Assembly: GCA_030428255.1 (NCBI GenBank)
Contig: JAUIBT010000003.1
Location: 62,001 to 126,000, forward strand
Source of the DNA: Alphaproteobacteria bacterium
GTDB lineage: Bacteria > Pseudomonadota > Alphaproteobacteria > UBA7985 > JAUIBT01
Reading direction: 5' to 3'
DNA: 64,000 bases
Shown here: positions 1 to 64,000 of the stretch, in pieces
Layout of the letters: every line of letters starts with the position of its first letter
Position numbering within the stretch: position 1 is the stretch's first letter
Position numbers and translations under genes: made by a program
The notes under the pieces: model-generated
Told to the model about the DNA's origin: nothing
The model's database searches: none
The model's input: the letters and a program-made list of their open reading frames with translations, nothing else

Positions 1-80
1 CGCATGTTCGGCAGAATCAAGGATTTCCGCAGGATCGCTACGCGATATCACCGGACAGCGCAGCACTTCCGCGAAGATGA
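1..80 (+). mobile_element. IS5-family transposase C-terminal remnant
   Basis: Frame 1 from the first base reads RMFGRIKDFRRIATRYHR and then loses resemblance to a transposase. That string matches the conserved C-terminal block of IS5-group DDE transposases (typically MFGRLKDWRRIATRYDR, followed by F-x-SA-x-x-AAT). The hydrophobic tail expected next is missing, and the frame runs on without homology to a stop near 168. The element therefore looks broken at about base 75, although its upstream part may continue outside the window. No terminal inverted repeat was recognised. The family call rests on motif memory, not on a search. Confidence 0.7.
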
Positions 81-235
81 TAGTGTGCCGAGGAAGATGA
101 TTATGAGCGGGTCGCTTAGAGCCCGGCTCCCACAGGTGTTGAGCGGCTTTCGAGCGCAGGGGCACTGACCTCAGGTCCATCTTTCGGATCCCTGACGTAG
201 TGCGTTCACGGCCTGTCGAGCCCCGCTTCTTGGTC

Positions 236-345
236 CAGCTTGGCTCAGCTTGGCCCAGCTTGTCCAGGCGCTTCAGGCTCTCGGCCGACCAAGTTGCGTC
301 AACTTGATTCAAGGTCTCTAAGGCCTTGTCGCTGGCGGGCGGTAG
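236..345 (-). pseudogene. Decayed fragment of a GFA-family (CENP-V/GFA fold) gene, C-terminal part
   Basis: The minus strand reads PPASDKALETLNQVDATWSA and then ESLKRLDKLGQAEPS. This closely matches the C-terminal end of the intact GFA-family protein at 20886-21419 (PASDKAVEIFYRVDTTWS, then EASQRRLEKL). DNA over 72 bases (about 271-342) is roughly three quarters identical to that gene by eye. Upstream in the same frame the similarity is lost, and the CxxC zinc motifs of the family are absent, so this is a fragment and not a gene. No gene was recognised in the rest of 81-608. Confidence 0.75.
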
Positions 346-608
346 ATCCGGGACCATCGGGTGGCAGCAAGCCAATGATTCCTCGCGGTCGTGCTGCCGA
401 CCTTCCTGGCAACGACTTCGAAAACACTTGCTCAGGTGTTGGCATTCAATCGAGCAACCCGCTCTAGGCCGGCGAACGAGGTGGCTTTCACAGGCGACGG
501 ACCAGCGATACTAGGCCGTTACCTGCGTAGCCATTAAAAGACTAGACCGTCTTCCAAAAATCGACGGCAGGCCTTGCCGAGGTGTTCAGAACGGCGGTCC
601 CATTGACG

Positions 609-1700
609 TTAGAGCGCCTGCAGGGCTGGCACGGCGCCGTAGCGTCGTTCTTCGCCTTCGACCACAGCAGCCGGCGCAGGGAAGCTTACCGGTCCGTTGG
701 GCGTATCGACCTCGACCCGGCGCAGGTGCGCGTGCGAGGACAGCCCCGCCATATCATTGACCGAGGCCAAGGCGATGTTGGCCTTTGATAACCGCTCAAT
801 GGCCTCGTCTGCCGACATGCTGGCAAAGGCCGCTGCCACAACAGCATCGGTCGCCTGACGGTTCTTGACCCGCGCCACGTTGGTTGCAAAGCGCGCATCG
901 CTCGCGAGACTCTCGTCTTGCAAGAAGTCTTTGGCCAACTTGGCCCACTCGCGATCGCTTTGGATCGAAATCAGGATAGGCGCGCCGCTCTTGGGCTGGA
1001 AGACGCCATAGGGCGCAATTGAGGGGTGCGCAAGGCCGACCCGCTTGGGGCTCTTGCCGCCTTCATGGTTCAGCAAGGGGACAGTCAGCCAGTCGGCCAT
1101 GACATCGAACATCGAAATGCTGATGCAAGAGCCCTTGCCAGTGATGCCCCGTTGGATCAGCGCTTCCAAGATGGCCGCATGGGCGGTCGCGCCCGTTGCG
1201 ATATCGACGAGCGAGATGCCAACGCGCGCGGCCTCCGACGGCCCGCCGGTGATGGAGCACAGCCCCGATTCCGCTTGGATCAACAGATCATAGGCCTTGC
1301 GGTCTGCGAGCGGGCCTTGGTTGCCGTAGCCGGTGATGGAACATGAAATCAGCCGCGGATAGTCTTGATGCAAGCGCTGGGTGGAAAACCCAAGGCGAGC
1401 CAAGGACCCAGGCTTAAGGTTTTGGATAAGCACGTCGGCGGTAGCGAGGGTCTCTTCCAGCGCGGCTTTGCCTTCGGGGCTTGTCAGATCCAAGGTGCAG
1501 CTCTGCTTGCCGCGATTCAGCCAGACGAAATAGCTCGACTGCCCCTTTGCAACATCATCATAGCCGCGGGCAAAATCGCCTTCTGGGCGCTCAATTTTTA
1601 CCACGCTGGCACCGGCGTCGGCCAAGCGCGAAGATGCGAAAGGCGCTGCAACCGCTTGCTCGATTGCAACAACCTTCAGGCCTTTAAGCGGGGCACTCAT
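609..1700 (-). CDS. CaiB/BaiF family (class III) CoA-transferase
   Basis: This is a predicted cytoplasmic enzyme of 363 residues that moves CoA between carboxylic acids. The N-terminal Rossmann-like segment (LKGLKVVAIEQAVAAPFA, VVKIERPEGDFARGYD) is typical of the family. The block GISLVDIATGATAH carries the aspartate that forms the acyl-anhydride intermediate. The length is slightly short of the usual 380-430. The start is the ATG at 1700, because it overlaps the stop of the upstream acyl-CoA dehydrogenase as ATGA, a sign of translational coupling; the frame is open further upstream, but only inside that gene. The pair suggests activation of a carboxylic acid followed by alpha,beta-dehydrogenation. 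The acid cannot be named from sequence. Confidence 0.9.
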   Translation of the reverse strand: MSAPLKGLKVVAIEQAVAAPFASSRLADAGASVVKIERPEGDFARGYDDVAKGQSSYFVWLNRGKQSCTLDLTSPEGKAALEETLATADVLIQNLKPGSLARLGFSTQRLHQDYPRLISCSITGYGNQGPLADRKAYDLLIQAESGLCSITGGPSEAARVGISLVDIATGATAHAAILEALIQRGITGKGSCISISMFDVMADWLTVPLLNHEGGKSPKRVGLAHPSIAPYGVFQPKSGAPILISIQSDREWAKLAKDFLQDESLASDARFATNVARVKNRQATDAVVAAAFASMSADEAIERLSKANIALASVNDMAGLSSHAHLRRVEVDTPNGPVSFPAPAAVVEGEERRYGAVPALQAL

Positions 1701-2860
1701 CAAAACGACCTCGGCAGACCAAGCACGTGTTCGGCCACATACGACAAGATCAGGTTGGTTGAGATGGGTGCAACCTGGTACAGACGTGTTTCGCGGAATT
1801 TGCGCTCTACGTCGTATTCGCAAGCGAAGCCGAAGCCACCATGGAATTGCAGACAGGCGTTGGCCGCTTCCCAGCTTGCTTTTGCTGCCAGCAACTTGGC
1901 CATATTGGCTTCGGTTCCGCAGGGCAAGCCCGCATCGTAGAGCTCGCAGGCCTTAAAGCGCATCAGGCTGGCGGCTTCAACCTCGATGAAGGCTTCGGCG
2001 ATCGGGAACTGTACGCCTTGGTTCTGGCCAATAGGCCGCCCAAAGACCTTGCGTTCGTTCACGTATTCGGTGACCTTTTCGGTGAACCAATAGCCATCAC
2101 CGACGCACTCGGCGGCAATCAAAGAACGCTCTGCATTCAGGCCGGTCAAGATGTACTTGAAGCCCATGCCTTCCTCGCCGATCAGGTTTTCTTCGGGGAT
2201 TTCAAGGTTGTCAAAGAACAGCTCGTTGGTTTCGTGGTTCACCATATTGGCAATCGGGCGAACCTCCATGCCTGATTTCATGGCTTCCTTGATGTCGACC
2301 AGGAAAATCGACAGGCCCTGAGATTTCTTTTTGACCTCGGAAAGTGGCGTTGTCCGGGCCAGCAGAATCATCAGGTCCGAATGCTGAACGCGACTGATCC
2401 ATACCTTCTGTCCGTTGACGACATAGCGATCGCCCTTCTTGACAGCCGTTGTCTTAAGCTGGGTGGTGTCGGTGCCTGTCGTCGGCTCTGTGACGCCCAT
2501 GGACTGAAGGCGCAGCTCGCCGCTCGCCAGCTTGGGCAAGATGCGTTGGCGCTGCTCTTCAGAGCCGTGACGCACCAAGGTATTCATGTTGTACATCTGG
2601 CCGTGGCATGCGCCTGAGTTGCCCCCTGCGCGGTTGATTTCTTCCATGATAACAGAAGCTTCTGTCAAACTGAGCCCCGAACCGCCATAGGCCTCTGGAA
2701 TCAGAGCAGCCATCCAACCTTCTTGGGTCAGAGCCTCAACGAAGGCCTCTGGGTAGGCGCGCTCTTCATCGACCTTGCGGTGGTATTCCGCTGGGAATTG
2801 CGCGCAAAGGGCACGCACGCCTTCGCGAATATCTTGGTATTTGTCAGTCACGTGGTCCAC
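1700..2860 (-). CDS. Acyl-CoA dehydrogenase
   Basis: This is a flavoprotein of 386 residues in the acyl-CoA dehydrogenase superfamily, which oxidises acyl-CoA to enoyl-CoA and passes electrons to ETF. The family layout is visible: a helical N-terminal domain, the middle block LQSMGVTEPTTGTDTTQLKT (flavin-side loop), and the C-terminal helical domain ending in FHGGFGFACEYDVERKFRETR. The GTG start at 2860 is chosen because GGAGG lies 5 bases upstream on the minus strand. A longer reading frame would begin within the regulatory gap. It is the first gene of a two-gene operon with the CoA-transferase. The divergent LysR gene at 2975 is the likely regulator. Confidence 0.93.
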   Translation of the reverse strand: MDHVTDKYQDIREGVRALCAQFPAEYHRKVDEERAYPEAFVEALTQEGWMAALIPEAYGGSGLSLTEASVIMEEINRAGGNSGACHGQMYNMNTLVRHGSEEQRQRILPKLASGELRLQSMGVTEPTTGTDTTQLKTTAVKKGDRYVVNGQKVWISRVQHSDLMILLARTTPLSEVKKKSQGLSIFLVDIKEAMKSGMEVRPIANMVNHETNELFFDNLEIPEENLIGEEGMGFKYILTGLNAERSLIAAECVGDGYWFTEKVTEYVNERKVFGRPIGQNQGVQFPIAEAFIEVEAASLMRFKACELYDAGLPCGTEANMAKLLAAKASWEAANACLQFHGGFGFACEYDVERKFRETRLYQVAPISTNLILSYVAEHVLGLPRSF

Positions 2861-2974
2861 GTTTGCCTCCTGATGATGCGCGATGAAGGGGCAGGATAAA
2901 ACAAAGCTTTCCATCGCTCTAGTATATGTTTTAGATTACAAGTATAACAAAATGATATGGAAGGAGTTGCGCGC

Positions 2975-3925
2975 ATGGACCTGAGGCAATTGCGCTATTT
3001 CGTGGAAATCTTGGAACAAGGCAGCTTTACCAAAGCGGCTCAGGTTTTGAACGTCGCCCAACCGGCCCTGTCGCTTCATATCAAAAACATGGAAGCAGAA
3101 CTTGGTGCGCCTTTGTTGCTGCGCGAGCGAACGGGCGTCAGCCCCACGGAGGCCGGCAACCTGCTGGCACGGCGGGCGCGGTTGATATTGAGCGATCTGG
3201 ATCAATCCATCGACGAAGTTCGCAATTTGGATCGTGATCCCAGTGGTGAGGTGCGAATCGGCCTACCAGGTACCATCAGCGGCATTTTGGCATTACCGCT
3301 CATTCAAGCGCTGCGCGAACACAGCCCCGGCATCAAACTGACCATCGCCGAGGCCATGAGTGGGTTTATCGCCAACTGGCTGGAAGAAGGGCGGGTGGAT
3401 CTGGCGGTGCTGTACCAGGATCTTGATCAAAGCAGCTTTTGCTCAGAACCTCTGCTGCAAGAAGAGTTGGTCGCGCTGGCGGGCCCGCAATGGCCTTTGT
3501 CGGCAACTTTGGAGCTCAGCGATTTGCAGGAGGTCGCCTTGGTGTTGCCCAGTGCCGCGCATGGGTTGCGCGCGCTGATAGATGCGGCGCTGCAACCGCT
3601 GGGCGTCAAGCTGAATGTCGTTGTGGAGATCGATTCCTATACGAATATCAAGAGCTTGGTTGGTGTAGGCTATGGCGTTTCCATCTTGCCGTTGCACGCG
3701 GTCAGCCAGGAGCTGCAGGCGGGGACACTGGCGGTGAGCCGCTTCAAATCACCCGGCCTTATGCGCAGCGCTCATCTGATCTATCCCAAGCAGCGTTTGC
3801 GCACGCGCGCTCAACAGGTGGTTCAGGACCTTTTGCGCGTTGTTGTGGCCGATCTGATCGCGGCGGGGCAGTGGGATGGTGCCCGTTGGCTTCAGAGCGA
3901 TGGGCGATCAACCGCAAGCGTATGA
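2975..3925 (+). CDS. LysR-family transcriptional regulator
   Basis: This is a DNA-binding regulator of 316 residues. The N-terminal winged helix-turn-helix (residues about 1-60: MDLRQLRYFVEILEQGSFTK, then AAQVLNVAQPALSLHIKNME) is typical of LysR proteins, followed by a type 2 periplasmic-binding-fold effector domain. The ATG at 2975 has AAGGAG eight bases upstream; the ATG at 2957 has no such site and would only add six residues. The gene is divergent from the acyl-CoA dehydrogenase operon across a 114-bp gap, the classic layout in which a LysR protein controls its neighbour. The effector is unknown. Confidence 0.93.
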   Translation: MDLRQLRYFVEILEQGSFTKAAQVLNVAQPALSLHIKNMEAELGAPLLLRERTGVSPTEAGNLLARRARLILSDLDQSIDEVRNLDRDPSGEVRIGLPGTISGILALPLIQALREHSPGIKLTIAEAMSGFIANWLEEGRVDLAVLYQDLDQSSFCSEPLLQEELVALAGPQWPLSATLELSDLQEVALVLPSAAHGLRALIDAALQPLGVKLNVVVEIDSYTNIKSLVGVGYGVSILPLHAVSQELQAGTLAVSRFKSPGLMRSAHLIYPKQRLRTRAQQVVQDLLRVVVADLIAAGQWDGARWLQSDGRSTASV

Positions 3926-3942
3926 GCTGAGCGAATGAAGCC

Positions 3943-3984
3943 CGCGCATAGGAGATCGCGCATAGGAGATCGCGCATAGGAGAA
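3943..3984. repeat. Three tandem copies of a 14-bp unit
   Basis: The unit CGCGCATAGGAGAT occurs three times head to tail; the last copy differs only in its final base. It lies 17 bp after the LysR stop codon. It belongs to a pattern of short intergenic arrays seen across this window. Confidence 0.9.
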
Positions 3985-4042
3985 CGCCCAAAGGGTGCAG
4001 TACCTGAGAGGTGCGAACCTGCTCACGGTCAAGATGGCAGGC

Positions 4043-4080
4043 AAAAAAAGGGCCCGGCCATCAAAGCGATGACCGAGCCG
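4043..4080 (-). terminator. Rho-independent terminator of the liv-type/aldehyde dehydrogenase operon
   Basis: Read on the minus strand, GGCTCGGTCATC pairs with GATGGCCGGGCC (12 bp including G-U pairs) and is followed by seven T. It lies about 150 bp after the stop of the aldehyde dehydrogenase at 4230, in the correct orientation to end the long minus-strand operon that starts near 10.5 kb. Confidence 0.8.
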
Positions 4081-4100
4081 TCTAGTTTGTTGGGAACTTT

Positions 4101-4139
4101 GTGATCGGGTTATAGCTCGAGAGCTATGACGCCGATCAC
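4101..4139. other. Two-part inverted repeat between convergent genes
   Basis: GTGATCGG (4101-4108) pairs with CCGATCAC (4132-4139), and inside it ATAGCT pairs with AGCTAT around a CGAG loop. The hairpin is strong on either strand but lacks a T-tract on both sides. It could be a barrier between convergent transcripts, an mRNA stabiliser or a protein-binding site. Confidence 0.6.
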
Positions 4140-4229
4140 AGAGCGAGGTAGCAAACAATTCAGGTCGATGGGGCAAGTCCTGCACGCAAGAGCCCCGGTT
4201 GATTGATGCTCGTCGAGCGAATGCGTTGG

Positions 4230-5708
4230 CTAGCCGATAACAAAGGGGTTGCCGGTCTTGGCGCCGAAGGACATCCAGGTGGTTTTGGTCTCCAGGTAGT
4301 CATCAATGGCGTGTTGGCCGCTCTCGCGCCCCAGGCCCGAGTGCTTGAAACCACCAAAGGGTGCCATATAACTGACGGCGCGATAGGTGTTGGTCCAAAT
4401 CGTGCCTGCACGCAGCCGTTCAGAGGCCTTAAATGCGCGCGACATGTCCTGTGTCCAAACCCCCGCAGCCAAGCCATAGATGCTATCGTTAGCCGCCGTA
4501 AAGGCCTCTTCGTCGCTCTCAAAGGGGATGATCGACAGCAGAGGGCCAAACACTTCTTCTTGCGCGATGCGCATGTCGTTGGAAACCTTGGTAAAGGCAG
4601 TGGGCTGAACGAACCAACCATCTTCTGCGCCTTCAACTCGCGCTCTGCCGCCGCCCATGACACATTCGGCGCCGCCTTCGCGTGCGATGTCCATATAGCT
4701 CAAAACGCGCTGGAATTGCGCTTCGGTGGTGACGGGGCCGACTTGTGTTTCCAGGTCCATCGGGTCGCCAAGGCGGGCGCTCGCGGCCAGATTGACGAAA
4801 CCTTCAACAAAGGCGTCATGGACGCTTTTGTGGACCAGCACCCGCGAGCCCGCGATGCAGGTTTGACCGCTGGCAGCAAAAATGCCTGAGACCACACCAA
4901 AGATGGCGCTTTCTAAGTCGGCATCATCAAAGATAAGTTGCGGGGACTTGCCGCCCAGCTCCAGGGTGACGTGCTTGAAGCCCCGCGCGGCGGCCTCGGC
5001 CACGTGGCGGCCGCCGATGTCGCCCCCTGTGAAGGCCACTTTGTCAACGCCAGGATGCTCAACCAAGGGCGCGCCGACGTCCGCGCCAAGGCCAGGCACG
5101 ACGTTCAAAACGCCATCAGGAAAGCCCGCTTCCTTGGCCAGTTTCATCAGTTCTATGGTTGACGCTGAGGTATGCTCGGAAGGCTTCAAGACCATGGTAC
5201 AGCCCGCTGCGAGGGCAGGGGCCAGTTTCCAAGTTGTCAGCAGCAAGGGCGAATTCCAAGGCGTGATAGCGGCGACAACGCCCACGGCCTCGCGGCGGGT
5301 AAAGACAAACATGTCGGGCTTGTCGATGGGCAGCACGGCACCTTCGATTTTGTCCGCCAGGCCGCCAAAATAATAGAACCACTGCGGAATGTAGCGCAGT
5401 TGTGTGCGCATTTCTGCATAAAGCTTGCCATTGTCACGCGTTTCTATCGCCGCCAAGTGGTCCGCGTTTTCGGCAATCAGATCGCCGAAATTGCGCAAAA
5501 TGGCGCCGCGTTGGGTCGCGGTCATTGTGCGCCAGGGGCCATGATCAAAGGCCGCGCGTGCGGCGGCCACCGCGCGATAAACGTCTTCCTTGCCACATTG
5601 GGCAACGGTCGCCCAAGGCTTGGCGGTATAGGGGTTGATGGTCTCCATAACCCGGCCATCGGCGGCATTACAGAAACTTCCGTTAATGAAGGCTTGATAG
5701 TGGCGCAT
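4230..5708 (-). CDS. NAD(P)-dependent aldehyde dehydrogenase (amine regulon)
   Basis: This is a cytoplasmic enzyme of about 492 residues that oxidises an aldehyde to a carboxylate. The superfamily signatures are present: PWNSPLLLTTWKLAPALAAG, the general base in LELGGKSPQLIFDDAD, and the nucleophile cysteine in SGQTCIAGSRVLVH. The ATG at 5708 is preferred, with a purine-rich GAAGAAG 12 bases upstream. A GTG four codons earlier (5720) is possible. It follows livF by 148 bp and precedes the terminator at 4043-4080, so it is probably the last gene of the transporter operon. It may oxidise the aldehyde made by the alcohol dehydrogenase at 10927 or by the P450 pathway; the substrate is inferred only from context. 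Confidence 0.93.
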   Translation of the reverse strand: MRHYQAFINGSFCNAADGRVMETINPYTAKPWATVAQCGKEDVYRAVAAARAAFDHGPWRTMTATQRGAILRNFGDLIAENADHLAAIETRDNGKLYAEMRTQLRYIPQWFYYFGGLADKIEGAVLPIDKPDMFVFTRREAVGVVAAITPWNSPLLLTTWKLAPALAAGCTMVLKPSEHTSASTIELMKLAKEAGFPDGVLNVVPGLGADVGAPLVEHPGVDKVAFTGGDIGGRHVAEAAARGFKHVTLELGGKSPQLIFDDADLESAIFGVVSGIFAASGQTCIAGSRVLVHKSVHDAFVEGFVNLAASARLGDPMDLETQVGPVTTEAQFQRVLSYMDIAREGGAECVMGGGRARVEGAEDGWFVQPTAFTKVSNDMRIAQEEVFGPLLSIIPFESDEEAFTAANDSIYGLAAGVWTQDMSRAFKASERLRAGTIWTNTYRAVSYMAPFGGFKHSGLGRESGQHAIDDYLETKTTWMSFGAKTGNPFVIG

Positions 5709-5856
5709 TCTGGTATTCACTTCTTCAAAAATCGCAATGGATTTGCCGTTGGCAGCAGGGGAGGCCTCGCTTTTCTGGCAGCACGAGCCCTGCTCTGAGC
5801 GTTTGCTTAGTCGCCCAAGTTGCTGATGCAGGCCTGGGCGACTGGCCAGCTTGGCT

Positions 5857-6561
5857 CTAGTGGCCGAAATAGGCCTCCATCAACCGTGGGTCATCCCGCA
5901 GCTCATCGACGGTACCTGAGATGCGCATTTCGCCTGATTCCAGCACGTAAAGCCGCGAGGCCAACTTCATTGCGAAATTGGCGTTTTGCTCGGTAATGAC
6001 GATGGTCATCTTCAGCTCGCGGTTCATGCGCGCCAAGACCTCGGCGATTTCATCACATAGCTTTGGAGCCAGGCCGATGGTTGGTTCGTCAACCAGCAGG
6101 ACCCTGGGGCTGGTCATCAGAGCACGTCCCAGGGACACCATCTGGCGCTCGCCGCCCGATTGGGTGCTGGTCTCCTGATTTTCTCGCTCTTCCAAGCGCG
6201 GAAATAAGCGATGGATCGCCTCTAAGTTCTGTTCAATGTCATCGCGCGCTGTAAAGGCGCCTACCATTAGGTTGTCGCGCACCGACATAAAGGGAAACAG
6301 GTTGAAGCGCTCAGGTGCGTAGCCGACACCGCTCTTAACGATGTCTGCGGTGCTGAGCCCGGCCAGTGACTTACCTTCCAGACGGATGTCACCGGTGGTT
6401 TTGGTGAGCCCCATAATGGAATCCAGCAGGGTTGACTTGCCAGCACCATTGGCACCGATGATGGCTACGATTTCGCCCTGCTCAACGGAAAAGGAGATAT
6501 CGCGTAGAGCTTGCGCTTTGCCGTAGAAAGCAGAAAGGTTGTCAAATTCCAGAAAGCTCAC
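5857..6561 (-). CDS. livF: Liv-type ABC transporter ATP-binding protein (LivF)
   Basis: This is an ABC ATPase of 234 residues at the inner face of the membrane, one of two ATPases in a hydrophobic amino acid/amide (HAAT) importer. Walker A is GANGAGKSTLLD, the signature is QSGGERQMVSLGRAL and Walker B is VLLVDEPTIGL. The length and the C-terminal end (LMEAYFGH) fit LivF. The start lies two bases after the livG stop, so the two are translated together. The substrate is not necessarily a branched-chain amino acid, because the gene sits in an amine-degradation regulon. Confidence 0.95.
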   Translation of the reverse strand: MSFLEFDNLSAFYGKAQALRDISFSVEQGEIVAIIGANGAGKSTLLDSIMGLTKTTGDIRLEGKSLAGLSTADIVKSGVGYAPERFNLFPFMSVRDNLMVGAFTARDDIEQNLEAIHRLFPRLEERENQETSTQSGGERQMVSLGRALMTSPRVLLVDEPTIGLAPKLCDEIAEVLARMNRELKMTIVITEQNANFAMKLASRLYVLESGEMRISGTVDELRDDPRLMEAYFGH

Positions 6562-6563
6562 GT

Positions 6564-7292
6564 CTACCCTCCCAAGTAAGAAGCCACTACGGCTTCGTTG
6601 TCCATGACTTCGCTAAAGCTTCCTTCAGCAATTTTTTGACCTTGGTTGATGGCGATGGCCCGATCCACCAAGGGTTCAAGAGCTTTCAAATCGTGGCTTA
6701 CGATCAAGAAGGTCATACCCTCGCGCCTCATGCTTTGGATCAACTCAGATATCTGAGCGATCTCGCCGACGGTAAGGCCAGCAAAGACCTCATCCAAAAG
6801 CATAACGTTGGGATTGGTGGCCATAGTGCGAGCCATTTCCAGCTTGCGCAGGTCACCCATCGAAAGCTCTGACGGGCTTCTGTGCAGATCCTGGGGTGCC
6901 AATCCGACGCTGAGCGCTAGCGCTTCTTCGCGGTCATGATCAACGCGTCCGAACACCATCTGGGTGAGATTGTCCGGCATGAGGCCAACGCGAATATTCT
7001 CTAAAACGGTCATGTCAGAGAAAGGACGCGGCACCTGATAGGTCCGGCTGATGCCGTGTCGGATACGGGCTGCGGTTGACATGCCGCCGATGTCGCGACC
7101 GGCAAGGTGGATGGTGCCTGAGGTCTGGCGCACTTCACCCATAATCTGCGAGAAAATGGTCGTCTTGCCAGCCCCGTTTGGCCCGATCAAAGCCAAGGAG
7201 TCACCCTTTTCGACTGTGAAACTCACATCATTGGTTGCGGTCAGGCCACCGAACTTTTTGACGAGGTTTGATACGGTAAGAAGACTGGTCAT
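6564..7292 (-). CDS. livG: Liv-type ABC transporter ATP-binding protein (LivG)
   Basis: This is the second ATPase of the importer, 242 residues. Walker A is GPNGAGKTTIFSQ, the signature region is LSMGDLRKLEMARTMA and Walker B is VMLLDEVFAGLT. The loop between residues about 70 and 120, containing RTYQVPRPFSDMTVLENIRVG, is typical of LivG. Its start overlaps the livM stop by four bases (ATGA). It is predicted to pair with LivF on the LivHM membrane pore. Confidence 0.95.
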   Translation of the reverse strand: MTSLLTVSNLVKKFGGLTATNDVSFTVEKGDSLALIGPNGAGKTTIFSQIMGEVRQTSGTIHLAGRDIGGMSTAARIRHGISRTYQVPRPFSDMTVLENIRVGLMPDNLTQMVFGRVDHDREEALALSVGLAPQDLHRSPSELSMGDLRKLEMARTMATNPNVMLLDEVFAGLTVGEIAQISELIQSMRREGMTFLIVSHDLKALEPLVDRAIAINQGQKIAEGSFSEVMDNEAVVASYLGG

Positions 7293-8236
7293 GAGCGCGA
7301 CTTCCCCTTGATGGCTGAAAGCGCCATTTGCAAGACGTGATGCAGCCCTTTGGGCTCAAACATGTAGAGCACCAATGCAATGCCGCCGTAGATGAAATAG
7401 CGCTCAGCGCCTGGTAGATAGGGGCGCAAATATTCCAGCAAGAACGTCAGGAAGAATGCGCCGAATATCGGTCCAATGATGGTCGATGCACCGCCCAAGA
7501 TGGCAGCGACAATGATGGTGAAGACAAAGTTGATGTCAAACAGCGCACGCGGGGCGATCGAGCCCAGATAGTGGACGTAGAAGGCGCCCCCTAAGCCGGC
7601 AACAAAGGCGCTTAGCATAAAGGCTGCCAACTTGAGTTTGGTGGTGTTGAGGCCTGATCCACGAACTGCCTCTTCGTTCATGCCAATGGCGCTCAGTGCG
7701 GTACCCAAACGAGTCTTCATCAACAGCCACATGCCAAATCCAAGGCTGGCGATGAGCCCGAACGAAAGATAGTAGCCGTTGACGGCGCCGCGGGTGAGAG
7801 TCTGGATACCAGACATACCGCGGGTTCCACCGGTCAGGTCAGGCCGGATGACCTGCACCAGTTGATACATGAGCTCCATGAAGGCCAGAGTAACAAGCGC
7901 AAAGTAGCTGCCGCGAACGCGCAAGGCGGGCAAGAACAGCAGGCTGCCGCCGACCATGGTAACCAGCACCGCTGCGGGAATGGAAATTTCGACAGGAACG
8001 TCAAAGCGCTTTGTCAAAATCGCGGTGGTGTAAGCGCCCAAGCCAATCAAGAAGGGATGACCGAAGCTGACGTAGCCTGTCCGACCAGAAAGCACGTCCC
8101 AGCTGATGGCAAAGATAGCCAGGTAATTGGCAAAGATGATCGTACGCAAGGTGCCCTTCGAAACCAGCTGGGGCAGGAAAAACATGCCAACAATAAAGGC
8201 GGTCCACAGGGCCAGGTGATACCAACGAATGTTCAT
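7289..8236 (-). CDS. livM: Liv-type ABC transporter permease (LivM)
   Basis: This is an inner-membrane permease of 315 residues with about eight to ten hydrophobic helices. It carries the family block SGRTGYVSFGHPFLIGLGAY near residue 50 and the cytoplasmic coupling loop GMNEEAVRGSGLNTTKLKLA, which contacts an ATPase. The ATG at 8236 is chosen because GAGGAG lies about eight bases upstream, inside the end of livH. The five-residue longer form lacks support. It forms the import channel with LivH. Confidence 0.95.
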   Translation of the reverse strand: MNIRWYHLALWTAFIVGMFFLPQLVSKGTLRTIIFANYLAIFAISWDVLSGRTGYVSFGHPFLIGLGAYTTAILTKRFDVPVEISIPAAVLVTMVGGSLLFLPALRVRGSYFALVTLAFMELMYQLVQVIRPDLTGGTRGMSGIQTLTRGAVNGYYLSFGLIASLGFGMWLLMKTRLGTALSAIGMNEEAVRGSGLNTTKLKLAAFMLSAFVAGLGGAFYVHYLGSIAPRALFDINFVFTIIVAAILGGASTIIGPIFGAFFLTFLLEYLRPYLPGAERYFIYGGIALVLYMFEPKGLHHVLQMALSAIKGKSRS

Positions 8237-8237
8237 T

Positions 8238-9089
8238 TTACAGCTCCTCACGTCCGAATAAGCCCTTGGGACGCAGGACCAAGACGCCGATAATTAACAA
8301 CATAGTGACAACGCCGCGCAGCTCTGGAGCAATTGCAGACGTGACGATCACCTCCATGTAGCCGATGACATGCGCGACGATGAGCGTTCCGATAATTGAG
8401 CCAATGCCGCCAACGATCACGACAGCAACGGCGATAATGAGCGGTGAAACCCACATGCCTGGATAGAGCTGTGTGTAGGAGGCAAAAAAGACACCAGCGA
8501 TTGCGCCTAAGGCACCAGAGATGCCCCAAGTCACCATGTTTACGCGATCCGGATCAATGCCACTGATGGCAGCCCCCTTCACGTCCATAGAGACAGCTTG
8601 CATGGCGCGTCCCATATGCGTGCGGCGCACAAACAGATACAGGCTAATGAGGATAACCCAACTGGCCACTGTCGCTACGAGGACGTTGTAGGTGACGGCC
8701 GCGCCTTCGACGCGCACGACGCCGGGGATAATGGGCAACAGAATTTTTGAAGCATCGCCAAACAGCAGAACAACGCCCGCTTGAAGTACGACTGCCAGAA
8801 TGAGCGTGGCGATTTCGATCGCGACTGAATCCCCTTTAAGGGTTTTTACCACGAGACGATAGATCAAGAGGCCGGTGACGACACCGATCAAAGCAGCTAT
8901 CACGACGCCGGCGATTTTTGGCAGGCCAAGAATCTGAGAAAAATAGAAGTAGCTGTAGCCACCTATCATCAAATAGGCGCCGTAGGCGAGGTTCAAAACC
9001 CGCCCAATACTAAATATTAGCGTAAAGCCCACCGCGATGAGCGCGTAGAGGCCGCTTAACAAAAGGCCTTGGATGATTATTTGCAGCAT
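8238..9089 (-). CDS. livH: Liv-type ABC transporter permease (LivH)
   Basis: This is an inner-membrane permease of 283 residues with about eight hydrophobic helices. The N-terminal GLLLSGLYALIAVGFTLIFS and RVLNLAYGAYLMIGGY are hallmark LivH segments. The coupling loop MGRAMQAVSMDVKGAAISGI lies at about residues 174-193. It is followed after one base by livM. A 146-bp gap separates it from the substrate-binding protein gene upstream; that gap holds an imperfect GC-rich hairpin near 9192-9224 that could slow transcription and keep binding protein in excess. Confidence 0.95.
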   Translation of the reverse strand: MLQIIIQGLLLSGLYALIAVGFTLIFSIGRVLNLAYGAYLMIGGYSYFYFSQILGLPKIAGVVIAALIGVVTGLLIYRLVVKTLKGDSVAIEIATLILAVVLQAGVVLLFGDASKILLPIIPGVVRVEGAAVTYNVLVATVASWVILISLYLFVRRTHMGRAMQAVSMDVKGAAISGIDPDRVNMVTWGISGALGAIAGVFFASYTQLYPGMWVSPLIIAVAVVIVGGIGSIIGTLIVAHVIGYMEVIVTSAIAPELRGVVTMLLIIGVLVLRPKGLFGREEL

Positions 9090-9235
9090 GATGGCAGCCC
9101 GCTAGTTGCTGTTGCAGGGTCGGAGGACTGGATCGAACGGCGTAAGGTCGTACAATCCGCAGGGTCCGGTCGGGACGATAAGTGGAAACCAAGGGCCCGC
9201 TTGGCTTATGCTGGGCGAGCCCTAGGTGTGGGGTC

Positions 9236-10522
9236 TTATTCTTTCACCCAGCTCGGCAAGGTGTATTCAGTGTTCGCGTACTCGAAGGGGTAGACAACAC
9301 CAACTGAGCCGTCTTCCTTCCACTGAACAACTACCATAGAAGGCTGTGCTGTGTCGTAGGGGGCTTCCAAGTCAAAGCGCCCGTTGTGAGGGTAGGTGCG
9401 CTGAGTTACAGGCTCAACTTCGTCCTTGCCCCAATAGGCGTAGCGCAACCAGAGCTTGCCGTCTTTTTCCAGCGTAAGATCTTGCTTTTCCATGGCCGCT
9501 GACCAGGCCTTGACGTCGCCGAAACCGCCGGCTTCCTCAGCCGCTGCAAGCGCTTGCTTTACACCGTGGTAGGCGTTGAAGCCGTTGAAGTGTGGCACCA
9601 TGGGGCGGCTGGTGTAGCGCGCCTGATAGGCCTTTACGAAGTCAGCGCTAACCGGGTCCATATCAAAGCCAACAGACGGAACGGGAGACAAAGTTGAGAT
9701 GCCGCCACCAGCGCCGCCAGTGTCTTCCCAGAACTCCATACCCATCGCACCAACGTTAACGCCAGTCATTGCCAGCGGAACTTGCAGCTTTACATACTGT
9801 GAAGAAATGACCTGGCTGTTGACGGTCGAAATCTGGTAGATGAAGTCTGCGCCCGAGGCCTGAGCCTTTGAAAACAGGGGGGCAAAATCGACGGTACCCA
9901 CATCATAAGTGATGATGTCTTTAACTTCGATGTCTGCCACGGGTGCCAGAGCGTCTGTCACCAAGCCAGTGATGGCGCCGCCAAACGCGGTATCTTCGGC
10001 CAAAATGACCACAGAATCCCAGCCCATGCGGTCCTTCAGCACGTCTTTGCCGAAGTTGATGTACAAGGTGGCCAAAGCTTCATCAGAAGCGATGTTCATG
10101 AAGTAAGGCGCCATGGCGTCAGGATCTTCAACGACCATGTCGATGATGCCGACGTAAGAGGTCCAAGTATCCAGCGTGGGGATCTGGTACTCGATCATGC
10201 GCGGCAACCAAGCCAAAGATACGTCATCGATCGAACCAGAGATAACAAAGTCAACCTCTTCAGTCTCGGCGAGATACTCATAGGCCTTGACGCCTTCGGT
10301 AACGTCTTCACCAGTGTCGGCCTTAACCAGCACGACTTTTTCGCCAAGAATTCCGCCCTTGGCGTTGATCTCGTCAATCGCCATTTCAGCGCCACGCAGA
10401 GTGCTGAGGCCGGTATCGGATGACAAGGATCCGATGAAGCCAACTTTAATGTCGGCATAAGCTGATGTGGCTGCCAATGCAGAACCCATCAATGCTGCTA
10501 GAGTGATTTTTTTGACGCTCAC
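9236..10522 (-). CDS. Periplasmic substrate-binding protein of the Liv-type ABC importer
   Basis: This protein of 428 residues starts with a signal peptide (MSVKKITLAALMGSALAATS, cleavage probably after AYA at residue 23). The mature part is a type 1 periplasmic-binding fold: DIKVGFIGSLSSDTG at its start, then RGAEMAIDEINAKGGI. It is the first gene of the operon with livHMGF and an aldehyde dehydrogenase. The 13-bp palindrome at 10575-10587 lies 52 bp upstream of its start and links it to the GntR regulator at 12000. It resembles the amide/urea/branched-chain amino acid binding group; the ligand is probably the amine or amide the regulon degrades, which is inference. Confidence 0.92.
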   Translation of the reverse strand: MSVKKITLAALMGSALAATSAYADIKVGFIGSLSSDTGLSTLRGAEMAIDEINAKGGILGEKVVLVKADTGEDVTEGVKAYEYLAETEEVDFVISGSIDDVSLAWLPRMIEYQIPTLDTWTSYVGIIDMVVEDPDAMAPYFMNIASDEALATLYINFGKDVLKDRMGWDSVVILAEDTAFGGAITGLVTDALAPVADIEVKDIITYDVGTVDFAPLFSKAQASGADFIYQISTVNSQVISSQYVKLQVPLAMTGVNVGAMGMEFWEDTGGAGGGISTLSPVPSVGFDMDPVSADFVKAYQARYTSRPMVPHFNGFNAYHGVKQALAAAEEAGGFGDVKAWSAAMEKQDLTLEKDGKLWLRYAYWGKDEVEPVTQRTYPHNGRFDLEAPYDTAQPSMVVVQWKEDGSVGVVYPFEYANTEYTLPSWVKE

Positions 10523-10574
10523 GCGTGCTCCTCCCTTGGTGGTAAGCCTGGCTCGACCGGAGTCAGGATTGATT

Positions 10575-10587
10575 GTGTACTGTATAC
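10575..10587. promoter_or_regulatory. Putative GntR operator A
   Basis: GTGTACTGTATAC matches the perfect palindrome at 12833-12845 (GTATAC-T-GTATAC) except for one base. It lies 52 bp upstream of the binding-protein start, a suitable place for repression. Confidence 0.7.
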
Positions 10588-10868
10588 GCTTCTATTGGTT
10601 TAGAGATGTAGTCCCGATGTTCACCGGGCCTCAAGCGCTCTGACCTGCACCATGGCAGCCATGAGCAGAATGACTGGCTGATCGAAGCCCCAACGTGGTG
10701 GGGCCAAGCAAAGCCGGGTATCTCTGAGGCGAATGAACAATCTTGGCCGTGGCGTTTGACGCCCGGCTGACGCTGCTATTCCCCCCGGAAAACTACGTCT
10801 CACTCCGCAATAGTTGCGTCGCAAGCTCGGCGATCTGCATTTGATCGCTTGAGCTCACAGTCATCTTT
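10588..10868. other. Divergent intergenic stretch without a gene
   Basis: This stretch lies between operators A and B, in the 404-bp gap between the importer operon and the alcohol dehydrogenase. I see no credible reading frame. A short GC hairpin (GCCCCA...TGGGGC, 10687-10704) is present with no T-tract. Both divergent promoters presumably lie here, but no confident -35/-10 pair was recognised. Confidence 0.5.
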
Positions 10869-10888
10869 GTATACAGAATACAGTATCA
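10869..10888. promoter_or_regulatory. Putative GntR operator B (overlapping half-sites)
   Basis: GTATAC-A-GAATAC (10869-10881) matches the GTATAC-N-GTATAC palindrome with one mismatch. A third partial half-site, GTATCA (10883-10888), follows with the same 7-bp step. It lies 38 bp upstream of the alcohol dehydrogenase start. Confidence 0.72.
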
Positions 10889-10926
10889 CGTCCAGAGTTT
10901 TGACAATTTTTTTTGAGGAGACGGCT

Positions 10927-11886
10927 ATGAAAGCCATGATTCTACCGGCAGTGGGGGCAAAAATGGAGGCTGTAGAGCGTCCAGACCCGAGTCCCAAGGG
11001 TGAGGAAGAAGTGATTGATGTGATCGCGTGCGGAGTCTGTCATTCGGATTTGCACGTGGTTGATGGTGACTACGGCGATGCGACTCCGATAATTCTGGGG
11101 CACGAAATCGTCGGGGAACATAAAACATTGGGCCCGGTCATGGTCTATGCGCCTTGGGGATGCGGCGAGTGTCCCGAGTGTGGCAAAGGCCAACAGCAAA
11201 TCTGCTCAAACGCAAAAGAAGCGGGGCTCGTTGTTGATGGCGGTTATGCAGAAAAGGTCTTGGTTCCCAACAAATCCTATCTTGCGCCCATCGGTTCGCT
11301 CGATCCCTATTCTTCCGCGCCGCTGGCCTGTGGAGGCTTGACCGCCTATCGGGCTGTTTCTCATGGCATTTCTGATCTTGGAAAGCGCAGCAAGGCAGCC
11401 GTCATTGGCGCTGGTGGTCTGGGTCAATTTGCGATTCAATATCTGCGGCACCTGTCTGACGCTGAGGTAACGGTGATCGACATCGATGAAAACAAGCGGA
11501 TGGAAGCGCTTGGACGTGGTGCGCATGCGGCTGTTGCGCCGGACGAAGTGGACACCAAGTTTGACTTTATCGTGGATTTTGTCGGCGCAAACCCGACGCT
11601 GGAGCTGGCATCGACTCGGGTTAACAAAGGCGGTTGCGTTGTTGTTGTCGGCCTGTTCGGCGGCAGCATTCCTTTTGGATTCGGGCGGGTTCCCCATGAA
11701 GCGCGATTCCTTTCCTCTGTATGGGGCAGCCCAAAGCAAATGGTCGAGCTATTGGACTTTGCCGCCAAAACGGACATCTCGGTTCCAGTTGAGCGCATGC
11801 CTTTGAGTCAGGCTCAAGCTGCGCACGACAAGTTGCGATCTGGGGCGGTTAGCGGTCGAATCGTACTGGATATCGCGGCCGAGTAG
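10927..11886 (+). CDS. Zinc-dependent alcohol dehydrogenase (MDR superfamily)
   Basis: This is a cytoplasmic enzyme of 319 residues that interconverts an alcohol and an aldehyde with NAD(P). Catalytic zinc ligands are seen in CGVCHSDLH and GHEIVGE. Structural zinc cysteines are in CGECPECGKGQQQIC. The Rossmann motif is VIGAGGLGQFA, followed by VTVIDIDENK with the acidic residue expected for NAD preference. The ATG at 10927 has GAGGAG six bases upstream; the longer frame begins upstream of operator B and is rejected. At 319 residues it is shorter than the usual 340-350. Operator B places it in the GntR regulon. It may oxidise a hydroxylated intermediate of the P450 pathway (inference). Confidence 0.93.
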   Translation: MKAMILPAVGAKMEAVERPDPSPKGEEEVIDVIACGVCHSDLHVVDGDYGDATPIILGHEIVGEHKTLGPVMVYAPWGCGECPECGKGQQQICSNAKEAGLVVDGGYAEKVLVPNKSYLAPIGSLDPYSSAPLACGGLTAYRAVSHGISDLGKRSKAAVIGAGGLGQFAIQYLRHLSDAEVTVIDIDENKRMEALGRGAHAAVAPDEVDTKFDFIVDFVGANPTLELASTRVNKGGCVVVVGLFGGSIPFGFGRVPHEARFLSSVWGSPKQMVELLDFAAKTDISVPVERMPLSQAQAAHDKLRSGAVSGRIVLDIAAE

Positions 11887-11909
11887 GCTGGTGCCGACAG
11901 GCAATCTGT

Positions 11910-11945
11910 ACGGGGCGGCCTATAAGGGGCGGCCTACGAAGGGCG
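11910..11945. repeat. Short tandem repeat, about 15 bp unit
   Basis: CGGGGCGGCCTATAA is followed by GGGGCGGCCTACGAA and then a partial third copy GGGCGG, 24 bp after the alcohol dehydrogenase stop. A GC-rich hairpin (GGGGGCGGCGCCCCC) follows without a T-tract, so it is at best a weak terminator. Confidence 0.7.
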
Positions 11946-11999
11946 GTTTGGGGGCGGCGCCCCCTCCGCCTGGTGTCCTGGCGACCGACTGGGATTCCT

Positions 12000-12662
12000 T
12001 TACGCTGCGGCTACGGCATCGATTTGCATGATCATGCCATCACGGATGTGATCGCACATTTTGGCCCGGGCCACGTTTTGATCCCCGGTTTCAATAGCAT
12101 CAATTAGTTGTTGATGCCCGCCAAGTGACTTTGAAAGATCGACTTTCTCAAGCGTCGCAAACATTGTGTAGGAGGGGCCGCGGTTCCAAATGTTGTCGAA
12201 CAAGTCCAGCAGGTATCGATTTCCTGCAGTCGCAACGATGGTTCGGTGGACTTTTCTGTTTGCCAGGAAATACGCTTTGACACTTGGGTGCTCAACGCGC
12301 TCAGCGTTGCGAATCTTTTCGCGCAGTTGAGTCAAAACCCTTCGATCGCAACGCGCGGCCAAAAGGCAAGCAGCGTGGCCCTCGATGGCACAGCGCGCTT
12401 CATAGATTTCGGTGATCTCTTCTTGCCCTAACAGCCGGAGTTTGAAGCCGCCATTGCCGACATCTTCCAACAAGCCCTCCTGTTCCAGGCGGAACAGGGC
12501 CTCACGCACTGGGGTTCGACTGATACCAAGCTGGGTGGCAAGCTTTTCTTGAACGATTCGATCTTCTGGCGTGAAGCCTCCATCATAGATGGCTTGAACG
12601 ATCTGCTCGTGGGCCTGATCGGCGAGTCGCCGCTTTGGCCTTTCAAGGGGTTGTAGCTTCAT
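12000..12662 (-). CDS. GntR-family (FCD domain) transcriptional regulator of the amine regulon
   Basis: This is a regulator of 220 residues. The N-terminal winged helix (about residues 12-72) contains the GntR signature EKLATQLGISRTPVREALFR. The C-terminal helical FCD domain has well-placed metal-site histidines (NRKVHRTIVA, GGHQQLIDAI, CDHIRDG). The ATG at 12662 is chosen because GGAGG lies 11 bases upstream and the protein then begins at a typical position; the longer frame has no ribosome site. It is divergent from the glutamine-synthetase-like operon, with palindrome C between them. The same palindrome stands before the importer and the alcohol dehydrogenase, so it is the likely local regulator. 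PipR of mycobacterial pyrrolidine/piperidine degradation is also a GntR protein next to a P450 gene. Confidence 0.93.
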   Translation of the reverse strand: MKLQPLERPKRRLADQAHEQIVQAIYDGGFTPEDRIVQEKLATQLGISRTPVREALFRLEQEGLLEDVGNGGFKLRLLGQEEITEIYEARCAIEGHAACLLAARCDRRVLTQLREKIRNAERVEHPSVKAYFLANRKVHRTIVATAGNRYLLDLFDNIWNRGPSYTMFATLEKVDLSKSLGGHQQLIDAIETGDQNVARAKMCDHIRDGMIMQIDAVAAA

Positions 12663-12832
12663 GGTGTCATGGGCCTCCAGGCTCGGATTTGCGGGTGCCA
12701 AGTTATCGCGACGGCATTTCAAAGTCGAAAGGATCGGCTTTACCGGCTCCGTCGCGAAGATTTTTGGCCACAAATGTCAAAAATCACTGCGTCTAGGTCA
12801 ATTATAGCAATTTCTCGTTGCTGTGGAACACC

Positions 12833-12845
12833 GTATACTGTATAC
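12833..12845. promoter_or_regulatory. Putative GntR operator C (perfect palindrome)
   Basis: GTATAC-T-GTATAC is a perfect 13-bp palindrome in the 274-bp gap between the divergent GntR gene and the glutamine-synthetase-like gene. It is the best copy of the motif and could control both directions, including autoregulation. Confidence 0.78.
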
Positions 12846-12936
12846 ACAAATGCAAATCAATAAGCGAGGCCCTATGCGCGACTTACTGCAGTTCGTGTTT
12901 CGCCAAACTCGAGAATCTTTCGTCAGGAGAGGACAC

Positions 12937-14235
12937 ATGAATCGTTCAGACTTTTATGAATTGCCTGAAGGAACCCACACGGTTTCTATTGGGATGGGGG
13001 ATCTAAACGGCATCATGCGCGGCAAGCGCGTGCCAGCGACCCACTGGAAAACCGCGTGTGACGACGGCATTGCGTTGTCAACTGCGCTGCTGACCATGGA
13101 TATGACATCTGATCTTTGGGACACCCCTTATGTCAACGTCGCCAACGGTTATCCCGATCTTGTCATGTTCCCGATCACCAAGCCAGTGTCGATTCCCTGG
13201 GAGCCAGGCGTAGCCTTTTGTTTGGCACAATCGCGCACAATGGCGGGTGAGCCGCTGCCAATCGACCCTCGCGAGACCCTGGTCGCTCAAGTGGAGCGAG
13301 CCAAGCGCATGGGCTTTGAAGTCAAGACCGGAACAGAGCTTGAATTCTATTTGCTCGACAACGAGACGCTGCAACCCAAGGAGCAAGGCATCCAGGTCTA
13401 CTCTTTGTCAAAGGCAGCGGAGCTTGAGCACGTATTGGGGCCGATTCGCCAAGAAATTAACGAAATGGGCATTAAGATTGAACAGTCGAACCCGGAATAT
13501 GCGCCTGGCCAAGTCGAGGTCAATATTCGCTATGACGAGGCGCTGTTGTCGGCTGATCAGATCATTATGTTCCGATCTCTGGTCAAGCAGTTGGCTGCCC
13601 GCCATGGCTACCTTGCAACCTTTATGGCTAAGCCCTTCATCGGCGAATCGGGCAGTGGCTTCCATACGCACTATTCTCTATGGCGCAACGGCCAGAACGC
13701 CTTTGCGGAGAACGGCAAGCTGAACCAACTGGGGCGCCACTTCTTGGCTGGCCAGCAAAAGTATATGGCGGAAATCGCCCTGGCAGGGTCTTGCACGCCC
13801 AATGCCTACCGGCGCCGGCAGCCCTATACCTTCTGTCCCACCAACAATGCTTGGGGCTTTGACAATCGCACGGTTGGCCTGCGCGTCATTCAGGGATCAA
13901 ACAGCGCTGTTCGCGTTGAAAAGCGCGATGCTTCGGCGGACTGCAATCCCTACTACCTGCTGGCATGTGATCTGGCTGCGGGCCTCGATGGAATCGAGCA
14001 GAAGATGGAGCCGAGCGAGCCGTGTTTGGGCGATGCTTATGCATTGGAGGACGCGGAAATTTTGCCATTGACCCTGGAGGCGGCTGTCGAAAAGGCAAGG
14101 GCCAGCACGTTGATGACCCGCGTCATGGGTGATTATCGCAAGCAGATCTTGATCGAGCAGGCGGAGCGCGAAATTGGGTTTGTCGCCAATCAGGTGACCC
14201 AGGTCGAGCTAGATCGCTACGCGCGCAATCTCTAA
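12937..14235 (+). CDS. Glutamine-synthetase-like gamma-glutamyl-amine ligase
   Basis: This is an ATP-dependent ligase of 432 residues in the glutamine synthetase superfamily. It is predicted to join glutamate to an amine and not to ammonia. Active-site blocks are present: GTELEFYLL (metal), EYAPGQVEVN (metal and substrate), ESGSGFHTHYSLW (glutamate), NNAWGFDNRTVGLRV (ATP) and RVEKRDASADCNPYYLLA. The ATG at 12937 follows AGGAGAGGACAC; the longer frame would start inside operator C and is rejected. It heads a tight operon with a reductase, a P450 and a class I amidotransferase-like protein, under GntR control. Known relatives that act on amines are PuuA (putrescine), IpuC (isopropylamine) and AtdA1/TdnQ (aniline). 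A housekeeping role is unlikely in this setting. Confidence 0.92.
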   Translation: MNRSDFYELPEGTHTVSIGMGDLNGIMRGKRVPATHWKTACDDGIALSTALLTMDMTSDLWDTPYVNVANGYPDLVMFPITKPVSIPWEPGVAFCLAQSRTMAGEPLPIDPRETLVAQVERAKRMGFEVKTGTELEFYLLDNETLQPKEQGIQVYSLSKAAELEHVLGPIRQEINEMGIKIEQSNPEYAPGQVEVNIRYDEALLSADQIIMFRSLVKQLAARHGYLATFMAKPFIGESGSGFHTHYSLWRNGQNAFAENGKLNQLGRHFLAGQQKYMAEIALAGSCTPNAYRRRQPYTFCPTNNAWGFDNRTVGLRVIQGSNSAVRVEKRDASADCNPYYLLACDLAAGLDGIEQKMEPSEPCLGDAYALEDAEILPLTLEAAVEKARASTLMTRVMGDYRKQILIEQAEREIGFVANQVTQVELDRYARNL

Positions 14236-14258
14236 TCGGACGAGAGGGGGCAAAAGCG

Positions 14259-15329
14259 ATGCAAAAGAAAACGTACCGCGTGGTGGAACGCGAAACCAAC
14301 ACGCCTGAGATTAGCTCGTTCGTGTTGAAACCAACCGACGGCAGTACCTGCCAGGCAAGGCCCGGCCAATATTTGGTGCTGGAAATACCGCTGGAGGGGC
14401 AAGACGCGCCCCTGCGGCGAGAATACAGCATTTCGCGCTGGGATGATGACAGCTTTCGCATCACCATCAAGCGCGAGCCTGCGCCGGCCGATCACCCAGA
14501 ATACCCAGAGGGCAAGGGGTCGTCCTGGGCTCACGATCACCTCAAGGTGGGTGATGAGATCCAGGCCTTTGGCCCCGCCGGGGGGTTCACGCTGGATGAA
14601 GAAAGCGATCTTCCGGTCGTCCTGTTGAGCGGTGGAGTCGGGCTCACCCCGGTCATGGCCATGGCGCAGCGCCTGGCCGCAGAAGGCAAGCGCAAGACTT
14701 GGTTTATTCACGGCTGTGAAAACGGTAGTGCGCACGCCTTCAAGGACGAGACCGACGCTCTAGCTGCCAGCTGCGCGCTGTTCAAGACCGCCTATGTCTA
14801 TCGTTCGCCTGAACCAGGCAATGTCGCAGGCAAAGACTACCACAGCGCTGGATTTGTGACGGCGGATGTCCTGAAAGACGTTCTGCCTATGGATCGCTAT
14901 CAGTTCTATCTTTGTGGCCCTGGTCCATTTATGTCCGCAATTTACGACACGCTTTCCAGTCTTGGCGTATCGGATGCCGACATCTACTACGAATTCTTTG
15001 GGCCTGCGACGCTCTTGAAAAAGAATTCCGTCAAGCCGCAGCCTGACCCGGCAGCCGAAGAAGCGAAGAAGGCCCAGCCGAGCGTGACCTTTGCCAAGAG
15101 CGGGCTGACTTTGCCGTGGGACCCTGAGCTGGAAAACCTACTTGACTTTGCAGAAGAGCAGGGCCTGTCCCCGGACTTTAGCTGTCGGTCTGGTACCTGT
15201 TCCACCTGCACGGCTGGAAAGCTGTCAGGAACGGTTTCCTACTTGCAAGAACCGCTCGATGAGCTGGAGGAGACAAGCATTCTGCTGTGCAGCGCTTACC
15301 CCACCAGCGACATCACATTAGATCTCTAA
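14259..15329 (+). CDS. FAD/NAD(P)H reductase with C-terminal plant-type 2Fe-2S domain (P450 partner)
   Basis: This protein of 356 residues carries electrons from NAD(P)H through FAD to a 2Fe-2S cluster. Domain order is an FAD-binding barrel (RREYSIS, residues about 49-55), an NAD(P)-binding domain (LLSGGVGLTPVMA, LCGPGPFM) and a ferredoxin domain (from about 270) with CRSGTCSTC and the fourth cysteine in LLCSAYP. This matches phenol hydroxylase/Hmp-type and Rieske-oxygenase reductases. It starts 23 bp after the ligase and ends 18 bp before the P450, so it is almost surely the P450 redox partner and makes a separate ferredoxin unnecessary. Mycobacterial P450 systems for cyclic amines use a separate ferredoxin, so the layout here differs. 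Confidence 0.93.
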   Translation: MQKKTYRVVERETNTPEISSFVLKPTDGSTCQARPGQYLVLEIPLEGQDAPLRREYSISRWDDDSFRITIKREPAPADHPEYPEGKGSSWAHDHLKVGDEIQAFGPAGGFTLDEESDLPVVLLSGGVGLTPVMAMAQRLAAEGKRKTWFIHGCENGSAHAFKDETDALAASCALFKTAYVYRSPEPGNVAGKDYHSAGFVTADVLKDVLPMDRYQFYLCGPGPFMSAIYDTLSSLGVSDADIYYEFFGPATLLKKNSVKPQPDPAAEEAKKAQPSVTFAKSGLTLPWDPELENLLDFAEEQGLSPDFSCRSGTCSTCTAGKLSGTVSYLQEPLDELEETSILLCSAYPTSDITLDL

Positions 15330-15347
15330 TTTCGAAGGAGAGTTGTC

Positions 15348-16592
15348 ATGCTTGACCCCACTTCCACTGGGTTGGCCGATTATGACTTGTTCGATCAGGG
15401 GCTACCGCTTCAGTCGTTCGAAGAATTGCGTAAGCGCGACGGTCTAGCTTGGACCGAGGAACCCAACGGCCCAGGCTTTTGGTCCGTCACGCGCTACAAA
15501 GATATCATCGACGTTTCGCGCGACTTTGAAACTTTCTCATCGCAGGCTGGCCACACCACAATCGAAGACGTGGATGAAGACGCCAAGGAGCTGCGCCGCT
15601 CTATTATTGAGACGGATCCGCCGGAACATATGGGCATCCGTAAACTGATTGCTCCGGCCTTCACGCCGCGGAAGGTTCGCCAGTACGAGGATATGGTTCG
15701 TGAAATCGTCGCCCGCTATCTTGAGGCCTTCGAGGCCAAAGGCTCGGGCGATTGGTTGACGGAAGTTGCCAAGCCTATTCCCATCGAAGTCTTGCTGCGC
15801 CTGCTTGATATCCCGACAGAAGAACAAGACTATCTTATCGAACTGACGGATTATCTTGTCACCGGCATAACCGTGGGTGAGCTGCCCGCCGATGCCTATG
15901 GCAACACAACTGACCTGCGTTTGTTGCCTTTCCAGAGCCCAGCCGCGCACGCTCTCTATGAGTACGGCTTGAAGATGCGCAAGATTCGTCAGGAAAACCC
16001 CGGCGATGATTTGGTCTCTGTCTTGGCGGTCGGTGAGGTTGAAGGCAAGCCCTTGTCCGAGACTTTCTATAAGAACATGTTCCAAGTGCTGATCTTCGCT
16101 GGCAATGAAACCACGCGAACAGCCATGGCGCATACCGCATTGCTTTGGGAAAAGCATCCCGAGCAATTTCAAAAACTGGCCGAAAATCCGGCGCTGATCC
16201 CTAACGCCATTGAGGAGATTTTGCGCGTTGCTTCGCCGGTGATCTATATGCGTCGCACCGCCACAAGGGATGCCGAGATTGCCGGTACGCAAATCAAGGC
16301 GGGCGATAAAGTGGTGACCTGGTTTGCCAGCGGGAACTACGATGATAGCGTTTTTGACGATCCCTACAGCTTTGACGTGACCCGCAAGGCTCCGCCTTCG
16401 GTCGCCTTTGGCGGCGGCGGTGTTCACACTTGTCTGGGGGCGTTCATCGCGCGCTTGGAGTTGAAGGTGCTGATCGAGGAGATGATTAAGCGCAACATGC
16501 GAGTATCGTGCGATGGTGAGATTGAGTACATCAAGTCAAACTTCGTCAATGGTATCGAATCGCTTCCAATGCGCGTCGTAAAGACCGCGTAA
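15348..16592 (+). CDS. Cytochrome P450 monooxygenase (amine operon)
   Basis: This is a soluble bacterial P450 of 414 residues. The I-helix oxygen-activation motif is FAGNETTR. The K-helix ExxR is EEILRVAS. The haem-ligand loop is FGGGGVHTCLGAFIARLE, with the axial cysteine before LG. The ATG follows AAGGAGAG. The FAGNETTR and FGGGG-x-H pattern recalls the CYP125/CYP142 type, but the neighbours are amine genes. It lies between its reductase and the amidotransferase-like hydrolase. The proposed role is hydroxylation of an amine, or of its gamma-glutamyl adduct, at the carbon next to nitrogen. The substrate is unproven. Confidence 0.94.
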   Translation: MLDPTSTGLADYDLFDQGLPLQSFEELRKRDGLAWTEEPNGPGFWSVTRYKDIIDVSRDFETFSSQAGHTTIEDVDEDAKELRRSIIETDPPEHMGIRKLIAPAFTPRKVRQYEDMVREIVARYLEAFEAKGSGDWLTEVAKPIPIEVLLRLLDIPTEEQDYLIELTDYLVTGITVGELPADAYGNTTDLRLLPFQSPAAHALYEYGLKMRKIRQENPGDDLVSVLAVGEVEGKPLSETFYKNMFQVLIFAGNETTRTAMAHTALLWEKHPEQFQKLAENPALIPNAIEEILRVASPVIYMRRTATRDAEIAGTQIKAGDKVVTWFASGNYDDSVFDDPYSFDVTRKAPPSVAFGGGGVHTCLGAFIARLELKVLIEEMIKRNMRVSCDGEIEYIKSNFVNGIESLPMRVVKTA

Positions 16593-16622
16593 TTAGCAAA
16601 ATTCAGGAAGTAGGACACAAGC

Positions 16623-17309
16623 ATGAAGATTGGGATACTTGTAACAGGTCATCCTGCGCCCAAGCTCGCGCCTAAGTACGGGGAATACAACAAGCTGTTT
16701 GAAAAGCTGCTTGCGGGCCAGGACCTGGAGTTTGAAGCCTTCTTTTCGGTCGATGATGAGGCGCCTGACCCAAACAATGTCTGCGACGGTTATCTTGTGA
16801 CCGGGTCGGGGCGCAACGTGACCGAGAACGCGCCTTGGATGGGGACTCTGTCTGATTGGCTCGCCAAGACCTATGGGCAAAAACCCATCGTAGGGGTCTG
16901 TTTTGGTCATCAGATCCTGGCCCATGCCTTGGGCGGCAGGGTCGATGTTTCGGGCTGCGGGTGGACGGTTGGAGTGACGCCTTATCAGCGAGTCGACGGT
17001 GGCGAAGATTTCACCGCCTCGGCTTGGCATCAGTACGAGGTTGCTGAAGCGCCCACAGATGCTCGGGCTTTCATCGAAACCGATACTTGCCGCTATGCAG
17101 GCCTGACTTACGGCGACAAGGCGCTGAGCTATCAGATGCACCCCGAATTCGACGATACCTATCTGGCTGAACTCTATGAGGACTACAGCTATGTTTTGTC
17201 CGCCGAAGCACGCCAAACCTACCAGCGCACCTTGGGGCGCCATCGGGTGAACCACAAGATCGGTGAGGAAATTGGGCGGTTCTTTAAGACCGGTAGCATC
17301 CAAGCCTAG
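16623..17309 (+). CDS. Class I glutamine amidotransferase-like hydrolase
   Basis: This protein of 228 residues has the class I (triad) amidotransferase fold. The nucleophile cysteine is in VGVCFGHQILAHALGG and the histidine and acid are in YQMHPEFDDTY. No synthetase domain is attached, which fits a stand-alone gamma-glutamyl hydrolase. AtdA2/TdnT of aniline degradation is such a protein, and PuuD of the putrescine pathway plays the same role. It is the last gene of the operon after the P450 (30-bp gap, start after AGGAAGTAGGA). The proposed job is to remove the glutamyl group after oxidation. An alternative is transfer of glutamine-derived ammonia to the ligase. Confidence 0.88.
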   Translation: MKIGILVTGHPAPKLAPKYGEYNKLFEKLLAGQDLEFEAFFSVDDEAPDPNNVCDGYLVTGSGRNVTENAPWMGTLSDWLAKTYGQKPIVGVCFGHQILAHALGGRVDVSGCGWTVGVTPYQRVDGGEDFTASAWHQYEVAEAPTDARAFIETDTCRYAGLTYGDKALSYQMHPEFDDTYLAELYEDYSYVLSAEARQTYQRTLGRHRVNHKIGEEIGRFFKTGSIQA

Positions 17310-17730
17310 CGCAAACCCCGCGCAACTGGCGTCGGCGTAGTGTGCCATGCAGGCCTCGGCCCAGTTCAGCTCGCAAAGGCGCGATGCGTGGGAGAGGGCG
17401 AGGGATTGGGCCCAAGGCTTGGCTCCTAATTGGGCCAAAGGCCTGGCTCCGCTATTTGGGTGTCAAGCACACTGTATGCGAACCAGCGACGCGCGCTTAA
17501 ACGCGACGAAACGCGCCGAAACGCGAGTACCAGCCGCTGGGGCCATTTGGGGGCCCTACCGTCACACAGGGCCGCGCGGGTCGGGTGGCGCGGGTCGGGG
17601 CGCTCGGCTCACGCCTTTGGGCGCTCGGCTCAAGCCCTTGAGATCAGTGCGCGCCAACCCGGGCATGACCGGCGGTAACGACAAGATCAAAAACGAATAG
17701 AGACAAAAATTTTAGCCAACAGGAGGCGAC
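17310..17730. repeat. Repeat-rich intergenic stretch
   Basis: This 421-bp gap has no convincing gene but several independent tandem duplications. One is two copies of about 24 bp beginning TTGGGCCCAAGGCTTGGCTC (about 17407-17455). Another is three copies of a 10-bp unit AAACGCGACG (17499-17527). A third is two copies of about 20 bp around GGGCGCTCGGCTCA (about 17598-17640). A weak operator copy lies at 17467-17479. A promoter for the downstream aminotransferase may lie here, but none was recognised. Confidence 0.7.
17467..17479. promoter_or_regulatory. Weak GntR operator candidate D
   Basis: GCACACTGTATGC matches 10 of 13 positions of the GTATAC-T-GTATAC palindrome; the right half-site differs at one base. 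It lies 251 bp upstream of the aminotransferase. The match is suggestive only. Confidence 0.35.
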
Positions 17731-19050
17731 ATGGAAAAGTCCTATAAGAGCATGGACCACTTTTGGATGCCCTTTACCGCCAATCGAGCCTTCAAAGCCT
17801 CGCCGCGCATTATAGAGAGGGCCGAAGGCATGTGGCTCTATAATGATCAGGGGCAGCAAATCCTGGATGGGATTGCTGGGCTGTGGTGCGTAAATGCCGG
17901 ACATGGCCGCCGTTCTATCGCTGATGCAATTAGCGCCCAAATTCAGAAGCTGGATTATTCGTCGCCTTTCAATATGGGGCACGATATAGGCTTTGAATTC
18001 GCCGAGCGGCTCACCCACTATACGCCTGATGGCATGGATCGCGTCTTCTTTGCGAATTCAGGGTCCGAGTCGGTCGAGACTGCCTTGAAGATAGCACTCT
18101 CCTATCACCGGGCACGCGGAAAGTCGGGCAAGATCCGCTTTATCGGTCGTGAGAAGGGCTATCACGGTGTTAACTTTGGTGGCATCACGGTTGGCGGAAT
18201 CACGCCCAACCGCAGTGGTTTTGGGCCCCTAATGCCGGTTGATCATATCGGCCATACCCACGATTTGGCGGCCAACGCATTTTCCCGCGGATTGCCCGAG
18301 CAGGGCGCGGACAAAGCCGATGAGCTCCAGCGCCTGATCGATTTTCACGGCGCGGATACCATCGCTGCGGTCATCGTTGAGCCGGTGGCTGGTGCAGGTG
18401 GTGTTCTTATGCCTCCGGTTGGATACCTGCAACGCTTGCGCGACATCTGCAACCGCCACGACATTCTGCTGATTTTCGATGAGGTTATCACTGGTTGGGG
18501 TCGTTTGGGCGCTCCCTTCGCCGCACGCAAATTCCAGGTGACGCCAGATCTCATGACCTCGGCCAAGGGTATTTCAAATGGCCTGGTGCCCTTGGGGGCG
18601 GTCTTTATGCGCAACGAGATTTGCGACACCGTGCAGGCAGCCGCGCCCGACGGCAGTGTCGAGTTCTTCCATGGCTATACCTATTCCGGTAGTCCCATCG
18701 CCTGCGCGGCAGGCCTGGCAACTCTGGATATCTATGACCAAGAGGGGCTGCTGACGCGGGCGTCCGGTGACATCGGAGCCTATTTCGAGGAAAGTTTGCA
18801 CGCCTTGGCCAACGCGCCAGGGGTTGTCGATGTCCGCAACTGCGGTTTGATCGGGGCCGTGCAGTTTGCTCCGAACGCAGACGGAAGCCCCCGCGCGCCA
18901 GAACTGTCGAGCTATTGCTATCAGAAGGGGGCTGCCATCCGACCCATCGGCGATAACCTGGCTTTCTCTCCGCCCCTGATTATCGAAAAGGCTCATGTCG
19001 ATCAGTTGGTCGAAACCGTCTTTGATGCAGCTAAGGCGGCCTACGCCTAG
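17731..19050 (+). CDS. Class III PLP-dependent aminotransferase (omega-amino acid/amine:pyruvate type)
   Basis: This enzyme of 439 residues moves an amino group from an omega-amino acid or amine to pyruvate or another keto acid. The PLP fold blocks are visible: FANSGSESVETALKIALSYH (phosphate-binding region), IIFDEV-type aspartate in LLIFDEVITGWGRLG, and the Schiff-base lysine in SAKGISNGLVPLGAVFM. The N-terminal FWMPFTANRAFKA is typical of beta-alanine/omega-amino acid:pyruvate transaminases. AGGAGG stands just upstream of the ATG. In the proposed pathway it deaminates the amino acid released from the P450 operon, producing a semialdehyde for the next gene. Confidence 0.93.
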   Translation: MEKSYKSMDHFWMPFTANRAFKASPRIIERAEGMWLYNDQGQQILDGIAGLWCVNAGHGRRSIADAISAQIQKLDYSSPFNMGHDIGFEFAERLTHYTPDGMDRVFFANSGSESVETALKIALSYHRARGKSGKIRFIGREKGYHGVNFGGITVGGITPNRSGFGPLMPVDHIGHTHDLAANAFSRGLPEQGADKADELQRLIDFHGADTIAAVIVEPVAGAGGVLMPPVGYLQRLRDICNRHDILLIFDEVITGWGRLGAPFAARKFQVTPDLMTSAKGISNGLVPLGAVFMRNEICDTVQAAAPDGSVEFFHGYTYSGSPIACAAGLATLDIYDQEGLLTRASGDIGAYFEESLHALANAPGVVDVRNCGLIGAVQFAPNADGSPRAPELSSYCYQKGAAIRPIGDNLAFSPPLIIEKAHVDQLVETVFDAAKAAYA

Positions 19051-19154
19051 CCCGACGGCCTGCCTTCGCCCACACCTTGGACTGCAGCCGACGTCGCATT
19101 GAAGAGCAGGCTCGCGGTCTTCACTTTTTTGATTTGCGAGAGAGACACCTCGAT

Positions 19155-20648
19155 ATGAAAACCAAGCAAGACTGGTACGCCCTAAAAGATACCTTGAGCC
19201 TCAGCGGCCAAGCCTTCATCAACGGTGAGCGCACATCTGCGCAAAGTGGCAAGACTTTCCCGGTTGTGAACCCAGCAAGCGAAACGGTCTTGGTGGAAGC
19301 AGCAGAATGTGATCAGGCCGACGTTGACTTGGCGGTCGCAGCGGCCAAGCGCGCGTTCGAAGAGGGCAGTTGGTCGCAAGCTGCACCCAGCCATCGCAAA
19401 ACGGTTCTGCTGAGGCTGACAGCGCTGATTGCCGAGCATCGCGATGAATTTGCATTGATTGACAGCCTGGATATGGGCAAGCCCATCGCCGAAATGGTTG
19501 GGATCGACATGTCAGAATCGCTTGCGTGCTGGCAGTGGACAGCAGAATCCATCGACAAGATATATGGCGAGATTTCGCCGACCCATGGCGATACCCTGGG
19601 CCTGATAACCCATGAACCGGTCGGCGTTGTTGGTGCAATTACGCCCTGGAACTATCCATTCATGATGATGACATGGAAGATTGCCCCTGCCTTGGCGGCG
19701 GGCAACTCTGTGGTCTTGAAGCCATCAGAGCGGGCGCCGCTCAGCGCCATCCGTTTGGCTGAGCTGGCCCTGGAAGCGGGATTGCCCAAAGGGGTCTTTA
19801 ATGTCGTTCCAGGCTATGGCCATACCGCGGGCAAGGCGCTGGCCTTGCATGACGATGTGCGAGTGTTGACTTTTACCGGATCGACGCGGGTTGCGGGCCA
19901 ACTCATGCAATACGCCGGGCAGTCCAATTTGAAGCGCGTCTTGACTGAGGCAGGCGGCAAGTCGCCTATGTTGGTGTTCGATGATTGCGCTGATTTGGAT
20001 GCCGCAGCCCAGCGCGCCGCCTTCTCCATCTTTATGAACCAGGGGGAGATGTGTATCGCGTGTTCGCGCCTTTATGTGCACGACAGTATCAAAGAGGCCT
20101 TTTTGGAAAAGCTGATCGCGTTGGCCAAAGGCTATCAGCCGGGCGATCCTTTGGATCCCGATACCAAAATGGGCGCAGCCGTCGATCGGGCTCACTTTGA
20201 GGCTGTGAACGCATCGGTAGCCGGTGCAGAGCAGGAGGGCCTGCACTGCATCTATGGCGGGACCACTCAGCACAAAGCGGGCGAGGGCTACTATTTTTCG
20301 GCGACGATCTTTGATGATGTGCCTGCTGAAGCGAGCGTTATGCGCAAGGAGATATTTGGTCCTGTTTTGGCGGTCTGTGGATTTAAAGACGAAGCGGAGG
20401 TCATCGCGCTGGCCAACGATACCCCTTATGGCTTGGGCGCCTCCGTGTGGACCAGTGATTTAAACCGCGCTCATCGGTTGGCCCGCAAACTCGAGAGCGG
20501 GATGGTTTGGGTGAATGGCTGGGGTGGCGGAGATCCGACCCTTCCATTTGGTGGCATCAAGGCCTCGGGCAATGGCCGTGATCGCTCTTTGCATTCGGTG
20601 TTGGAGTATACCAACATGAAGTCCATTTGGATGAGCCTGGAGCCCTAA
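19155..20648 (+). CDS. NAD(P)-dependent aldehyde dehydrogenase (second of the amine regulon)
   Basis: This is a cytoplasmic enzyme of 497 residues. Signatures are PWNYPFMMMTWKIAPALAAG, the general-base glutamate in LTEAGGKSPMLVFDD (the usual ELGGKSP is altered to EAGGKSP) and the nucleophile cysteine in NQGEMCIACSRLYVH. It resembles gamma-glutamyl-aminobutyraldehyde/betaine-aldehyde type enzymes such as PuuC. The ATG at 19155 begins at the usual N-terminal position; the frame is open 26 codons further upstream without a ribosome site. It follows the aminotransferase by about 100 bp and probably oxidises its semialdehyde product. A 16-bp repeat array begins within its last codons. Confidence 0.93.
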   Translation: MKTKQDWYALKDTLSLSGQAFINGERTSAQSGKTFPVVNPASETVLVEAAECDQADVDLAVAAAKRAFEEGSWSQAAPSHRKTVLLRLTALIAEHRDEFALIDSLDMGKPIAEMVGIDMSESLACWQWTAESIDKIYGEISPTHGDTLGLITHEPVGVVGAITPWNYPFMMMTWKIAPALAAGNSVVLKPSERAPLSAIRLAELALEAGLPKGVFNVVPGYGHTAGKALALHDDVRVLTFTGSTRVAGQLMQYAGQSNLKRVLTEAGGKSPMLVFDDCADLDAAAQRAAFSIFMNQGEMCIACSRLYVHDSIKEAFLEKLIALAKGYQPGDPLDPDTKMGAAVDRAHFEAVNASVAGAEQEGLHCIYGGTTQHKAGEGYYFSATIFDDVPAEASVMRKEIFGPVLAVCGFKDEAEVIALANDTPYGLGASVWTSDLNRAHRLARKLESGMVWVNGWGGGDPTLPFGGIKASGNGRDRSLHSVLEYTNMKSIWMSLEP

Positions 20649-20736
20649 GGTCCAGTGTCCAAAAGGCCTTGGGTCCAAAAGGCCTTGGGTCCAAAAGGTC
20701 CTGGAGCCCTAAGGTCCTGGGGCCTCAAGGCCCCGA
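20641..20736. repeat. Six tandem 16-bp units running across a stop codon
   Basis: The units are AGCCCTAAGGTCCAGT, GTCCAAAAGGCCTTGG (twice), GTCCAAAAGGTCCTGG, AGCCCTAAGGTCCTGG and GGCCTCAAGGCCCCGA. The first unit contains the last codons and the TAA stop of the aldehyde dehydrogenase. The final unit can fold as a GGGGCC...GGCCCC hairpin. Confidence 0.88.
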
Positions 20737-20885
20737 GCTTATTGGCTCATGTAAGCCTGTGACTTGGCGCATTTTGATCTCGCTCTGGGGCGTCCTTGGC
20801 TTTCGGCCGACTGTCGTAGGCCAGCCTTAAGCTGCCACGCGCCCCAACGGCTCCGTTGGCGACCAAGTTGTCTTCGCTCAGCCGT

Positions 20886-21419
20886 TCACGTTTTGCCTCT
20901 GGCCTCGTGTTGCCAGCGCTTTTCAAGCTCAGCCTCTTCTTCCAACTTTTCCAACCGCCTCTGGCTCGCTTCAGACCAAGTTGTGTCAACCCGATAGAAG
21001 ATCTCGACGGCTTTGTCGCTGGCAGGCAGGATGACCCACGGCTGTTTGCTGGCAGTAAAGATGTGAACATCTGGTGGCAGCAAGTCTGGGTTATCGAGCG
21101 ACCCAACACGAACGAAACGGATGCGGTCTTTTAGCCCGCCCATGTAGTAGTTGCTCCACACAGCGACCCGGCATTTCGGGCAGCGCGCGATGGTCTGGCC
21201 TTTACCGCTGGGTGAGGGAAGCGTGAGCTCCTCGACCTCGCCAGATAGCAATGTGACCCGGTCTGCCTCAATGAGGGCATTCAGCGCAAAGGCCGTGCCG
21301 GTCTGACGTTGGCACCAGCGACAATGGCAGCAATGCACGATCATCGGTTCTGAGGACAATGCGTAGCGCAAATGGCCACACGTACAGCCACCTTCGCAAG
21401 TTTCAAATGCGTTTGGCAT
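20886..21419 (-). CDS. GFA-family (glutathione-dependent formaldehyde-activating enzyme-like) zinc protein
   Basis: This protein of 177 residues has the GFA/CENP-V fold. Zinc-binding cysteines are in CEGGCTCGHLRYAL, HCCHCRWCQRQTGTAF and ARCPKCRVAVWSNYY. Members include S-(hydroxymethyl)glutathione synthase, but most are of unknown function. The ATG is preceded by AGGGAG at about six bases. It stands alone on the minus strand. A decayed second copy of its C-terminal part lies at 236-345, on the same strand at the other side of the amine regulon. A formaldehyde link would make sense if the regulon involved N-demethylation, but this is speculation. Confidence 0.9.
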   Translation of the reverse strand: MPNAFETCEGGCTCGHLRYALSSEPMIVHCCHCRWCQRQTGTAFALNALIEADRVTLLSGEVEELTLPSPSGKGQTIARCPKCRVAVWSNYYMGGLKDRIRFVRVGSLDNPDLLPPDVHIFTASKQPWVILPASDKAVEIFYRVDTTWSEASQRRLEKLEEEAELEKRWQHEARGKT

Positions 21420-21561
21420 ATCACTCCCTATTATTTCACGGTTGGATTTACTTTTTGTTGGTCTCTACTGTTGCTTCAAGGCTGACACCGTAGCACGATT
21501 CTGAACAGCCGGGATTTTTCGACACCCAAGTTGCAAACTTGCACAAGCCGGAAGGGTTGGA

Positions 21562-21843
21562 ATGCATTGGGATGACGTGCGAATATTTCTCGCCTATGCC
21601 AGCATTGGCTTGTTTACCCACGCCGCCAAGCGGCTCGGTGTTCGCCACTCCACGGTATCGCGTCGCATCCCTATGCTGGAGGACGAGCTTGATACAAAAC
21701 TCATCAAACGCCGTGCATAGCGCTTTGTTCTGACAAGCGCGGGGGAGGCGCTGCGGAAGCCGGCGGCGCGTATGGAAAACGAACTGCTGGCATTTGAGGC
21801 TGCAAATAGCGGCAAGAACGACCAGCATTGGTCAATCATTTTA
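21562..21843 (+). pseudogene. LysR-family regulator pseudogene
   Basis: From the ATG at 21562 the frame reads a LysR helix-turn-helix: MHWDDVRIFLAYASIGLFTH, then AAKRLGVRHSTVSRRIPMLE. An in-frame TAG at 21718-21720 interrupts it, and the frame then continues with recognisable LysR sequence (RFVLTSAGEALRKPAARMEN) before homology ends near 21840. Only about 90 of the usual 300 residues survive, so the gene is both nonsense-mutated and truncated. Confidence 0.85.
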
Positions 21844-21863
21844 AAGATCCCAATTCGCAGGCC

Positions 21864-21933
21864 TTCTTCTCTGGGCCTTCTTCTCTGGGCCTCCTTTTCT
21901 GGGCCTCCTTTTCTGGGCCTCCTTTTCTGGGCC
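21864..21933. repeat. Five tandem 14-bp units
   Basis: Two copies of TTCTTCTCTGGGCC are followed by three copies of TCCTTTTCTGGGCC. The array starts about 20 bp after the LysR pseudogene loses homology. The 320 bp between it and the TRAP gene at 22254 hold no gene that I recognise. Confidence 0.9.
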
Positions 21934-22149
21934 TTGGGGCCAGCGCACCGCCATCAACCCACTTGTTCAAGTGTTTTGAGCGTTTCAATGTTCAGCTGTG
22001 GAATGGTCGGTTCGCAGTTCATCTGGTTGCGATGGGCTCGCTCCCTGACGACGGGGCATGTAAGGTATTGAATTGTAGTCCGGATTGCCAAACGCAGCGC
22101 CAAGTCGTCACCTTAGTACAAGCGGTAGGGCAGGCGCAGACAATGGGTA

Positions 22150-22164
22150 AAATATCATATATTT
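22150..22164. promoter_or_regulatory. AT-rich palindrome upstream of the TRAP operon
   Basis: AAATAT-CAT-ATATTT is a perfect 6-bp inverted repeat with a three-base spacer, 90 bp upstream of the binding-protein start in an unusually AT-rich stretch. It may be an operator or part of a promoter; no regulator gene is adjacent. Confidence 0.45.
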
Positions 22165-22253
22165 AGTGAAATATCTTGCGTATTGCTAAAAATATAGTAA
22201 AGCTTGGGTCAAGCGCATGAATTGCGTTTCGCATCACCAAGGGAGTAGACAAG

Positions 22254-23261
22254 ATGATGACCACTTTGACCCGCCGCGCGGCCATGTCTGCGATTGCGGC
22301 TGTCGGCCTTGCCGCAGGCTTTGCCGCGCCGAGTTTCGCGGCCGACCTGACCTTTACCATGGCAACCGCAGGCTCTGAGACCGACCAGCGCTCCGTCGCG
22401 ATGGCCAAGGTTTTTGCGCCAATGGTTGCCGGTTTTGCTGATTACAAGCCGGGCTATAACGCCACCATGTTTGCGCAGGGGACAGAGCTTGAAGCGATCA
22501 GCCGGGGCAACCTGACCATGTCAATCGCCTCTGCCCAGGAAATGGCGCAGTTCTTCCCTGAGTTCTCGATCTTCGCCACCGGCTATGTTCACCAGGACGC
22601 TGCACACCAGGTTCGCGTCTTCAACGACGCCCTGATGGATCCGTTCAAAAAGAAGGCTGAAGACGAACTGGGCGTTAAGCTGCTGTCCGTTATGTACCTG
22701 GGCCGCCGCCACGTGAATCTGCGCCAGACCCGCGATGAAGTGAATGTGCAAACTCCGGCCGATCTGGCGGGCGTGAACCTGCGTATGCCCGGCACGGACG
22801 CTTGGCAGTTCTTGGGCGCTGCTTTGGGTGCCTCTCCGACCCCGCTGGCTTTTTCTGAGGTTTACACGGCTCTGGCGACAGGTGCTGTTGACGGCCAGGA
22901 CAACCCTCTGCCGACCGTCGTTGACAAGAAGTTCTATGAAGTCACCAAGCAGATCGCTTTGACCTCGCACCTGGTTGACCTGAACTACATCGCCTTTTCT
23001 AAGGAAGTTTGGGACGGCTTGACCGCAGAACAGCAGTTGACGGTACAGCGCGCGGCTGATGCCGCAGCCGCCTATGGCCGCCTGAAGCAGTTGGACTTGG
23101 AAAACAATCTGGCGGACTTTATCCGCTCGCAAGGTGTTGAAATCTACACCCCAGATCTGGCAGCATTCCGCGAGCACGTTCAAGCGCAGTACGCTGGCTC
23201 AGAGGTTGCCGCGACTTGGCCAGAGGGCGTCTTGGATCGCATCAACGCGCTGGGTAACTAA
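22254..23261 (+). CDS. TRAP transporter substrate-binding protein (DctP family)
   Basis: This is a periplasmic solute-binding protein of 335 residues. An N-terminal signal peptide with a twin arginine (LTRRAAMSAIAAVGLAAGFA) is cleaved probably after FAA near residue 30. The family block is ADLAGVNLRMPGTDAWQFLG, with the conserved arginine that binds the ligand carboxylate, and AFSEVYTALATGAVDGQDNP. AGGGAGTAGAC precedes the ATG. It is followed by the small and large membrane subunits and a citryl-CoA-lyase-like enzyme. The ligand is a carboxylate of unknown identity. Confidence 0.94.
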   Translation: MMTTLTRRAAMSAIAAVGLAAGFAAPSFAADLTFTMATAGSETDQRSVAMAKVFAPMVAGFADYKPGYNATMFAQGTELEAISRGNLTMSIASAQEMAQFFPEFSIFATGYVHQDAAHQVRVFNDALMDPFKKKAEDELGVKLLSVMYLGRRHVNLRQTRDEVNVQTPADLAGVNLRMPGTDAWQFLGAALGASPTPLAFSEVYTALATGAVDGQDNPLPTVVDKKFYEVTKQIALTSHLVDLNYIAFSKEVWDGLTAEQQLTVQRAADAAAAYGRLKQLDLENNLADFIRSQGVEIYTPDLAAFREHVQAQYAGSEVAATWPEGVLDRINALGN

Positions 23262-23295
23262 CCCAGTCCTAAAATCTCGGCACGGGGGAATTGGT

Positions 23296-23946
23296 ATGAA
23301 GCGTATTTCTGGCTGGTTCACCCGTGTTGCTGAATTCATCGCCGCGGCTATGCTTGCGGCGATGTTTGTTGTGTTTCTGCTTCAGATCGCCACCCGTTAC
23401 GCGTCCAAGCTGGCCCCGCAAATCCCCATCGAGTTCATTTCGAACTATCTGGCGACGGTCGAACCGCTACGCTGGACGGTTGAGCTGCTGCTCATCTTGT
23501 GGCTTTGGATCGTGTTTTTCGGCAACGCCTTTATCGTCCGCGAGCGCGACCACGTTACCTTCGATATCGTCTATTTGGCGGTCTCCCGCCGCAAACGCCA
23601 AATCCTTGGTTTGATCTCGGCGGCTGCGGTGGTTGCGGCCATGCTGTGGGCTTTGCCAGAGACTTGGGACTATATCGATTGGATGAAGCGGCGCAAAACC
23701 ACCACGCTGCGCAATCCGATTGCGGATTGGGGTATTCCAGGCCTGGACCAAACCAAATTCTCTTTACGCCTCGTCTTCTCGGTCTATGCGATCTTTATGG
23801 TGGCGCTGATTGTTCGTTACGCCTGGCGCTTTGTTGAAATCTTGCGCAATGGGCCACCTGACAGCGATCACGCGCTTGGCGATCGCGACCCAAGCGCTGA
23901 TGCAAACGCCAGCCTGACCGAGCCCCACCAGGATGATGCGCAATGA
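23296..23946 (+). CDS. TRAP transporter small membrane subunit (DctQ family)
   Basis: This is an inner-membrane protein of 216 residues with four predicted helices, for example FIAAAMLAAMFVVFLLQIAT and the segments near residues 75-95 and 105-130. The ATG at 23296 follows GGGGGAA; the longer frame starts inside the binding-protein gene. At 216 residues it is longer than the common 160-190, owing to a periplasmic loop and an acidic C-terminal tail. It overlaps the large subunit by four bases. Confidence 0.92.
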   Translation: MKRISGWFTRVAEFIAAAMLAAMFVVFLLQIATRYASKLAPQIPIEFISNYLATVEPLRWTVELLLILWLWIVFFGNAFIVRERDHVTFDIVYLAVSRRKRQILGLISAAAVVAAMLWALPETWDYIDWMKRRKTTTLRNPIADWGIPGLDQTKFSLRLVFSVYAIFMVALIVRYAWRFVEILRNGPPDSDHALGDRDPSADANASLTEPHQDDAQ

Positions 23947-25238
23947 GTTTTGAACTTCTTTTGATGCTGGCTGCCCTATTCGGGCTGGCGGGAATCGGCA
24001 CACCGATAGGCTATGCAATCATTATTGCCTCGCTGGTCTACCTGGGCGTTGGCGGTCACGACATCGCGCTGGCGGGCGAAAAGATTATCCAGGGCATTTT
24101 TAAGGGCTTCATCTTGCTGGCGGTGCCCTTGTTCATTGTTTCAGCCAACATCATGAATGCAGGGGCCATCTCGGACCGTTTGTTGCGCTTTTGCGTGGCG
24201 ATGGTCGGTCGGTTTCGCGGTGGCATGGGGCACGTCAACGTCGTTGCCAGCTTGATCTTCTCGGGCATGTCGGGTTCGGCGGTGGCGGACGCAGCTGGGA
24301 TCGGCAAGATCATCATTGGCATGATGACCAAAGACGGCCGCTACTCGCGCGGCTATGCAGCGGCCATCACAGCGGCCTCGGCGACCATCGGGCCGATCAT
24401 TCCGCCGTCGATACCCATGGTGCTCTATGCCCTGGTGTCCGATCAATCAATCGGCTTTCTATTCTTCGCGGGCATCATACCGGGGCTCTTCATGGGCGCT
24501 GTGCTGATGATCATGAACACCATCATCGCCTATCGGCGCAATATCGCCGCCGAAGAGACCGTGCCTTTGCGCGATATGCCCAAAACGACCTTGCGTGCCT
24601 TCCCGGCCTTGATGATGCCGGTCATCTTGCTGTTTGGCATCTATTCGGGCAAGACCACGCCGACCGAGGCCGCAGCGGTTGCCGCTGCTTATGCTTTGAT
24701 CCTGGCGAGCCTGTTTTATCGCTCGATTTCCCTGAAAAGCCTCTATTCGGTCTTCGTGGAAAGTGCGCGTTCCTCCGCGGCAGTGGGCGTGGTCATCGGC
24801 GGTGCTTTTATCCTCAACTACATCGTCATCGCCGAAGATATTCCCAAGTCGATCGCAGGTGTTCTGTCGGTCTTGGATGTCTCGCCCCTGGTCTTTTTGC
24901 TGGGTGTCAATCTGCTGGTTCTGCTGCTTGGCTGCGTTCTGGACGCCACGACTATCATCTTGGTGATCATTCCGCTGTTTATTCCAACCGCGCGCGAGAT
25001 GGGCATTGACCTGGTGCATTTCGGTGTCTTGGTTGTTGTCAATTCTATGATTGGCTTGATAACGCCGCCTTACGGGATCTTGCTGTTTGTGATCAACGCG
25101 GTCACTGATATTCCCTTGCGCGAGATTATTCGCGAGATTTGGGGCTTCCTGGCGGTTTTGATCATTGCGCTCTTGGTGATGATCTTGTCTCCTGACCTGG
25201 TACTGTGGCTACCGCGTGTGCTTGGCTATCAAGGCTAG
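23943..25238 (+). CDS. TRAP transporter large membrane subunit (DctM family)
   Basis: This is an inner-membrane protein of 431 residues with about twelve hydrophobic helices, the sodium-driven transport channel of the system. Hallmarks are SGMSGSAVADAAGIGKIIIG, ATIGPIIPPSIPMVLYALVS, the central PTEAAAVAAAYAL and LITPPYGILLFVIN. It is coupled to the small subunit through an ATGA overlap. Together with 22254 and 23296 it makes a complete TRAP system. Confidence 0.95.
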   Translation: MSFELLLMLAALFGLAGIGTPIGYAIIIASLVYLGVGGHDIALAGEKIIQGIFKGFILLAVPLFIVSANIMNAGAISDRLLRFCVAMVGRFRGGMGHVNVVASLIFSGMSGSAVADAAGIGKIIIGMMTKDGRYSRGYAAAITAASATIGPIIPPSIPMVLYALVSDQSIGFLFFAGIIPGLFMGAVLMIMNTIIAYRRNIAAEETVPLRDMPKTTLRAFPALMMPVILLFGIYSGKTTPTEAAAVAAAYALILASLFYRSISLKSLYSVFVESARSSAAVGVVIGGAFILNYIVIAEDIPKSIAGVLSVLDVSPLVFLLGVNLLVLLLGCVLDATTIILVIIPLFIPTAREMGIDLVHFGVLVVVNSMIGLITPPYGILLFVINAVTDIPLREIIREIWGFLAVLIIALLVMILSPDLVLWLPRVLGYQG

Positions 25239-25268
25239 CGGCGCGCCCTTCTTGCCAGGAGATCGACC

Positions 25269-26090
25269 TTGAGTGACGCATCGCAAGCTAACGCCATCCG
25301 TCAATGGTGGCGCACATCTATCATCGACATGGAGCCAGGGCGAATTGCCTTTCGCGGTCATCCCATTCAAGAGTTGATCGGCGCGGTGTCATTTCCGCAA
25401 ATGATTTGGCTGATGGTGCGCGGCGACCTGCCCAGCGATGCTCAGGCCAAGCTGTTTGAAGCCGCACTGGTTGCGGGCGTTGATCACGGGCCCCAGGCTC
25501 CGTCGATTGCGGCCGCGCGCATGGCGGCGACCTGCGGCGTCGGGCTGAACAATGTCATGGCAAATGGCGTCAACATGTTGGGGGACGTCCACGGCGGCGC
25601 GGGCGAACAGTGCGCGGAACTTTACTATGACATCGCAGCCAAGATGGATGCTGGGCAGTCGCTGGACGCAGCGGTCGAAGCGGGGCTGAGCGACTGGCAG
25701 GCGAGCCATGGCAAGATTGTCTCGGGCTTCGGCCACCGGTTCCATAAGCCGATAGATCCGCGCGCGCCCCGACTGATGGCGCTGGTACGCGAGGCCGCAG
25801 GTCTTGGTACGGTCAGCGGTCGGTTTGCCGACATCGGCGAAGGCCTGCAGGCAGCCTTGGCGCGCCAGCGCGCTGGACGGCCACTTGCGATGAACATTGA
25901 CGGCGCTACGGCGGTTATCTTCTGCGAGCTTGGCTTTCCAGCTCCTTTGTCGCGCGGCTTGTTTTGCCTTTCGCGTTCGGTTGGGATCTTGGCGCACGGC
26001 TGGGAGCAAATGCAGCAAGGCGGGCGCAACAAAGGGCCCATGCCGCCTGATTTTTTGCCCCTCTACGAGCCGCCAGACCCGAGCGCGTGA
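25269..26090 (+). CDS. Citryl-CoA lyase-like protein (citrate synthase family)
   Basis: This protein of 273 residues belongs to the short citrate-synthase-family proteins annotated as citryl-CoA lyase. Catalytic positions are visible: the first histidine in GDVHGGAGEQC, the second in GFGHRFHKPIDPRAPRL, and the aspartate in MNIDGATAVIFCELGF. It lacks the N-terminal region of true citrate synthase (about 430 residues). The start is TTG at 25269 with AGGAG seven bases before it. It lies 30 bp after the TRAP large subunit, so it probably acts on the imported acid by cleaving or forming a C-C bond on a CoA ester. The exact substrate is unknown. Confidence 0.85.
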   Translation: MSDASQANAIRQWWRTSIIDMEPGRIAFRGHPIQELIGAVSFPQMIWLMVRGDLPSDAQAKLFEAALVAGVDHGPQAPSIAAARMAATCGVGLNNVMANGVNMLGDVHGGAGEQCAELYYDIAAKMDAGQSLDAAVEAGLSDWQASHGKIVSGFGHRFHKPIDPRAPRLMALVREAAGLGTVSGRFADIGEGLQAALARQRAGRPLAMNIDGATAVIFCELGFPAPLSRGLFCLSRSVGILAHGWEQMQQGGRNKGPMPPDFLPLYEPPDPSA

Positions 26091-26158
26091 GGCAGGGCGC
26101 TTAGGGCAGGGCGTGCGCCGACAAAGCCCCGCGCTCAGGCTGTGGCCTGGGAGCGGCG

Positions 26159-27400
26159 TTAGGCAGGACGTGCAGTGATCTGTAGGCTTTTAGGTCCGCG
26201 CACCGACAGGCCGCGCTTATAGGACGGCGCTTCTGTCAGCTCGATCGCAGAAAAGCGCTGGTTCAAAGTGCCAAACACCAACTCCATATCCAGGCGCGCT
26301 AAGTGGTTGCCCAGACAGAAGTGCGCGCCGCCGCCAAAGGCAATGTGGCGCACGGGTTGGCGACCCACGTCGAACTGATCGGCTTGCTCAAACTGCTCGG
26401 GGTCGCGGTTGGCGGCCCCATAAAGCAGTCCAAAGCGGGTGCCGCGCGGAAAACTGCGCCCTGCGATTTGGCAGTCCTGAGTGGCGAAGCGGTGGAAATA
26501 GGGCAGGGGCGATTCAAAGCGAAACATCTCGTGTACCGCGCTGCGCATCAAGCTGGGGTCGTCGCGCAAGCGCTGGTGTTGCTCGGGAAAACGCAGCAAG
26601 CTGTGCAGCCCTGAGCCCAGCACGTCAATGGTCGATCCATGCCCGGCCATCAAGATCAGCATGGCGAGAGAGATGGTCTCTTCGCAGTTGGTGCGGCCCG
26701 CCCTTTCGTGTTCGACCAGCCGGCTCATGAGATCGTCGCGCGGTTGGCGGCGACGTTCGGCGATCATGTCTTCCAGGTAGAGGCAGAAGTCCTTGGCCGC
26801 TTGCTCGGCGCGCTGCTTTTGCGTCAGCGTGCGGCCGACATTGTAGTAACTGACCACGGCTTCCGACCAGGCACGCAGCAAGGCGCAGTCGTCCTCGGGC
26901 ACGCCCAGAATGTGGCCGATGACATGACCCGGCAAGTGAGCCGCAAAATCGCCGACGAAGTCAAAGCTCTGGCGGTCGCGCAAGGGCTGCAACAAGCGGT
27001 CGATCAGGGCCTGAATGTAGGGGCGTTGGGTCTCGACCAAGGCGGGCGTGAAGTCACGAAACACCAGCTTGCGCTGGCGGTCGTGTTGCGGGCCCTCCAG
27101 GTCCAGCATGTTGTGCTGCACATAACGCTCGTGAAAGGGCATGTCGTGCATGCCACCCTTGATCTGAAGTTCGCGCAACTCGGTCTCGCTGAACAGGCCC
27201 TCGACACTGCGCAGCATGCTGGGGTCTAGGGTCAGCGCACGCACTTGCTTGTAGCCCGTGCACATCCAGGTATCTTCTGGTGCGTAGTAGTAGGGCTGAC
27301 CGCTGTCACGCAGCGCGGCATAGACGCGGTAAGGGTCGGCTGCAAAGTCCGCGGACAGCGGGTCGAAGTCGAAATCTTGAGACGAGGGCGTCGAGGTCAT
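26159..27400 (-). CDS. Cytochrome P450
   Basis: This is a soluble P450 of about 413 residues. The I-helix is LMAGHGSTIDVLG, the ExxR is EMFRFESP and the haem loop is IAFGGGAHFCLGNHLARLD. The ATG at 27400 precedes the usual N-terminal segment (FDFDPLSADFAADPYRVYAA); no clear ribosome site is visible, and a start at 27466 would add 22 residues of low resemblance. It converges with the citryl-CoA-lyase gene and lies downstream of the SHP/dihaem operon on the same strand, 156 bp away. No dedicated reductase is next to it. Substrate unknown. Confidence 0.92.
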   Translation of the reverse strand: MTSTPSSQDFDFDPLSADFAADPYRVYAALRDSGQPYYYAPEDTWMCTGYKQVRALTLDPSMLRSVEGLFSETELRELQIKGGMHDMPFHERYVQHNMLDLEGPQHDRQRKLVFRDFTPALVETQRPYIQALIDRLLQPLRDRQSFDFVGDFAAHLPGHVIGHILGVPEDDCALLRAWSEAVVSYYNVGRTLTQKQRAEQAAKDFCLYLEDMIAERRRQPRDDLMSRLVEHERAGRTNCEETISLAMLILMAGHGSTIDVLGSGLHSLLRFPEQHQRLRDDPSLMRSAVHEMFRFESPLPYFHRFATQDCQIAGRSFPRGTRFGLLYGAANRDPEQFEQADQFDVGRQPVRHIAFGGGAHFCLGNHLARLDMELVFGTLNQRFSAIELTEAPSYKRGLSVRGPKSLQITARPA

Positions 27401-27556
27401 GGCGGGCACCGTTGTAGGCAGGTCGAGCAGTGGCCATGCTAGCCTGCAAGCACGTTTGGCGTCCACGACCTTTTGTTGGCCATTTGGTGCTGCCGATCCG
27501 TCGTCGTCAAACCAAGGGGGCGGCCAGATCCGAGCGCCCCCGCACCGCTGCTTCCA

Positions 27557-28093
27557 TCAATCGTCGTCGAAATAGCCGCGATCTGCTGCCTTGTGACAGG
27601 CTTGGCAGTTGGACATGGACCCTGCGCGCTTCTTGGCAGCTCGCGATACTTCATGGTCGTGCTCGTGCTTGAACCAGCGCAGGTCGGTGATGCGCAAAGG
27701 CGGAGCAGTGGCCAAGTCAAAGCCACGGAAGGCACGACTCTTAGATCGCGCGGAGTGCTTAATCAAATAGCCCTCAATGGCCGTCATGGCGTCTGACGAC
27801 AGGCTGGCATCCTCGCCAAAGTGGTCAGACAGATTGGCCATGATGACCTCCCAGCTTTCCATTGGCAGGAAGTTGGCGGGAAAGGCCAGGTGACAGGCCG
27901 AACATTCCTCCAAGAACTGGTCCTTATCGCTGGCGGGAGCGCTCTGGCCCCAAGCCAAGGTTGGGCTGGCCAGAAGCGCCAGGCCAAACAGGGCCAGGGC
28001 TTTCAGGGTTGGGGCTTTCAGGGTCGAGGTTTTCTGGGGCGGGGTTTTCTGGGTTGGGGCGTTCCGGGGCGGGGCAGTTGGGGCGCGAAACAT
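27557..28093 (-). CDS. Dihaem cytochrome c (DHC family), exported
   Basis: This protein of 178 residues has two c-type haem sites, CSACH (near residue 68) and CQACH (near residue 166). A signal peptide (LKALALFGLALLASPTLAWG) is preceded by an n-region of about 30 residues made of five-residue repeats. It matches the DHC group, which delivers electrons to SHP in purple bacteria. AGGAG precedes the ATG at ten bases. It is the last gene of the operon with the b561-dihaem fusion and the SHP-like protein. Its haem-1 region is very similar to the C-terminal domain of that fusion (EECSACH-x-AFPA and DHFGEDASL), so the two are paralogous. Confidence 0.88.
   Translation of the reverse strand: MFRAPTAPPRNAPTQKTPPQKTSTLKAPTLKALALFGLALLASPTLAWGQSAPASDKDQFLEECSACHLAFPANFLPMESWEVIMANLSDHFGEDASLSSDAMTAIEGYLIKHSARSKSRAFRGFDLATAPPLRITDLRWFKHEHDHEVSRAAKKRAGSMSNCQACHKAADRGYFDDD
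28002..28076. repeat. Five in-frame 15-bp units inside the dihaem cytochrome gene
   Basis: Units such as TTCAGGGTTGGGGCT, TTCTGGGGCGGGGTT and TTCTGGGTTGGGGCG follow each other with a 15-bp period. On the minus strand they encode five-residue repeats (KTPPQ, KTSTL, KAPTL and variants) in the positively charged n-region of the signal peptide, so changes in copy number keep the frame. Confidence 0.85.
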
Positions 28094-28139
28094 GAAAGTT
28101 GGCTCCTAAATTTTTTGGGTGAGGTTTGAGCGCGCTGGC

Positions 28140-28550
28140 CTAGATCGACGACAGCCAGGACAGCAGGTCGGCCTTTTCGCCAGCGCTGCACTCACGGCCT
28201 AGGACCGAAGTGCAGTTGCGGCGGATCCACTTTTCGAACTTTGCCAAGTCGGTGAAGCGCGCGGGGTTGGCGCTTGAGGCCATGGGCTCAATGGGCTTGC
28301 CAACGCGGGTCGTTCCGGCTTTGGTCGGATCATTGGTGTGGCAGGTTGTGCACGACGGTGTGGCGGGCTTGCCGCCAGTGTGGTTGCCAAGAAACAGGGC
28401 TTTGCCAGCGTCTGGGTCGCCTGGGCGCCCAGCCTCCAGGCTGAATCCTTCGATTAAGGCTTGCGCGCTGGTATCCTGGGCCGAGACTGTTGTGGAAACA
28501 AAAGCTGAGGCGACGGAAAGAATTAGAACTGGCGGGATTGAGCATTTCAT
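28140..28550 (-). CDS. SHP-type (DUF1924) monohaem cytochrome c
   Basis: This exported protein of 136 residues has a signal peptide (MKCSIPPVLILSVASAFVST, cleaved near SAQ) and a single haem site, CTTCH. The C-terminal part WIRRNCTSVLGRECSAGEK matches the SHP (sphaeroides haem protein) group. In Rhodobacter SHP an asparagine is the sixth haem ligand and leaves on reduction, allowing O2 binding, and a disulfide lies next to it; the NC...RxC arrangement here fits that. The ATG at 28550 overlaps the stop of the b561 fusion as ATGA. Together with the dihaem and b561 proteins it forms the known SHP-DHC-b561 gene set. The physiological role of SHP is not settled. Confidence 0.88.
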   Translation of the reverse strand: MKCSIPPVLILSVASAFVSTTVSAQDTSAQALIEGFSLEAGRPGDPDAGKALFLGNHTGGKPATPSCTTCHTNDPTKAGTTRVGKPIEPMASSANPARFTDLAKFEKWIRRNCTSVLGRECSAGEKADLLSWLSSI

Positions 28551-29680
28551 GGTGTTTTGTCCTTTGGTAGAGCGATGGCAAGCGGGCTGAACAGACCCGT
28601 TTCGGCATCCTTGTGACAGGCTGCACAGTTGGCAGCCGTATAGATGGGCGCGCGCGCGAACTGCTCTGGTGGCATGTCGGCGTGGATGGCCTTCCAACCC
28701 GGCGTCGCGGTGATTTGCCCAACGGCTTGCGGGTCGGATTGTGCAAAGGCATGGGCTGGAAGCGTGTCGGCTGTCTGCGAGGCATGAGCAACGAGCCAGG
28801 CGGCAATCAGGGCCGTTGTGGCCTCATCCAGGCTCGCGTCCTCGCCAAAGTGTTGATCCAGGCTGGTGACGAGGCTGGTCCAGGCCTCGGCGGGAAGCAA
28901 GCTAGCGGGGAAGGCCATGTGGCACGCGCTACACTCTTCGGCAACGGTCTGGTCCATCGCGCCTGGCAGCCCGGCCACTGGGCGTCCGGCCAAGGTGCCA
29001 TAGCTTGTGACAGCGATCACCGCCACCACCAGCGCCAAGGCCAGGCTGGCTGGCAGTTTGGCCTGGGTTGAGCTTGGCAGGTGGTCACCGTCGCGGTTCT
29101 GCTTCTTGCCCGTAACCATGGCCGCGGCCAGGTTTTCACGGTTGCGCTGGCTTTCAAATACGACCCCGCCCAGGTGAGCAATAACCATAGCCATCAACGC
29201 GAAGGCCAAAAGCTCGTGGATATCGCGGCTGAGGTGGCCCAGCGCGAAACCGCCAGCAGCAAAGGGGCCGATCTTATAGAGGCCGCCCAGCGCCAGGCCG
29301 CCGGTCACTGCCAAGGCCAGCACAGCAGTCCAGAGCCCCAGCACCATGAGAGCGCCCAAAGGATTGTGCCCAAGGTGGCGACCATCACGCCCGCGTACAT
29401 GGGCGATGATGGCTGCTGGCCCGCGCAGGAAGTCAGAAAATCGCGCCGATCCCGGCCCGGTGAAGCCCCAAACGATGCGCAACAGCACCGTGATCAGGGC
29501 AGCGATGCCGACCGATAGGTGCAGCGCTAAGCGCGGCAGGCCGCCAAAAAACCCGCTGAGAAGTGCCACAGCGAGGCAGCCCACCAAGACCCAATGGGAC
29601 AGGCGCACAAAGCGATCCCAGACCTTTAGGGTGGAGGCGGGCGGCATAGAGCTCGATTGGGCCGGGTCAGGCGTTGACAT
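28547..29680 (-). CDS. Cytochrome b561 fused to a dihaem cytochrome c domain
   Basis: This protein of 377 residues has a membrane b561 domain (about residues 15-180, with four helices; histidines in RLSHWVLVG, LALHLSV, RDIHELLAF and IAHLGGVVF) followed by another helix (about 210-230) and a periplasmic domain with two c-haem sites, CSACH and CAACH. It would pass quinol electrons across the membrane to the soluble DHC and SHP proteins. The ATG at 29680 is preferred over a TTG four codons upstream. In many organisms the b561 and DHC parts are separate; here a fusion and a free DHC are both present. It is the first gene of the operon. Confidence 0.9.
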   Translation of the reverse strand: MSTPDPAQSSSMPPASTLKVWDRFVRLSHWVLVGCLAVALLSGFFGGLPRLALHLSVGIAALITVLLRIVWGFTGPGSARFSDFLRGPAAIIAHVRGRDGRHLGHNPLGALMVLGLWTAVLALAVTGGLALGGLYKIGPFAAGGFALGHLSRDIHELLAFALMAMVIAHLGGVVFESQRNRENLAAAMVTGKKQNRDGDHLPSSTQAKLPASLALALVVAVIAVTSYGTLAGRPVAGLPGAMDQTVAEECSACHMAFPASLLPAEAWTSLVTSLDQHFGEDASLDEATTALIAAWLVAHASQTADTLPAHAFAQSDPQAVGQITATPGWKAIHADMPPEQFARAPIYTAANCAACHKDAETGLFSPLAIALPKDKTP

Positions 29681-29990
29681 GAAGGCTCGCAAAGCATGGC
29701 TAGAAAAGGAGCGATTAGCAAAGCCTGCGGCCTACCTAACAGCAATGTGCCGCCGGTCATGCCAGGGCACCTCGGGCCCTAAGCTTAGGCGACTAAACCT
29801 GCACAGCCTGCAATCTAAACCGAAGTTTATGGGTGGGTGGGGGTAATAACTGCGATAATTCAGCTGGCTTTGGGTGCGCTGGGGTGCGTGAGAGTTCTGG
29901 TGTCGCGCCGCCTTCCAGGCTAAGGCTCAAGGCAAGCGCGGGGCCAGTAGCACGCTGACCCGAGAGACCGACTAACGGGAGGAATGCGTC
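29681..29990. other. Divergent intergenic stretch with a 12-bp palindrome
   Basis: This gap of 310 bp lies between the b561-dihaem operon (minus) and the DAO-type oxidase (plus). CCTAAGCTTAGG at 29778-29789 is a perfect palindrome, followed by two direct copies of CTAAACC (29793-29799 and 29815-29821). These may be operators. No gene or clear promoter was recognised. Confidence 0.5.
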
Positions 29991-31127
29991 TTGATAGAGT
30001 CGATCGCACCGGTTGATTTTGCAGTGATTGGCGCGGGTATCGCTGGTGCCTCGGTGGCCTACCGCATGGCGCAAGAGGCCAAGGTGCTGCTGCTTGAGCG
30101 CGAGTCCCAGCCTGGCTATCACTCGACGGGGCGTTCGGCGGCCATGTTCGAGCCCGCCTATGGTCCAGCACCCATCCGCGCTTTAACGCGTGCCTCTGCG
30201 GACTTTTTTGGCACCCCGCCTCAGGGGTTTTGCGACGGCGCTTTGCTCGCGCCGCGCGCTGCGATCTTTTTGGCGCGTGAGGATCAATTGCCGAGCCTGG
30301 AGGCCTTTCTTGCCGACATGGCTGGCCTGCCTGGCATCGAGCGGTTGAGCGCGCAAGATCTAGAGGCCCGCGTCCCTTTGCTGCGCCCCGGCTATGCCAG
30401 CGCTGGGGCCTTTGACCCCTTGGGCTCGGACATCGACGTGCATGCGCTGCTGGCAGGCTTCTTGGCTGCTTTTCGTGCTGCGGGTGGTCAGCTTGTCACC
30501 AAAGCCGAGGTGCAAGGACTGGCCCGCAAGCAGGGGCTATGGCAGGTCCAAACCAGCGCGGGCCTGGTCCAGGCCAAAGCAGTGATCAACGCTGCGGGCG
30601 CTTGGGCTGACCAACTTGGCGCGCTGGCGGGCGCGGAGACGATTGGCCTGGTGCCCAAGCGGCGCACGGCCTTGTTGGTAGACCCGCCCGAAGCTCTGGC
30701 GAGCCAAGACTTGCCTTTGATCGTTGACATGGACGAAGATTTTTACATCAAGCCAGACGCGGGCCGCTTGCTGATCTCACCGGCCAACGAAGACCCAGAG
30801 CTTCCCTGCGATGTGCAGCCTGATGAGCTGGACGTGGCGATCTGCGTTGATCGCATCCAGCAGGCCTTTGATCTGCCGATCCGTAGGATTGCCCACAAGT
30901 GGGCCGGGCTGCGCAGCTTTGTCGCCGACAAATCGCCGGTGGTGGGCTGGTCCCAACAGGTCGAGGGCTTCTTTTGGCTGGCGGGGCAGGGTGGCTATGG
31001 CATTCAGTCCAGTCCGGCGCTGTCGCGCTATGCAGCAGCCTTGGCGCTGGGCCACAGCGCGCCCGCTGACATCCTCGCCGAAGGGCTGGAGCTCGCCAGC
31101 ATCGCGGTGGAGCGCCTAGGCCGCTAG
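29991..31127 (+). CDS. FAD-dependent oxidoreductase, DAO family
   Basis: This flavoprotein of 378 residues resembles glycine/D-amino acid oxidases and dehydrogenases. The dinucleotide-binding motif is AVIGAGIAGASVAYRMA at residue 7 onward, followed by RSAAMFEPAYG, and a C-terminal FAD-contact block GFFWLAGQGGYGIQSSPALS. The start is TTG at 29991 with GGGAGG eight bases before it; the nearby ATG at 29983 is out of frame. The product is likely an imine or keto acid from a secondary or D-amino acid. It converges with the LysR gene, and their stop codons share the tetranucleotide CTAG. Confidence 0.9.
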   Translation: MIESIAPVDFAVIGAGIAGASVAYRMAQEAKVLLLERESQPGYHSTGRSAAMFEPAYGPAPIRALTRASADFFGTPPQGFCDGALLAPRAAIFLAREDQLPSLEAFLADMAGLPGIERLSAQDLEARVPLLRPGYASAGAFDPLGSDIDVHALLAGFLAAFRAAGGQLVTKAEVQGLARKQGLWQVQTSAGLVQAKAVINAAGAWADQLGALAGAETIGLVPKRRTALLVDPPEALASQDLPLIVDMDEDFYIKPDAGRLLISPANEDPELPCDVQPDELDVAICVDRIQQAFDLPIRRIAHKWAGLRSFVADKSPVVGWSQQVEGFFWLAGQGGYGIQSSPALSRYAAALALGHSAPADILAEGLELASIAVERLGR

Positions 31128-32110
31128 GAGCCAGCGCCATAGGTACGCTGAGCCAGCGGCGTTGCCGCGACGGCGGCCTGCAATTGGTCAAGCACCAACT
31201 GCTCGGCGCGATTTTGGCGCTTGGCAGGGTTGGTGACCAAGAAGATATCGACGGCGGGCGGTGTGTCCAGAGACGGCAGACGCCAGAGCTGGCCAGCCTC
31301 GACATCGCCTTGAGCGACGTGCAGCGGCAAGGCCCCGATGCCCAGACCACAGACGATCATGCGCCGCACCTCCTCCAGGTTCGAGGACTGACCAACAATC
31401 TGCTGATCCAGGCCCAAGCGCTGGCGCAGGGCTGCGACCGGCCGCAACGCATCGTTGAGCGCCTCGGTCTCAAAGGCGACGGCGGGCAGGCCGCGCAGCG
31501 CGTCGGGGGGCAGGTCCTGGCGGCCAAAAAGCGGATGGCTGGGGCCGCAGAAAAAGCCGAAGAATTCGCGGTACAGCAGGCTGTAGTCCAGCCCCGCCAG
31601 CCGCCGCCCCACGAGGCAAATGCCAAAGCTGGCGAGTTTATCGCGCACCGCCTGAGCCACCGCAACACTGGGCTCTGAGCGCAAACGAAAGGCGATCCTT
31701 GGATGCTTGGCATGGCTGTCTTGCAACAGCGCGTCCAGCAGCGGTGTGGTGACATGGCTGGCCAGATGGATCGCGACCTGCCCCGAAATCTCCGCGCTGG
31801 CCTCGGCTGCGAGGGGTTTGAGCTGGGCGACTTGCGCGTAGAGATCCGCGCACTCGCGGTAGAGCAGGCGGCCCGTGGCGGTGAGCTCAAAGCTGCCGCG
31901 CCCGCGCGCAATGAGGCGTGCGCCTACCGCCAGCTCAAGGCGCTGCAAAGCCAAGCTGACCGCCGGTTGGCCGCGTCCCAGGCGCTCGGCGGCCTTGGTA
32001 ATGCTGCCTGCCTCAACGATGGCTACGAAGCTGCGCAAAAGGTTCCAGTCCAGGCTGTCGGCAAAACGGTCCGGCGCGCGCGTTACATTAACTGTATTGA
32101 TGCTTTTCAT
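31124..32110 (-). CDS. LysR-family transcriptional regulator
   Basis: This regulator of 328 residues has an N-terminal helix-turn-helix (about residues 18-80: NLLRSFVAIVEAGSITKAAE, RLGRGQPAVSLALQRLELAV) and a LysR effector domain. The ATG at 32110 is chosen because it lies about 18 residues before the helix-turn-helix; the longer frame would run into the divergent aminotransferase gene. It is divergent from the aminotransferase cassette at 32208 with a 97-bp gap, so it probably controls that cassette and perhaps the DAO gene. Its stop overlaps that of the DAO gene by four bases. Confidence 0.92.
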   Translation of the reverse strand: MKSINTVNVTRAPDRFADSLDWNLLRSFVAIVEAGSITKAAERLGRGQPAVSLALQRLELAVGARLIARGRGSFELTATGRLLYRECADLYAQVAQLKPLAAEASAEISGQVAIHLASHVTTPLLDALLQDSHAKHPRIAFRLRSEPSVAVAQAVRDKLASFGICLVGRRLAGLDYSLLYREFFGFFCGPSHPLFGRQDLPPDALRGLPAVAFETEALNDALRPVAALRQRLGLDQQIVGQSSNLEEVRRMIVCGLGIGALPLHVAQGDVEAGQLWRLPSLDTPPAVDIFLVTNPAKRQNRAEQLVLDQLQAAVAATPLAQRTYGAGS

Positions 32111-32207
32111 ATGAAATATGAATTTGGCTAAACTTGTTGGGTGTGCAAGTCTTTTCGCATTACAAGCCAGCTGCGCGGGGTTGCGCGCTGTATCAGGAGC
32201 AGTGTTC

Positions 32208-33569
32208 ATGTCCAACTCGGGGTCCAAATCGGCATCCAGTCCTCTGTTCTATCAAAGCCGCTTGACGCGCCCCGAACTGGAGCGCGCCGAAGGCATTTAT
32301 ATGTGGGACAAGGCGGGCAAGCGCTATTTGGACGGCTCGTCGGGGGCCATGGTTTCCAACATCGGCCACTCCAACCCGGCGGTGCTGGAGGCCATGCGTC
32401 GCCAGATGGAAAAGTCCACCTTTGGCTATCGCCTGCACTTCCAGACCGAAGCCTCTGAGGCACTGGCCGCCAAGACCGCAGCCCTGAGCCCGCAGGGCTT
32501 GAACCGGGTGTTCTTCGTCTCAGGCGGCTCGGAAGCGGTGGAAAGTGCGATCAAATTCGCCCGCCAATACGCGCTGAGCCAAGGCCAAGCCCAACGCTAC
32601 AAGGTCATCTCGCGCATGCCGTCTTACCACGGTTCGACCTTGGGAGCCCTGGCGGTCACTGGCTATGCGCCACTTGCTGAGCCCTTTGACCCCATGATGC
32701 GGCCCATGCCCAAGATCCCCGCGCCGCGCGCCTATCTGGACGGCCTGGATATGGACGACCCGGCGACTGGCCTGCACTACGCCAACATGCTGGAGCAGAA
32801 GATTTTGGACGAGGGGCCATCGACCGTGCTGGCCTTTATCGTCGAACCTGTCGGTGGAGCTTCGACCGGCGCGCTGGTGCCGCCTGCGGGCTATATGCAG
32901 CGCATCCGTGAAATCTGCGATGCTTACGGCGTGCTGTTGATCCACGACGAGGTCATGTCGGGCGGCGGGCGCACAGGCAAGTTTTGGGGCGCCGAACACT
33001 GGCAGACAAAGCCCGATTTGATCGCCATCTCAAAAGGCTTTGGCGGCGGCTATGTTCCCTTGGGTGCCATGGTGGCGCGCGATGATATGGTTGAAGCCGT
33101 GCTGGACGACGGCGGCTTCATGCACGGACACACCTACGCGGGCAACCCGCTGGCCTGCTCGGCGGGTCTGGCGGTGATCGAGGAGATCGAGCGCCAGGGC
33201 ATGATCGACAACGCTGGCGCCATGGGTGCCAAGCTCAAGGCGCGCTTGAGCGGGTTGATGAACCGCTTCCCCTTCATTGGCGACGTGCGCGGCAAAGGCC
33301 TGCTGCTGGCTTTTGAGCTGGTGGCCGATCGCATCAGCATGGCCCCATTGCCCAAGGCGCTGAACGCTTACAACCGCTTGGTGGATATCGCTTATGACAA
33401 GGGGTTGATCATCTACTCCCGCCGCACGCGCGGGGGCCTGTCGGGCGATCACTTCCTGGTTTGCCCGCCGATGATCGTTGGCGACGAAGGCCTGGAGGAG
33501 ATCATGGACAGCCTGGAAGCCAGCCTTGAGATTTTTGCCCGCGAGGCAGGCTTGGACATGGCCTCATGA
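32208..33569 (+). CDS. Class III PLP-dependent aminotransferase
   Basis: This enzyme of 453 residues belongs to the class III family. It shows FFVSGGSEAVESAIKFARQY (cofactor phosphate), the aspartate in LLIHDEVMSGGGRTG and the Schiff-base lysine in AISKGFGGGYVPLGAMV. The ATG at 32208 follows AGGAG; the frame is open upstream only into the promoter gap. It begins a cassette of five genes, the first four joined by overlaps: aminotransferase, acetyltransferase, CoA-transferase A and B, and an M20 deacylase. The amino donor is unknown; an omega-amino acid with a later CoA-ester step would fit the neighbours. Confidence 0.93.
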   Translation: MSNSGSKSASSPLFYQSRLTRPELERAEGIYMWDKAGKRYLDGSSGAMVSNIGHSNPAVLEAMRRQMEKSTFGYRLHFQTEASEALAAKTAALSPQGLNRVFFVSGGSEAVESAIKFARQYALSQGQAQRYKVISRMPSYHGSTLGALAVTGYAPLAEPFDPMMRPMPKIPAPRAYLDGLDMDDPATGLHYANMLEQKILDEGPSTVLAFIVEPVGGASTGALVPPAGYMQRIREICDAYGVLLIHDEVMSGGGRTGKFWGAEHWQTKPDLIAISKGFGGGYVPLGAMVARDDMVEAVLDDGGFMHGHTYAGNPLACSAGLAVIEEIERQGMIDNAGAMGAKLKARLSGLMNRFPFIGDVRGKGLLLAFELVADRISMAPLPKALNAYNRLVDIAYDKGLIIYSRRTRGGLSGDHFLVCPPMIVGDEGLEEIMDSLEASLEIFAREAGLDMAS

Positions 33570-34072
33570 GTCAGAACGCAGCTCAGTTCTGGCTAGCCGA
33601 CCAGCAGGATGCAGGCGCGGTGGCTGCCTGCCTGAGCCAGCTCGCCGGTGAGCTGGGCGATGGGGCGGTCTTTGCCTCAACGCCTGAGGCCCTTGCTGCG
33701 GGCGGTTTTGGCTCCCGGCCTTTGTTCCACTGCCTGCTGAGCGGTTCGCGCACAGAGCCAGAGAGCTTGGCGCTGTTTTTCCCACATTTTTCGACCACGC
33801 GCGGCTGTGCGGGTGTCTATGTGCAAGACCTCTGGGTGGCGCGCACACGGCGCAGCCGTGGCCTGGGGCAAGACCTGCTGGCGGCGGTGGCGGACTACAG
33901 CGCGCGTCAGTGGCAGGCACGCTATCTGGCGCTGTCGGTCCACACCAGCAACCCCAAGGCTTTGGCCTTCTATCGCCGGCTTGGCTTTGAAGCGGGCGAG
34001 GGCATGCAGGCGCTGGCATTGACCGGCCCGGCCTTCCAGAGCCTGTCCAACAGCAAGGGAACCCGAGCATGA
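33566..34072 (+). CDS. GNAT-family N-acetyltransferase
   Basis: This is a predicted acetyl-CoA-dependent N-acetyltransferase of 168 residues. The acetyl-CoA-binding region is VQDLWVARTRRSRGLGQDLL (about residues 86-105; motif A R-x-x-G-x-G as RSRGLG), and motif B is SNPKALAFYRRLGFEAGEG. It overlaps the aminotransferase stop by ATGA and its own stop overlaps CoA-transferase A the same way. Together with the M20 deacylase downstream it suggests an N-acyl intermediate that is later released. Confidence 0.9.
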   Translation: MSQNAAQFWLADQQDAGAVAACLSQLAGELGDGAVFASTPEALAAGGFGSRPLFHCLLSGSRTEPESLALFFPHFSTTRGCAGVYVQDLWVARTRRSRGLGQDLLAAVADYSARQWQARYLALSVHTSNPKALAFYRRLGFEAGEGMQALALTGPAFQSLSNSKGTRA

Positions 34073-34782
34073 GCTTGCCCGACAAGCGCCAAGGCATGGA
34101 AGAGGCCATCGCGCGCATTCCCAACGGCGCGCGTATTCTCATCAGCGGCTTTGGCGTGCCTGGAACGCCCTTTACCTTGATCCAAGAGCTGTTGCGCCAG
34201 GGCCAGACGGGCCTGACCTTGGTCAAGAACGACGCCAATGAGACCGGCTTGGGCATCGACCACTTGCTGGCTAGCGGCCAGGTCGAACGGCTGATCACAA
34301 CCCACATTGGCCTCAATCCGCGCGCCATTGAGCTGATGAACAGCGGCAAGCTGACGGTGGAGTTTTGCGGTCAGGGCATGCTGGCCGAGCGCCTGCACGC
34401 GGGCGGGGCAGGGCTGAAGGCTTTCTTGACCGATATCGGGGTTGGGACGCTGTTGGCGCAGGGCAAGCCGCACCACGAATTGGACGGGCAAAGCCTGGTA
34501 CTGGAGACCGCATTGCGCGCCGATTTCGCCCTGATCCACGCAGCCAAGGCGGACCCTTTCGGCAATCTGCGCTATACGGCAACCGCACGAAATTTCGCGC
34601 CAGTCATGGCCATGGCCGCCGATCAAGTCATCGTCGAGGCCGAGGCGGTCGTCGGCCTAGGCGATCTTGCCGCCGACGACATCCACACGCCTGGACCATT
34701 TGTCGATGCGGTGGTGGACCTAGCGGCGCTGGGGCCTTTGAGCGCAGAATACGGCGTTGTGCGCAGGGAGCAACATGTCTGA
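34069..34782 (+). CDS. CoA-transferase subunit A (3-oxoacid CoA-transferase type)
   Basis: This alpha subunit of 237 residues belongs to a family I CoA-transferase. Typical segments are GARILISGFGVPGTPFTLIQ, GLTLVKNDANETGLGID and AAKADPFGNLRYTATARNFA. It requires the beta subunit encoded next, whose start lies inside the end of this gene. It would activate an acid (a 3-keto acid, or the carboxylate made by the aminotransferase) at the cost of succinyl- or acetyl-CoA. Confidence 0.93.
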   Translation: MSLPDKRQGMEEAIARIPNGARILISGFGVPGTPFTLIQELLRQGQTGLTLVKNDANETGLGIDHLLASGQVERLITTHIGLNPRAIELMNSGKLTVEFCGQGMLAERLHAGGAGLKAFLTDIGVGTLLAQGKPHHELDGQSLVLETALRADFALIHAAKADPFGNLRYTATARNFAPVMAMAADQVIVEAEAVVGLGDLAADDIHTPGPFVDAVVDLAALGPLSAEYGVVRREQHV

Positions 34783-35443
34783 ACCAACAAGTTTCGATCC
34801 GAAAACCCGCATGATCGCGCGCGCCGCTCAAGAGGTACAGCCGGGCATGGTGGTCAATCTGGGCATTGGCCTGCCGACCCAGATTGTTGGGCATCTGCCC
34901 GCGGGCTTTCCGGTCTGTTTGCACAGCGAAAACGGCCTGACCGGGACCGGACTAGTGCTGGCGCCGGATCAAGCCGACCGCAATCTGATCGACGCGGGTG
35001 GGGCCTATGTTTCAACCCTGCCAGGCGCGGCCTTCTTCGACAGCTTGACCTCCTTTGCCATGGTGCGCGGCGGTCGGCTGGATCTGACGGTCTTGGGCGC
35101 GTTTGAAGTCGCGCAAACCGGAGATCTCGCCAATTGGCAGATTCCGGGCCGCTTTACGCCGGGTGTTGGCGGCGGTATCGAGCTGGCGCAAAAAGCGCGC
35201 CGCGTGGTGGTGCTGTCCACCCATTGCGACCGACGCGGCCAACCCAAGCTGCTGCGTGCTTGCAAGCTGCCGCTGACCGCAGAGCGCTGTGTGGATCGCA
35301 TCATTACCGATATGGCCGTGGTTGACGTGACGCCTGCGGGTTTTGCCTTGCGTGAACTGGCCGAAGGCGTCAGCCTGGAGGATGTCATGGCGGCGACCGA
35401 CGCCCCCTTGGCGCTGCCGGACGCGCCCCTGCTGCGCTTCTAG
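34775..35443 (+). CDS. CoA-transferase subunit B (3-oxoacid CoA-transferase type)
   Basis: This beta subunit of 222 residues carries the catalytic glutamate in VCLHSENGLTGTG, as in the SENG motif of family I CoA-transferases. Other blocks are GMVVNLGIGLPTQIVGHLP and GGRLDLTVLGAFEV. The ATG at 34775 has AGGGAG four bases upstream and overlaps the alpha subunit by eight bases. A 22-bp tandem repeat array starts at its stop codon. Confidence 0.94.
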   Translation: MSEPTSFDPKTRMIARAAQEVQPGMVVNLGIGLPTQIVGHLPAGFPVCLHSENGLTGTGLVLAPDQADRNLIDAGGAYVSTLPGAAFFDSLTSFAMVRGGRLDLTVLGAFEVAQTGDLANWQIPGRFTPGVGGGIELAQKARRVVVLSTHCDRRGQPKLLRACKLPLTAERCVDRIITDMAVVDVTPAGFALRELAEGVSLEDVMAATDAPLALPDAPLLRF

Positions 35444-35539
35444 CGCCAACCTGCCGCGCTTTTAGTGCCAACCCGCCGCGCTTTAGCGCCAACCTGCTGC
35501 GCTTTTAGCGCTAACCCGCCGCGCTTTTTGTGCCAACGC
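35441..35539. repeat. Four and a half tandem copies of a 22-bp unit starting at a stop codon
   Basis: Each unit has the form (T)AG-YGCCAACCYGC-YGCGCTTTT, with small differences between copies. The first copy begins with the TAG stop of CoA-transferase B. The preceding codons (CTGCTGCGCTTC) already resemble the unit's end. The array nearly fills the gap to the M20 gene. Confidence 0.88.
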
Positions 35540-35553
35540 AAAGGATAAGGCCC

Positions 35554-36846
35554 ATGGATGCCAGCATAGAAACGCAGATCTTGACCGCGGTTGACGCGGC
35601 CTTTGACCAGGAGTTGGACTTCTTGGCGGAGCTGGTGGCCTTCCCATCGCGACGCGGTGAAGAGCAGGCGGCACAAGATTTCATGGCTCAGGCGCTGGAG
35701 GCGCGCGGCTATGCGGTGGACCGCTGGCAGGTTGAGGTCGCGGATATCCAGCACCTGCCTGGCTTTTCGCCGGTGATCGGCTCCTATGAGGACGCGGTCA
35801 ACGTGGTGGGCAGCCACGCTAGCCGCAAGAAAAGCGGGCGCAGCTTGATCCTTAACGGCCACATGGATGTGGTGCCCGAAGGTCCGCTCACCATGTGGGA
35901 CCAGCCGCCCTATGCGCCGCACATTGCGGGCGGCTGGATGTATGGCCGTGGGGCAGGCGACATGAAGGCGGGCATTGCTGCAAACTTGTATGCGCTGGAT
36001 GCCTTACGCGCTTGCGGCTTTGCACCTGCGGCCGATCTGCACTTTCAGTCGGTGGTCGAAGAAGAGTGTACGGGCAACGGTGCTTTGGCCTGCTTGCAGC
36101 GGGGCTATAAGGGCGAAGCGGTGCTTATCCCAGAGCCATTTGCCGAGGCCCTGGTCACTGCGCAGGTCGGGGTGCTGTGGTTCCAGGTGCATTTGCAGGG
36201 GCTGCCGACCCACGTCGCCTATGCGGGTGACGGTGCCAATGCCATTGAGGCTGCTGTGCCGCTGATCGCGGCGCTGCACGAGCTGGAAGCGCGCTGGAAC
36301 CGGCCCGAGGCGCGCTCATGCCACTACGCTGACCATGCCCACCCGCTGAATTTGAATGTTGGCAAGATCCAAGGCGGCGACTGGACCAGCTCGGTGCCAG
36401 CTTGGTGCGTATTTGATCTGCGCATGGGCCTCTATCCTGGCCAGGACATGCAGGCCGCCAAGGCCGAAATCGAGGCCTGCCTGCAAGAGGCCGCCCAGGG
36501 CAATGCCTTCTTGCGCAAGCACGCGCCCAAAATCGTCTACCATGGCTTCCAAGCCGAGGGCTATGCACTGGGTGATGATCAGCGCCTCGGCACTCTGGCG
36601 GCGATTGAAACGCTGGAGGGCGCCCACCAGCGCGTCACTGGGGCGACACTGGACCGCCTGGCCATTACCGCCACCACTGATGCGCGCTTTTTTGGGCTCT
36701 ATGCCGATACGCCCGCCCTGGTTTATGGCCCCAAGGCCGAGGCGATCCATGGCTTCAACGAGCGCGTGGAGCTGGAGAGCCTGCGCCGCGTGACCCAAGC
36801 CACCGCGCTGTTCATTGCCAACTGGTGCGGGCTGGAGGCGGTTTAG
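35554..36846 (+). CDS. M20-family amidohydrolase (ArgE/DapE-like deacylase)
   Basis: This zinc-dependent hydrolase of 430 residues removes an acyl group from nitrogen. Metal-binding and catalytic blocks are ILNGHMDVVPEGP (first histidine), GRGAGDMKAGIAANL (bridging aspartate), VVEEECTGNGALA (general-base and metal glutamates), and near the C-terminus KAEAIHGFNERVEL (last histidine). The ATG at 35554 follows AAGGATAAGG. It closes the cassette of aminotransferase, acetyltransferase and CoA-transferase. Its likely task is to hydrolyse the N-acetyl product of the GNAT enzyme or an imported N-acyl compound. Confidence 0.92.
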   Translation: MDASIETQILTAVDAAFDQELDFLAELVAFPSRRGEEQAAQDFMAQALEARGYAVDRWQVEVADIQHLPGFSPVIGSYEDAVNVVGSHASRKKSGRSLILNGHMDVVPEGPLTMWDQPPYAPHIAGGWMYGRGAGDMKAGIAANLYALDALRACGFAPAADLHFQSVVEEECTGNGALACLQRGYKGEAVLIPEPFAEALVTAQVGVLWFQVHLQGLPTHVAYAGDGANAIEAAVPLIAALHELEARWNRPEARSCHYADHAHPLNLNVGKIQGGDWTSSVPAWCVFDLRMGLYPGQDMQAAKAEIEACLQEAAQGNAFLRKHAPKIVYHGFQAEGYALGDDQRLGTLAAIETLEGAHQRVTGATLDRLAITATTDARFFGLYADTPALVYGPKAEAIHGFNERVELESLRRVTQATALFIANWCGLEAV

Positions 36847-37031
36847 CGGCGGCTTGCTTGGTGTTCCGCCTATGACCCAAAGTTCCGCCTTTCTTTGGCA
36901 AACGCAAGGCTGCGGGGCTTTGGATCGCGCCAGCCAGGCCCGGAAGGGCGGGCTAGCTGCTCGCTAAGGCGATATCAACCGATTGTGGTCTTTGTGCATT
37001 CTCGCTCCAGCTCCTGGGGAGCCCGCCTCGG

Positions 37032-37457
37032 TCATTCACCACTGTCAACGGCCTTACGCGCGAGCTGCAAGAAGGTGGCGCGCTCCTGCGGCTCCAGGCC
37101 GGTTAAAATGTCGTCCTGAAGAGCGCGAACCAGAGGCAAAATCTGCTGAAACACAGCCTGACCTGCGGCGGTCAAAGTCACCTCGCGGGCACGACGGTCG
37201 CGGGCGCTGATGCTGCGCTCGACCAAGCCCTTGGCCTGCAAGCGGTCGATCACCCCACCAATCGTCGCCTTGTCATAGGCAATCTTCGCCGCCACGCTGG
37301 CCTGGTCGATCCCCGGCTGGCTGGCGATGGCGTCCATGGCCGCGAACTGCACGGGCGTTAGGTCAAAGCCCGCCGCTTGCATCTGCTTACTGAAAGTGTG
37401 CGTCGAAATCTGGTTGAGGCGTCGGATCAGGTGTCCGGCCATGGCCTGGGCGTGCAT
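37032..37457 (-). CDS. MarR-family regulator, MobR-like
   Basis: This winged-helix repressor of 141 residues has the wing and recognition helix region ASVAAKIAYDKATIGGVIDR, LQAKGLVERSISARDRRARE. Its start is preceded by AAAGGAG. It is divergent from the flavin monooxygenase at 37600 across 142 bp that contain a 20-bp palindrome. In Comamonas, MobR, also a MarR protein, represses mobA and is released by 3-hydroxybenzoate; the same arrangement here supports that role. The effector is inferred. Confidence 0.9.
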   Translation of the reverse strand: MHAQAMAGHLIRRLNQISTHTFSKQMQAAGFDLTPVQFAAMDAIASQPGIDQASVAAKIAYDKATIGGVIDRLQAKGLVERSISARDRRAREVTLTAAGQAVFQQILPLVRALQDDILTGLEPQERATFLQLARKAVDSGE

Positions 37458-37496
37458 GCGGGCTCCTTTGGTCCTGGCGGCTTTGTAGGTTGGTTT

Positions 37497-37549
37497 GGTA
37501 ACTATACTTACTTTTCTTCTTGACGCAAGTTAGTATGCATGCTTACTAA
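37497..37549. promoter_or_regulatory. Putative MarR operators between mobR-like and mobA-like genes
   Basis: TTAGTATGCATGCTTACTAA at 37530-37549 is a 20-bp palindrome with one mismatched pair. A second, weaker dyad GTAACTATACTTAC lies at 37497-37510. Both sit in the 142-bp divergent gap, where a MarR dimer would block both promoters. Confidence 0.7.
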
Positions 37550-37599
37550 TTACTCCAAGCTATTCAGCAGCACGCTCTGTTTCGTTTGGAGAACAAATC

Positions 37600-39522
37600 A
37601 TGCAGTACTACCTTGACGGCTTTCGCCCTGGTGATCCCGATACCTTGCCCGCCGCTGAAGGCCGCGCGCTCGGCACTCCAGATATGCCTGAGAAGATCGA
37701 CGTGCTGATCGTCGGCTGTGGCCCGGCGGGCCTTTGCTTGGCTGCTCAGCTTTCCGCCTTCCCCGAAATCACCACCCGCATTATTGAACAAAAGCCCGGC
37801 CCAATCGAAAAGGGACAGGCCGACGGCGTCAATGTGCGCTCCATGGAGATGTTCCAGGCCTTTGGCTTTGCTGAGACCGTCAAGCGCGAGTCCTATTGGG
37901 TCAATCAGACGACGTTCTGGACGCCGGACCCCAAGAACCCTGAGCACATTGCCCGCGTTGGCCGCGTTCAGGACGTGGCCGACGATCTGTCCGAAATGCC
38001 CCACACGTTGATGAATCAAGCGCGCATCCACGAGATGTTCTTGAATTTCATGCGCAATTCGCCCAGTCGGCTTGAGCCAAATTACTCTATGCAGATCAAG
38101 GATCTAACGGTTGATACCGCCGCAGATGACTATCCAGTCACGGTAACGATTGAGCGCTGCGACGAAGCCAACGCCGGTCAGCTTGTGACCCTGCGCGCCA
38201 ACTATGTCGTCGGCTGCGACGGTGCGCGCTCGAACGTGCGCCAGGCGATTGGCGGTCAATTGCACGGCGATGCCGCCCACCAAGCCTGGGGCGTGATGGA
38301 CATCTTGGCCAACACAGACTTTCCCGATGTGCGCATGAAGTGCCTGATCCAATCCGCCAAAGAAGGCAACGTGTTGATCTTGCCGCGCGAGGGTGGCTAC
38401 CTGTTTCGCATGTACGTCGAGCTGGACAAGCTGAACCCCGATGAGCGCGTGTCGAACCGCAACCTGACCAAGGAGCATATGATCGCGGCCGCCAACCGCA
38501 TCATGAAGCCCTACACCATCGACGTAAAAGAAGTGGTGTGGTGGTCGATCTATGAAATTGGTCACCGCCTGACGGATCGGTTCGACGATGTACCCGCTGG
38601 CGAGACAGCGACCCGCAACCCACGGGTTTTCACCGCCGGGGACGCGTGCCACACCCACAGCCCTAAAGCCGGGCAGGGGATGAACGTGTCCATGGGCGAC
38701 ACCTTCAATTTGGGTTGGAAGCTGGCTCAGGTCTTGAAAGGCCGCTCGGATGCCAGCCTGCTGCACTCCTATTCCGACGAGCGCCAGGCGGCGGCCAAGG
38801 CGCTGGTGGACACCGACCACCAGTGGGCACGGGTTATGTCAGCGCCCCCCGGCGAATCAGAGCTGGACGGCTCGAACATGCCGCGGTTCCAAAAGCAGTT
38901 CATCGAAAACGGCGTGTTCACGGCGGGCTTGTCGGTCTGCTATCAAGCCTCCGCCCTGGTGGCCGAGCCCAAGTACCAGGCACTGGCCAGCGGTCAAGAG
39001 CTGGGCAAGCGCTTTCACTCCGCGCCGGTGGTACGGGTGGCCGACGCCATGGCCATGCAGCTTGGCCACGTGGCACAGGCAGATGGTCGCTGGCGCATTT
39101 ATGCTTTTGCGGGCGCGGGTGACAGCGGGCAGTCAGGCGCGCAAATCCACAAGCTCTGCGATTTTTTGGAGAGCGATCCAAACTCTCCGGTGCTGCGTTA
39201 CACCCGCAAGGGCGAGGACATCGACGGCCTGATCGACCTGCGCGCGATCTTCCAGCAAAGCTGGGAAAATCTGGCATACGAAACCATGCCCGCGCTGTTG
39301 CGTCCGGCTAAGGGCGCGCTGGGGCTGCGCGACTACGAAAAGGTGTTTTGCGCCGATACCAAGAGCGGCCAGGACATTTTCGATATGCGCGGTATCAATC
39401 GCGCGCAGGGCTGCATGATCGTGGTGCGCCCGGACCAATACATCGCCAACATTTTGCCGCTGGATGCCTATGGCGCCTTGGCGGCTTTCTTCGACGGCTT
39501 CTTGCTGCCGGCTGGCGATTGA
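37600..39522 (+). CDS. mobA: FAD-dependent aromatic hydroxylase, 3-hydroxybenzoate 4-monooxygenase-like
   Basis: This enzyme of 640 residues belongs to the phenol 2-monooxygenase type of flavin hydroxylases. The FAD motif is VLIVGCGPAGLCLAAQL (from about residue 36), then VVGCDGARSNVRQAIGG (DG motif) and FTAGDACHTHSPKAGQGMN (GD motif). A C-terminal thioredoxin-like dimerisation domain (about residues 460-640) is present. The length matches MobA of Comamonas (about 640), which converts 3-hydroxybenzoate to protocatechuate with NADPH and O2. GGAG precedes the ATG. It is transcribed alone, with a terminator right after it. Phenol or another hydroxyaromatic is an alternative substrate. Confidence 0.88.
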   Translation: MQYYLDGFRPGDPDTLPAAEGRALGTPDMPEKIDVLIVGCGPAGLCLAAQLSAFPEITTRIIEQKPGPIEKGQADGVNVRSMEMFQAFGFAETVKRESYWVNQTTFWTPDPKNPEHIARVGRVQDVADDLSEMPHTLMNQARIHEMFLNFMRNSPSRLEPNYSMQIKDLTVDTAADDYPVTVTIERCDEANAGQLVTLRANYVVGCDGARSNVRQAIGGQLHGDAAHQAWGVMDILANTDFPDVRMKCLIQSAKEGNVLILPREGGYLFRMYVELDKLNPDERVSNRNLTKEHMIAAANRIMKPYTIDVKEVVWWSIYEIGHRLTDRFDDVPAGETATRNPRVFTAGDACHTHSPKAGQGMNVSMGDTFNLGWKLAQVLKGRSDASLLHSYSDERQAAAKALVDTDHQWARVMSAPPGESELDGSNMPRFQKQFIENGVFTAGLSVCYQASALVAEPKYQALASGQELGKRFHSAPVVRVADAMAMQLGHVAQADGRWRIYAFAGAGDSGQSGAQIHKLCDFLESDPNSPVLRYTRKGEDIDGLIDLRAIFQQSWENLAYETMPALLRPAKGALGLRDYEKVFCADTKSGQDIFDMRGINRAQGCMIVVRPDQYIANILPLDAYGALAAFFDGFLLPAGD

Positions 39523-39549
39523 GGGCGCTTGCAGATCCAAAGAAGATCG

Positions 39550-39575
39550 GGGGGAGCTTGGCTCCCCCTTTTTTT
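39550..39575 (+). terminator. Rho-independent terminator after mobA-like gene
   Basis: GGGGGAGC pairs with GCTCCCCC around a TTG loop and is followed by seven T. It lies 27 bp after the stop of the mobA-like gene. Confidence 0.92.
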
Positions 39576-39626
39576 GTGCTAGCTTCATATAGCGATACGC
39601 TCACAAGACCAAAAGGAGAGGCCATC

Positions 39627-40367
39627 GTGTCCGAAAAAGAACGCAGCCTCGCAGTCTTGATTGATGCGGATAACGCGAGCCCACTGATCATCGACGGGCT
39701 GTTGGCCGAGGTGGCGGGCTTTGGCACCGCCAGCGTCAAGCGCATCTATGGCGATTGGACCCGGCCAAACCTGTCCGGCTGGAAAGCGGTTTTACTGGAG
39801 CATTCGATCCAACCGATCCAGCAGTTCGGCTATACCGTGGGCAAGAACGCCACCGACAGCGCCATGATCATCGACGCCATGGACCTGTTGTATACCGGGT
39901 CCTTTGACGGCTTTTGCCTGGTCTCCAGCGACAGCGATTTTACCCGTTTGGCAGCCCGTATCCGCGAATCCGGCAAGGTGGTCTATGGCTTTGGTGAGAT
40001 GAAAACACCCAAGCCCTTTGTCGCTGCATGCGACCGCTTCATCTATACCGAGGTCTTTGCGTCCGACGCGTCTGAGGACACAGACACCAGCCCGTCGATC
40101 AAAAAGCTGCCCACCAAGGACCTACGGCGCAATTCCAAGCTGCTCCAAGCGATCCGCAAGGGCATAGCGACGGCCTCCGACGAGGCCGGTTGGGCCTATC
40201 TTGGCGGGCTGGGCCTCTATATGTCCAAAGCCATCCCTGAATTCGACCCGCGCAATTATGGCTATCAGAAACTGAGTGAGTTGCTGGAGGCGATCGGGCT
40301 GTTCGAAATCCAGAAAAAGGGCGACATGGTCTATATCCGCAGCAAGCAAAAGCAAGACAAGGCCTAA
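39627..40367 (+). CDS. NYN-domain protein with C-terminal OST-HTH/LOTUS domain
   Basis: This protein of 246 residues has an N-terminal NYN (PIN-like nuclease) domain. Acidic residues typical of the active site are in AVLIDADNASPL, NATDSAMIIDAMDLL and LVSSDSDFTRLAARIRESG. The C-terminal third (DEAGWAYLGGLGLYM onward) fits an OST-HTH/LOTUS RNA-binding fold. A role in RNA processing or decay is expected from the family but not shown. The start is GTG at 39627, with AAAGGAGAG six bases before it. It is a single gene between a terminator and the phosphonate pair. Confidence 0.9.
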   Translation: MSEKERSLAVLIDADNASPLIIDGLLAEVAGFGTASVKRIYGDWTRPNLSGWKAVLLEHSIQPIQQFGYTVGKNATDSAMIIDAMDLLYTGSFDGFCLVSSDSDFTRLAARIRESGKVVYGFGEMKTPKPFVAACDRFIYTEVFASDASEDTDTSPSIKKLPTKDLRRNSKLLQAIRKGIATASDEAGWAYLGGLGLYMSKAIPEFDPRNYGYQKLSELLEAIGLFEIQKKGDMVYIRSKQKQDKA

Positions 40368-40424
40368 AGAGCCTTGTTTGTCGCTTTGATGACGACAGAA
40401 GCCGAAAGAACCGGCTAGTCTTAG

Positions 40425-42190
<1,766 letters not shown>

Positions 42191-42207
42191 TCGGGGCGAC
42201 AGGCCGC

Positions 42208-42267
42208 GCGGACTTGGCAAGGGCGGACTTGGCAAGGGCGGACTTGGCAAGGGCGGACTTGGCAAGG
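42208..42267. repeat. Four perfect tandem copies of a 15-bp unit
   Basis: GCGGACTTGGCAAGG is repeated four times without change, 17 bp after the stop of the HD-domain gene. The perfect identity suggests recent expansion. Confidence 0.92.
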
Positions 42268-42362
42268 GCGGGGCTGGATTTGGCGGCAGGGGCCTGCTAT
42301 CACTGCCCCTGATCACGGGCCAGCCAAGGGCGCTTGGGCCTTTTCCCAATTAGAGATGCTTT

Positions 42363-43121
42363 GTGGCAGACCCTTTGTTGTTCTGGAGCCTTGCGCTCAC
42401 AGCGGCTTTCTTAACTGGCGCCAGCAAGGGCGGCCTGCCGTTGGTTTCCTCGCTCAGCGTGCCCATGATGGCGCTGTTTATGCCGACCTTGCAGGCCGCG
42501 GCCCTGCTGCTCCCGGTCTATATCGTCAGCGATATTTACGGCTTGTGGCTCTACCGCCGCTCATTTTCGGCGCGCAATCTTGCGATTTTGGTGCCCGCAG
42601 GCCTCGTGGGTATGTCGCTGGCCTGGCTGCTTGCTGGACAGACCAACGACATGGCGGTTCGCTTTGTTACCGGCTTGGTGGGGTTGTTCTTCGTGGCATT
42701 GCGCATGCATGGGCGTATCAAGGGGAAGGTCAAGGCGCGGCCTGCCGATATTCCGCGCGGTTTGTTTTGGGGCTCGATCGCGGGTTTTACCAGCTTTGTC
42801 GCCCACGCGGGCGGTCCGCCGTTCCAGGTCTATACACTGCCACAGCAACTGCCAAAGATGACCTTTGCGGGTACGGCGACTATCCTGTTTGCCATTATCA
42901 ACCTGGCCAAACTGCCGCCCTACATGGCGCTCGGCTTGCTCGACTGGGGCGACATGAGCGTTGTGGCCTGGCTGGCTCCGGTGTCCTTGCTGGGGGCCTA
43001 TTGCGGCTACCGCTTGGCCTTGGTCCTGCCTGAGCGCTTGTTCTTCATCCTGGTCGAGGCGGCTTTGTTCGTCATATCGGTCAAGCTGATCTACGACAGC
43101 CTGCCGCATTTGCTGGCCTAA
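42363..43121 (+). CDS. TauE/SafE-family membrane transporter
   Basis: This inner-membrane protein of 252 residues has about seven or eight hydrophobic helices. Family marks are FLTGASKGGLPLVSSLSVPM near the N-terminus and FTSFVAHAGGPPFQVYTLPQ in the second half. The start is GTG at 42363 with a poor ribosome site. It lies 172 bp after the TmpB-like gene in the same direction, with a repeat array between. TauE/SafE proteins move sulfite or organosulfonates; near phosphonate genes the substrate could be an anionic product. The link is by position only. Confidence 0.88.
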   Translation: MADPLLFWSLALTAAFLTGASKGGLPLVSSLSVPMMALFMPTLQAAALLLPVYIVSDIYGLWLYRRSFSARNLAILVPAGLVGMSLAWLLAGQTNDMAVRFVTGLVGLFFVALRMHGRIKGKVKARPADIPRGLFWGSIAGFTSFVAHAGGPPFQVYTLPQQLPKMTFAGTATILFAIINLAKLPPYMALGLLDWGDMSVVAWLAPVSLLGAYCGYRLALVLPERLFFILVEAALFVISVKLIYDSLPHLLA

Positions 43122-43371
43122 TGCAAAGACCGAGCAATCGCCTTGGTTTGTGCCAAAGATCCGCAAGGTGCTATCAAAGAGATAAAACGCATTGAGCGAC
43201 CGCAGGTCAACAAAATGCGCTTGAGTGCAAATCGCGAGGATATTTCAACACGCTCAAGTATAAATCTTCGTAAAAACAATAGCTTAAAGCGACCGACTTG
43301 GTGTGAAGCCAGGACCCGCCGCCCTAGCGCGTCTTGCCCTTATCGCGCTGCCCCACAACGCCTGGGGGGCA

Positions 43372-44973
43372 CTAAAGAAGTCGTCGTGATTCCAACAGGT
43401 CCGGCAAATCGTTTTCCAGCAAGATGACATCGTTGGGCTGGGCTTGGCTCTCAATCCAAGCGCGCGCCTCTGCAAAGCTCGCCACAGGCATCACTTGGGC
43501 ACCTTTGGCTTTCGTCGCTTCGACCAAAGTCGGGATACGATCGGCGCGCACCGCCAACAGCAAGTCCACGCAATCGCCGGCCAACGCGCCAATCTCTGCA
43601 TGTTGCGCGTCGTGCTGAGCGCCCAGCTCGGCCATGCCCGGGGTGATCAGAATGCGCCGCCCACCCTTTTCCTTGCCCAAGGCATCCAGTGCCTTGAGTG
43701 CTGAGGTAAAGCCGATGACATTAGAGTTATAGGCATCGTCCAACAGGGTATAGCCTGTCAAATCTCGCCGCTCGAGCCGGTGGGCAATTTGCGGCATGGA
43801 GCGTAGCGCGATGTTGATCAGCTCGGCGCTAAAGCCTTGGTCGCGCAGCAGCGCAACAATCAGCACCAGATTGTCGGCGTTGTGCTCACCCAGCAGGGCG
43901 AGAGTGTAGGTCTCGCGCACGCCCCGGCGTTCGATGGTGATGTTGGTGCCCTCCAGGCGGGTTGCGACCTGGGTCAAACGAACCTCGGCTGCCTCAGTTG
44001 GGCCGCAAAAATGCACCCGCTCTGGGGCTTGGCGCTTCATGTCTTGGAACACCGCGTGGGCCTGCAAGCTATCGTGCAAATAAACCTGACCCTCGGGCTG
44101 GCGCAGCACGGCAAAACCCAGCTCAGCCTTGGCCTTGGCAACGGTCTCCAGCGACTTAAAGCGCTCGTAGTGGGCCGCACCAACCGCGGTGATAATGCCC
44201 AGGCTCGGCGGGATGAAGTCGCACAGGCGCTGGATCGAGCCAGGGCCATAGGCCCCCATCTCGGCGATGAAATAGGCGTCTTGCGGTTTCAGGCGTTCGC
44301 GGATGTGGCGGGTGTGGCCCAGCACGGTGTTGATCGAGCCCGGCGAATAAAACACGCTGTCCAGGTTTTCCAGTGCGTGGCCCAAGATGTGCTTAGAGGT
44401 GGTCTTGCCGAACGATCCCGTGATGGCGATGATCTTGCCCGGATAGTCGGCCAGCTTGGCCTTGGCCTCGGCGATGTAGCGCTGGTTGACGCGGCGCTGC
44501 AGAGGTTCGAGCGCGGCGTTGGCGGCCATGAGCAGCAGGGGCGGCAGTTGCAACCACAGCCAGATAAACGAAAGATTCAACAGCACCGGTGCGGCGGCGA
44601 CGGCTGCAAAAACCGCGCCCAGTTGATAGAGCCGCTTGGCGCGCTCGGTCATCACCAATTTCTTCTTGGCGCCAGCGTTGATTCGCGCCTCACGGGCGCG
44701 CAGCCAGAGCAAGAAGGCCGTGTAGACCCACATGGCCCAGATGCCTTTACCGCCCAAAGACGCGTGAACCGCAACCGTGGCAGCCAGCGCCAGCGAGGCA
44801 CGAATGTCGATCAAAGGAATGCGCAGCCAGGCGCGCCAGAAGCGGCGGGAATCGTATTCTTCTTGCTGGTAGAATCCAAGAATGGTGGCCAGGCGCACCT
44901 GCATCAGGGCCGCCAGCGCAGCAAACATGGCCAAAACAGAGACGAAAACCAAGGGGCTGGAAAAGCTGATCAT
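43372..44973 (-). CDS. Mur ligase family protein with N-terminal membrane domain (MurF-like)
   Basis: This protein of 533 residues has several membrane helices in the first 160 residues (SPLVFVSVLAMFAALAALMQ and others) followed by a Mur ligase core. The ATP loop is IITGSFGKTTSKHILG-like (AITGSFGKTTSK), the carbamylated-lysine region is RFKSLETVAKAKAEL, the middle domain has LLGEHNADNLVLIVALL and the MurF-like DDAYNSNVIGFTSALKALD follows. The ligase part joins an amino acid or peptide to a UDP-linked substrate in known families. Unlike MurF itself it is outside a division cluster and is tied to the membrane. Its start overlaps the hydrolase stop (ATGA). The substrate is unknown. Confidence 0.85.
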   Translation of the reverse strand: MISFSSPLVFVSVLAMFAALAALMQVRLATILGFYQQEEYDSRRFWRAWLRIPLIDIRASLALAATVAVHASLGGKGIWAMWVYTAFLLWLRAREARINAGAKKKLVMTERAKRLYQLGAVFAAVAAAPVLLNLSFIWLWLQLPPLLLMAANAALEPLQRRVNQRYIAEAKAKLADYPGKIIAITGSFGKTTSKHILGHALENLDSVFYSPGSINTVLGHTRHIRERLKPQDAYFIAEMGAYGPGSIQRLCDFIPPSLGIITAVGAAHYERFKSLETVAKAKAELGFAVLRQPEGQVYLHDSLQAHAVFQDMKRQAPERVHFCGPTEAAEVRLTQVATRLEGTNITIERRGVRETYTLALLGEHNADNLVLIVALLRDQGFSAELINIALRSMPQIAHRLERRDLTGYTLLDDAYNSNVIGFTSALKALDALGKEKGGRRILITPGMAELGAQHDAQHAEIGALAGDCVDLLLAVRADRIPTLVEATKAKGAQVMPVASFAEARAWIESQAQPNDVILLENDLPDLLESRRLL

Positions 44974-45731
44974 GCCGCAAGCTCCTGATCCGGTGCGGCT
45001 TGCAGATCAACCACTGCTTTCGAAATGAGCGAGGCTCCGCGGGTTAGGATGTCCCAGTGCGTTGCGCCTTCCAGCTCGGTCATGTGCGCACCGGGAATGA
45101 GGGCCGCCAGCCGGTGGCCTATTTCGGGCGGGGTCTCGCTGTCCGCGCTGCCGTAGAGCAGGCGCGTGGGGCAGGCGATGGTCGCGGCTGTCGCGCTCTG
45201 GTCCTCGGCGATGGTCTTAACGAAGATGCCGCGCATCTCGCCCGCGTTCAGGTAGTCGGCGGAGGAAAAGCGCTGGCGCAGCGCGTCGTGCTGCGACTTG
45301 GGCAATAAGCGCTTGAGCGCCTGATAGAGGTGCTTGCGATAGGTGAAACGCACTTGCTCTGGTGCGTTGCGTTGGCGCGGCAGGCCCGCGCTGGCGACCA
45401 ACACCAAGCCCTTGACCAGCTCGGGGTGCTGAGCGGCGAGCCGCAGGCCCACGCGTCCACCAAAGGAGTGCCCAACCCAGATGACAGGCCGGCCAACCTC
45501 GCTGCGCAGCCAGGCGGCCACGGCGTCGGCATATTGGCTGGTGTCCCAATCGTCCTCGGGCTTAGGGGTTTGGCCGTGACCGGGCAGGTCGAGCAGACGG
45601 TGGGCATAACGGGTCGAAAGCGCATCGGCCACGTTATAGAAATCAGCGCCGGTGCGTCCCCAGCCGTGGGCCCAGATAACGGGAGCGGCGGCGGCGGCAT
45701 CAAGCGGTTGGCCAAGGTGTTGGCTGAACAA
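44970..45731 (-). CDS. Alpha/beta hydrolase
   Basis: This protein of about 253 residues has the alpha/beta hydrolase fold. The oxyanion loop is VIWAHGWGRTG, the nucleophile elbow is VGHSFGGRVGLRLA, the acid is in YGSADSETP and the histidine in EGATHWDIL. No in-frame ATG is usable; TTG at 45731 gives the expected N-terminus, and the frame upstream runs through the terminator of the TRAP operon, so a longer start is unlikely. It is coupled to the Mur-ligase-like gene by an ATGA overlap. The substrate could be an ester or lactone; it resembles BioH/MenH-type carboxylesterases in general layout. Confidence 0.82.
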   Translation of the reverse strand: MFSQHLGQPLDAAAAAPVIWAHGWGRTGADFYNVADALSTRYAHRLLDLPGHGQTPKPEDDWDTSQYADAVAAWLRSEVGRPVIWVGHSFGGRVGLRLAAQHPELVKGLVLVASAGLPRQRNAPEQVRFTYRKHLYQALKRLLPKSQHDALRQRFSSADYLNAGEMRGIFVKTIAEDQSATAATIACPTRLLYGSADSETPPEIGHRLAALIPGAHMTELEGATHWDILTRGASLISKAVVDLQAAPDQELAA

Positions 45732-45750
45732 AATCAGGTCTCGCGAGCAT

Positions 45751-45788
45751 AAAAAAACACGAGGCGGACTATAGCAGTCCACCTCGTG
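45751..45788 (-). terminator. Rho-independent terminator of the dctPQM operon
   Basis: On the minus strand a stem (CACGAGG pairs with CCTCGTG, and GGACT with AGTCC after one mismatch) is followed by seven T. It lies 70 bp after the stop of the TRAP large subunit and 20 bp before the proposed start of the hydrolase. Confidence 0.9.
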
Positions 45789-45857
45789 ATTGCTACCGGA
45801 TTTCCGGTCCCGCAACCCGGTGCCGCATCTTGGCACCCAAGCTGATAAGGGGCTTGG

Positions 45858-47237
45858 CTAGTTGGTGACGATCTCTGGCCCCATAACCGCGTTGGGAATA
45901 GCGGTGGATAGCCAAGGAACATAGGTCACCAAGATCAAGAAGATGAACAGGATGCCGAGCCAAGGAAGCGCGGCTTTTACCACCGAGAGCATGGGCATGC
46001 GCGCGATCCCTGAGGTCACGAACAGGTTGAGCCCTACCGGTGGTGTGATCATGCCAATCTCCATATTCACCACCATGATGATGCCGAGGTGGATCGGGTC
46101 GATCCCAAGCTTCATGGCGATGGGGAAGACCAGCGGGGCCACAATGACGATGAGGCCGGAGGGCTCCATGAACTGGCCGCCGATCAGCAAGATCACGTTG
46201 ACCATGATCAGGAACATGACCGGGCCAAAGCCTGCGTCGATGATCATCTTGGCGATCTCGTCCGGGATTCGCTCCTCGGTCAAGACGTGCTTTAAAATCA
46301 AGGCGTTGGCGATGATGAACATCAAAGTGACGGTCAGCTTGCCGGCCTCGAACATGGCCTTGCGGTTGTCGTTGTGGACAAAGGCCGTAATGAGCGCCCA
46401 GGGCCGGGTAAAGATCGTGGGCTTTCGTCCGCCCTCGTTGGCCCGCGCCAGCGGCCCCATATCGCGATAGACAAAGTTGGCGATCACGAAGGCATAGACC
46501 GCGGCCACCGCAGCGGCCTCGGTCGGGGTGAAAATGCCGCCATAAATGCCGCCCAAGATAATACCGATCAACAGCAAGCCCCAGATGGCAGCCCGGCCGG
46601 ATTCTGCGATCTCACCCCAGCCTGCCCATGGGTTCTTCGGCAGGCCTTTATAAAGCGCCCAGATCAAGATGCCCAACATCAGCATGCCACCTGCGACCAG
46701 GCCCGGGATGATACCTGCCAAGAACATGCGACCGACAGAGACCTCGACCGAGGCTGCATAGACCACCATGACGATGGACGGCGGGATCAAGATGCCAAGC
46801 GTGCCTGCGTTACAGATGATACCAGCGGCGAATTCCTTGGAATAGCCGACCTGGCGCATGCCCGCGATCACGATGGAGCCGATGGCGACAACAGTCGCAG
46901 GCGAGGAGCCCGACAAGGCCGCGAACATCATACAGGCAAAGACGCCAGCAATCGCCAGGCCGCCGGGCAGGTGCCCCACGCAAGCAATCGAGAAGCGGAT
47001 GATGCGCGAAGCAACGCCGCCGGTGGACATGAAGGTAGAGGCCAATATGAAAAAGGGAATGGCCAACAAGGTGAAGTGGCCGTCAAAGGCGGAGAACAGG
47101 GTTTGTGCCATAGACGCCAAAGAGGCGTCTGAATACCAGATCAAAAACAGGACCGACGACAGACCCAAGGATATCGCAATTGGCACGCCGATGAGTAGCA
47201 AGCCCACCACCATTGCGAAAAGAAGAGCAATTGCCAT
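45858..47237 (-). CDS. dctM: TRAP transporter large membrane subunit DctM
   Basis: This is an inner-membrane protein of 459 residues with about twelve to fourteen helices. Hallmarks are AALSGSSPATVVAIGSIVIA, AGTLGILIPPSIVMVVYAAS, TPTEAAAVAAVYAF and GMITPPVGLNLFVTSGIA. It has an extra hydrophilic loop (about residues 265-290), as in the C4-dicarboxylate type. It begins three bases after the small subunit ends. The dctBD genes next to the operon support C4-dicarboxylate uptake. Confidence 0.95.
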   Translation of the reverse strand: MAIALLFAMVVGLLLIGVPIAISLGLSSVLFLIWYSDASLASMAQTLFSAFDGHFTLLAIPFFILASTFMSTGGVASRIIRFSIACVGHLPGGLAIAGVFACMMFAALSGSSPATVVAIGSIVIAGMRQVGYSKEFAAGIICNAGTLGILIPPSIVMVVYAASVEVSVGRMFLAGIIPGLVAGGMLMLGILIWALYKGLPKNPWAGWGEIAESGRAAIWGLLLIGIILGGIYGGIFTPTEAAAVAAVYAFVIANFVYRDMGPLARANEGGRKPTIFTRPWALITAFVHNDNRKAMFEAGKLTVTLMFIIANALILKHVLTEERIPDEIAKMIIDAGFGPVMFLIMVNVILLIGGQFMEPSGLIVIVAPLVFPIAMKLGIDPIHLGIIMVVNMEIGMITPPVGLNLFVTSGIARMPMLSVVKAALPWLGILFIFLILVTYVPWLSTAIPNAVMGPEIVTN

Positions 47238-47240
47238 GGG

Positions 47241-47912
47241 TTACTTTCCTTCTTCCAGGCGTTGGGCGGCTTCGTCGATTTGATCTTCGACTTCGTGACT
47301 AGCGACCAGCAGGTCTTGTTCGCCGCGGTAGATGCGCAGGGCAACTTGAAGCAAGCGGAACAGCAACAGCGCCATAGACAAGGGCAGCACTGCGTAGGGA
47401 ATGAAGCGCGGAATTTTTTCGTATTCTTCGCCAGCGTTCATGCTGGCCTCGATAAAGCGCAGCCAGTCGGGCATGGGGACGTCCTGAACTTCGTACCAGG
47501 CCTTATCGCGCCACTTGTCTTCGAAACCAAGTGGGAACCAGCGCCCTTCAGTGCCGGGCAAATTGGCAAAGTTGGCCCAGTAGTCCCAGGCACCCTTCAG
47601 CATCAAGAAGGCAAAGATGATGCTAGCCGCCACGGCGATCAGGGCCAAGATACGGCGGGTCTTTTTGGACAGGACCGCCACCAAGGCATCGACGCCCAAG
47701 TGTGCGTTGTGTTTGACCGCATAGGAGGTGCCAAGCAGCACCAGCCAAGCGAACAAATAGACCGTGGCTTCGTTGGCCCACAAGATGTTGCCATTCATGG
47801 CCTTGCGAACCACGACATTGGCGAAGGTGATAAGGGTCATTGCGGTCAACAACAGCGCAATGAGCGTCTCCTCTAGGAAGTCAATTGGCGAACTTTTTTT
47901 GGACTGTTCCAT
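47241..47912 (-). CDS. dctQ: TRAP transporter small membrane subunit DctQ
   Basis: This is an inner-membrane protein of 223 residues with four predicted helices (EETLIALLLTAMTLITFANV, and segments near residues 50-68, 88-110 and 175-195). The ATG at 47912 has GGAGAG just upstream. The long loop between helices three and four (residues about 110-165) is characteristic of the C4-dicarboxylate DctQ group. Confidence 0.92.
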   Translation of the reverse strand: MEQSKKSSPIDFLEETLIALLLTAMTLITFANVVVRKAMNGNILWANEATVYLFAWLVLLGTSYAVKHNAHLGVDALVAVLSKKTRRILALIAVAASIIFAFLMLKGAWDYWANFANLPGTEGRWFPLGFEDKWRDKAWYEVQDVPMPDWLRFIEASMNAGEEYEKIPRFIPYAVLPLSMALLLFRLLQVALRIYRGEQDLLVASHEVEDQIDEAAQRLEEGK

Positions 47913-47977
47913 GCTCTCTCCGTTGATGCCGGGCGGCATCGGCAGGCGGTCTGTGGGGCAAGGCGCTGCATCGCGGT

Positions 47978-48017
47978 AAAAAAGAAGCGCAGTCCCGTTT
48001 TACTAGGACCGCGCTTC
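47978..48017 (-). terminator. Intra-operon terminator/attenuator between dctP and dctQ
   Basis: On the minus strand GAAGCGCGGTCC pairs with GGACTGCGCTTC (one G-U pair) around a 10-base loop and is followed by six T. It lies 30 bp after dctP. Partial termination here would give more binding protein than membrane subunits. Confidence 0.88.
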
Positions 48018-48046
48018 GATTGTCAGCCTACAGCTGCGGCCAGGCT

Positions 48047-49048
48047 TTAGTGCTTGGCGTTGATGGCTTGAGCGGCTGCAATGTTGTCAGCGCCGACGTC
48101 GCCTTCGAACTGCGACCAAACCGGCTTCATGGTGTCAACCCAAGCCTGGCGCTGCTCAGCGTTCAGCTCAACAATGGTGCCACCGGCATCCAGAACGGCC
48201 TGACGCGCAGCCATGTTCACCTTGGTTGATTCTGAGTTGCGGGTCTCAGTGACTTCGCGAACGATGGTCAGGAACTGATCGCGCACGTCTGCATCCAGGC
48301 TGTCCAAGAAATCAACCGAGGTCACCAGCAGATAGTCGATGATACCGTGGTTGGTTTCGGTGGTGCCGTCTTGAACTTCGAAGAACTTCTTGCCGAAGAT
48401 GTTGGACCAAGTGTTCTCTTGGCCGTCAACAACGCCGGTTTGCAGGGCGCCGTAAACCTCAGAGAAGGCCATTTTCTGGGGCGAACCACCCAGGGCCGCC
48501 ATCTGAGCAACCAGCACGTCAGACGGCTGGACGCGGAACTTCAGGCCCGCAGCATCTGTGGGCATGACCAGGGGACGGTTGGCAGACATTTGCTTCATGC
48601 CGTTGTGCCAGAAGGCCAGGCCCTGCAGGCCGCGGCGCTGCATGCTGTCCAGCATGGCTTGGCCGGTTTCAGATGTTTGGAACTCGTCAACTGCGTCAAC
48701 GTTCTTGAACATGAAGGGCAGGTCAAAGATGCGGAAGACCTTGGTGAACTGCTCGAACTTGGACAAAGACGGTGCAGCCAATTGAACGTCGCCTTGCAGC
48801 AGAGCTTCCAGTACCTTGTTGTCGTCGTACAAGGTCGAGTTCGGGTAGACTTCCATACAAGCCTTACCGTTCATTTCCTCGTTCACACGCGCTTCCAACA
48901 AAGAGGCTGCGATGCCCTTGGGGTGCTTGTCAGTGTTGGTTACGTGGGCGAACTTGATAACAACCTCGCCGTCATCGCAGCTAGCGAAAGCGGCGGTTGA
49001 AGCAAACATGGCGGTCGCGGCGACCAGACCCAGTGAAATAAGACGCAT
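48047..49048 (-). CDS. dctP: TRAP C4-dicarboxylate-binding protein DctP
   Basis: This is a periplasmic protein of 333 residues. The signal peptide MRLISLGLVAATAMFASTAA is cleaved near AFA. The ligand-arginine block is DAAGLKFRVQPSDVLVAQMA and the following family motif is AFSEVYGALQTGVVDGQENT. The ATG at 49048 follows GGGAGAA. Residues are close to the classical Rhodobacter DctP type. It is the first gene of dctPQM, transcribed in the same direction as dctBD, which end 244 bp upstream. Confidence 0.94.
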   Translation of the reverse strand: MRLISLGLVAATAMFASTAAFASCDDGEVVIKFAHVTNTDKHPKGIAASLLEARVNEEMNGKACMEVYPNSTLYDDNKVLEALLQGDVQLAAPSLSKFEQFTKVFRIFDLPFMFKNVDAVDEFQTSETGQAMLDSMQRRGLQGLAFWHNGMKQMSANRPLVMPTDAAGLKFRVQPSDVLVAQMAALGGSPQKMAFSEVYGALQTGVVDGQENTWSNIFGKKFFEVQDGTTETNHGIIDYLLVTSVDFLDSLDADVRDQFLTIVREVTETRNSESTKVNMAARQAVLDAGGTIVELNAEQRQAWVDTMKPVWSQFEGDVGADNIAAAQAINAKH

Positions 49049-49184
49049 GAGTTGTTTCTCCCTTAGATGCGTTGGGCTCGATAGGCTCTGCGGGTCGCTC
49101 TTGCGGCTCCGGCACAGCAATCGGATCAAGCTGACGCAAGCTCTAGGGCGCGATCGGCGGCTTGGAAACGGGTCGCGCGAACAA

Positions 49185-49267
49185 ATTTGGGTGCAGATGA
49201 AACAAAAATTTTAAAATGGGTGGAGAAGGGGACAAAGGCCCAAATGCCATGTACCCAAATCCACCCA
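49185..49267. promoter_or_regulatory. Repeated ATTTGGG/CCCAAAT elements upstream of dctP
   Basis: ATTTGGG occurs at 49185-49191, and its inverse CCCAAAT at 49239-49245 and 49254-49260 (15-bp spacing). TGGGTGG (49217-49223) is inverted as CCACCCA (49261-49267). No sigma-54 type GG-N10-GC box was seen between here and dctP. These are candidate DctD sites. Confidence 0.45.
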
Positions 49268-49292
49268 TGGCCACTGCAGACTGTGGATTGAC

Positions 49293-50645
49293 CTAGGCCT
49301 CTGGCTGGAAATCCTCGCGCTTCAGGCCGTATTTTTGCATCTTCTCGTACAGAGTCTTACGGCTGAGCCCCAAAGATTCGTAGGTCTCCTTCAGACGTCC
49401 CTTGTTGGCTGATAGTTCGGCGGCAATTAGGCGGCGCTCGTATTGAGCCACCAAATCCGGCAGGCTTCCGCGCTGGGCGGGGGCCTCGTCCTCCAGCCCT
49501 TCAATGGGAGCCAGGCCCAAGGCAAAGCGGTCGGCGGCGTTGCGCAGCTCGCGCACGTTACCTGGCCAAGGATTGCGCGCCAAGGCGGTGAGCGTGGCCG
49601 CCCCAATCGACGGGATTGGCCGGCGGTATCGGAGGCAAGCTTCGTTTACGAGCTGGGTGAAAAGGCGGGGGATATCCTCGACCCGTTCGGCCAGGCTGGG
49701 CACGCGCAAGGTGATGGTATTGAGGCTGTAGAGCAAGTCGCTGCGAAACTGGCCCGCGCCAACCGCGTCCACCAAGTCACTGCGCGCCGACACGATAAAG
49801 CGCACATCCAGCTCCTGACTATTGGAGGCTCCTAAAGGCGTGACGCGGCGCTCGCGCAGGACCGGCAGCAAGCGGCCTTGCAGCTCCAAGGGCAGGCTGT
49901 CGATACCGTCCAGATAGAGGCAACCGCGCGCGGCTTGCAAGAAACGGCCAAAGCGCGCCCGAATAGCCCCTGGGAAGGCCCCGATCTCATGCCCAAACAG
50001 CTCGCTTTCGATCATCTCGCTGGGCAGGGCCGCACAGTTGATGACGACGAAGGGTTCAGATTTGCGGCTGGAGATGTTGTGGATCGCGCGCGCCACGACC
50101 TCCTTGCCGGTGCCGGTTTCGCCCAAAATGAGAATATCGGCCTCGGTGCCGGCTGCGGCGCGGATGCGGTCGCGCAGCTCAACGATGGGTTTGGTGCGGC
50201 CCAAAACACGGGTCTCAAGCTGGTCGCGTGCGGTAGCGGCGATGCGCAGCTCCCGGTTTTCCAGCGTGAGTTTTCGCTTGTCCAAGGCGCGAGCAGCAAC
50301 CTCGGCAAGATGGCCCGAAGCGAAGGGCTTTTCGATGAAATCGTAGGCACCCGCCCGCATGGCCTCGACCGCCTGCTGCACGTCGCCGTGGCCGGTAATC
50401 AGCACAAAGGGCAGTTCTGGGTCCAGGTCGACCGCACGCTGCAAGAAGGCCATGCCATCAAGGTCGGGCATGCGCAGATCCGAAAGTACAATGCCAAAGA
50501 AATTGCGGCCAATGCGCTCTAGCGCCGGTTCGGCGCTCTCGAAGGCCTGGACCTGAAAGCCCGCAAGCTCCAGGGTTTGAGTGGCAGCTTGGCGGACATG
50601 TGGCTCATCATCAATAAACAGTATCTGGGCTTGATCGCTGGTCAT
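49293..50645 (-). CDS. dctD: DctD-like response regulator with altered AAA+ domain
   Basis: This regulator of 450 residues has a receiver domain (phospho-aspartate in IVLSDLRMPD, residue 56; lysine in DFIEKPF), an AAA+ domain (Walker A GETGTGKE) and a C-terminal Fis-type helix-turn-helix (KETYESLGLSRKTLYEKMQK). Two sigma-54 activator hallmarks are changed: GAFTGA reads GAFPGA (about 49966-49983), and the Walker B acidic pair reads LYLDGID, with glycine for glutamate. The ATP hydrolysis and sigma-54 contact functions are therefore doubtful, while DNA binding should remain. It overlaps dctB by four bases and is the likely regulator of dctPQM. Confidence 0.92.
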   Translation of the reverse strand: MTSDQAQILFIDDEPHVRQAATQTLELAGFQVQAFESAEPALERIGRNFFGIVLSDLRMPDLDGMAFLQRAVDLDPELPFVLITGHGDVQQAVEAMRAGAYDFIEKPFASGHLAEVAARALDKRKLTLENRELRIAATARDQLETRVLGRTKPIVELRDRIRAAAGTEADILILGETGTGKEVVARAIHNISSRKSEPFVVINCAALPSEMIESELFGHEIGAFPGAIRARFGRFLQAARGCLYLDGIDSLPLELQGRLLPVLRERRVTPLGASNSQELDVRFIVSARSDLVDAVGAGQFRSDLLYSLNTITLRVPSLAERVEDIPRLFTQLVNEACLRYRRPIPSIGAATLTALARNPWPGNVRELRNAADRFALGLAPIEGLEDEAPAQRGSLPDLVAQYERRLIAAELSANKGRLKETYESLGLSRKTLYEKMQKYGLKREDFQPEA

Positions 50646-52420
50646 GGGCTGGGAGCGTCCTTCTGAGGGGCAGTTTCAGCGTCCGGTGCAGGTGCGCGCT
50701 CCAAGTGGATGACAAAATGCGCGCCGGGGGTATCGCCGTTTGCAGCACCGTTGCCTGCGGTCAACTTGCCACCGAAGTCGGATATGATGCGATAAGAGAT
50801 GGACAGACCAAGGCCCAGACCTTCGCCCACCCCTTTGGTGGTAAAGAAGGGATCAAAGACCTTGGCCGCGACCTCATCGCTTAGACCCGTACCGTTGTCG
50901 CTGACCGAGATGTAGACCCAACCCTCGTTGTGGCTCACGGCCAGGCGTATAAAGGGGTGCGGCTTGGCGTGGCGTGTAGCTTCAATCGCATTGGAAATCA
51001 GGTTGACGATAACCTGCTGCAGCCGAATTTGGCCCGCGAGTGCCCACAAGGGCTGGTCAGCCGGCAGCAGTTCCAAATGAACCTGTTCGGCCTTCAGGCG
51101 CCCAGCCATGATCTCCAATGCATCGCCCACCACCGCCGAAACCGGTACGACGGACAAGTTCTCGCGCGGCTTGCGGGCGAAATTGCGCAGATGTTTAGAA
51201 ATGGCCGCCAGCCGTTGTACCAAGCTGCGTACCTGTTGCAGGTTGTCCAGGCTGGATTCAAGGTCGTCGCGCTCTAAGAAGACCACGGCATTGTCAACGT
51301 AGGAAGAAATGGCCGCCAGCGGTTGGTTGAACTCGTGGCTCAGGGCAGCCGACATTTGCCCCAGAGCTGCCAGCTTGCTGGTTTGCACCAGGCTGGCTTG
51401 CGCGGTGCGCAGCTCTTGTTCGGTTTGCTTGCGCTCTTCGACTTCATGCGCCAGTTGGGCGTTTGACTGCGAGAGTTGTTGTGTGCGCTGGCGTACCAAG
51501 CGGTCCAGCCGGTCAGCCATGTCGCGAGCGCGCAGGCTCTGGAAGGTGGCCCGCTGGCTGCGCAAAAAAATCCACATGATGCTAGCCGACAACATCAAGG
51601 ACACGGCCATGGTCAGCAGGCCCGAGGTCAAGCCCGTCCAGTGTGCTGGGCTTTGGGGCAGATAGAGTTGAAGGTCCCAACCGAATTGAGGCAGAGAGCT
51701 GGAGAAGGCGCGCATCTGGGCCAAGTCCGCAGCTTGGGAGCGCGACAAGGAGTTGCCAAGCTGCTGAACGCCGCTGTGATTTACCACCTGTACAGGGTAG
51801 GGGGCCAGGGCCCAGATCTGCTCAAGTTGGCTCAGGCCCAGCCCTACCACCAGGGCACCAAGATAGCGGCCATGATCGCGAATGCCGTGCGAAAACAGAT
51901 AGGCGGGTTGCTGGGCAAGGGGTTCCAGGCCCGCAGGTTGGGCGATGAAGGCGCGGCCCAAGCGGCCTTGACGTGGCGCGCTCTTCAAGTCTCCTAGACG
52001 CAGCTCGTCAGCGGTCAGAATTTCGCGCGCAGAGAACAGCCGCTCTTGTTGATCCACCACCACGACGTCGAGGGCGGCGGTCAGACCCGTGAGCCGCTCG
52101 ATGCGTCGTTCCAGTTCAGCGCGGTTGCCTGGCTGATCGGGATCACGCAAAAAGGCGATCATGGTCGGGTGTTCGGAAAAGAGCGCGGGCAAGGGGCGGT
52201 AGCGATCAAAGACCCGCTTGAAAGCCTCAAGTTGCAGCGCAAGCTGAACGCGACCGTTGCGGTCGATTTCGGCCAGGTGCAAGCGCAGCCCTAACACGCC
52301 GACGACGCTGGACATGAGCAGGCCCGCCACCCCCAATGCGAGCGCCAGGGCGGCCGCTTGGCGGCGCATGCGCGCAAAAGCGGCTTGGGCGGGTTCTTGG
52401 CGCACGCTGGCATCGGCCAC
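50642..52420 (-). CDS. dctB: DctB-like sensor histidine kinase
   Basis: This membrane sensor kinase of 592 residues has two membrane helices (about 17-42 and 275-298) flanking a periplasmic double-PAS-like sensor, then a coiled segment, the phospho-histidine in SAALSHEFNQPLAAISSYVD and an ATPase domain (NLISNAIEATRHA, VSDNGTGLSDEVA, FFTTKGVGEGLGLGLS). The start is GTG at 52420 with AAGGGA about seven bases upstream; a longer frame adds 31 unsupported residues. It pairs with the DctD-like regulator and probably senses C4-dicarboxylates. It is divergent from thrC. Confidence 0.92.
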   Translation of the reverse strand: MADASVRQEPAQAAFARMRRQAAALALALGVAGLLMSSVVGVLGLRLHLAEIDRNGRVQLALQLEAFKRVFDRYRPLPALFSEHPTMIAFLRDPDQPGNRAELERRIERLTGLTAALDVVVVDQQERLFSAREILTADELRLGDLKSAPRQGRLGRAFIAQPAGLEPLAQQPAYLFSHGIRDHGRYLGALVVGLGLSQLEQIWALAPYPVQVVNHSGVQQLGNSLSRSQAADLAQMRAFSSSLPQFGWDLQLYLPQSPAHWTGLTSGLLTMAVSLMLSASIMWIFLRSQRATFQSLRARDMADRLDRLVRQRTQQLSQSNAQLAHEVEERKQTEQELRTAQASLVQTSKLAALGQMSAALSHEFNQPLAAISSYVDNAVVFLERDDLESSLDNLQQVRSLVQRLAAISKHLRNFARKPRENLSVVPVSAVVGDALEIMAGRLKAEQVHLELLPADQPLWALAGQIRLQQVIVNLISNAIEATRHAKPHPFIRLAVSHNEGWVYISVSDNGTGLSDEVAAKVFDPFFTTKGVGEGLGLGLSISYRIISDFGGKLTAGNGAANGDTPGAHFVIHLERAPAPDAETAPQKDAPSP

Positions 52421-52654
52421 GATCGGTCCCTTTTGGCAGCTGGTTAGCGTCGGCGGTTTCTGGTCGGCCTTTGGCCTGAGCGCAATGATGTCCCAGCGCA
52501 GTGGCTCTGGCAAGCACGCGACCAGGCAAAGCGCTTGGGGATGCGCAATTTCAGTAAGTTGTGCCTTGAGCCCGCGCGCTGGCTGCTTTAGGTGTGGAGC
52601 GCAATCAAGGGCGCGCTGTCGCCCGATTCTTCCCTGCCAGAAAAGAGGCCAAGC

Positions 52655-54046
52655 ATGCTCTACATCTCAACCCGTGGAAAGGCGCCCGCTTTGGGGTTTG
52701 AGGACACCTTGCTCGGGGGGCTGGCACCCGATGGCGGCCTATATTTTCCAGAGAGCTGGCCGCAGATCTCCCCGGAGCAACTCGCAAGCTGGCGCACGGC
52801 CACTTATGCCGACATTGCCAAGCAAGTCATGGCTCCTTTCGTAGCGGGCAGCATCGAAACCGCAGCCTTTGAGGCCATGGTCGATGAGACCTATGCAGCA
52901 TTTACGCATAAGGCGGTTGCCCCCTTAAAGCAGCTTGATGAACGGGTTTGGTTCATGGAGCTGTTCCACGGCCCGACCCTGGCCTTTAAGGACTATGCCC
53001 TGCAACTGGTTGGGCGCATGTTTGACCACGTTTTGGCCAAACGCGGCCAGCGGCTGACGGTGGTCGGCGCGACCTCGGGCGACACAGGCTCGGCGGCCAT
53101 TGCAGCCTGCGCGGGGCTTGAGAACGTCGATATCACCATTCTGTTCCCCAAAGGCCGCGTGTCGCCGGTGCAACAGCGCCAGATGACCACTGTCGATGCA
53201 AGCAATGTACGCTGCATCGCGCTGGAGGGGACCTTTGATGATTGCCAAGACCGCGTAAAGGACATGTTCAACGACGCTGCCTTCCGCGCTGAGGTCGGCT
53301 TGGGCGCGGTCAACTCGATCAACTGGGGCCGGGTCATGGCGCAAATCGTCTACTACGCCGTGGCCGCCGCGCGTTTGGCCAGCGCTGAGCGGCCGATTGA
53401 TATCAGCGTGCCGACCGGCAACTACGGCAACGTGCTGGCGGGCTATTGCGCCAAGCGCATGGGCTTGCCGATTGCTCGCTTGGGAGTCGCGACCAACCGT
53501 AACGACATCCTGACCCGCTTCCTGGAGCAGGACGACATGTCAATCCGCCCGGTTGAGCCATCTTGGGCGCCGTCAATGGACATCCAGATCAGCTCCAACT
53601 TTGAACGCTACCTGTTCGAGGCCATGGATCGCAATGGCGCGGCGGTGGATGCCGTCATGCGTGACTTCCGAGCCAGCGGCAAGCTGGGCCTGGCGCAGGG
53701 AGTCTGGCAGCTCTGCCACGGTGATTTCCAGGCTTACAAGCTGGACGACGACGGCATTCTTGGTGAAATCAAGCGTGTGATGGATGAAACCGGCGAGGTC
53801 CTGGACCCCCACTCGGTGATCGCGGTGTCGCAAGCGCAAAAAGACCCGCGCTTTGAAAACCCGGTGGTGGCTATGGGCACGGCTCACCCGGCCAAGTTCC
53901 CGGACGCCGTGCAAAGAGCCGTCGGGCTGCGGCCAGGCCTGCCGCCGCATATGGCCGATTTGTTCGATCGTCAAGAACGGTTTGAGGTCATGGCCAATGA
54001 TTTGGGGGCACTGCAAGATTATGTCCGCGCCAACCGGCGCACATAG
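52655..54046 (+). CDS. thrC: Threonine synthase
   Basis: This PLP enzyme of 463 residues converts O-phosphohomoserine to threonine. The start MLYISTRGKAPALGFEDTLL is typical. The PLP lysine is in HGPTLAFKDYALQLVG, and the phosphate-binding glycine-rich loop is VGATSGDTGSAAIAAC. The length matches the bacterial long form (about 460). The ATG at 52655 is used because the protein then begins at the conserved N-terminus; AAGAGG lies close upstream. The M16 peptidase gene follows after 12 bp, an arrangement common in alphaproteobacteria. Confidence 0.96.
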   Translation: MLYISTRGKAPALGFEDTLLGGLAPDGGLYFPESWPQISPEQLASWRTATYADIAKQVMAPFVAGSIETAAFEAMVDETYAAFTHKAVAPLKQLDERVWFMELFHGPTLAFKDYALQLVGRMFDHVLAKRGQRLTVVGATSGDTGSAAIAACAGLENVDITILFPKGRVSPVQQRQMTTVDASNVRCIALEGTFDDCQDRVKDMFNDAAFRAEVGLGAVNSINWGRVMAQIVYYAVAAARLASAERPIDISVPTGNYGNVLAGYCAKRMGLPIARLGVATNRNDILTRFLEQDDMSIRPVEPSWAPSMDIQISSNFERYLFEAMDRNGAAVDAVMRDFRASGKLGLAQGVWQLCHGDFQAYKLDDDGILGEIKRVMDETGEVLDPHSVIAVSQAQKDPRFENPVVAMGTAHPAKFPDAVQRAVGLRPGLPPHMADLFDRQERFEVMANDLGALQDYVRANRRT

Positions 54047-54058
54047 GTCGCCGGGTCG

Positions 54059-55351
54059 ATGCACGATGATATTGTAACCAAGAGACTAGCGAGCGGCGCG
54101 CGTCTGGTTGTTGATCAGCGCCCGCATGCGGCCTCAACTGCTTTGGGCATTTGGGTGACGACCGGCTCGCGCGATGAAAGCGAGGCACAGTCGGGCTTGG
54201 CGCACGCGCTGGAGCACATGGCCTTCAAAGGTTCAGACCAACGCAGCGGAGAGGAGATCGCGAGGGCGATTGATGCTGTTGGCGGCGAGCTTGATGCCTA
54301 CACTAGCCGTGAGGCTACCGCCTTCTATGCCCAAGTGCTGCCTGAGGATCTGGATCTGGGGTTGGATCTGGTGGCTGACCTGGCTTTGCGCCCGGCGTTG
54401 CGCGCTGAAGACTGGCAGCTTGAAGCGGATGTCATCTGCCACGAGATCGCACAAACGCTGGATACGCCCGACGACATATTGTTCGATTATTTCCAAGAGA
54501 CCTGCTATCCGGGGCACGCTCTAGGGCGCTCGATCTTGGGCAGCGAGGCCAGCGTTCAGGCCTTGAGTATTGAGGATTTTAAGACCTTCCGTGCGCAGCA
54601 CTACGGGCCTGAGAATTTGATCTTTGCGGCCTCGGGCCCTTTGGACATGGTGCGGTTTGAGGCGGCTGTCGCGGCCCAGCTCGACGGCCCGTCACAGGAG
54701 CCTAGTGCCCAGCCCAGGATCTCTGATAGTCCCCTCAATTTTGCACCTGAGTTTACACCTGGACGCTTCTTGCAAAGTCGGGCCATGGAGCAAGCGCAAG
54801 TTGTCATTGGCTGGCCCTCGGTGGCGCAAAGCGACCCTGGCTCTTACGCCTACGTTTTGCTGAGCCATATGCTGGGCTACGGCGGGGCCTCGCATTTGTT
54901 CATGGACATACGTGAGCGACGCGGGTTGGCTTATATGGTTTATGCCTCCAGCCAGTTCTTCAGCGATGCGGGGCAGCTCTATGTGCACGCCAGCACGGGC
55001 GCAGGGCAGGTCCCAGCCTATTTACAGGCGGTGGGCGAGGTGTTGCGTGCGCTGCCGGGACTGTTGACTGAAAGCGACTTGCAGCGTGCCAAGGCCCAGT
55101 TTCGCGCTGGAACCTTGATGGCGCGCGATTCGGTGACCGCCAACGTGCGGGCCGTGGCGCATCACTTGGCCTGGGCTGAGGAACCCAAGCGGCTGGACGA
55201 AATACTGGCGCAGGTGGAAGCCATCAGCCTGACGGACATTCGCGCGCTGGCCGAGCGGCTGAGCGCGAAGCCTGCACTGACAGCAATTGCACCCAAAGGC
55301 GTGATGTCAGCCTTGGAAGATTGGCACGAGGGGTTTGGCGAGGGGACTTGA
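54059..55351 (+). CDS. M16-family zinc peptidase (mitochondrial processing peptidase-like)
   Basis: This protein of 430 residues has the inverted zinc motif HALEHMAFKG (His, Glu and His) near residue 50, with the third ligand glutamate in EADVICHEIAQTLDTPDD. The C-terminal half is the usual second, non-catalytic M16 domain. It resembles bacterial homologues of the processing peptidase beta subunit. No signal peptide is visible, so it is predicted to be cytoplasmic. The start is the ATG 12 bp after thrC. Substrates are unknown. Confidence 0.94.
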   Translation: MHDDIVTKRLASGARLVVDQRPHAASTALGIWVTTGSRDESEAQSGLAHALEHMAFKGSDQRSGEEIARAIDAVGGELDAYTSREATAFYAQVLPEDLDLGLDLVADLALRPALRAEDWQLEADVICHEIAQTLDTPDDILFDYFQETCYPGHALGRSILGSEASVQALSIEDFKTFRAQHYGPENLIFAASGPLDMVRFEAAVAAQLDGPSQEPSAQPRISDSPLNFAPEFTPGRFLQSRAMEQAQVVIGWPSVAQSDPGSYAYVLLSHMLGYGGASHLFMDIRERRGLAYMVYASSQFFSDAGQLYVHASTGAGQVPAYLQAVGEVLRALPGLLTESDLQRAKAQFRAGTLMARDSVTANVRAVAHHLAWAEEPKRLDEILAQVEAISLTDIRALAERLSAKPALTAIAPKGVMSALEDWHEGFGEGT

Positions 55352-55407
55352 TGGGGGATTTGATGGTCGCGTCAAAGTCACGCGTGCCCGGCGCTCAAAT
55401 CTAAATC

Positions 55408-56220
55408 TTAGATCTTTTCCAGATTACCCGGCTGAATGCCGGTCACGATAACCGACGGTCGCCCGGCCTCTGGGCCTTGCTCGCGGACAAAGAAGTAGGT
55501 CGGGGTTTTGCCCGGTTGCGGCGGCGGCATCATATAGACCGACGAGCAAATCGCGGGGCCGCCCAAATCATAGCAAAGCTGGTTCGAATAGGCGAACCAA
55601 GAGCCCAAGAAGCGCTTGCCGCGCGCGCTGACGCGCAGCTCAAGGTTTTCAGCAAAAAAGCCGACTTGGCGATCATTGTTACCGCTGACAGAGGTCGAAT
55701 AGACCGTGTTGCCCGCAAACAGTTTGTTAATTTGCGTGTCGTTCAGGCGGTACTGAGGCTGGATTGACCCCAAAATCGACGGGCCAGAGTTGGCGGTCTG
55801 ATAGCCCGGTGGCGGGAACTGCCCGGGCGCACCGGCTTGCGCGCCGCTGTTGCCAGGGATGGCGCTGGCGGCTTGTTGCAGGGGCTGTGTTTCAGGAATG
55901 CCCTGGGTGCCTTGATAGCTGGGGGTCGCGGTAGGGCCGTAAGGTGGAGCAATGTAGCCCATGTTGGTCTGGCCACCCGCTGCGTTTTGCTGCAAGTAGG
56001 CCTGGCTGCCCGCGTACTGTGTGGGTTGGCTCGGGTTGGCTTGGTCCGCCACGGCCACGTCCTGGCTGTCTGCTGGTTTGTTGCGGTTGACGCTGCCAAT
56101 ACCGCTGCGCAAGTTCGAGTAGATTTGCGCTTCCAGCGGTGTGGCATCTTCGGGCGGCTCACAGGCTGTCAGCGCGAGCAAAGCGCTTACCGAGACAATA
56201 GCAGTGCCAAACTTATTCAT
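55408..56220 (-). CDS. Lipoprotein of unknown function
   Basis: This is a predicted lipoprotein of 270 residues: MNKFGTAIVSVSALLALTAC ends in the lipobox LTAC, with acylation at Cys20 and EPPEDATP after it. The middle part (about 40-150) is rich in Gln, Pro, Gly and Ala and looks disordered. The C-terminal part (about 165-270) appears globular (YRLNDTQINKLFAGNTVYST, GFFAENLELRVSARGKRFLG, WFAYSNQLCYDLG) and ends in a Pro-rich loop. It is reminiscent of small alphaproteobacterial secreted proteins that react to food additives or envelope stress, but I do not recognise the family. The ATG at 56220 is chosen because the lipoprotein signal begins there. Confidence 0.85.
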   Translation of the reverse strand: MNKFGTAIVSVSALLALTACEPPEDATPLEAQIYSNLRSGIGSVNRNKPADSQDVAVADQANPSQPTQYAGSQAYLQQNAAGGQTNMGYIAPPYGPTATPSYQGTQGIPETQPLQQAASAIPGNSGAQAGAPGQFPPPGYQTANSGPSILGSIQPQYRLNDTQINKLFAGNTVYSTSVSGNNDRQVGFFAENLELRVSARGKRFLGSWFAYSNQLCYDLGGPAICSSVYMMPPPQPGKTPTYFFVREQGPEAGRPSVIVTGIQPGNLEKI

Positions 56221-56514
56221 CTTATCCACGCGTGTTGTGCGACCCAGGGTTGATAGAGGGGCAATGTTTCCATTACGCTCCATGCCCTTTTGTGTGTGCA
56301 AAACGCAAGAGCAGGCGTCAAGGGGCAAAGAAGCTCGTTTCTCTCCTAGCGCGAATGGGGCGTTCGATTGTGGCCTCTTTTGGACGATTTTGGCGAATTT
56401 GAGCGTCGCTTGTGGATTGGGCTTGCCAAACTTGGGTGGTTTGAGCTTACTGCTGCGCACTCCCAAATAGACCTGGCAAACCGGGCGTTGGGACATGCGA
56501 TCGAGGGGAAATGC

Positions 56515-57348
56515 ATGCCAGCAGAGCTTCTGCACACAGATGTCTATCTTCCAGGACAACCCAAGGGTGCCGCTAAGCAGCGCCCCTTTCAGGCCCACGA
56601 CCGGCCTTTGGTGTTCCTGCACGGCTTGGGTTCAAACGGGCGCGACTGGAAGTACCAAATTGAGCACTTCAGCAAACTTGTGCCTTTGGTGACGATCGAC
56701 TTGCGCGGCCATGGCAACAGCGCTGGCCACGACGGCGATTTCTCAATCCCGCAATTCCGCGATGACGTGGTGCACACACTCGATCAGTTGGGTGTTTGCC
56801 GGGCGCATCTGGTTGGTTTGTCGCTGGGCGGGGCGGTGGCGACCGATATTGCGCTGGAGTATCCAGGCCGAGTCGCATCTCTGACCTTGGTCAACGCGCC
56901 GATGGAGCTGAAGCCGCACTCGCTAAAGGACCTGTTTATGGGGGCTCAGCGTTTGGCCATGGCACTGTTTTGCTCGCGCGCCTATCTGGCAAGAATCATG
57001 GGCGACAAGCTGTTTCCCAAGCCCGAACAAGAAAGTTTGCGCCTGGCCTTGACTGAGAGTTTTGAGGGGCTCAATCGCCTCGCTTATGTCCGCACGCTCC
57101 TGTCGCTCGCACGGCTCAACCTGCGTGATCGTTTGAGCGACCTGCGGATGCCGACCTTGGTGGTCAGCGGCGACCGCGACTACTGGCCGGTGGCGGAAAA
57201 AGAGGCCGACGCCAAGCGCATTCCTGACGGTGCCTTTGTGGTGATCGAGGATTCTGGCCACGCGACGCCCGCGGACCAACCCGCGCGCTTTAACGACCAC
57301 CTCAGCGCCTTCTTGCGTCGCTTCCAAGGTCGTCTGCCGCTACTCTAG
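56515..57348 (+). CDS. Alpha/beta hydrolase
   Basis: This protein of 277 residues has the alpha/beta hydrolase fold. Blocks are LVFLHGLGSNGRDWKYQIEH (oxyanion hole), IDLRGHGNSAGH, the nucleophile elbow LVGLSLGGAVATDIAL (GLSLG), an acid in VVSGDRDYW and the histidine in EDSGHATPADQP. The ATG at 56515 has GAGGGGA upstream. It resembles 3-oxoadipate enol-lactonase-type esterases, but no aromatic pathway genes are near. Divergent from the lipoprotein gene. Confidence 0.9.
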   Translation: MPAELLHTDVYLPGQPKGAAKQRPFQAHDRPLVFLHGLGSNGRDWKYQIEHFSKLVPLVTIDLRGHGNSAGHDGDFSIPQFRDDVVHTLDQLGVCRAHLVGLSLGGAVATDIALEYPGRVASLTLVNAPMELKPHSLKDLFMGAQRLAMALFCSRAYLARIMGDKLFPKPEQESLRLALTESFEGLNRLAYVRTLLSLARLNLRDRLSDLRMPTLVVSGDRDYWPVAEKEADAKRIPDGAFVVIEDSGHATPADQPARFNDHLSAFLRRFQGRLPLL

Positions 57349-57417
57349 GCTTCGGTGCTTGGTCGGGCGGGCCATACAGGCAGCGCCCAAAACGTTGTTA
57401 CTATAAAGGCTTGGCCC

Positions 57418-58350
57418 ATGTTTCGGGTTGAATTTAGGATGGGGGCCCTGGACTGGGCGATCCTGGGTGTTTTGTCCTTGCTGTGGGGCAGCTCCTTCTT
57501 TTGGACCACCTTGGCGCTGCAAGCCGTCGCGCCCGCTTGGATCGTGGCGGCGCGCTTGATTATGGCGGCGCTGTTTCTGCTGGTTTATCTCAAGGCCACC
57601 GGGCGTCGCCTGCCGACCCATTTGGCCGATTGGCGCGCCTTGGCGACTATGGGGCTGCTTTCAAACTTCATTCCCTTTACGGCCTACACCGTGTCTCAGA
57701 TCTATATTGATTCGGCCATGGCCGCGGTCTTGAACGCCTTTACGCCCCTATCGGTGCTGGTTTTGAGCCAGATTTTCAGCCTGGAAGACCGCATGACTTG
57801 GAGCAACACCATCGGCTCGCTGTTGGGGATTTCCGGGGTCGGCTTGATGATGTTGCCGAGTTTACAGGGCCAGGGTTGGGCGCAAGCAATCGGCGTTGGT
57901 TTTGCTCTTATCGCAGCTCTGTTCTACGCTATTGGATCATTGTTTGCCCGACGGCACACGCGGCTGGAGCCGCCTGTCATGGCCACAGGCATGCTGTGCT
58001 TTGCAGCACTTTACGCCCTGCCGGTCGCTTTGCTGAGCAGTGGCGGCCTGCCCGTCGTACCGCCCCTGCCGCTGGTTGGCGCGCTGGTAATGTTGGGGCT
58101 GTTTTCGACCGCCATAGCCTATCTCTTGTTCTTTACACTTCTGGGGCGGGTTGGCCCGGCGAACTCCTCGACCGTCGCACTCCTGCTTCCGGTGACGGCG
58201 ATGTTGCTGGGGGTTCTGGTGCTAGGCGAGCGCTTCACCACCCTTAACATGCTTGCAATGGCGCTGGTGTTTGCTGGTCTGATCTTTATCGACGGCAAGA
58301 CGCCGCGTTGGCTGGTCAAGCGGCTGTTTCGCCCGGCCGTCGCTGGCTGA
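57418..58350 (+). CDS. EamA-family (DMT superfamily) membrane transporter
   Basis: This inner-membrane protein of 310 residues has ten predicted helices in two EamA repeats. The first repeat includes LSLLWGSSFFWTTLALQAVA and the tail AVLNAFTPLSVLVLSQIFSL; the second includes GPANSSTVALLLPVTAMLLG and VLGERFTTLNMLAMALVFAG, typical ends of each repeat. Such proteins export metabolites or amino acids. The start is the ATG at 57418 with a weak AAAGG site; the ATG at 57439 is possible. The substrate is unknown. Confidence 0.92.
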   Translation: MFRVEFRMGALDWAILGVLSLLWGSSFFWTTLALQAVAPAWIVAARLIMAALFLLVYLKATGRRLPTHLADWRALATMGLLSNFIPFTAYTVSQIYIDSAMAAVLNAFTPLSVLVLSQIFSLEDRMTWSNTIGSLLGISGVGLMMLPSLQGQGWAQAIGVGFALIAALFYAIGSLFARRHTRLEPPVMATGMLCFAALYALPVALLSSGGLPVVPPLPLVGALVMLGLFSTAIAYLLFFTLLGRVGPANSSTVALLLPVTAMLLGVLVLGERFTTLNMLAMALVFAGLIFIDGKTPRWLVKRLFRPAVAG

Positions 58351-58367
58351 CGCTGTGAATTGCGATA

Positions 58368-60059
58368 TCAGACCCGCAAGACGCCGCGCGCGCTGGGCAC
58401 CAGCGGGAAGACAAGCTCAAAGCAAGCCCCGCCTTGGTCGGGCAGATAGCGGATTTGTCCGCCGATGCCTTCCAGCAGTGATTTGACCAGCGACAGGCCT
58501 AGGCCGGTGCCGCCTTGTGGGCGGTCGGTGGTAAAGAAGGGCTCGAAGATCTTGGGCTGATTGGCCAGCGACACGCCAGGGCCGTTGTCCAAGAAAACTA
58601 GCGTCACCTGGGTCGCGCCCTGGGCACCGGGCCGCGCCGAAAGCCGGAAAGGTTGGCGGTCCGAGGACAGGCTGATTTGAAGCTGGGTCGCGCCGTGCTG
58701 GAAGGCATTTTCGACCAAGTTCTTAATGATCGCATACAAATCGTCCTCCGACAGGGGCACCCGCAGCCGACCCGCGCTTAGGTCCTCGGGGTCGATGAGG
58801 TCGATGGCGGCGTATTGCTGCAAGTTAAAGGTCAACACGTCGCTGAGGCTCGCGGTGTTGGTCGATCGTCCCTTGTCAGCTTCCGCGCGCGCGAGCTCCA
58901 AGATCGAGCCTACGATACGGGTGAGGCGATCCACGTCCTGATAGAGGTTGGTTAAGAACTGCTTCTGGCGCTCAGGCGGCATGTCGGCGTGGTCTTGCAT
59001 CAGCTCAATCGCACCACGCATCGAGGTCAGCGGCGACTTGAGCTCGTGGCTCAACTGGGCGGCAAAGGAGCGAATGTAGTCAGTGCGCTGCTCCAAGCTG
59101 TCGGCCATGGAGGTCATAGCCTGCGACAGTTCGGCGATTTCGCGCGTCACGGGGTGGGGTAGGGGCTGGACGGCCCCAATCTCACCGCGTCGCGAGCGGC
59201 GGGTCTGGGCGATCAGCGTCTGAACTGGTTGGGAAATGGTGAAGGAGGTAAAAAGCGATAGCATGACGATGGTCGCCATGATCACCACCACGGCGGCGAA
59301 CACCTGCAGGCCTTTGCCCTTAAAGGCGGTGATCAGCGTGATCGGGGTTTTGTGCAACAGAACCGCGCCCAGCAGCCCCTCATCGTTGAGGATCGGCAGC
59401 GCCAAGTGAACGTCCAGGTTGGCCGAGCGGCTGAAAAAGCTGAGCCAGGCGGGGATTTTGGCCTTGTCGTTGGGTTGGCGGCGCAGCACAGCGCTGGTGC
59501 GACCGGACAGGGCGTCGATAATTTCTTCGCGGTGGCGCAACGACACGCCGATGTCCAAACTGGTCGAGGCGATGACCTGGCCCGCAGCGTCCACCACGTC
59601 GATTTCTGCGCCCGTCACTTCCAGGCTCTTTTGCAAGATGGGGTGCATGACCGCGCCGGCGTAGTAGGCCAACAACGGCGGATCCACCGACATTGGTACC
59701 GCGAGCGGCGGCGAATCCAACAGCTTGACGCTGGCAAGATCAAGCTGCGGGGTCAGGGTCGGCAGCACTGATTTGCTCAGCGTATCGACTGGCTTAATGA
59801 GCTGCTTAAAGTCGTCTTCATCAATGGCCAGGCGGCGAGTGGTGGCCTCATAGGTGGCGGCGATCAACACGCCTTGCGTAATCAGGCCGCTCTCGGTCTG
59901 GCGCAGCAGCGAGGACTCATAGACCCTCAGCAGCAAGAAACCTGCAACCGGCAAAGCCAGAACCAGCACGTTGACACTGAACAGGATGAAGGCCAGGCGC
60001 GGACGCCAAGCCGTCAGTGGCCGTGTCGGTAGCAGGCGGTGCAGCCAGGTGATGAGCAA
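58368..60059 (-). CDS. Sensor histidine kinase (CreC/ChvG-like layout)
   Basis: This membrane kinase of 563 residues has helices at about 22-44 and 250-275, a periplasmic sensor between them (with PMSVDPPLLAYYAGAVMHPI), a HAMP linker, the phospho-histidine in FAAQLSHELKSPLTSMRGAI and an ATPase domain (NLVENAFQHGATQ, FLDNGPGVS, RPQGGTGLGLSLVKS). It lies 55 bp after the OmpR-type regulator and is co-transcribed with it. The stimulus is unknown. The layout resembles CreC and ChvG kinases, but the family is not certain. Confidence 0.92.
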   Translation of the reverse strand: MLITWLHRLLPTRPLTAWRPRLAFILFSVNVLVLALPVAGFLLLRVYESSLLRQTESGLITQGVLIAATYEATTRRLAIDEDDFKQLIKPVDTLSKSVLPTLTPQLDLASVKLLDSPPLAVPMSVDPPLLAYYAGAVMHPILQKSLEVTGAEIDVVDAAGQVIASTSLDIGVSLRHREEIIDALSGRTSAVLRRQPNDKAKIPAWLSFFSRSANLDVHLALPILNDEGLLGAVLLHKTPITLITAFKGKGLQVFAAVVVIMATIVMLSLFTSFTISQPVQTLIAQTRRSRRGEIGAVQPLPHPVTREIAELSQAMTSMADSLEQRTDYIRSFAAQLSHELKSPLTSMRGAIELMQDHADMPPERQKQFLTNLYQDVDRLTRIVGSILELARAEADKGRSTNTASLSDVLTFNLQQYAAIDLIDPEDLSAGRLRVPLSEDDLYAIIKNLVENAFQHGATQLQISLSSDRQPFRLSARPGAQGATQVTLVFLDNGPGVSLANQPKIFEPFFTTDRPQGGTGLGLSLVKSLLEGIGGQIRYLPDQGGACFELVFPLVPSARGVLRV

Positions 60060-60114
60060 AACGGACGCTCCGGTCTAGATCGCGAGGGCGGGAGTGACGG
60101 CGCAGAGCCAGGGC

Positions 60115-60810
60115 TTAGTCACAAGCGCCCAGCTTGTAGCCCAATCCGTGGACGGTCTCCACAGGCTCAGCGCCGACAGAGGCGAATTTGGCGCGCACCC
60201 GGCGCACATGGCTGTCAATCGTTCGATCCGAGACGATGCGGTGCAGGTCATAGGCCTGATCCATCAGGTTATCGCGGGTGAAGACCTTGCCCGGGCGCTG
60301 TAACAGCGTGCGAATAATGCCGAATTCGGTCACGGTCAGCACCACCTCTTGGCCGTCCCACCAGGCGCGGAACTCGTCCAGGTCGATCATCAAGCGGCCG
60401 TGGCTCAGAACGTTGCCGTTGCTTTGAGCCTGCGCACCGATGGTGTTGGCCTCTGCGCGGCGCAAGATTGCGCGCACACGGGCGACCAGCTCACGCGGGC
60501 TAAAGGGCTTGGCGACGTAGTCGTCACCGCCCAGCTCTAGGCCGACGATGCGGTCGATTTCGTCGTCTTTGGCGGACAAGAAAAGAATGGGTACCGCGCT
60601 GGTCTTACGAATTTCGCGGCAGACTTCGGTGCCTTCCATCTCGGGCATCATAATGTCGAGAATGATGATGTCCGGTGCCCTGTAATGAAACAGCTCCAGC
60701 CCCTGGCGGCCATTGGCGGCTTGTCGGACCGTGTAATCGGCCTGCTCAAGTGCAAAGCACACCACGTCGCGAATGTGGGGGTCGTCGTCAATGATGAGGA
60801 CTTCGGGCAT
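60115..60810 (-). CDS. OmpR-family response regulator
   Basis: This regulator of 231 residues has a receiver domain (acidic pair LIIDDDPHIR, phospho-aspartate in IIILDIMMPEMEG, switch threonine position in FLSAKDDEIDR, lysine in DDYVAKPFSPREL) and an OmpR winged helix (TVTEFGIIRTLLQRPGKVFT, RDNLMDQAYD, RTIDSHVRRVRAKF). It is the first gene of the two-gene system with the kinase. Its target is not evident; the divergent direction holds a 34-residue membrane peptide and a propionyl-CoA-synthetase-like gene. Confidence 0.94.
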   Translation of the reverse strand: MPEVLIIDDDPHIRDVVCFALEQADYTVRQAANGRQGLELFHYRAPDIIILDIMMPEMEGTEVCREIRKTSAVPILFLSAKDDEIDRIVGLELGGDDYVAKPFSPRELVARVRAILRRAEANTIGAQAQSNGNVLSHGRLMIDLDEFRAWWDGQEVVLTVTEFGIIRTLLQRPGKVFTRDNLMDQAYDLHRIVSDRTIDSHVRRVRAKFASVGAEPVETVHGLGYKLGACD

Positions 60811-61135
60811 AGGAGCTCCTGTTATTGGGCTTGTTTGTTATTGGGGCGATCAATCCGGCACGCGAGCGAGCGCAGGTTGCCAGCGGCAACCGTAAGGCCG
60901 CTTGCCTAAGCATGGCCTTAGCCCCAGGTGGTGGCAAGAAAAAGCCTTTGCATGCCTCTTGCACACACTTTGGTCACGCTTTGCTAAACCATGTCATGAA
61001 GCCTGCATGTCCATACCGCAAAGTAGCAGCATGACAGCAAGGCAAGCGCAACCGACCGAAGGCAACCGAGGTCCGCGCGCCTTGCTCCAAGGTTTCACCC
61101 ACTCCGTCGCGAGTGCCCACAACGAGGAAGTTATC
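60811..61135. other. Intergenic stretch without a recognised gene
   Basis: This gap lies between the minus-strand response regulator and the small plus-strand peptide gene. The 112-codon frame open across part of it lacks a ribosome site and any recognisable start. Divergent promoters should lie here but no confident boxes were seen. Confidence 0.5.
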
Positions 61136-61240
61136 ATGCTGATTCTGCGCGCCTTTGAGCAAGACCCCGCACTCTTGAGCCTGTTCGCCCTCGCCGGCGG
61201 CCTCGGGCTCATCGCCTTTGCCTTAGCGCTCCCGTTCTGA
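61136..61240 (+). CDS. Small single-helix membrane peptide, 34 residues
   Basis: The ATG at 61136 has GAGGAAG six bases upstream. The product begins MLILRAFEQDPALLSLF and continues with one hydrophobic helix (ALAGGLGLIAFALALPF). A terminator lies about 75 bp after the stop, so a short transcript carrying only this peptide is plausible. No homologue is recognised; function unknown. The good ribosome site, membrane helix and terminator together argue for a real gene, but it could be chance. Confidence 0.5.
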   Translation: MLILRAFEQDPALLSLFALAGGLGLIAFALALPF

Positions 61241-61316
61241 GGCAAAACTGGACTTTGTCCACCAGTACCAGATCCCTCCAGATCTCGGTTCTTTTCATTT
61301 GATCCCCAAACTCAGC

Positions 61317-61344
61317 CCCTCCCCATCTCGGGAGGGTTTTTTTT
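61317..61344 (+). terminator. Rho-independent terminator
   Basis: CCCTCCC pairs with GGGAGGG around CATCTC and is followed by eight T. It lies between the small peptide gene and the propionyl-CoA-synthetase-like gene and would end the small transcript. Confidence 0.92.
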
Positions 61345-61496
61345 GCCTGCAATAGCGCGCGCTTATGGCGCGAGCCCGCCGCGTTGACAGGCAAGGCCAA
61401 TTCTTATCTAACAGTGCGGTGACCAGACGAGACCACGTCATTTTCAGCGCAAATCAAACACAAAACCAAAGCGCTGGCACATTGGGAGCTCTAGCT

Positions 61497-63395
61497 ATGG
61501 CAGGCGAGTATAAGGCGCTGCATGATCGCTCAGTTCAAGATCCAGAAGGATTTTGGGGCGAAGCTGCAAAAGGAATCTATTGGAACCGCCGCTGGGATGC
61601 GGTTTTAGACGACAGCGAGGCGCCGGTTTACCGCTGGTTTAAGGGCGGTAAGCTCAATACCTGCTTTAACGCCGTTGACCGCCACGTGCGCGAAGGTCGC
61701 GGTGAGACCAAGGCCATCATCTATGACAGCCCGGTCACTGGCACCAAGGCCAGCTACACCTACAGCCAATTGCAGGACGAAGTGTCCCGTTTGGCGGGTG
61801 TGATCGCGGCGCAAGGCGTCGGCAAGGGTGATCGCGTCATCATCTATATGCCCATGATCCCGCAAGCGGTGTTTGCCATGCTGGCCTGCGCGCGCTTGGG
61901 CGCCATTCACTCGGTGGTGTTCGGCGGCTTTGCTGGCAACGAGCTGGCAACCCGCATCGACGACGCCGAAGCCAAGCTGATCCTCACTGCCTCTTGCGGT
62001 ATCGAGCCCAACCGCGTTGTGGCCTATATGCCGATGGTCAACGAGGCGCTGGAGATCGCCAAGCATCAGCCGAGCGCAGGCGTTTTGGTCTGGCAGCGCG
62101 AGCAGTGCCCGGCCGAGCTGACCGCTGGCCGCGACAAAGACTGGCAGGCCGAGCTTGCAGGCGCGACACCTGCCGATTGCGTACCCGTCGAGGCCACCGA
62201 TCCGCTCTATATCCTCTATACCTCGGGCACCACGGGCACGCCCAAGGGCATTGTGCGCGATAACGGCGGTCACGCAGTGGCGCTCTATTGGTCCATGAAG
62301 CATATCTATGGCGTTGAGCCGGGCGATGTTTATTGGGCGGCCTCGGATGTGGGCTGGGTCGTGGGGCACTCCTATATCTGCTATGCGCCGCTGCTGTACG
62401 GCGCAACCACGCTGATCTATGAGGGCAAGCCGGTCGGCACGCCCGACGCCGGCGCCTTTTGGCGGGTGATTGCTGAACATCGCGTCAAGGTCATGTTCAC
62501 CGCGCCCACAGCCATTCGTGCCATGAAACAGCAAGACCCGGAAGGACTGAAGGTCAAAGACTACGACCTGTCCTGCCTTAAGGCGCAGTTCGTGGCAGGG
62601 GAGCGCTGCGACCCCGATACGCTGCGCTGGTTGCAAAAGCATCTGGGCGTGCCGGTGGTGGATCACTGGTGGCAGACCGAAACCGGCTGGATGATCGCGG
62701 GCATTTGCTTGGGCGACGAGGCTCTGCCGGTCAAAGAGGGCTCGGCCAATCTGCCGGGGCCGACGTGGCAGATCGAGGCGCTGGACGCCGACGGTAAGCC
62801 AGTCGCGCCCGGTGAGACCGGCAATATCTGTGCCAAGCTGCCCATGCCGCCCGGCACCTTTCCGACCATTTGGGGCAATGCGGATCGCTATCGCCAAGCC
62901 TATCTGGACCCATTCCCTGGCTATTACATGACCGGCGACGCGGGCTATTTGGATGAAGACGGCTATATCTTCATCATGGCGCGCACCGACGACATCATCA
63001 ACGTCGCGGGGCATCGCCTGTCAACCGGCCAGATGGAAGAAGTGTTGAGCGATCACCCCTTGGTGGCTGAGTGTGCTGTCATCGGTGTTGCCGACGAACT
63101 GAAGGGCCAATTGCCTTTGGGCCTGTTAGTGCTCAATGCGGGCGCTGAGGACCAGGGCGAGCAGATCATCAAAGAGGTGGTGCAGTCGGTGCGCGAGGTC
63201 ATCGGTCCGGTGGCAGCCTTCAAGCTGGCGGCGGTGGTCAAGCGCCTGCCCAAGACCCGCTCAGGCAAGATTCTGCGCGGCATCATGCGAAAAATGGCCG
63301 ACGGCGAGGCCTACAAGGCACCAGCGACCATTGATGATATGGCGATCTTGCCTGAGGTGGAAGCGGCGCTGAAGACCTTGGGTTACGCCAAGTAA
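61497..63395 (+). CDS. prpE: Propionyl-CoA synthetase-like AMP-forming acyl-CoA synthetase
   Basis: This enzyme of 632 residues joins a short acid (propionate, possibly acetate) to CoA using ATP. The P-loop is YTSGTTGTPKGIVRDNGG, followed by WWQTETGWMI (acid pocket), YMTGDAGYLDEDGYIFIMAR (hinge) and the catalytic lysine in KRLPKTRSGKILRGIMRKMA, which is regulated by acetylation in this family. The N-terminal FWGEAAKGIYWNRRWDAVLD is of the PrpE type. The ATG at 61497 has GGGAG eight bases upstream; the longer frame is unsupported. Confidence 0.94.
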   Translation: MAGEYKALHDRSVQDPEGFWGEAAKGIYWNRRWDAVLDDSEAPVYRWFKGGKLNTCFNAVDRHVREGRGETKAIIYDSPVTGTKASYTYSQLQDEVSRLAGVIAAQGVGKGDRVIIYMPMIPQAVFAMLACARLGAIHSVVFGGFAGNELATRIDDAEAKLILTASCGIEPNRVVAYMPMVNEALEIAKHQPSAGVLVWQREQCPAELTAGRDKDWQAELAGATPADCVPVEATDPLYILYTSGTTGTPKGIVRDNGGHAVALYWSMKHIYGVEPGDVYWAASDVGWVVGHSYICYAPLLYGATTLIYEGKPVGTPDAGAFWRVIAEHRVKVMFTAPTAIRAMKQQDPEGLKVKDYDLSCLKAQFVAGERCDPDTLRWLQKHLGVPVVDHWWQTETGWMIAGICLGDEALPVKEGSANLPGPTWQIEALDADGKPVAPGETGNICAKLPMPPGTFPTIWGNADRYRQAYLDPFPGYYMTGDAGYLDEDGYIFIMARTDDIINVAGHRLSTGQMEEVLSDHPLVAECAVIGVADELKGQLPLGLLVLNAGAEDQGEQIIKEVVQSVREVIGPVAAFKLAAVVKRLPKTRSGKILRGIMRKMADGEAYKAPATIDDMAILPEVEAALKTLGYAK

Positions 63396-63436
63396 GTACG
63401 CGCAACGCGGTGGCCCAGACGGTCAAATGACTGCAC

Positions 63437-63479
63437 CGACAAGGCTGTTCGGATCCAAGCCGAGCAGCCTTGTCGTTTT
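63437..63479 (+). terminator. Rho-independent terminator after the propionyl-CoA-synthetase-like gene
   Basis: CGACAAGGCTG-TTCGG pairs with CCGAG-CAGCCTTGTCG and is followed by TTTT. It lies about 42 bp after the stop codon at 63395. Confidence 0.88.
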
Positions 63480-63633
63480 GCGGCTCAGCATTTTTGACCC
63501 TCGGGGCCTGACGTCATGCAAAACAAGTTCCGCCCAACCAGGATTTGCGCTAGGGCTTGAGGGCTCGACCCGCTTGTAAATCGTCGGCCAGGACCTTGGT
63601 CGAGCCGCCTGGACACCCCCGTGAGATCCTCGC

Positions 63634-64000
63634 ATGTCGGTTAAGAAAAAGCCCTCAGTCTTCAAGCGCGTTTGGAACGCCTTGTTTAAACCCGCGCGCC
63701 CTGTCTATTTGGAAGACAAAGCCAGCGGCAAAACCAAGCGGCGGGCCAAATCTCAGGCCACACAGGCGCGCGCTGCGCACAAGCCCGCCAAGCGCGCAGC
63801 GGAGGTCGAGACCACAGCGCTGACGCCGGACCAGCCCGCCTATTGGGGCTATATGGACGGCAAGGGCAATGTGCGCCTTAAGGGCTCGGATCGCGTTTTG
63901 GGCAAGTCGAACCGCAGCAAGAAGGCGGCCTTGCAAGATTTTGCTGAGCGTTTCGCTGACCAAGAAGCGCGGGTCGCCGTCTTGGAAAGCCTGGGGCAGA
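63634..64000 (+). CDS. Hypothetical protein, cut by the right edge
   Basis: From the ATG at 63634 an open frame runs to the window end (at least 122 residues). It starts MSVKKKPSVFKRVWNALFKP, has a strongly basic stretch (KTKRRAKSQATQARAAHKPA) and then a more mixed part (YWGYMDGKGNVRLKGSDRVL, KKAALQDFAERFADQEARV). The codon pattern is like that of the neighbours, which supports a real gene. I do not recognise the family with certainty; the alpha-helical, charged nature recalls DUF349-type proteins. No clear ribosome site was seen at the start. Confidence 0.65.
   Translation, partial: MSVKKKPSVFKRVWNALFKPARPVYLEDKASGKTKRRAKSQATQARAAHKPAKRAAEVETTALTPDQPAYWGYMDGKGNVRLKGSDRVLGKSNRSKKAALQDFAERFADQEARVAVLESLGQ

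Follow-up and report, generated by a model that had tools for sequence, protein, structure and literature searches.

A candidate glutamate-tagging cytochrome P450 regulon for a small amine in an alphaproteobacterium, built from proteins distinct from those of isopropylamine catabolism

In the window (the whole 64,000-nucleotide stretch of alphaproteobacterial DNA analysed here), a four-gene operon and its neighbours probably constitute a regulon for the catabolism of a small aliphatic primary amine. The amine would be glutamylated, hydroxylated by a cytochrome P450 and then relieved of its glutamate; we infer the reactions, their regulation and the order of the late steps. The strategy itself is known from the isopropylamine (ipu) pathway, and, judging from sequence, it probably relies here on other proteins, which recur in many bacteria. 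These results would extend glutamate tagging before P450 hydroxylation to other P450s of soil and marine bacteria, and the residue signature described below offers a means of finding P450s with glutamylated amines as their probable substrates. In addition, the compact regulon provides one place in which to search for the substrate. For specialists, the recurrence of the arrangement and its separate P450 lineage should be useful rather than startling.

Operon layout and putative regulon

The operon (12937-17309, plus strand) consists of four intact open reading frames in the order ligase, reductase, P450 and hydrolase, separated by exactly 23, 18 and 30 bp. They encode a predicted glutamine synthetase (GS)-like gamma-glutamyl-amine ligase (12937..14235; 432 aa; Gln-synt_C, 7.5e-88), an FAD/NAD(P)H/2Fe-2S reductase presumed to be the electron donor of the P450 (14259..15329; 356 aa; FAD_binding_6, NAD_binding_1 and Fer2), the cytochrome P450 (15348..16592; 414 aa; p450, 1.1e-24), and a class I amidotransferase-like protein presumed to be a gamma-glutamyl amide hydrolase (16623..17309; 228 aa; GATase PF00117, 4e-14). 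The tight operon described in an earlier, sequence-only reading was confirmed in its intact frames, its spacing and the agreement of the Pfam domains with the named functions. The same reading spoke of a P450 with a fused reductase; the reductase gene is present, but it encodes a separate polypeptide whose FAD, NAD and 2Fe-2S domains are fused to one another and not to the P450. Likewise, the four genes lie where that reading placed them, but the functional unit extends beyond them.

This larger unit includes a divergent FCD-type GntR regulator (12000..12662, minus strand; PF00392 and PF07729), a Zn-dependent alcohol dehydrogenase (10927..11886, plus strand; PF08240 and PF00107), and a branched-chain-type ABC importer (5857..10522, minus strand; Peripla_BP_6, 6e-38; LivF-like ATPase). 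The importer comprises a binding protein (9236-10522), permeases (8238-9089 and 7289-8251) and ATPases (6564-7292 and 5857-6561), all on the minus strand, and an aldehyde dehydrogenase stands in line with its genes (4230..5720, minus strand; Aldedh, 1.5e-174; 40% identical to PuuC). Downstream of the operon lie a class III omega-aminotransferase of the AptA type (17731..19050, plus strand; NF052567, 642 bits against a cut-off of 500) and a PuuC-like aldehyde dehydrogenase (19155..20648, plus strand; 49% identical to E. coli PuuC).

A palindrome, GTATACWGTATAC, is found with at most one mismatch just three times in the 3.5-Mb genome, each time at this locus. The presumed operator of the four-gene operon is exact (GTATACTGTATAC, 12833..12845), while the operator-like sites upstream of the alcohol dehydrogenase (10869..10881) and the importer (10575..10587) each carry one mismatch; all three sites are kept in genome G001, where the importer site is exact. 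Since the palindrome is confined to these three positions, before the operon, the dehydrogenase and the importer, the distribution suggests that the three units form one dedicated regulon, whose promoters the GntR protein would repress until an inducer is bound. A weak match upstream of the aminotransferase (17467..17479), with three mismatches, may be due to chance and is not among the genome-wide hits at one mismatch. A good operator match is lacking for both the aminotransferase and the downstream aldehyde dehydrogenase, which are linked to the pathway by their position only.

The earlier reading had proposed a search for conserved four-gene synteny. The pairing of ligase and P450 recurs in many genomes, and in a congeneric genome the order ligase, reductase, P450 is kept, at 93-98% identity, until the contig ends. 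Chance adjacency was rejected on the strength of this conservation and the common palindrome. An alternative to amine catabolism, in which the operon would produce or detoxify a gamma-glutamylated compound, was also weighed, as both P450s and GS-like ligases have other roles in biosynthesis and detoxification. It appears very unlikely, because the importer and the dehydrogenase share the palindrome, as is typical of a catabolic regulon, and the surroundings of the operon contain no biosynthetic core gene.

Ligase, hydrolase and proposed reaction sequence

The ligase keeps the catalytic and metal-binding residues of glutamine synthetase (E129, E131, E212, E220, H269, R321, R339, R344, E357 and R359), with the ammonium-site Tyr179 replaced by V and the flap Glu327 by F. 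Both positions are likewise replaced in PuuA, IpuC and NpaA1, and the GS-like protein of the window is therefore very probably the ligase of an amine. An ordinary glutamine synthetase is ruled out by these ammonium-site changes together with the family cut-offs. Among the specialised family models, the ligase scored 206 bits with the gamma-glutamylputrescine synthetase model NF045547, below its cut-off of 650, and 231 bits with TIGR03105 (type III ligases of the GlnT/GmaS kind), below its cut-off of 470. Ligases 64% identical to it in two other genomes lie close to N-methylglutamate-synthase-like genes (detailed for genome G203), an alkyl-amine theme; the same-clade ligases of G203 and G011 do not stand beside this P450, and different chemistry adjoins them.

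The nature of the ligase also bears on a cyclic secondary amine as substrate, handled in the style of the pip and mor genes. Herein, the P450 would hydroxylate the free ring amine, ring opening would give an amino aldehyde, and the substrate of the ligase would be this subsequent intermediate or liberated ammonia. The mycobacterial pip/mor genes and the cyclic-amine genes of Gulosibacter resemble the window in that a P450, a redox partner and a GS-like gene lie close together, a likeness of gene neighbourhood to which the sequence-only reading had pointed for the mycobacterial genes; in Gulosibacter, the P450s are pipA-like, with 52-53% identity to PipA and MorA, and the ligase is overexpressed on molinate (PMC9477822). 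Furthermore, aldehyde dehydrogenases and an aminotransferase are available for 4-aminobutyrate or 5-aminovalerate. The window ligase lacks the ammonium site, however, and a dedicated gamma-glutamyl hydrolase beside the P450 better fits a glutamylated P450 substrate, whereas the Gulosibacter paper mentions no amidotransferase (PMC9477822). A cyclic amine is accordingly considered unlikely.

The hydrolase keeps its catalytic Cys (GVCFGHQ) and His-Glu (MHPE), and its nearest solved relative is gamma-glutamyl peptidase 1. In Mesorhizobium loti, the same ligase, P450 and reductase are accompanied by a PuuD-family hydrolase, so that another family of gamma-glutamyl hydrolases fills the same place.

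In the favoured pathway, a glutamylated aliphatic amine passes to the P450. The ABC importer would take up the amine, and the ligase would join it to glutamate at the expense of ATP, yielding an uncharged gamma-glutamyl amide. The P450, receiving NAD(P)H electrons through the FAD/2Fe-2S reductase, would hydroxylate the alkyl part, most likely at a terminal methyl as in ipu, and the amidotransferase-like hydrolase would act on the hydroxylated amide, releasing glutamate and an amino alcohol. Oxidation of the latter by the alcohol dehydrogenase and an aldehyde dehydrogenase would then give an amino acid, from which the omega-aminotransferase, if it is part of the pathway, would remove the nitrogen. 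A C3-C4 alkyl amine is a tentative first guess at the substrate.

A sub-variant with the step order of the Puu pathway is conceivable, though doubtful. The alcohol and aldehyde dehydrogenases would first oxidise the glutamylated amino alcohol to the acid, the hydrolase would act last, and an omega-amino acid would be delivered to the aminotransferase. Such an order would call for a linear substrate with terminal hydroxylation, for example propylamine yielding beta-alanine. PuuC acts on a gamma-glutamylated aldehyde, and the PuuC-like dehydrogenase and AptA-type aminotransferase just downstream of the operon fit such an order, but both genes are preceded by the weak operator match only. In addition, the outline of the ipu pathway in PMC6776027 places the hydrolase at the alcohol stage.

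A set of ligase-partnered P450s

The window P450 carries the I-helix motif AGNETT and the haem loop FGGGGVHTCLG. A signature consisting of R83, E88, an F-G insertion with R191 and PFxSP, and N243 is common to it and other ligase-linked P450s, and this linkage recurs across Alphaproteobacteria and Streptomycetaceae. Tested out of sample, signature and ligase linkage agreed in all five testable new loci, four with linkage and one without. By sequence, the P450 belongs to a distinct group of ligase-partnered enzymes with members in Mesorhizobium, roseobacters, Streptomycetaceae and the order of this bacterium. What the signature marks may be ancestry and not function. The closest solved P450s are CYP125 and CYP124, which hydroxylate sterols and methyl-branched lipids, so a polar amide is not what the fold would favour. 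In the predicted structure, confidence is low for the F-G loop with R191; the models covered window and whole-genome sequences.

It is tentatively proposed, with the chances falling a little short of even, that these enzymes form a widespread undescribed group of gamma-glutamyl amide specialists, recruited independently of the ipu P450, for which glutamate serves as the recognition handle. If so, the clusters of the window, M. loti, roseobacters and Streptomycetaceae would be parallel pathways, each serving a different amine from the environment. A search of the open-access literature found no account of the non-ipu ligase-P450 clusters.

Comparison with known systems

The sequence-only reading knew of no described system combining all four proteins, a claim that the ipu pathway overturns. 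The logic of glutamylation, hydroxylation and deglutamylation is supported by domain content, active-site residues, synteny and the operator-like palindrome, but it is not new. The pathway was described in Pseudomonas KIE171 (de Azevedo Wasch 2002, as cited in PMC6776027). As outlined in PMC6776027, a gamma-glutamyl ligase acts first, a P450 served by redox partners second and an amidotransferase third, and the P450 is assigned to gamma-glutamyl-isopropylamide. Clusters occur on pTC1 and pTC2 of Paenarthrobacter aurescens TC1 and, by homology, on pSR5 of Aminobacter SR38. Like the window, they combine a GS-like ligase, a P450 with redox partners and an amidotransferase, and pTC2 adds an aminotransferase, alcohol and aldehyde dehydrogenases and a permease in place of the ABC importer. 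Descent from ipu was rejected, as the ligase lies outside the IpuC clade and the P450 outside the ipu family. The window ligase is 34% identical to TC1 IpuC and falls in a separate clade, whereas the SR38 and TC1 ligases are 51% identical; the window P450 is 30% identical to that of TC1 and sits on a long separate branch, whereas identity among ipu P450s from different genera is about 60-68%. Moreover, in ipu the ferredoxin and the ferredoxin reductase are separate proteins, where the window has one FAD/NAD/2Fe-2S protein, and, unlike in the window, a PuuD-like hydrolase stands beside the pTC1/pTC2 P450.

The earlier comparisons with aniline (AtdA1/AtdA2) and putrescine (PuuA/PuuD) degradation captured the logic correctly, but neither is the closest match. 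In the aniline and 1-naphthylamine (NpaA1) systems, the amine is glutamylated and an amidotransferase-like hydrolase is present, as proposed here (PMC11335346), but the substrates are aromatic and a Rieske dioxygenase takes the place of the P450; no Rieske gene was recognised in the operon or in those neighbours that were scanned. This shared atd logic, and a ligase-P450 pair in Streptomyces canus that adjoins ring-cleavage genes, would be consistent with an aromatic or arylalkyl amine whose P450 replaces the dioxygenase. Such a substrate is most improbable, as the window neighbours examined include no recognisable ring-cleavage gene and a single P450 hydroxylation of aniline would not yield catechol directly. 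The Puu pathway matches the favoured aliphatic-amine pathway in its GS-like ligase (PuuA, 31%), its PuuC aldehyde dehydrogenase (49%) and the role of a gamma-glutamyl hydrolase, but it relies on the flavin oxidase PuuB rather than a P450, and its hydrolase belongs to another family.

The cluster on pML2037 of M. loti NZP2037 resembles the window in its ligase (63% identical), P450 (52%), reductase beside the P450 (42%) and GntR regulator (46%), and differs in its PuuD-family hydrolase, APC permease and gene order. A link between the acyl-CoA dehydrogenase and CoA-transferase of the window and the M. loti sulfinopropanoyl-CoA desulfinase and CoA-transferase was rejected, because identity was only 31-34% and the window enzyme scored far under the desulfinase cut-off. 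Finally, in clusters of this order and of roseobacters (L038, L040-L048, L053 and L054), ligase, P450 and class I amidotransferase stand together and the P450s bear the window signature. The ligase compared, from the same genome, is about 28% identical to that of the operon; these P450s are 36-40% identical to that of the window and have no adjacent fused reductase.

The four-gene operon and its surroundings

The operon identified by the sequence-only reading was confirmed in position and spacing; it lies on the plus strand. It comprises a glutamine-synthetase-like ligase (12937-14235, Pfam Gln-synt_C), a reductase (14259-15329, FAD_binding_6/NAD_binding_1/Fer2), a cytochrome P450 (15348-16592, p450) and a class I amidotransferase-like hydrolase (16623-17309, GATase), separated by 23, 18 and 30 bp. 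The reductase combines its FAD, NAD and 2Fe-2S domains in a single chain, the P450 being a separate chain, and none of the four proteins reaches a curated NCBIfam cut-off. For the ligase, relatives and a ribosome-binding site favour a start at 12937 over the longer one at 12874. Two species share every base of 12874-12966, a stretch that runs from the in-frame upstream ATG into the start of the ligase gene.

The unit extends beyond the operon on both sides. On the upstream side are a divergently oriented GntR gene of the FCD type (12000-12662), a zinc alcohol dehydrogenase (10927-11886) and, on the minus strand, a branched-chain-type ABC importer with an in-line aldehyde dehydrogenase (4230-10522). 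Downstream lie an AptA-type omega-aminotransferase (NCBIfam, 642 bits against a cut-off of 500) and an aldehyde dehydrogenase with 49% identity to PuuC of the putrescine pathway. Past the importer operon, 609-3925 encodes a CoA-transferase, an acyl-CoA dehydrogenase and a LysR protein.

A palindrome, GTATACTGTATAC, stands about 90 bp upstream of the ligase start. Matches to GTATACWGTATAC with at most one mismatch occur at three places in the 3.5-Mb genome, all at this locus: upstream of the operon, the alcohol dehydrogenase and the importer. All three sites are retained in a congeneric genome (G001), the importer site being exact there. In addition, the corresponding region of Mesorhizobium loti NZP2037 (pML2037), whose GntR protein is 46% identical, contains weaker versions 5' of the P450 and GntR genes, with a total of three matches where 0.42 were expected. 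From these sites we infer that the GntR protein would jointly control importer, dehydrogenase and operon. The aminotransferase, which has only a site with three mismatches, may or may not belong to this set.

Ligase and hydrolase

Aligned with Escherichia coli GlnA, the ligase retains E129, E131, E212, E220, H269, R321, R339, R344, E357 and R359, with the ammonium-site Tyr179 replaced by Val and the flap Glu327 by Phe. PuuA, IpuC (the isopropylamine ligase) and NpaA1 (the 1-naphthylamine ligase) show the same kind of change at both positions. In a tree, the window ligase, those of M. loti and G001, and two more from genomes G203 and G011 (each 64% identical to the window ligase) form a fully supported clade separate from IpuC, PuuA and NpaA1, the deeper order being unsure given long branches. 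In G203, the ligase neighbours encode N-methylglutamate-type glutamate-synthase-like subunits, a DAO-type oxidase (31% identity to PuuB) and an aldehyde dehydrogenase; together these genes may serve a larger amine by a route resembling the methylglutamate one. The clade can be read as serving alkyl amines whose products would be handled by more than one route.

The hydrolase carries the class I Cys and His-Glu residues; among solved structures, gamma-glutamyl peptidase 1 is its closest relative. In the otherwise similar M. loti cluster, a PuuD-family protein (L021, 16808-17464; 40% identity to PuuD) takes its place. The use of hydrolases from two different families in equivalent clusters supports the proposed hydrolase role.

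Ligase-linked P450s and their signature

The I-helix and haem motifs of the operon P450 are typical, and its closest solved structures are CYP125 and CYP124, hydroxylases of sterols and methyl-branched lipids. A ligase gene adjoins 11 of the 12 best P450 matches (operon P450 counted; 61 genomes first searched). A second, diverged set of ligase, P450 and amidotransferase genes (a triad), kept across the order, occurs on contig 36 of the same genome (L038, 9126-12443) with aminotransferase and aldehyde dehydrogenase genes nearby; further triads occur in Sagittula and Ruegeria, and ligase-P450 pairs in Streptomyces and Embleya. On a Streptomyces canus plasmid (L023, 2728-11227), the pair has close by a ring-cleavage set of the homoprotocatechuate type, with a dioxygenase, an aldehyde dehydrogenase and a member of the fumarylacetoacetate hydrolase family; this may be a pathway for an aromatic ethylamine. 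The window's second P450 (26159-27466, minus strand) is 27% identical to the operon P450, with no adjoining ligase gene among the ORFs seen.

Fifteen ligase-linked P450s outside the isopropylamine group were compared with eight unlinked ones. R83, P194, F195, P198 and N243 are present in all 15, and E88, S197 and A295 have one exception each; these residues are mostly absent from the unlinked proteins. Among seven new loci, six carry the signature (four with an adjacent ligase gene, two at a contig end), and the one without it has no ligase. Common ancestry alone could explain the signature. R191, in the F-G insertion, is likewise invariant. The regions of R83 and R191 typically contact substrate, and both residues may therefore hold the glutamyl carboxylate. 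This hypothesis is limited by the AlphaFold model, which with a pLDDT of 81 is fair as a whole but poor at 174-192.

Relation to the isopropylamine pathway

The sequence-only reading knew of no described system with the four-protein combination, a point corrected by the isopropylamine (ipu) pathway of Paenarthrobacter aurescens TC1. According to the literature on this strain, IpuC forms gamma-glutamyl-isopropylamide, which is turned into gamma-glutamyl-L-alaninol by a multicomponent P450; the alaninol is then proposed to be freed by an amidotransferase (PMC6776027). Two cluster copies lie on TC1 plasmids and one in Pseudarthrobacter LT1; furthermore, Aminobacter SR38 pSR5 carries consecutive genes for reductase, ferredoxin, ligase, P450, ferredoxin and amidotransferase. 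Whereas ipu P450s share about 60-68% identity between genera, the window proteins show 34% (ligase) and 30% (P450) identity to theirs, with a reductase of a different type, which rules out ipu membership by descent. The proposed sequence of glutamylation, P450 oxidation and hydrolysis is likely, and the system probably functions in the ipu manner but is a separate assembly, a variant of an already described pathway logic.
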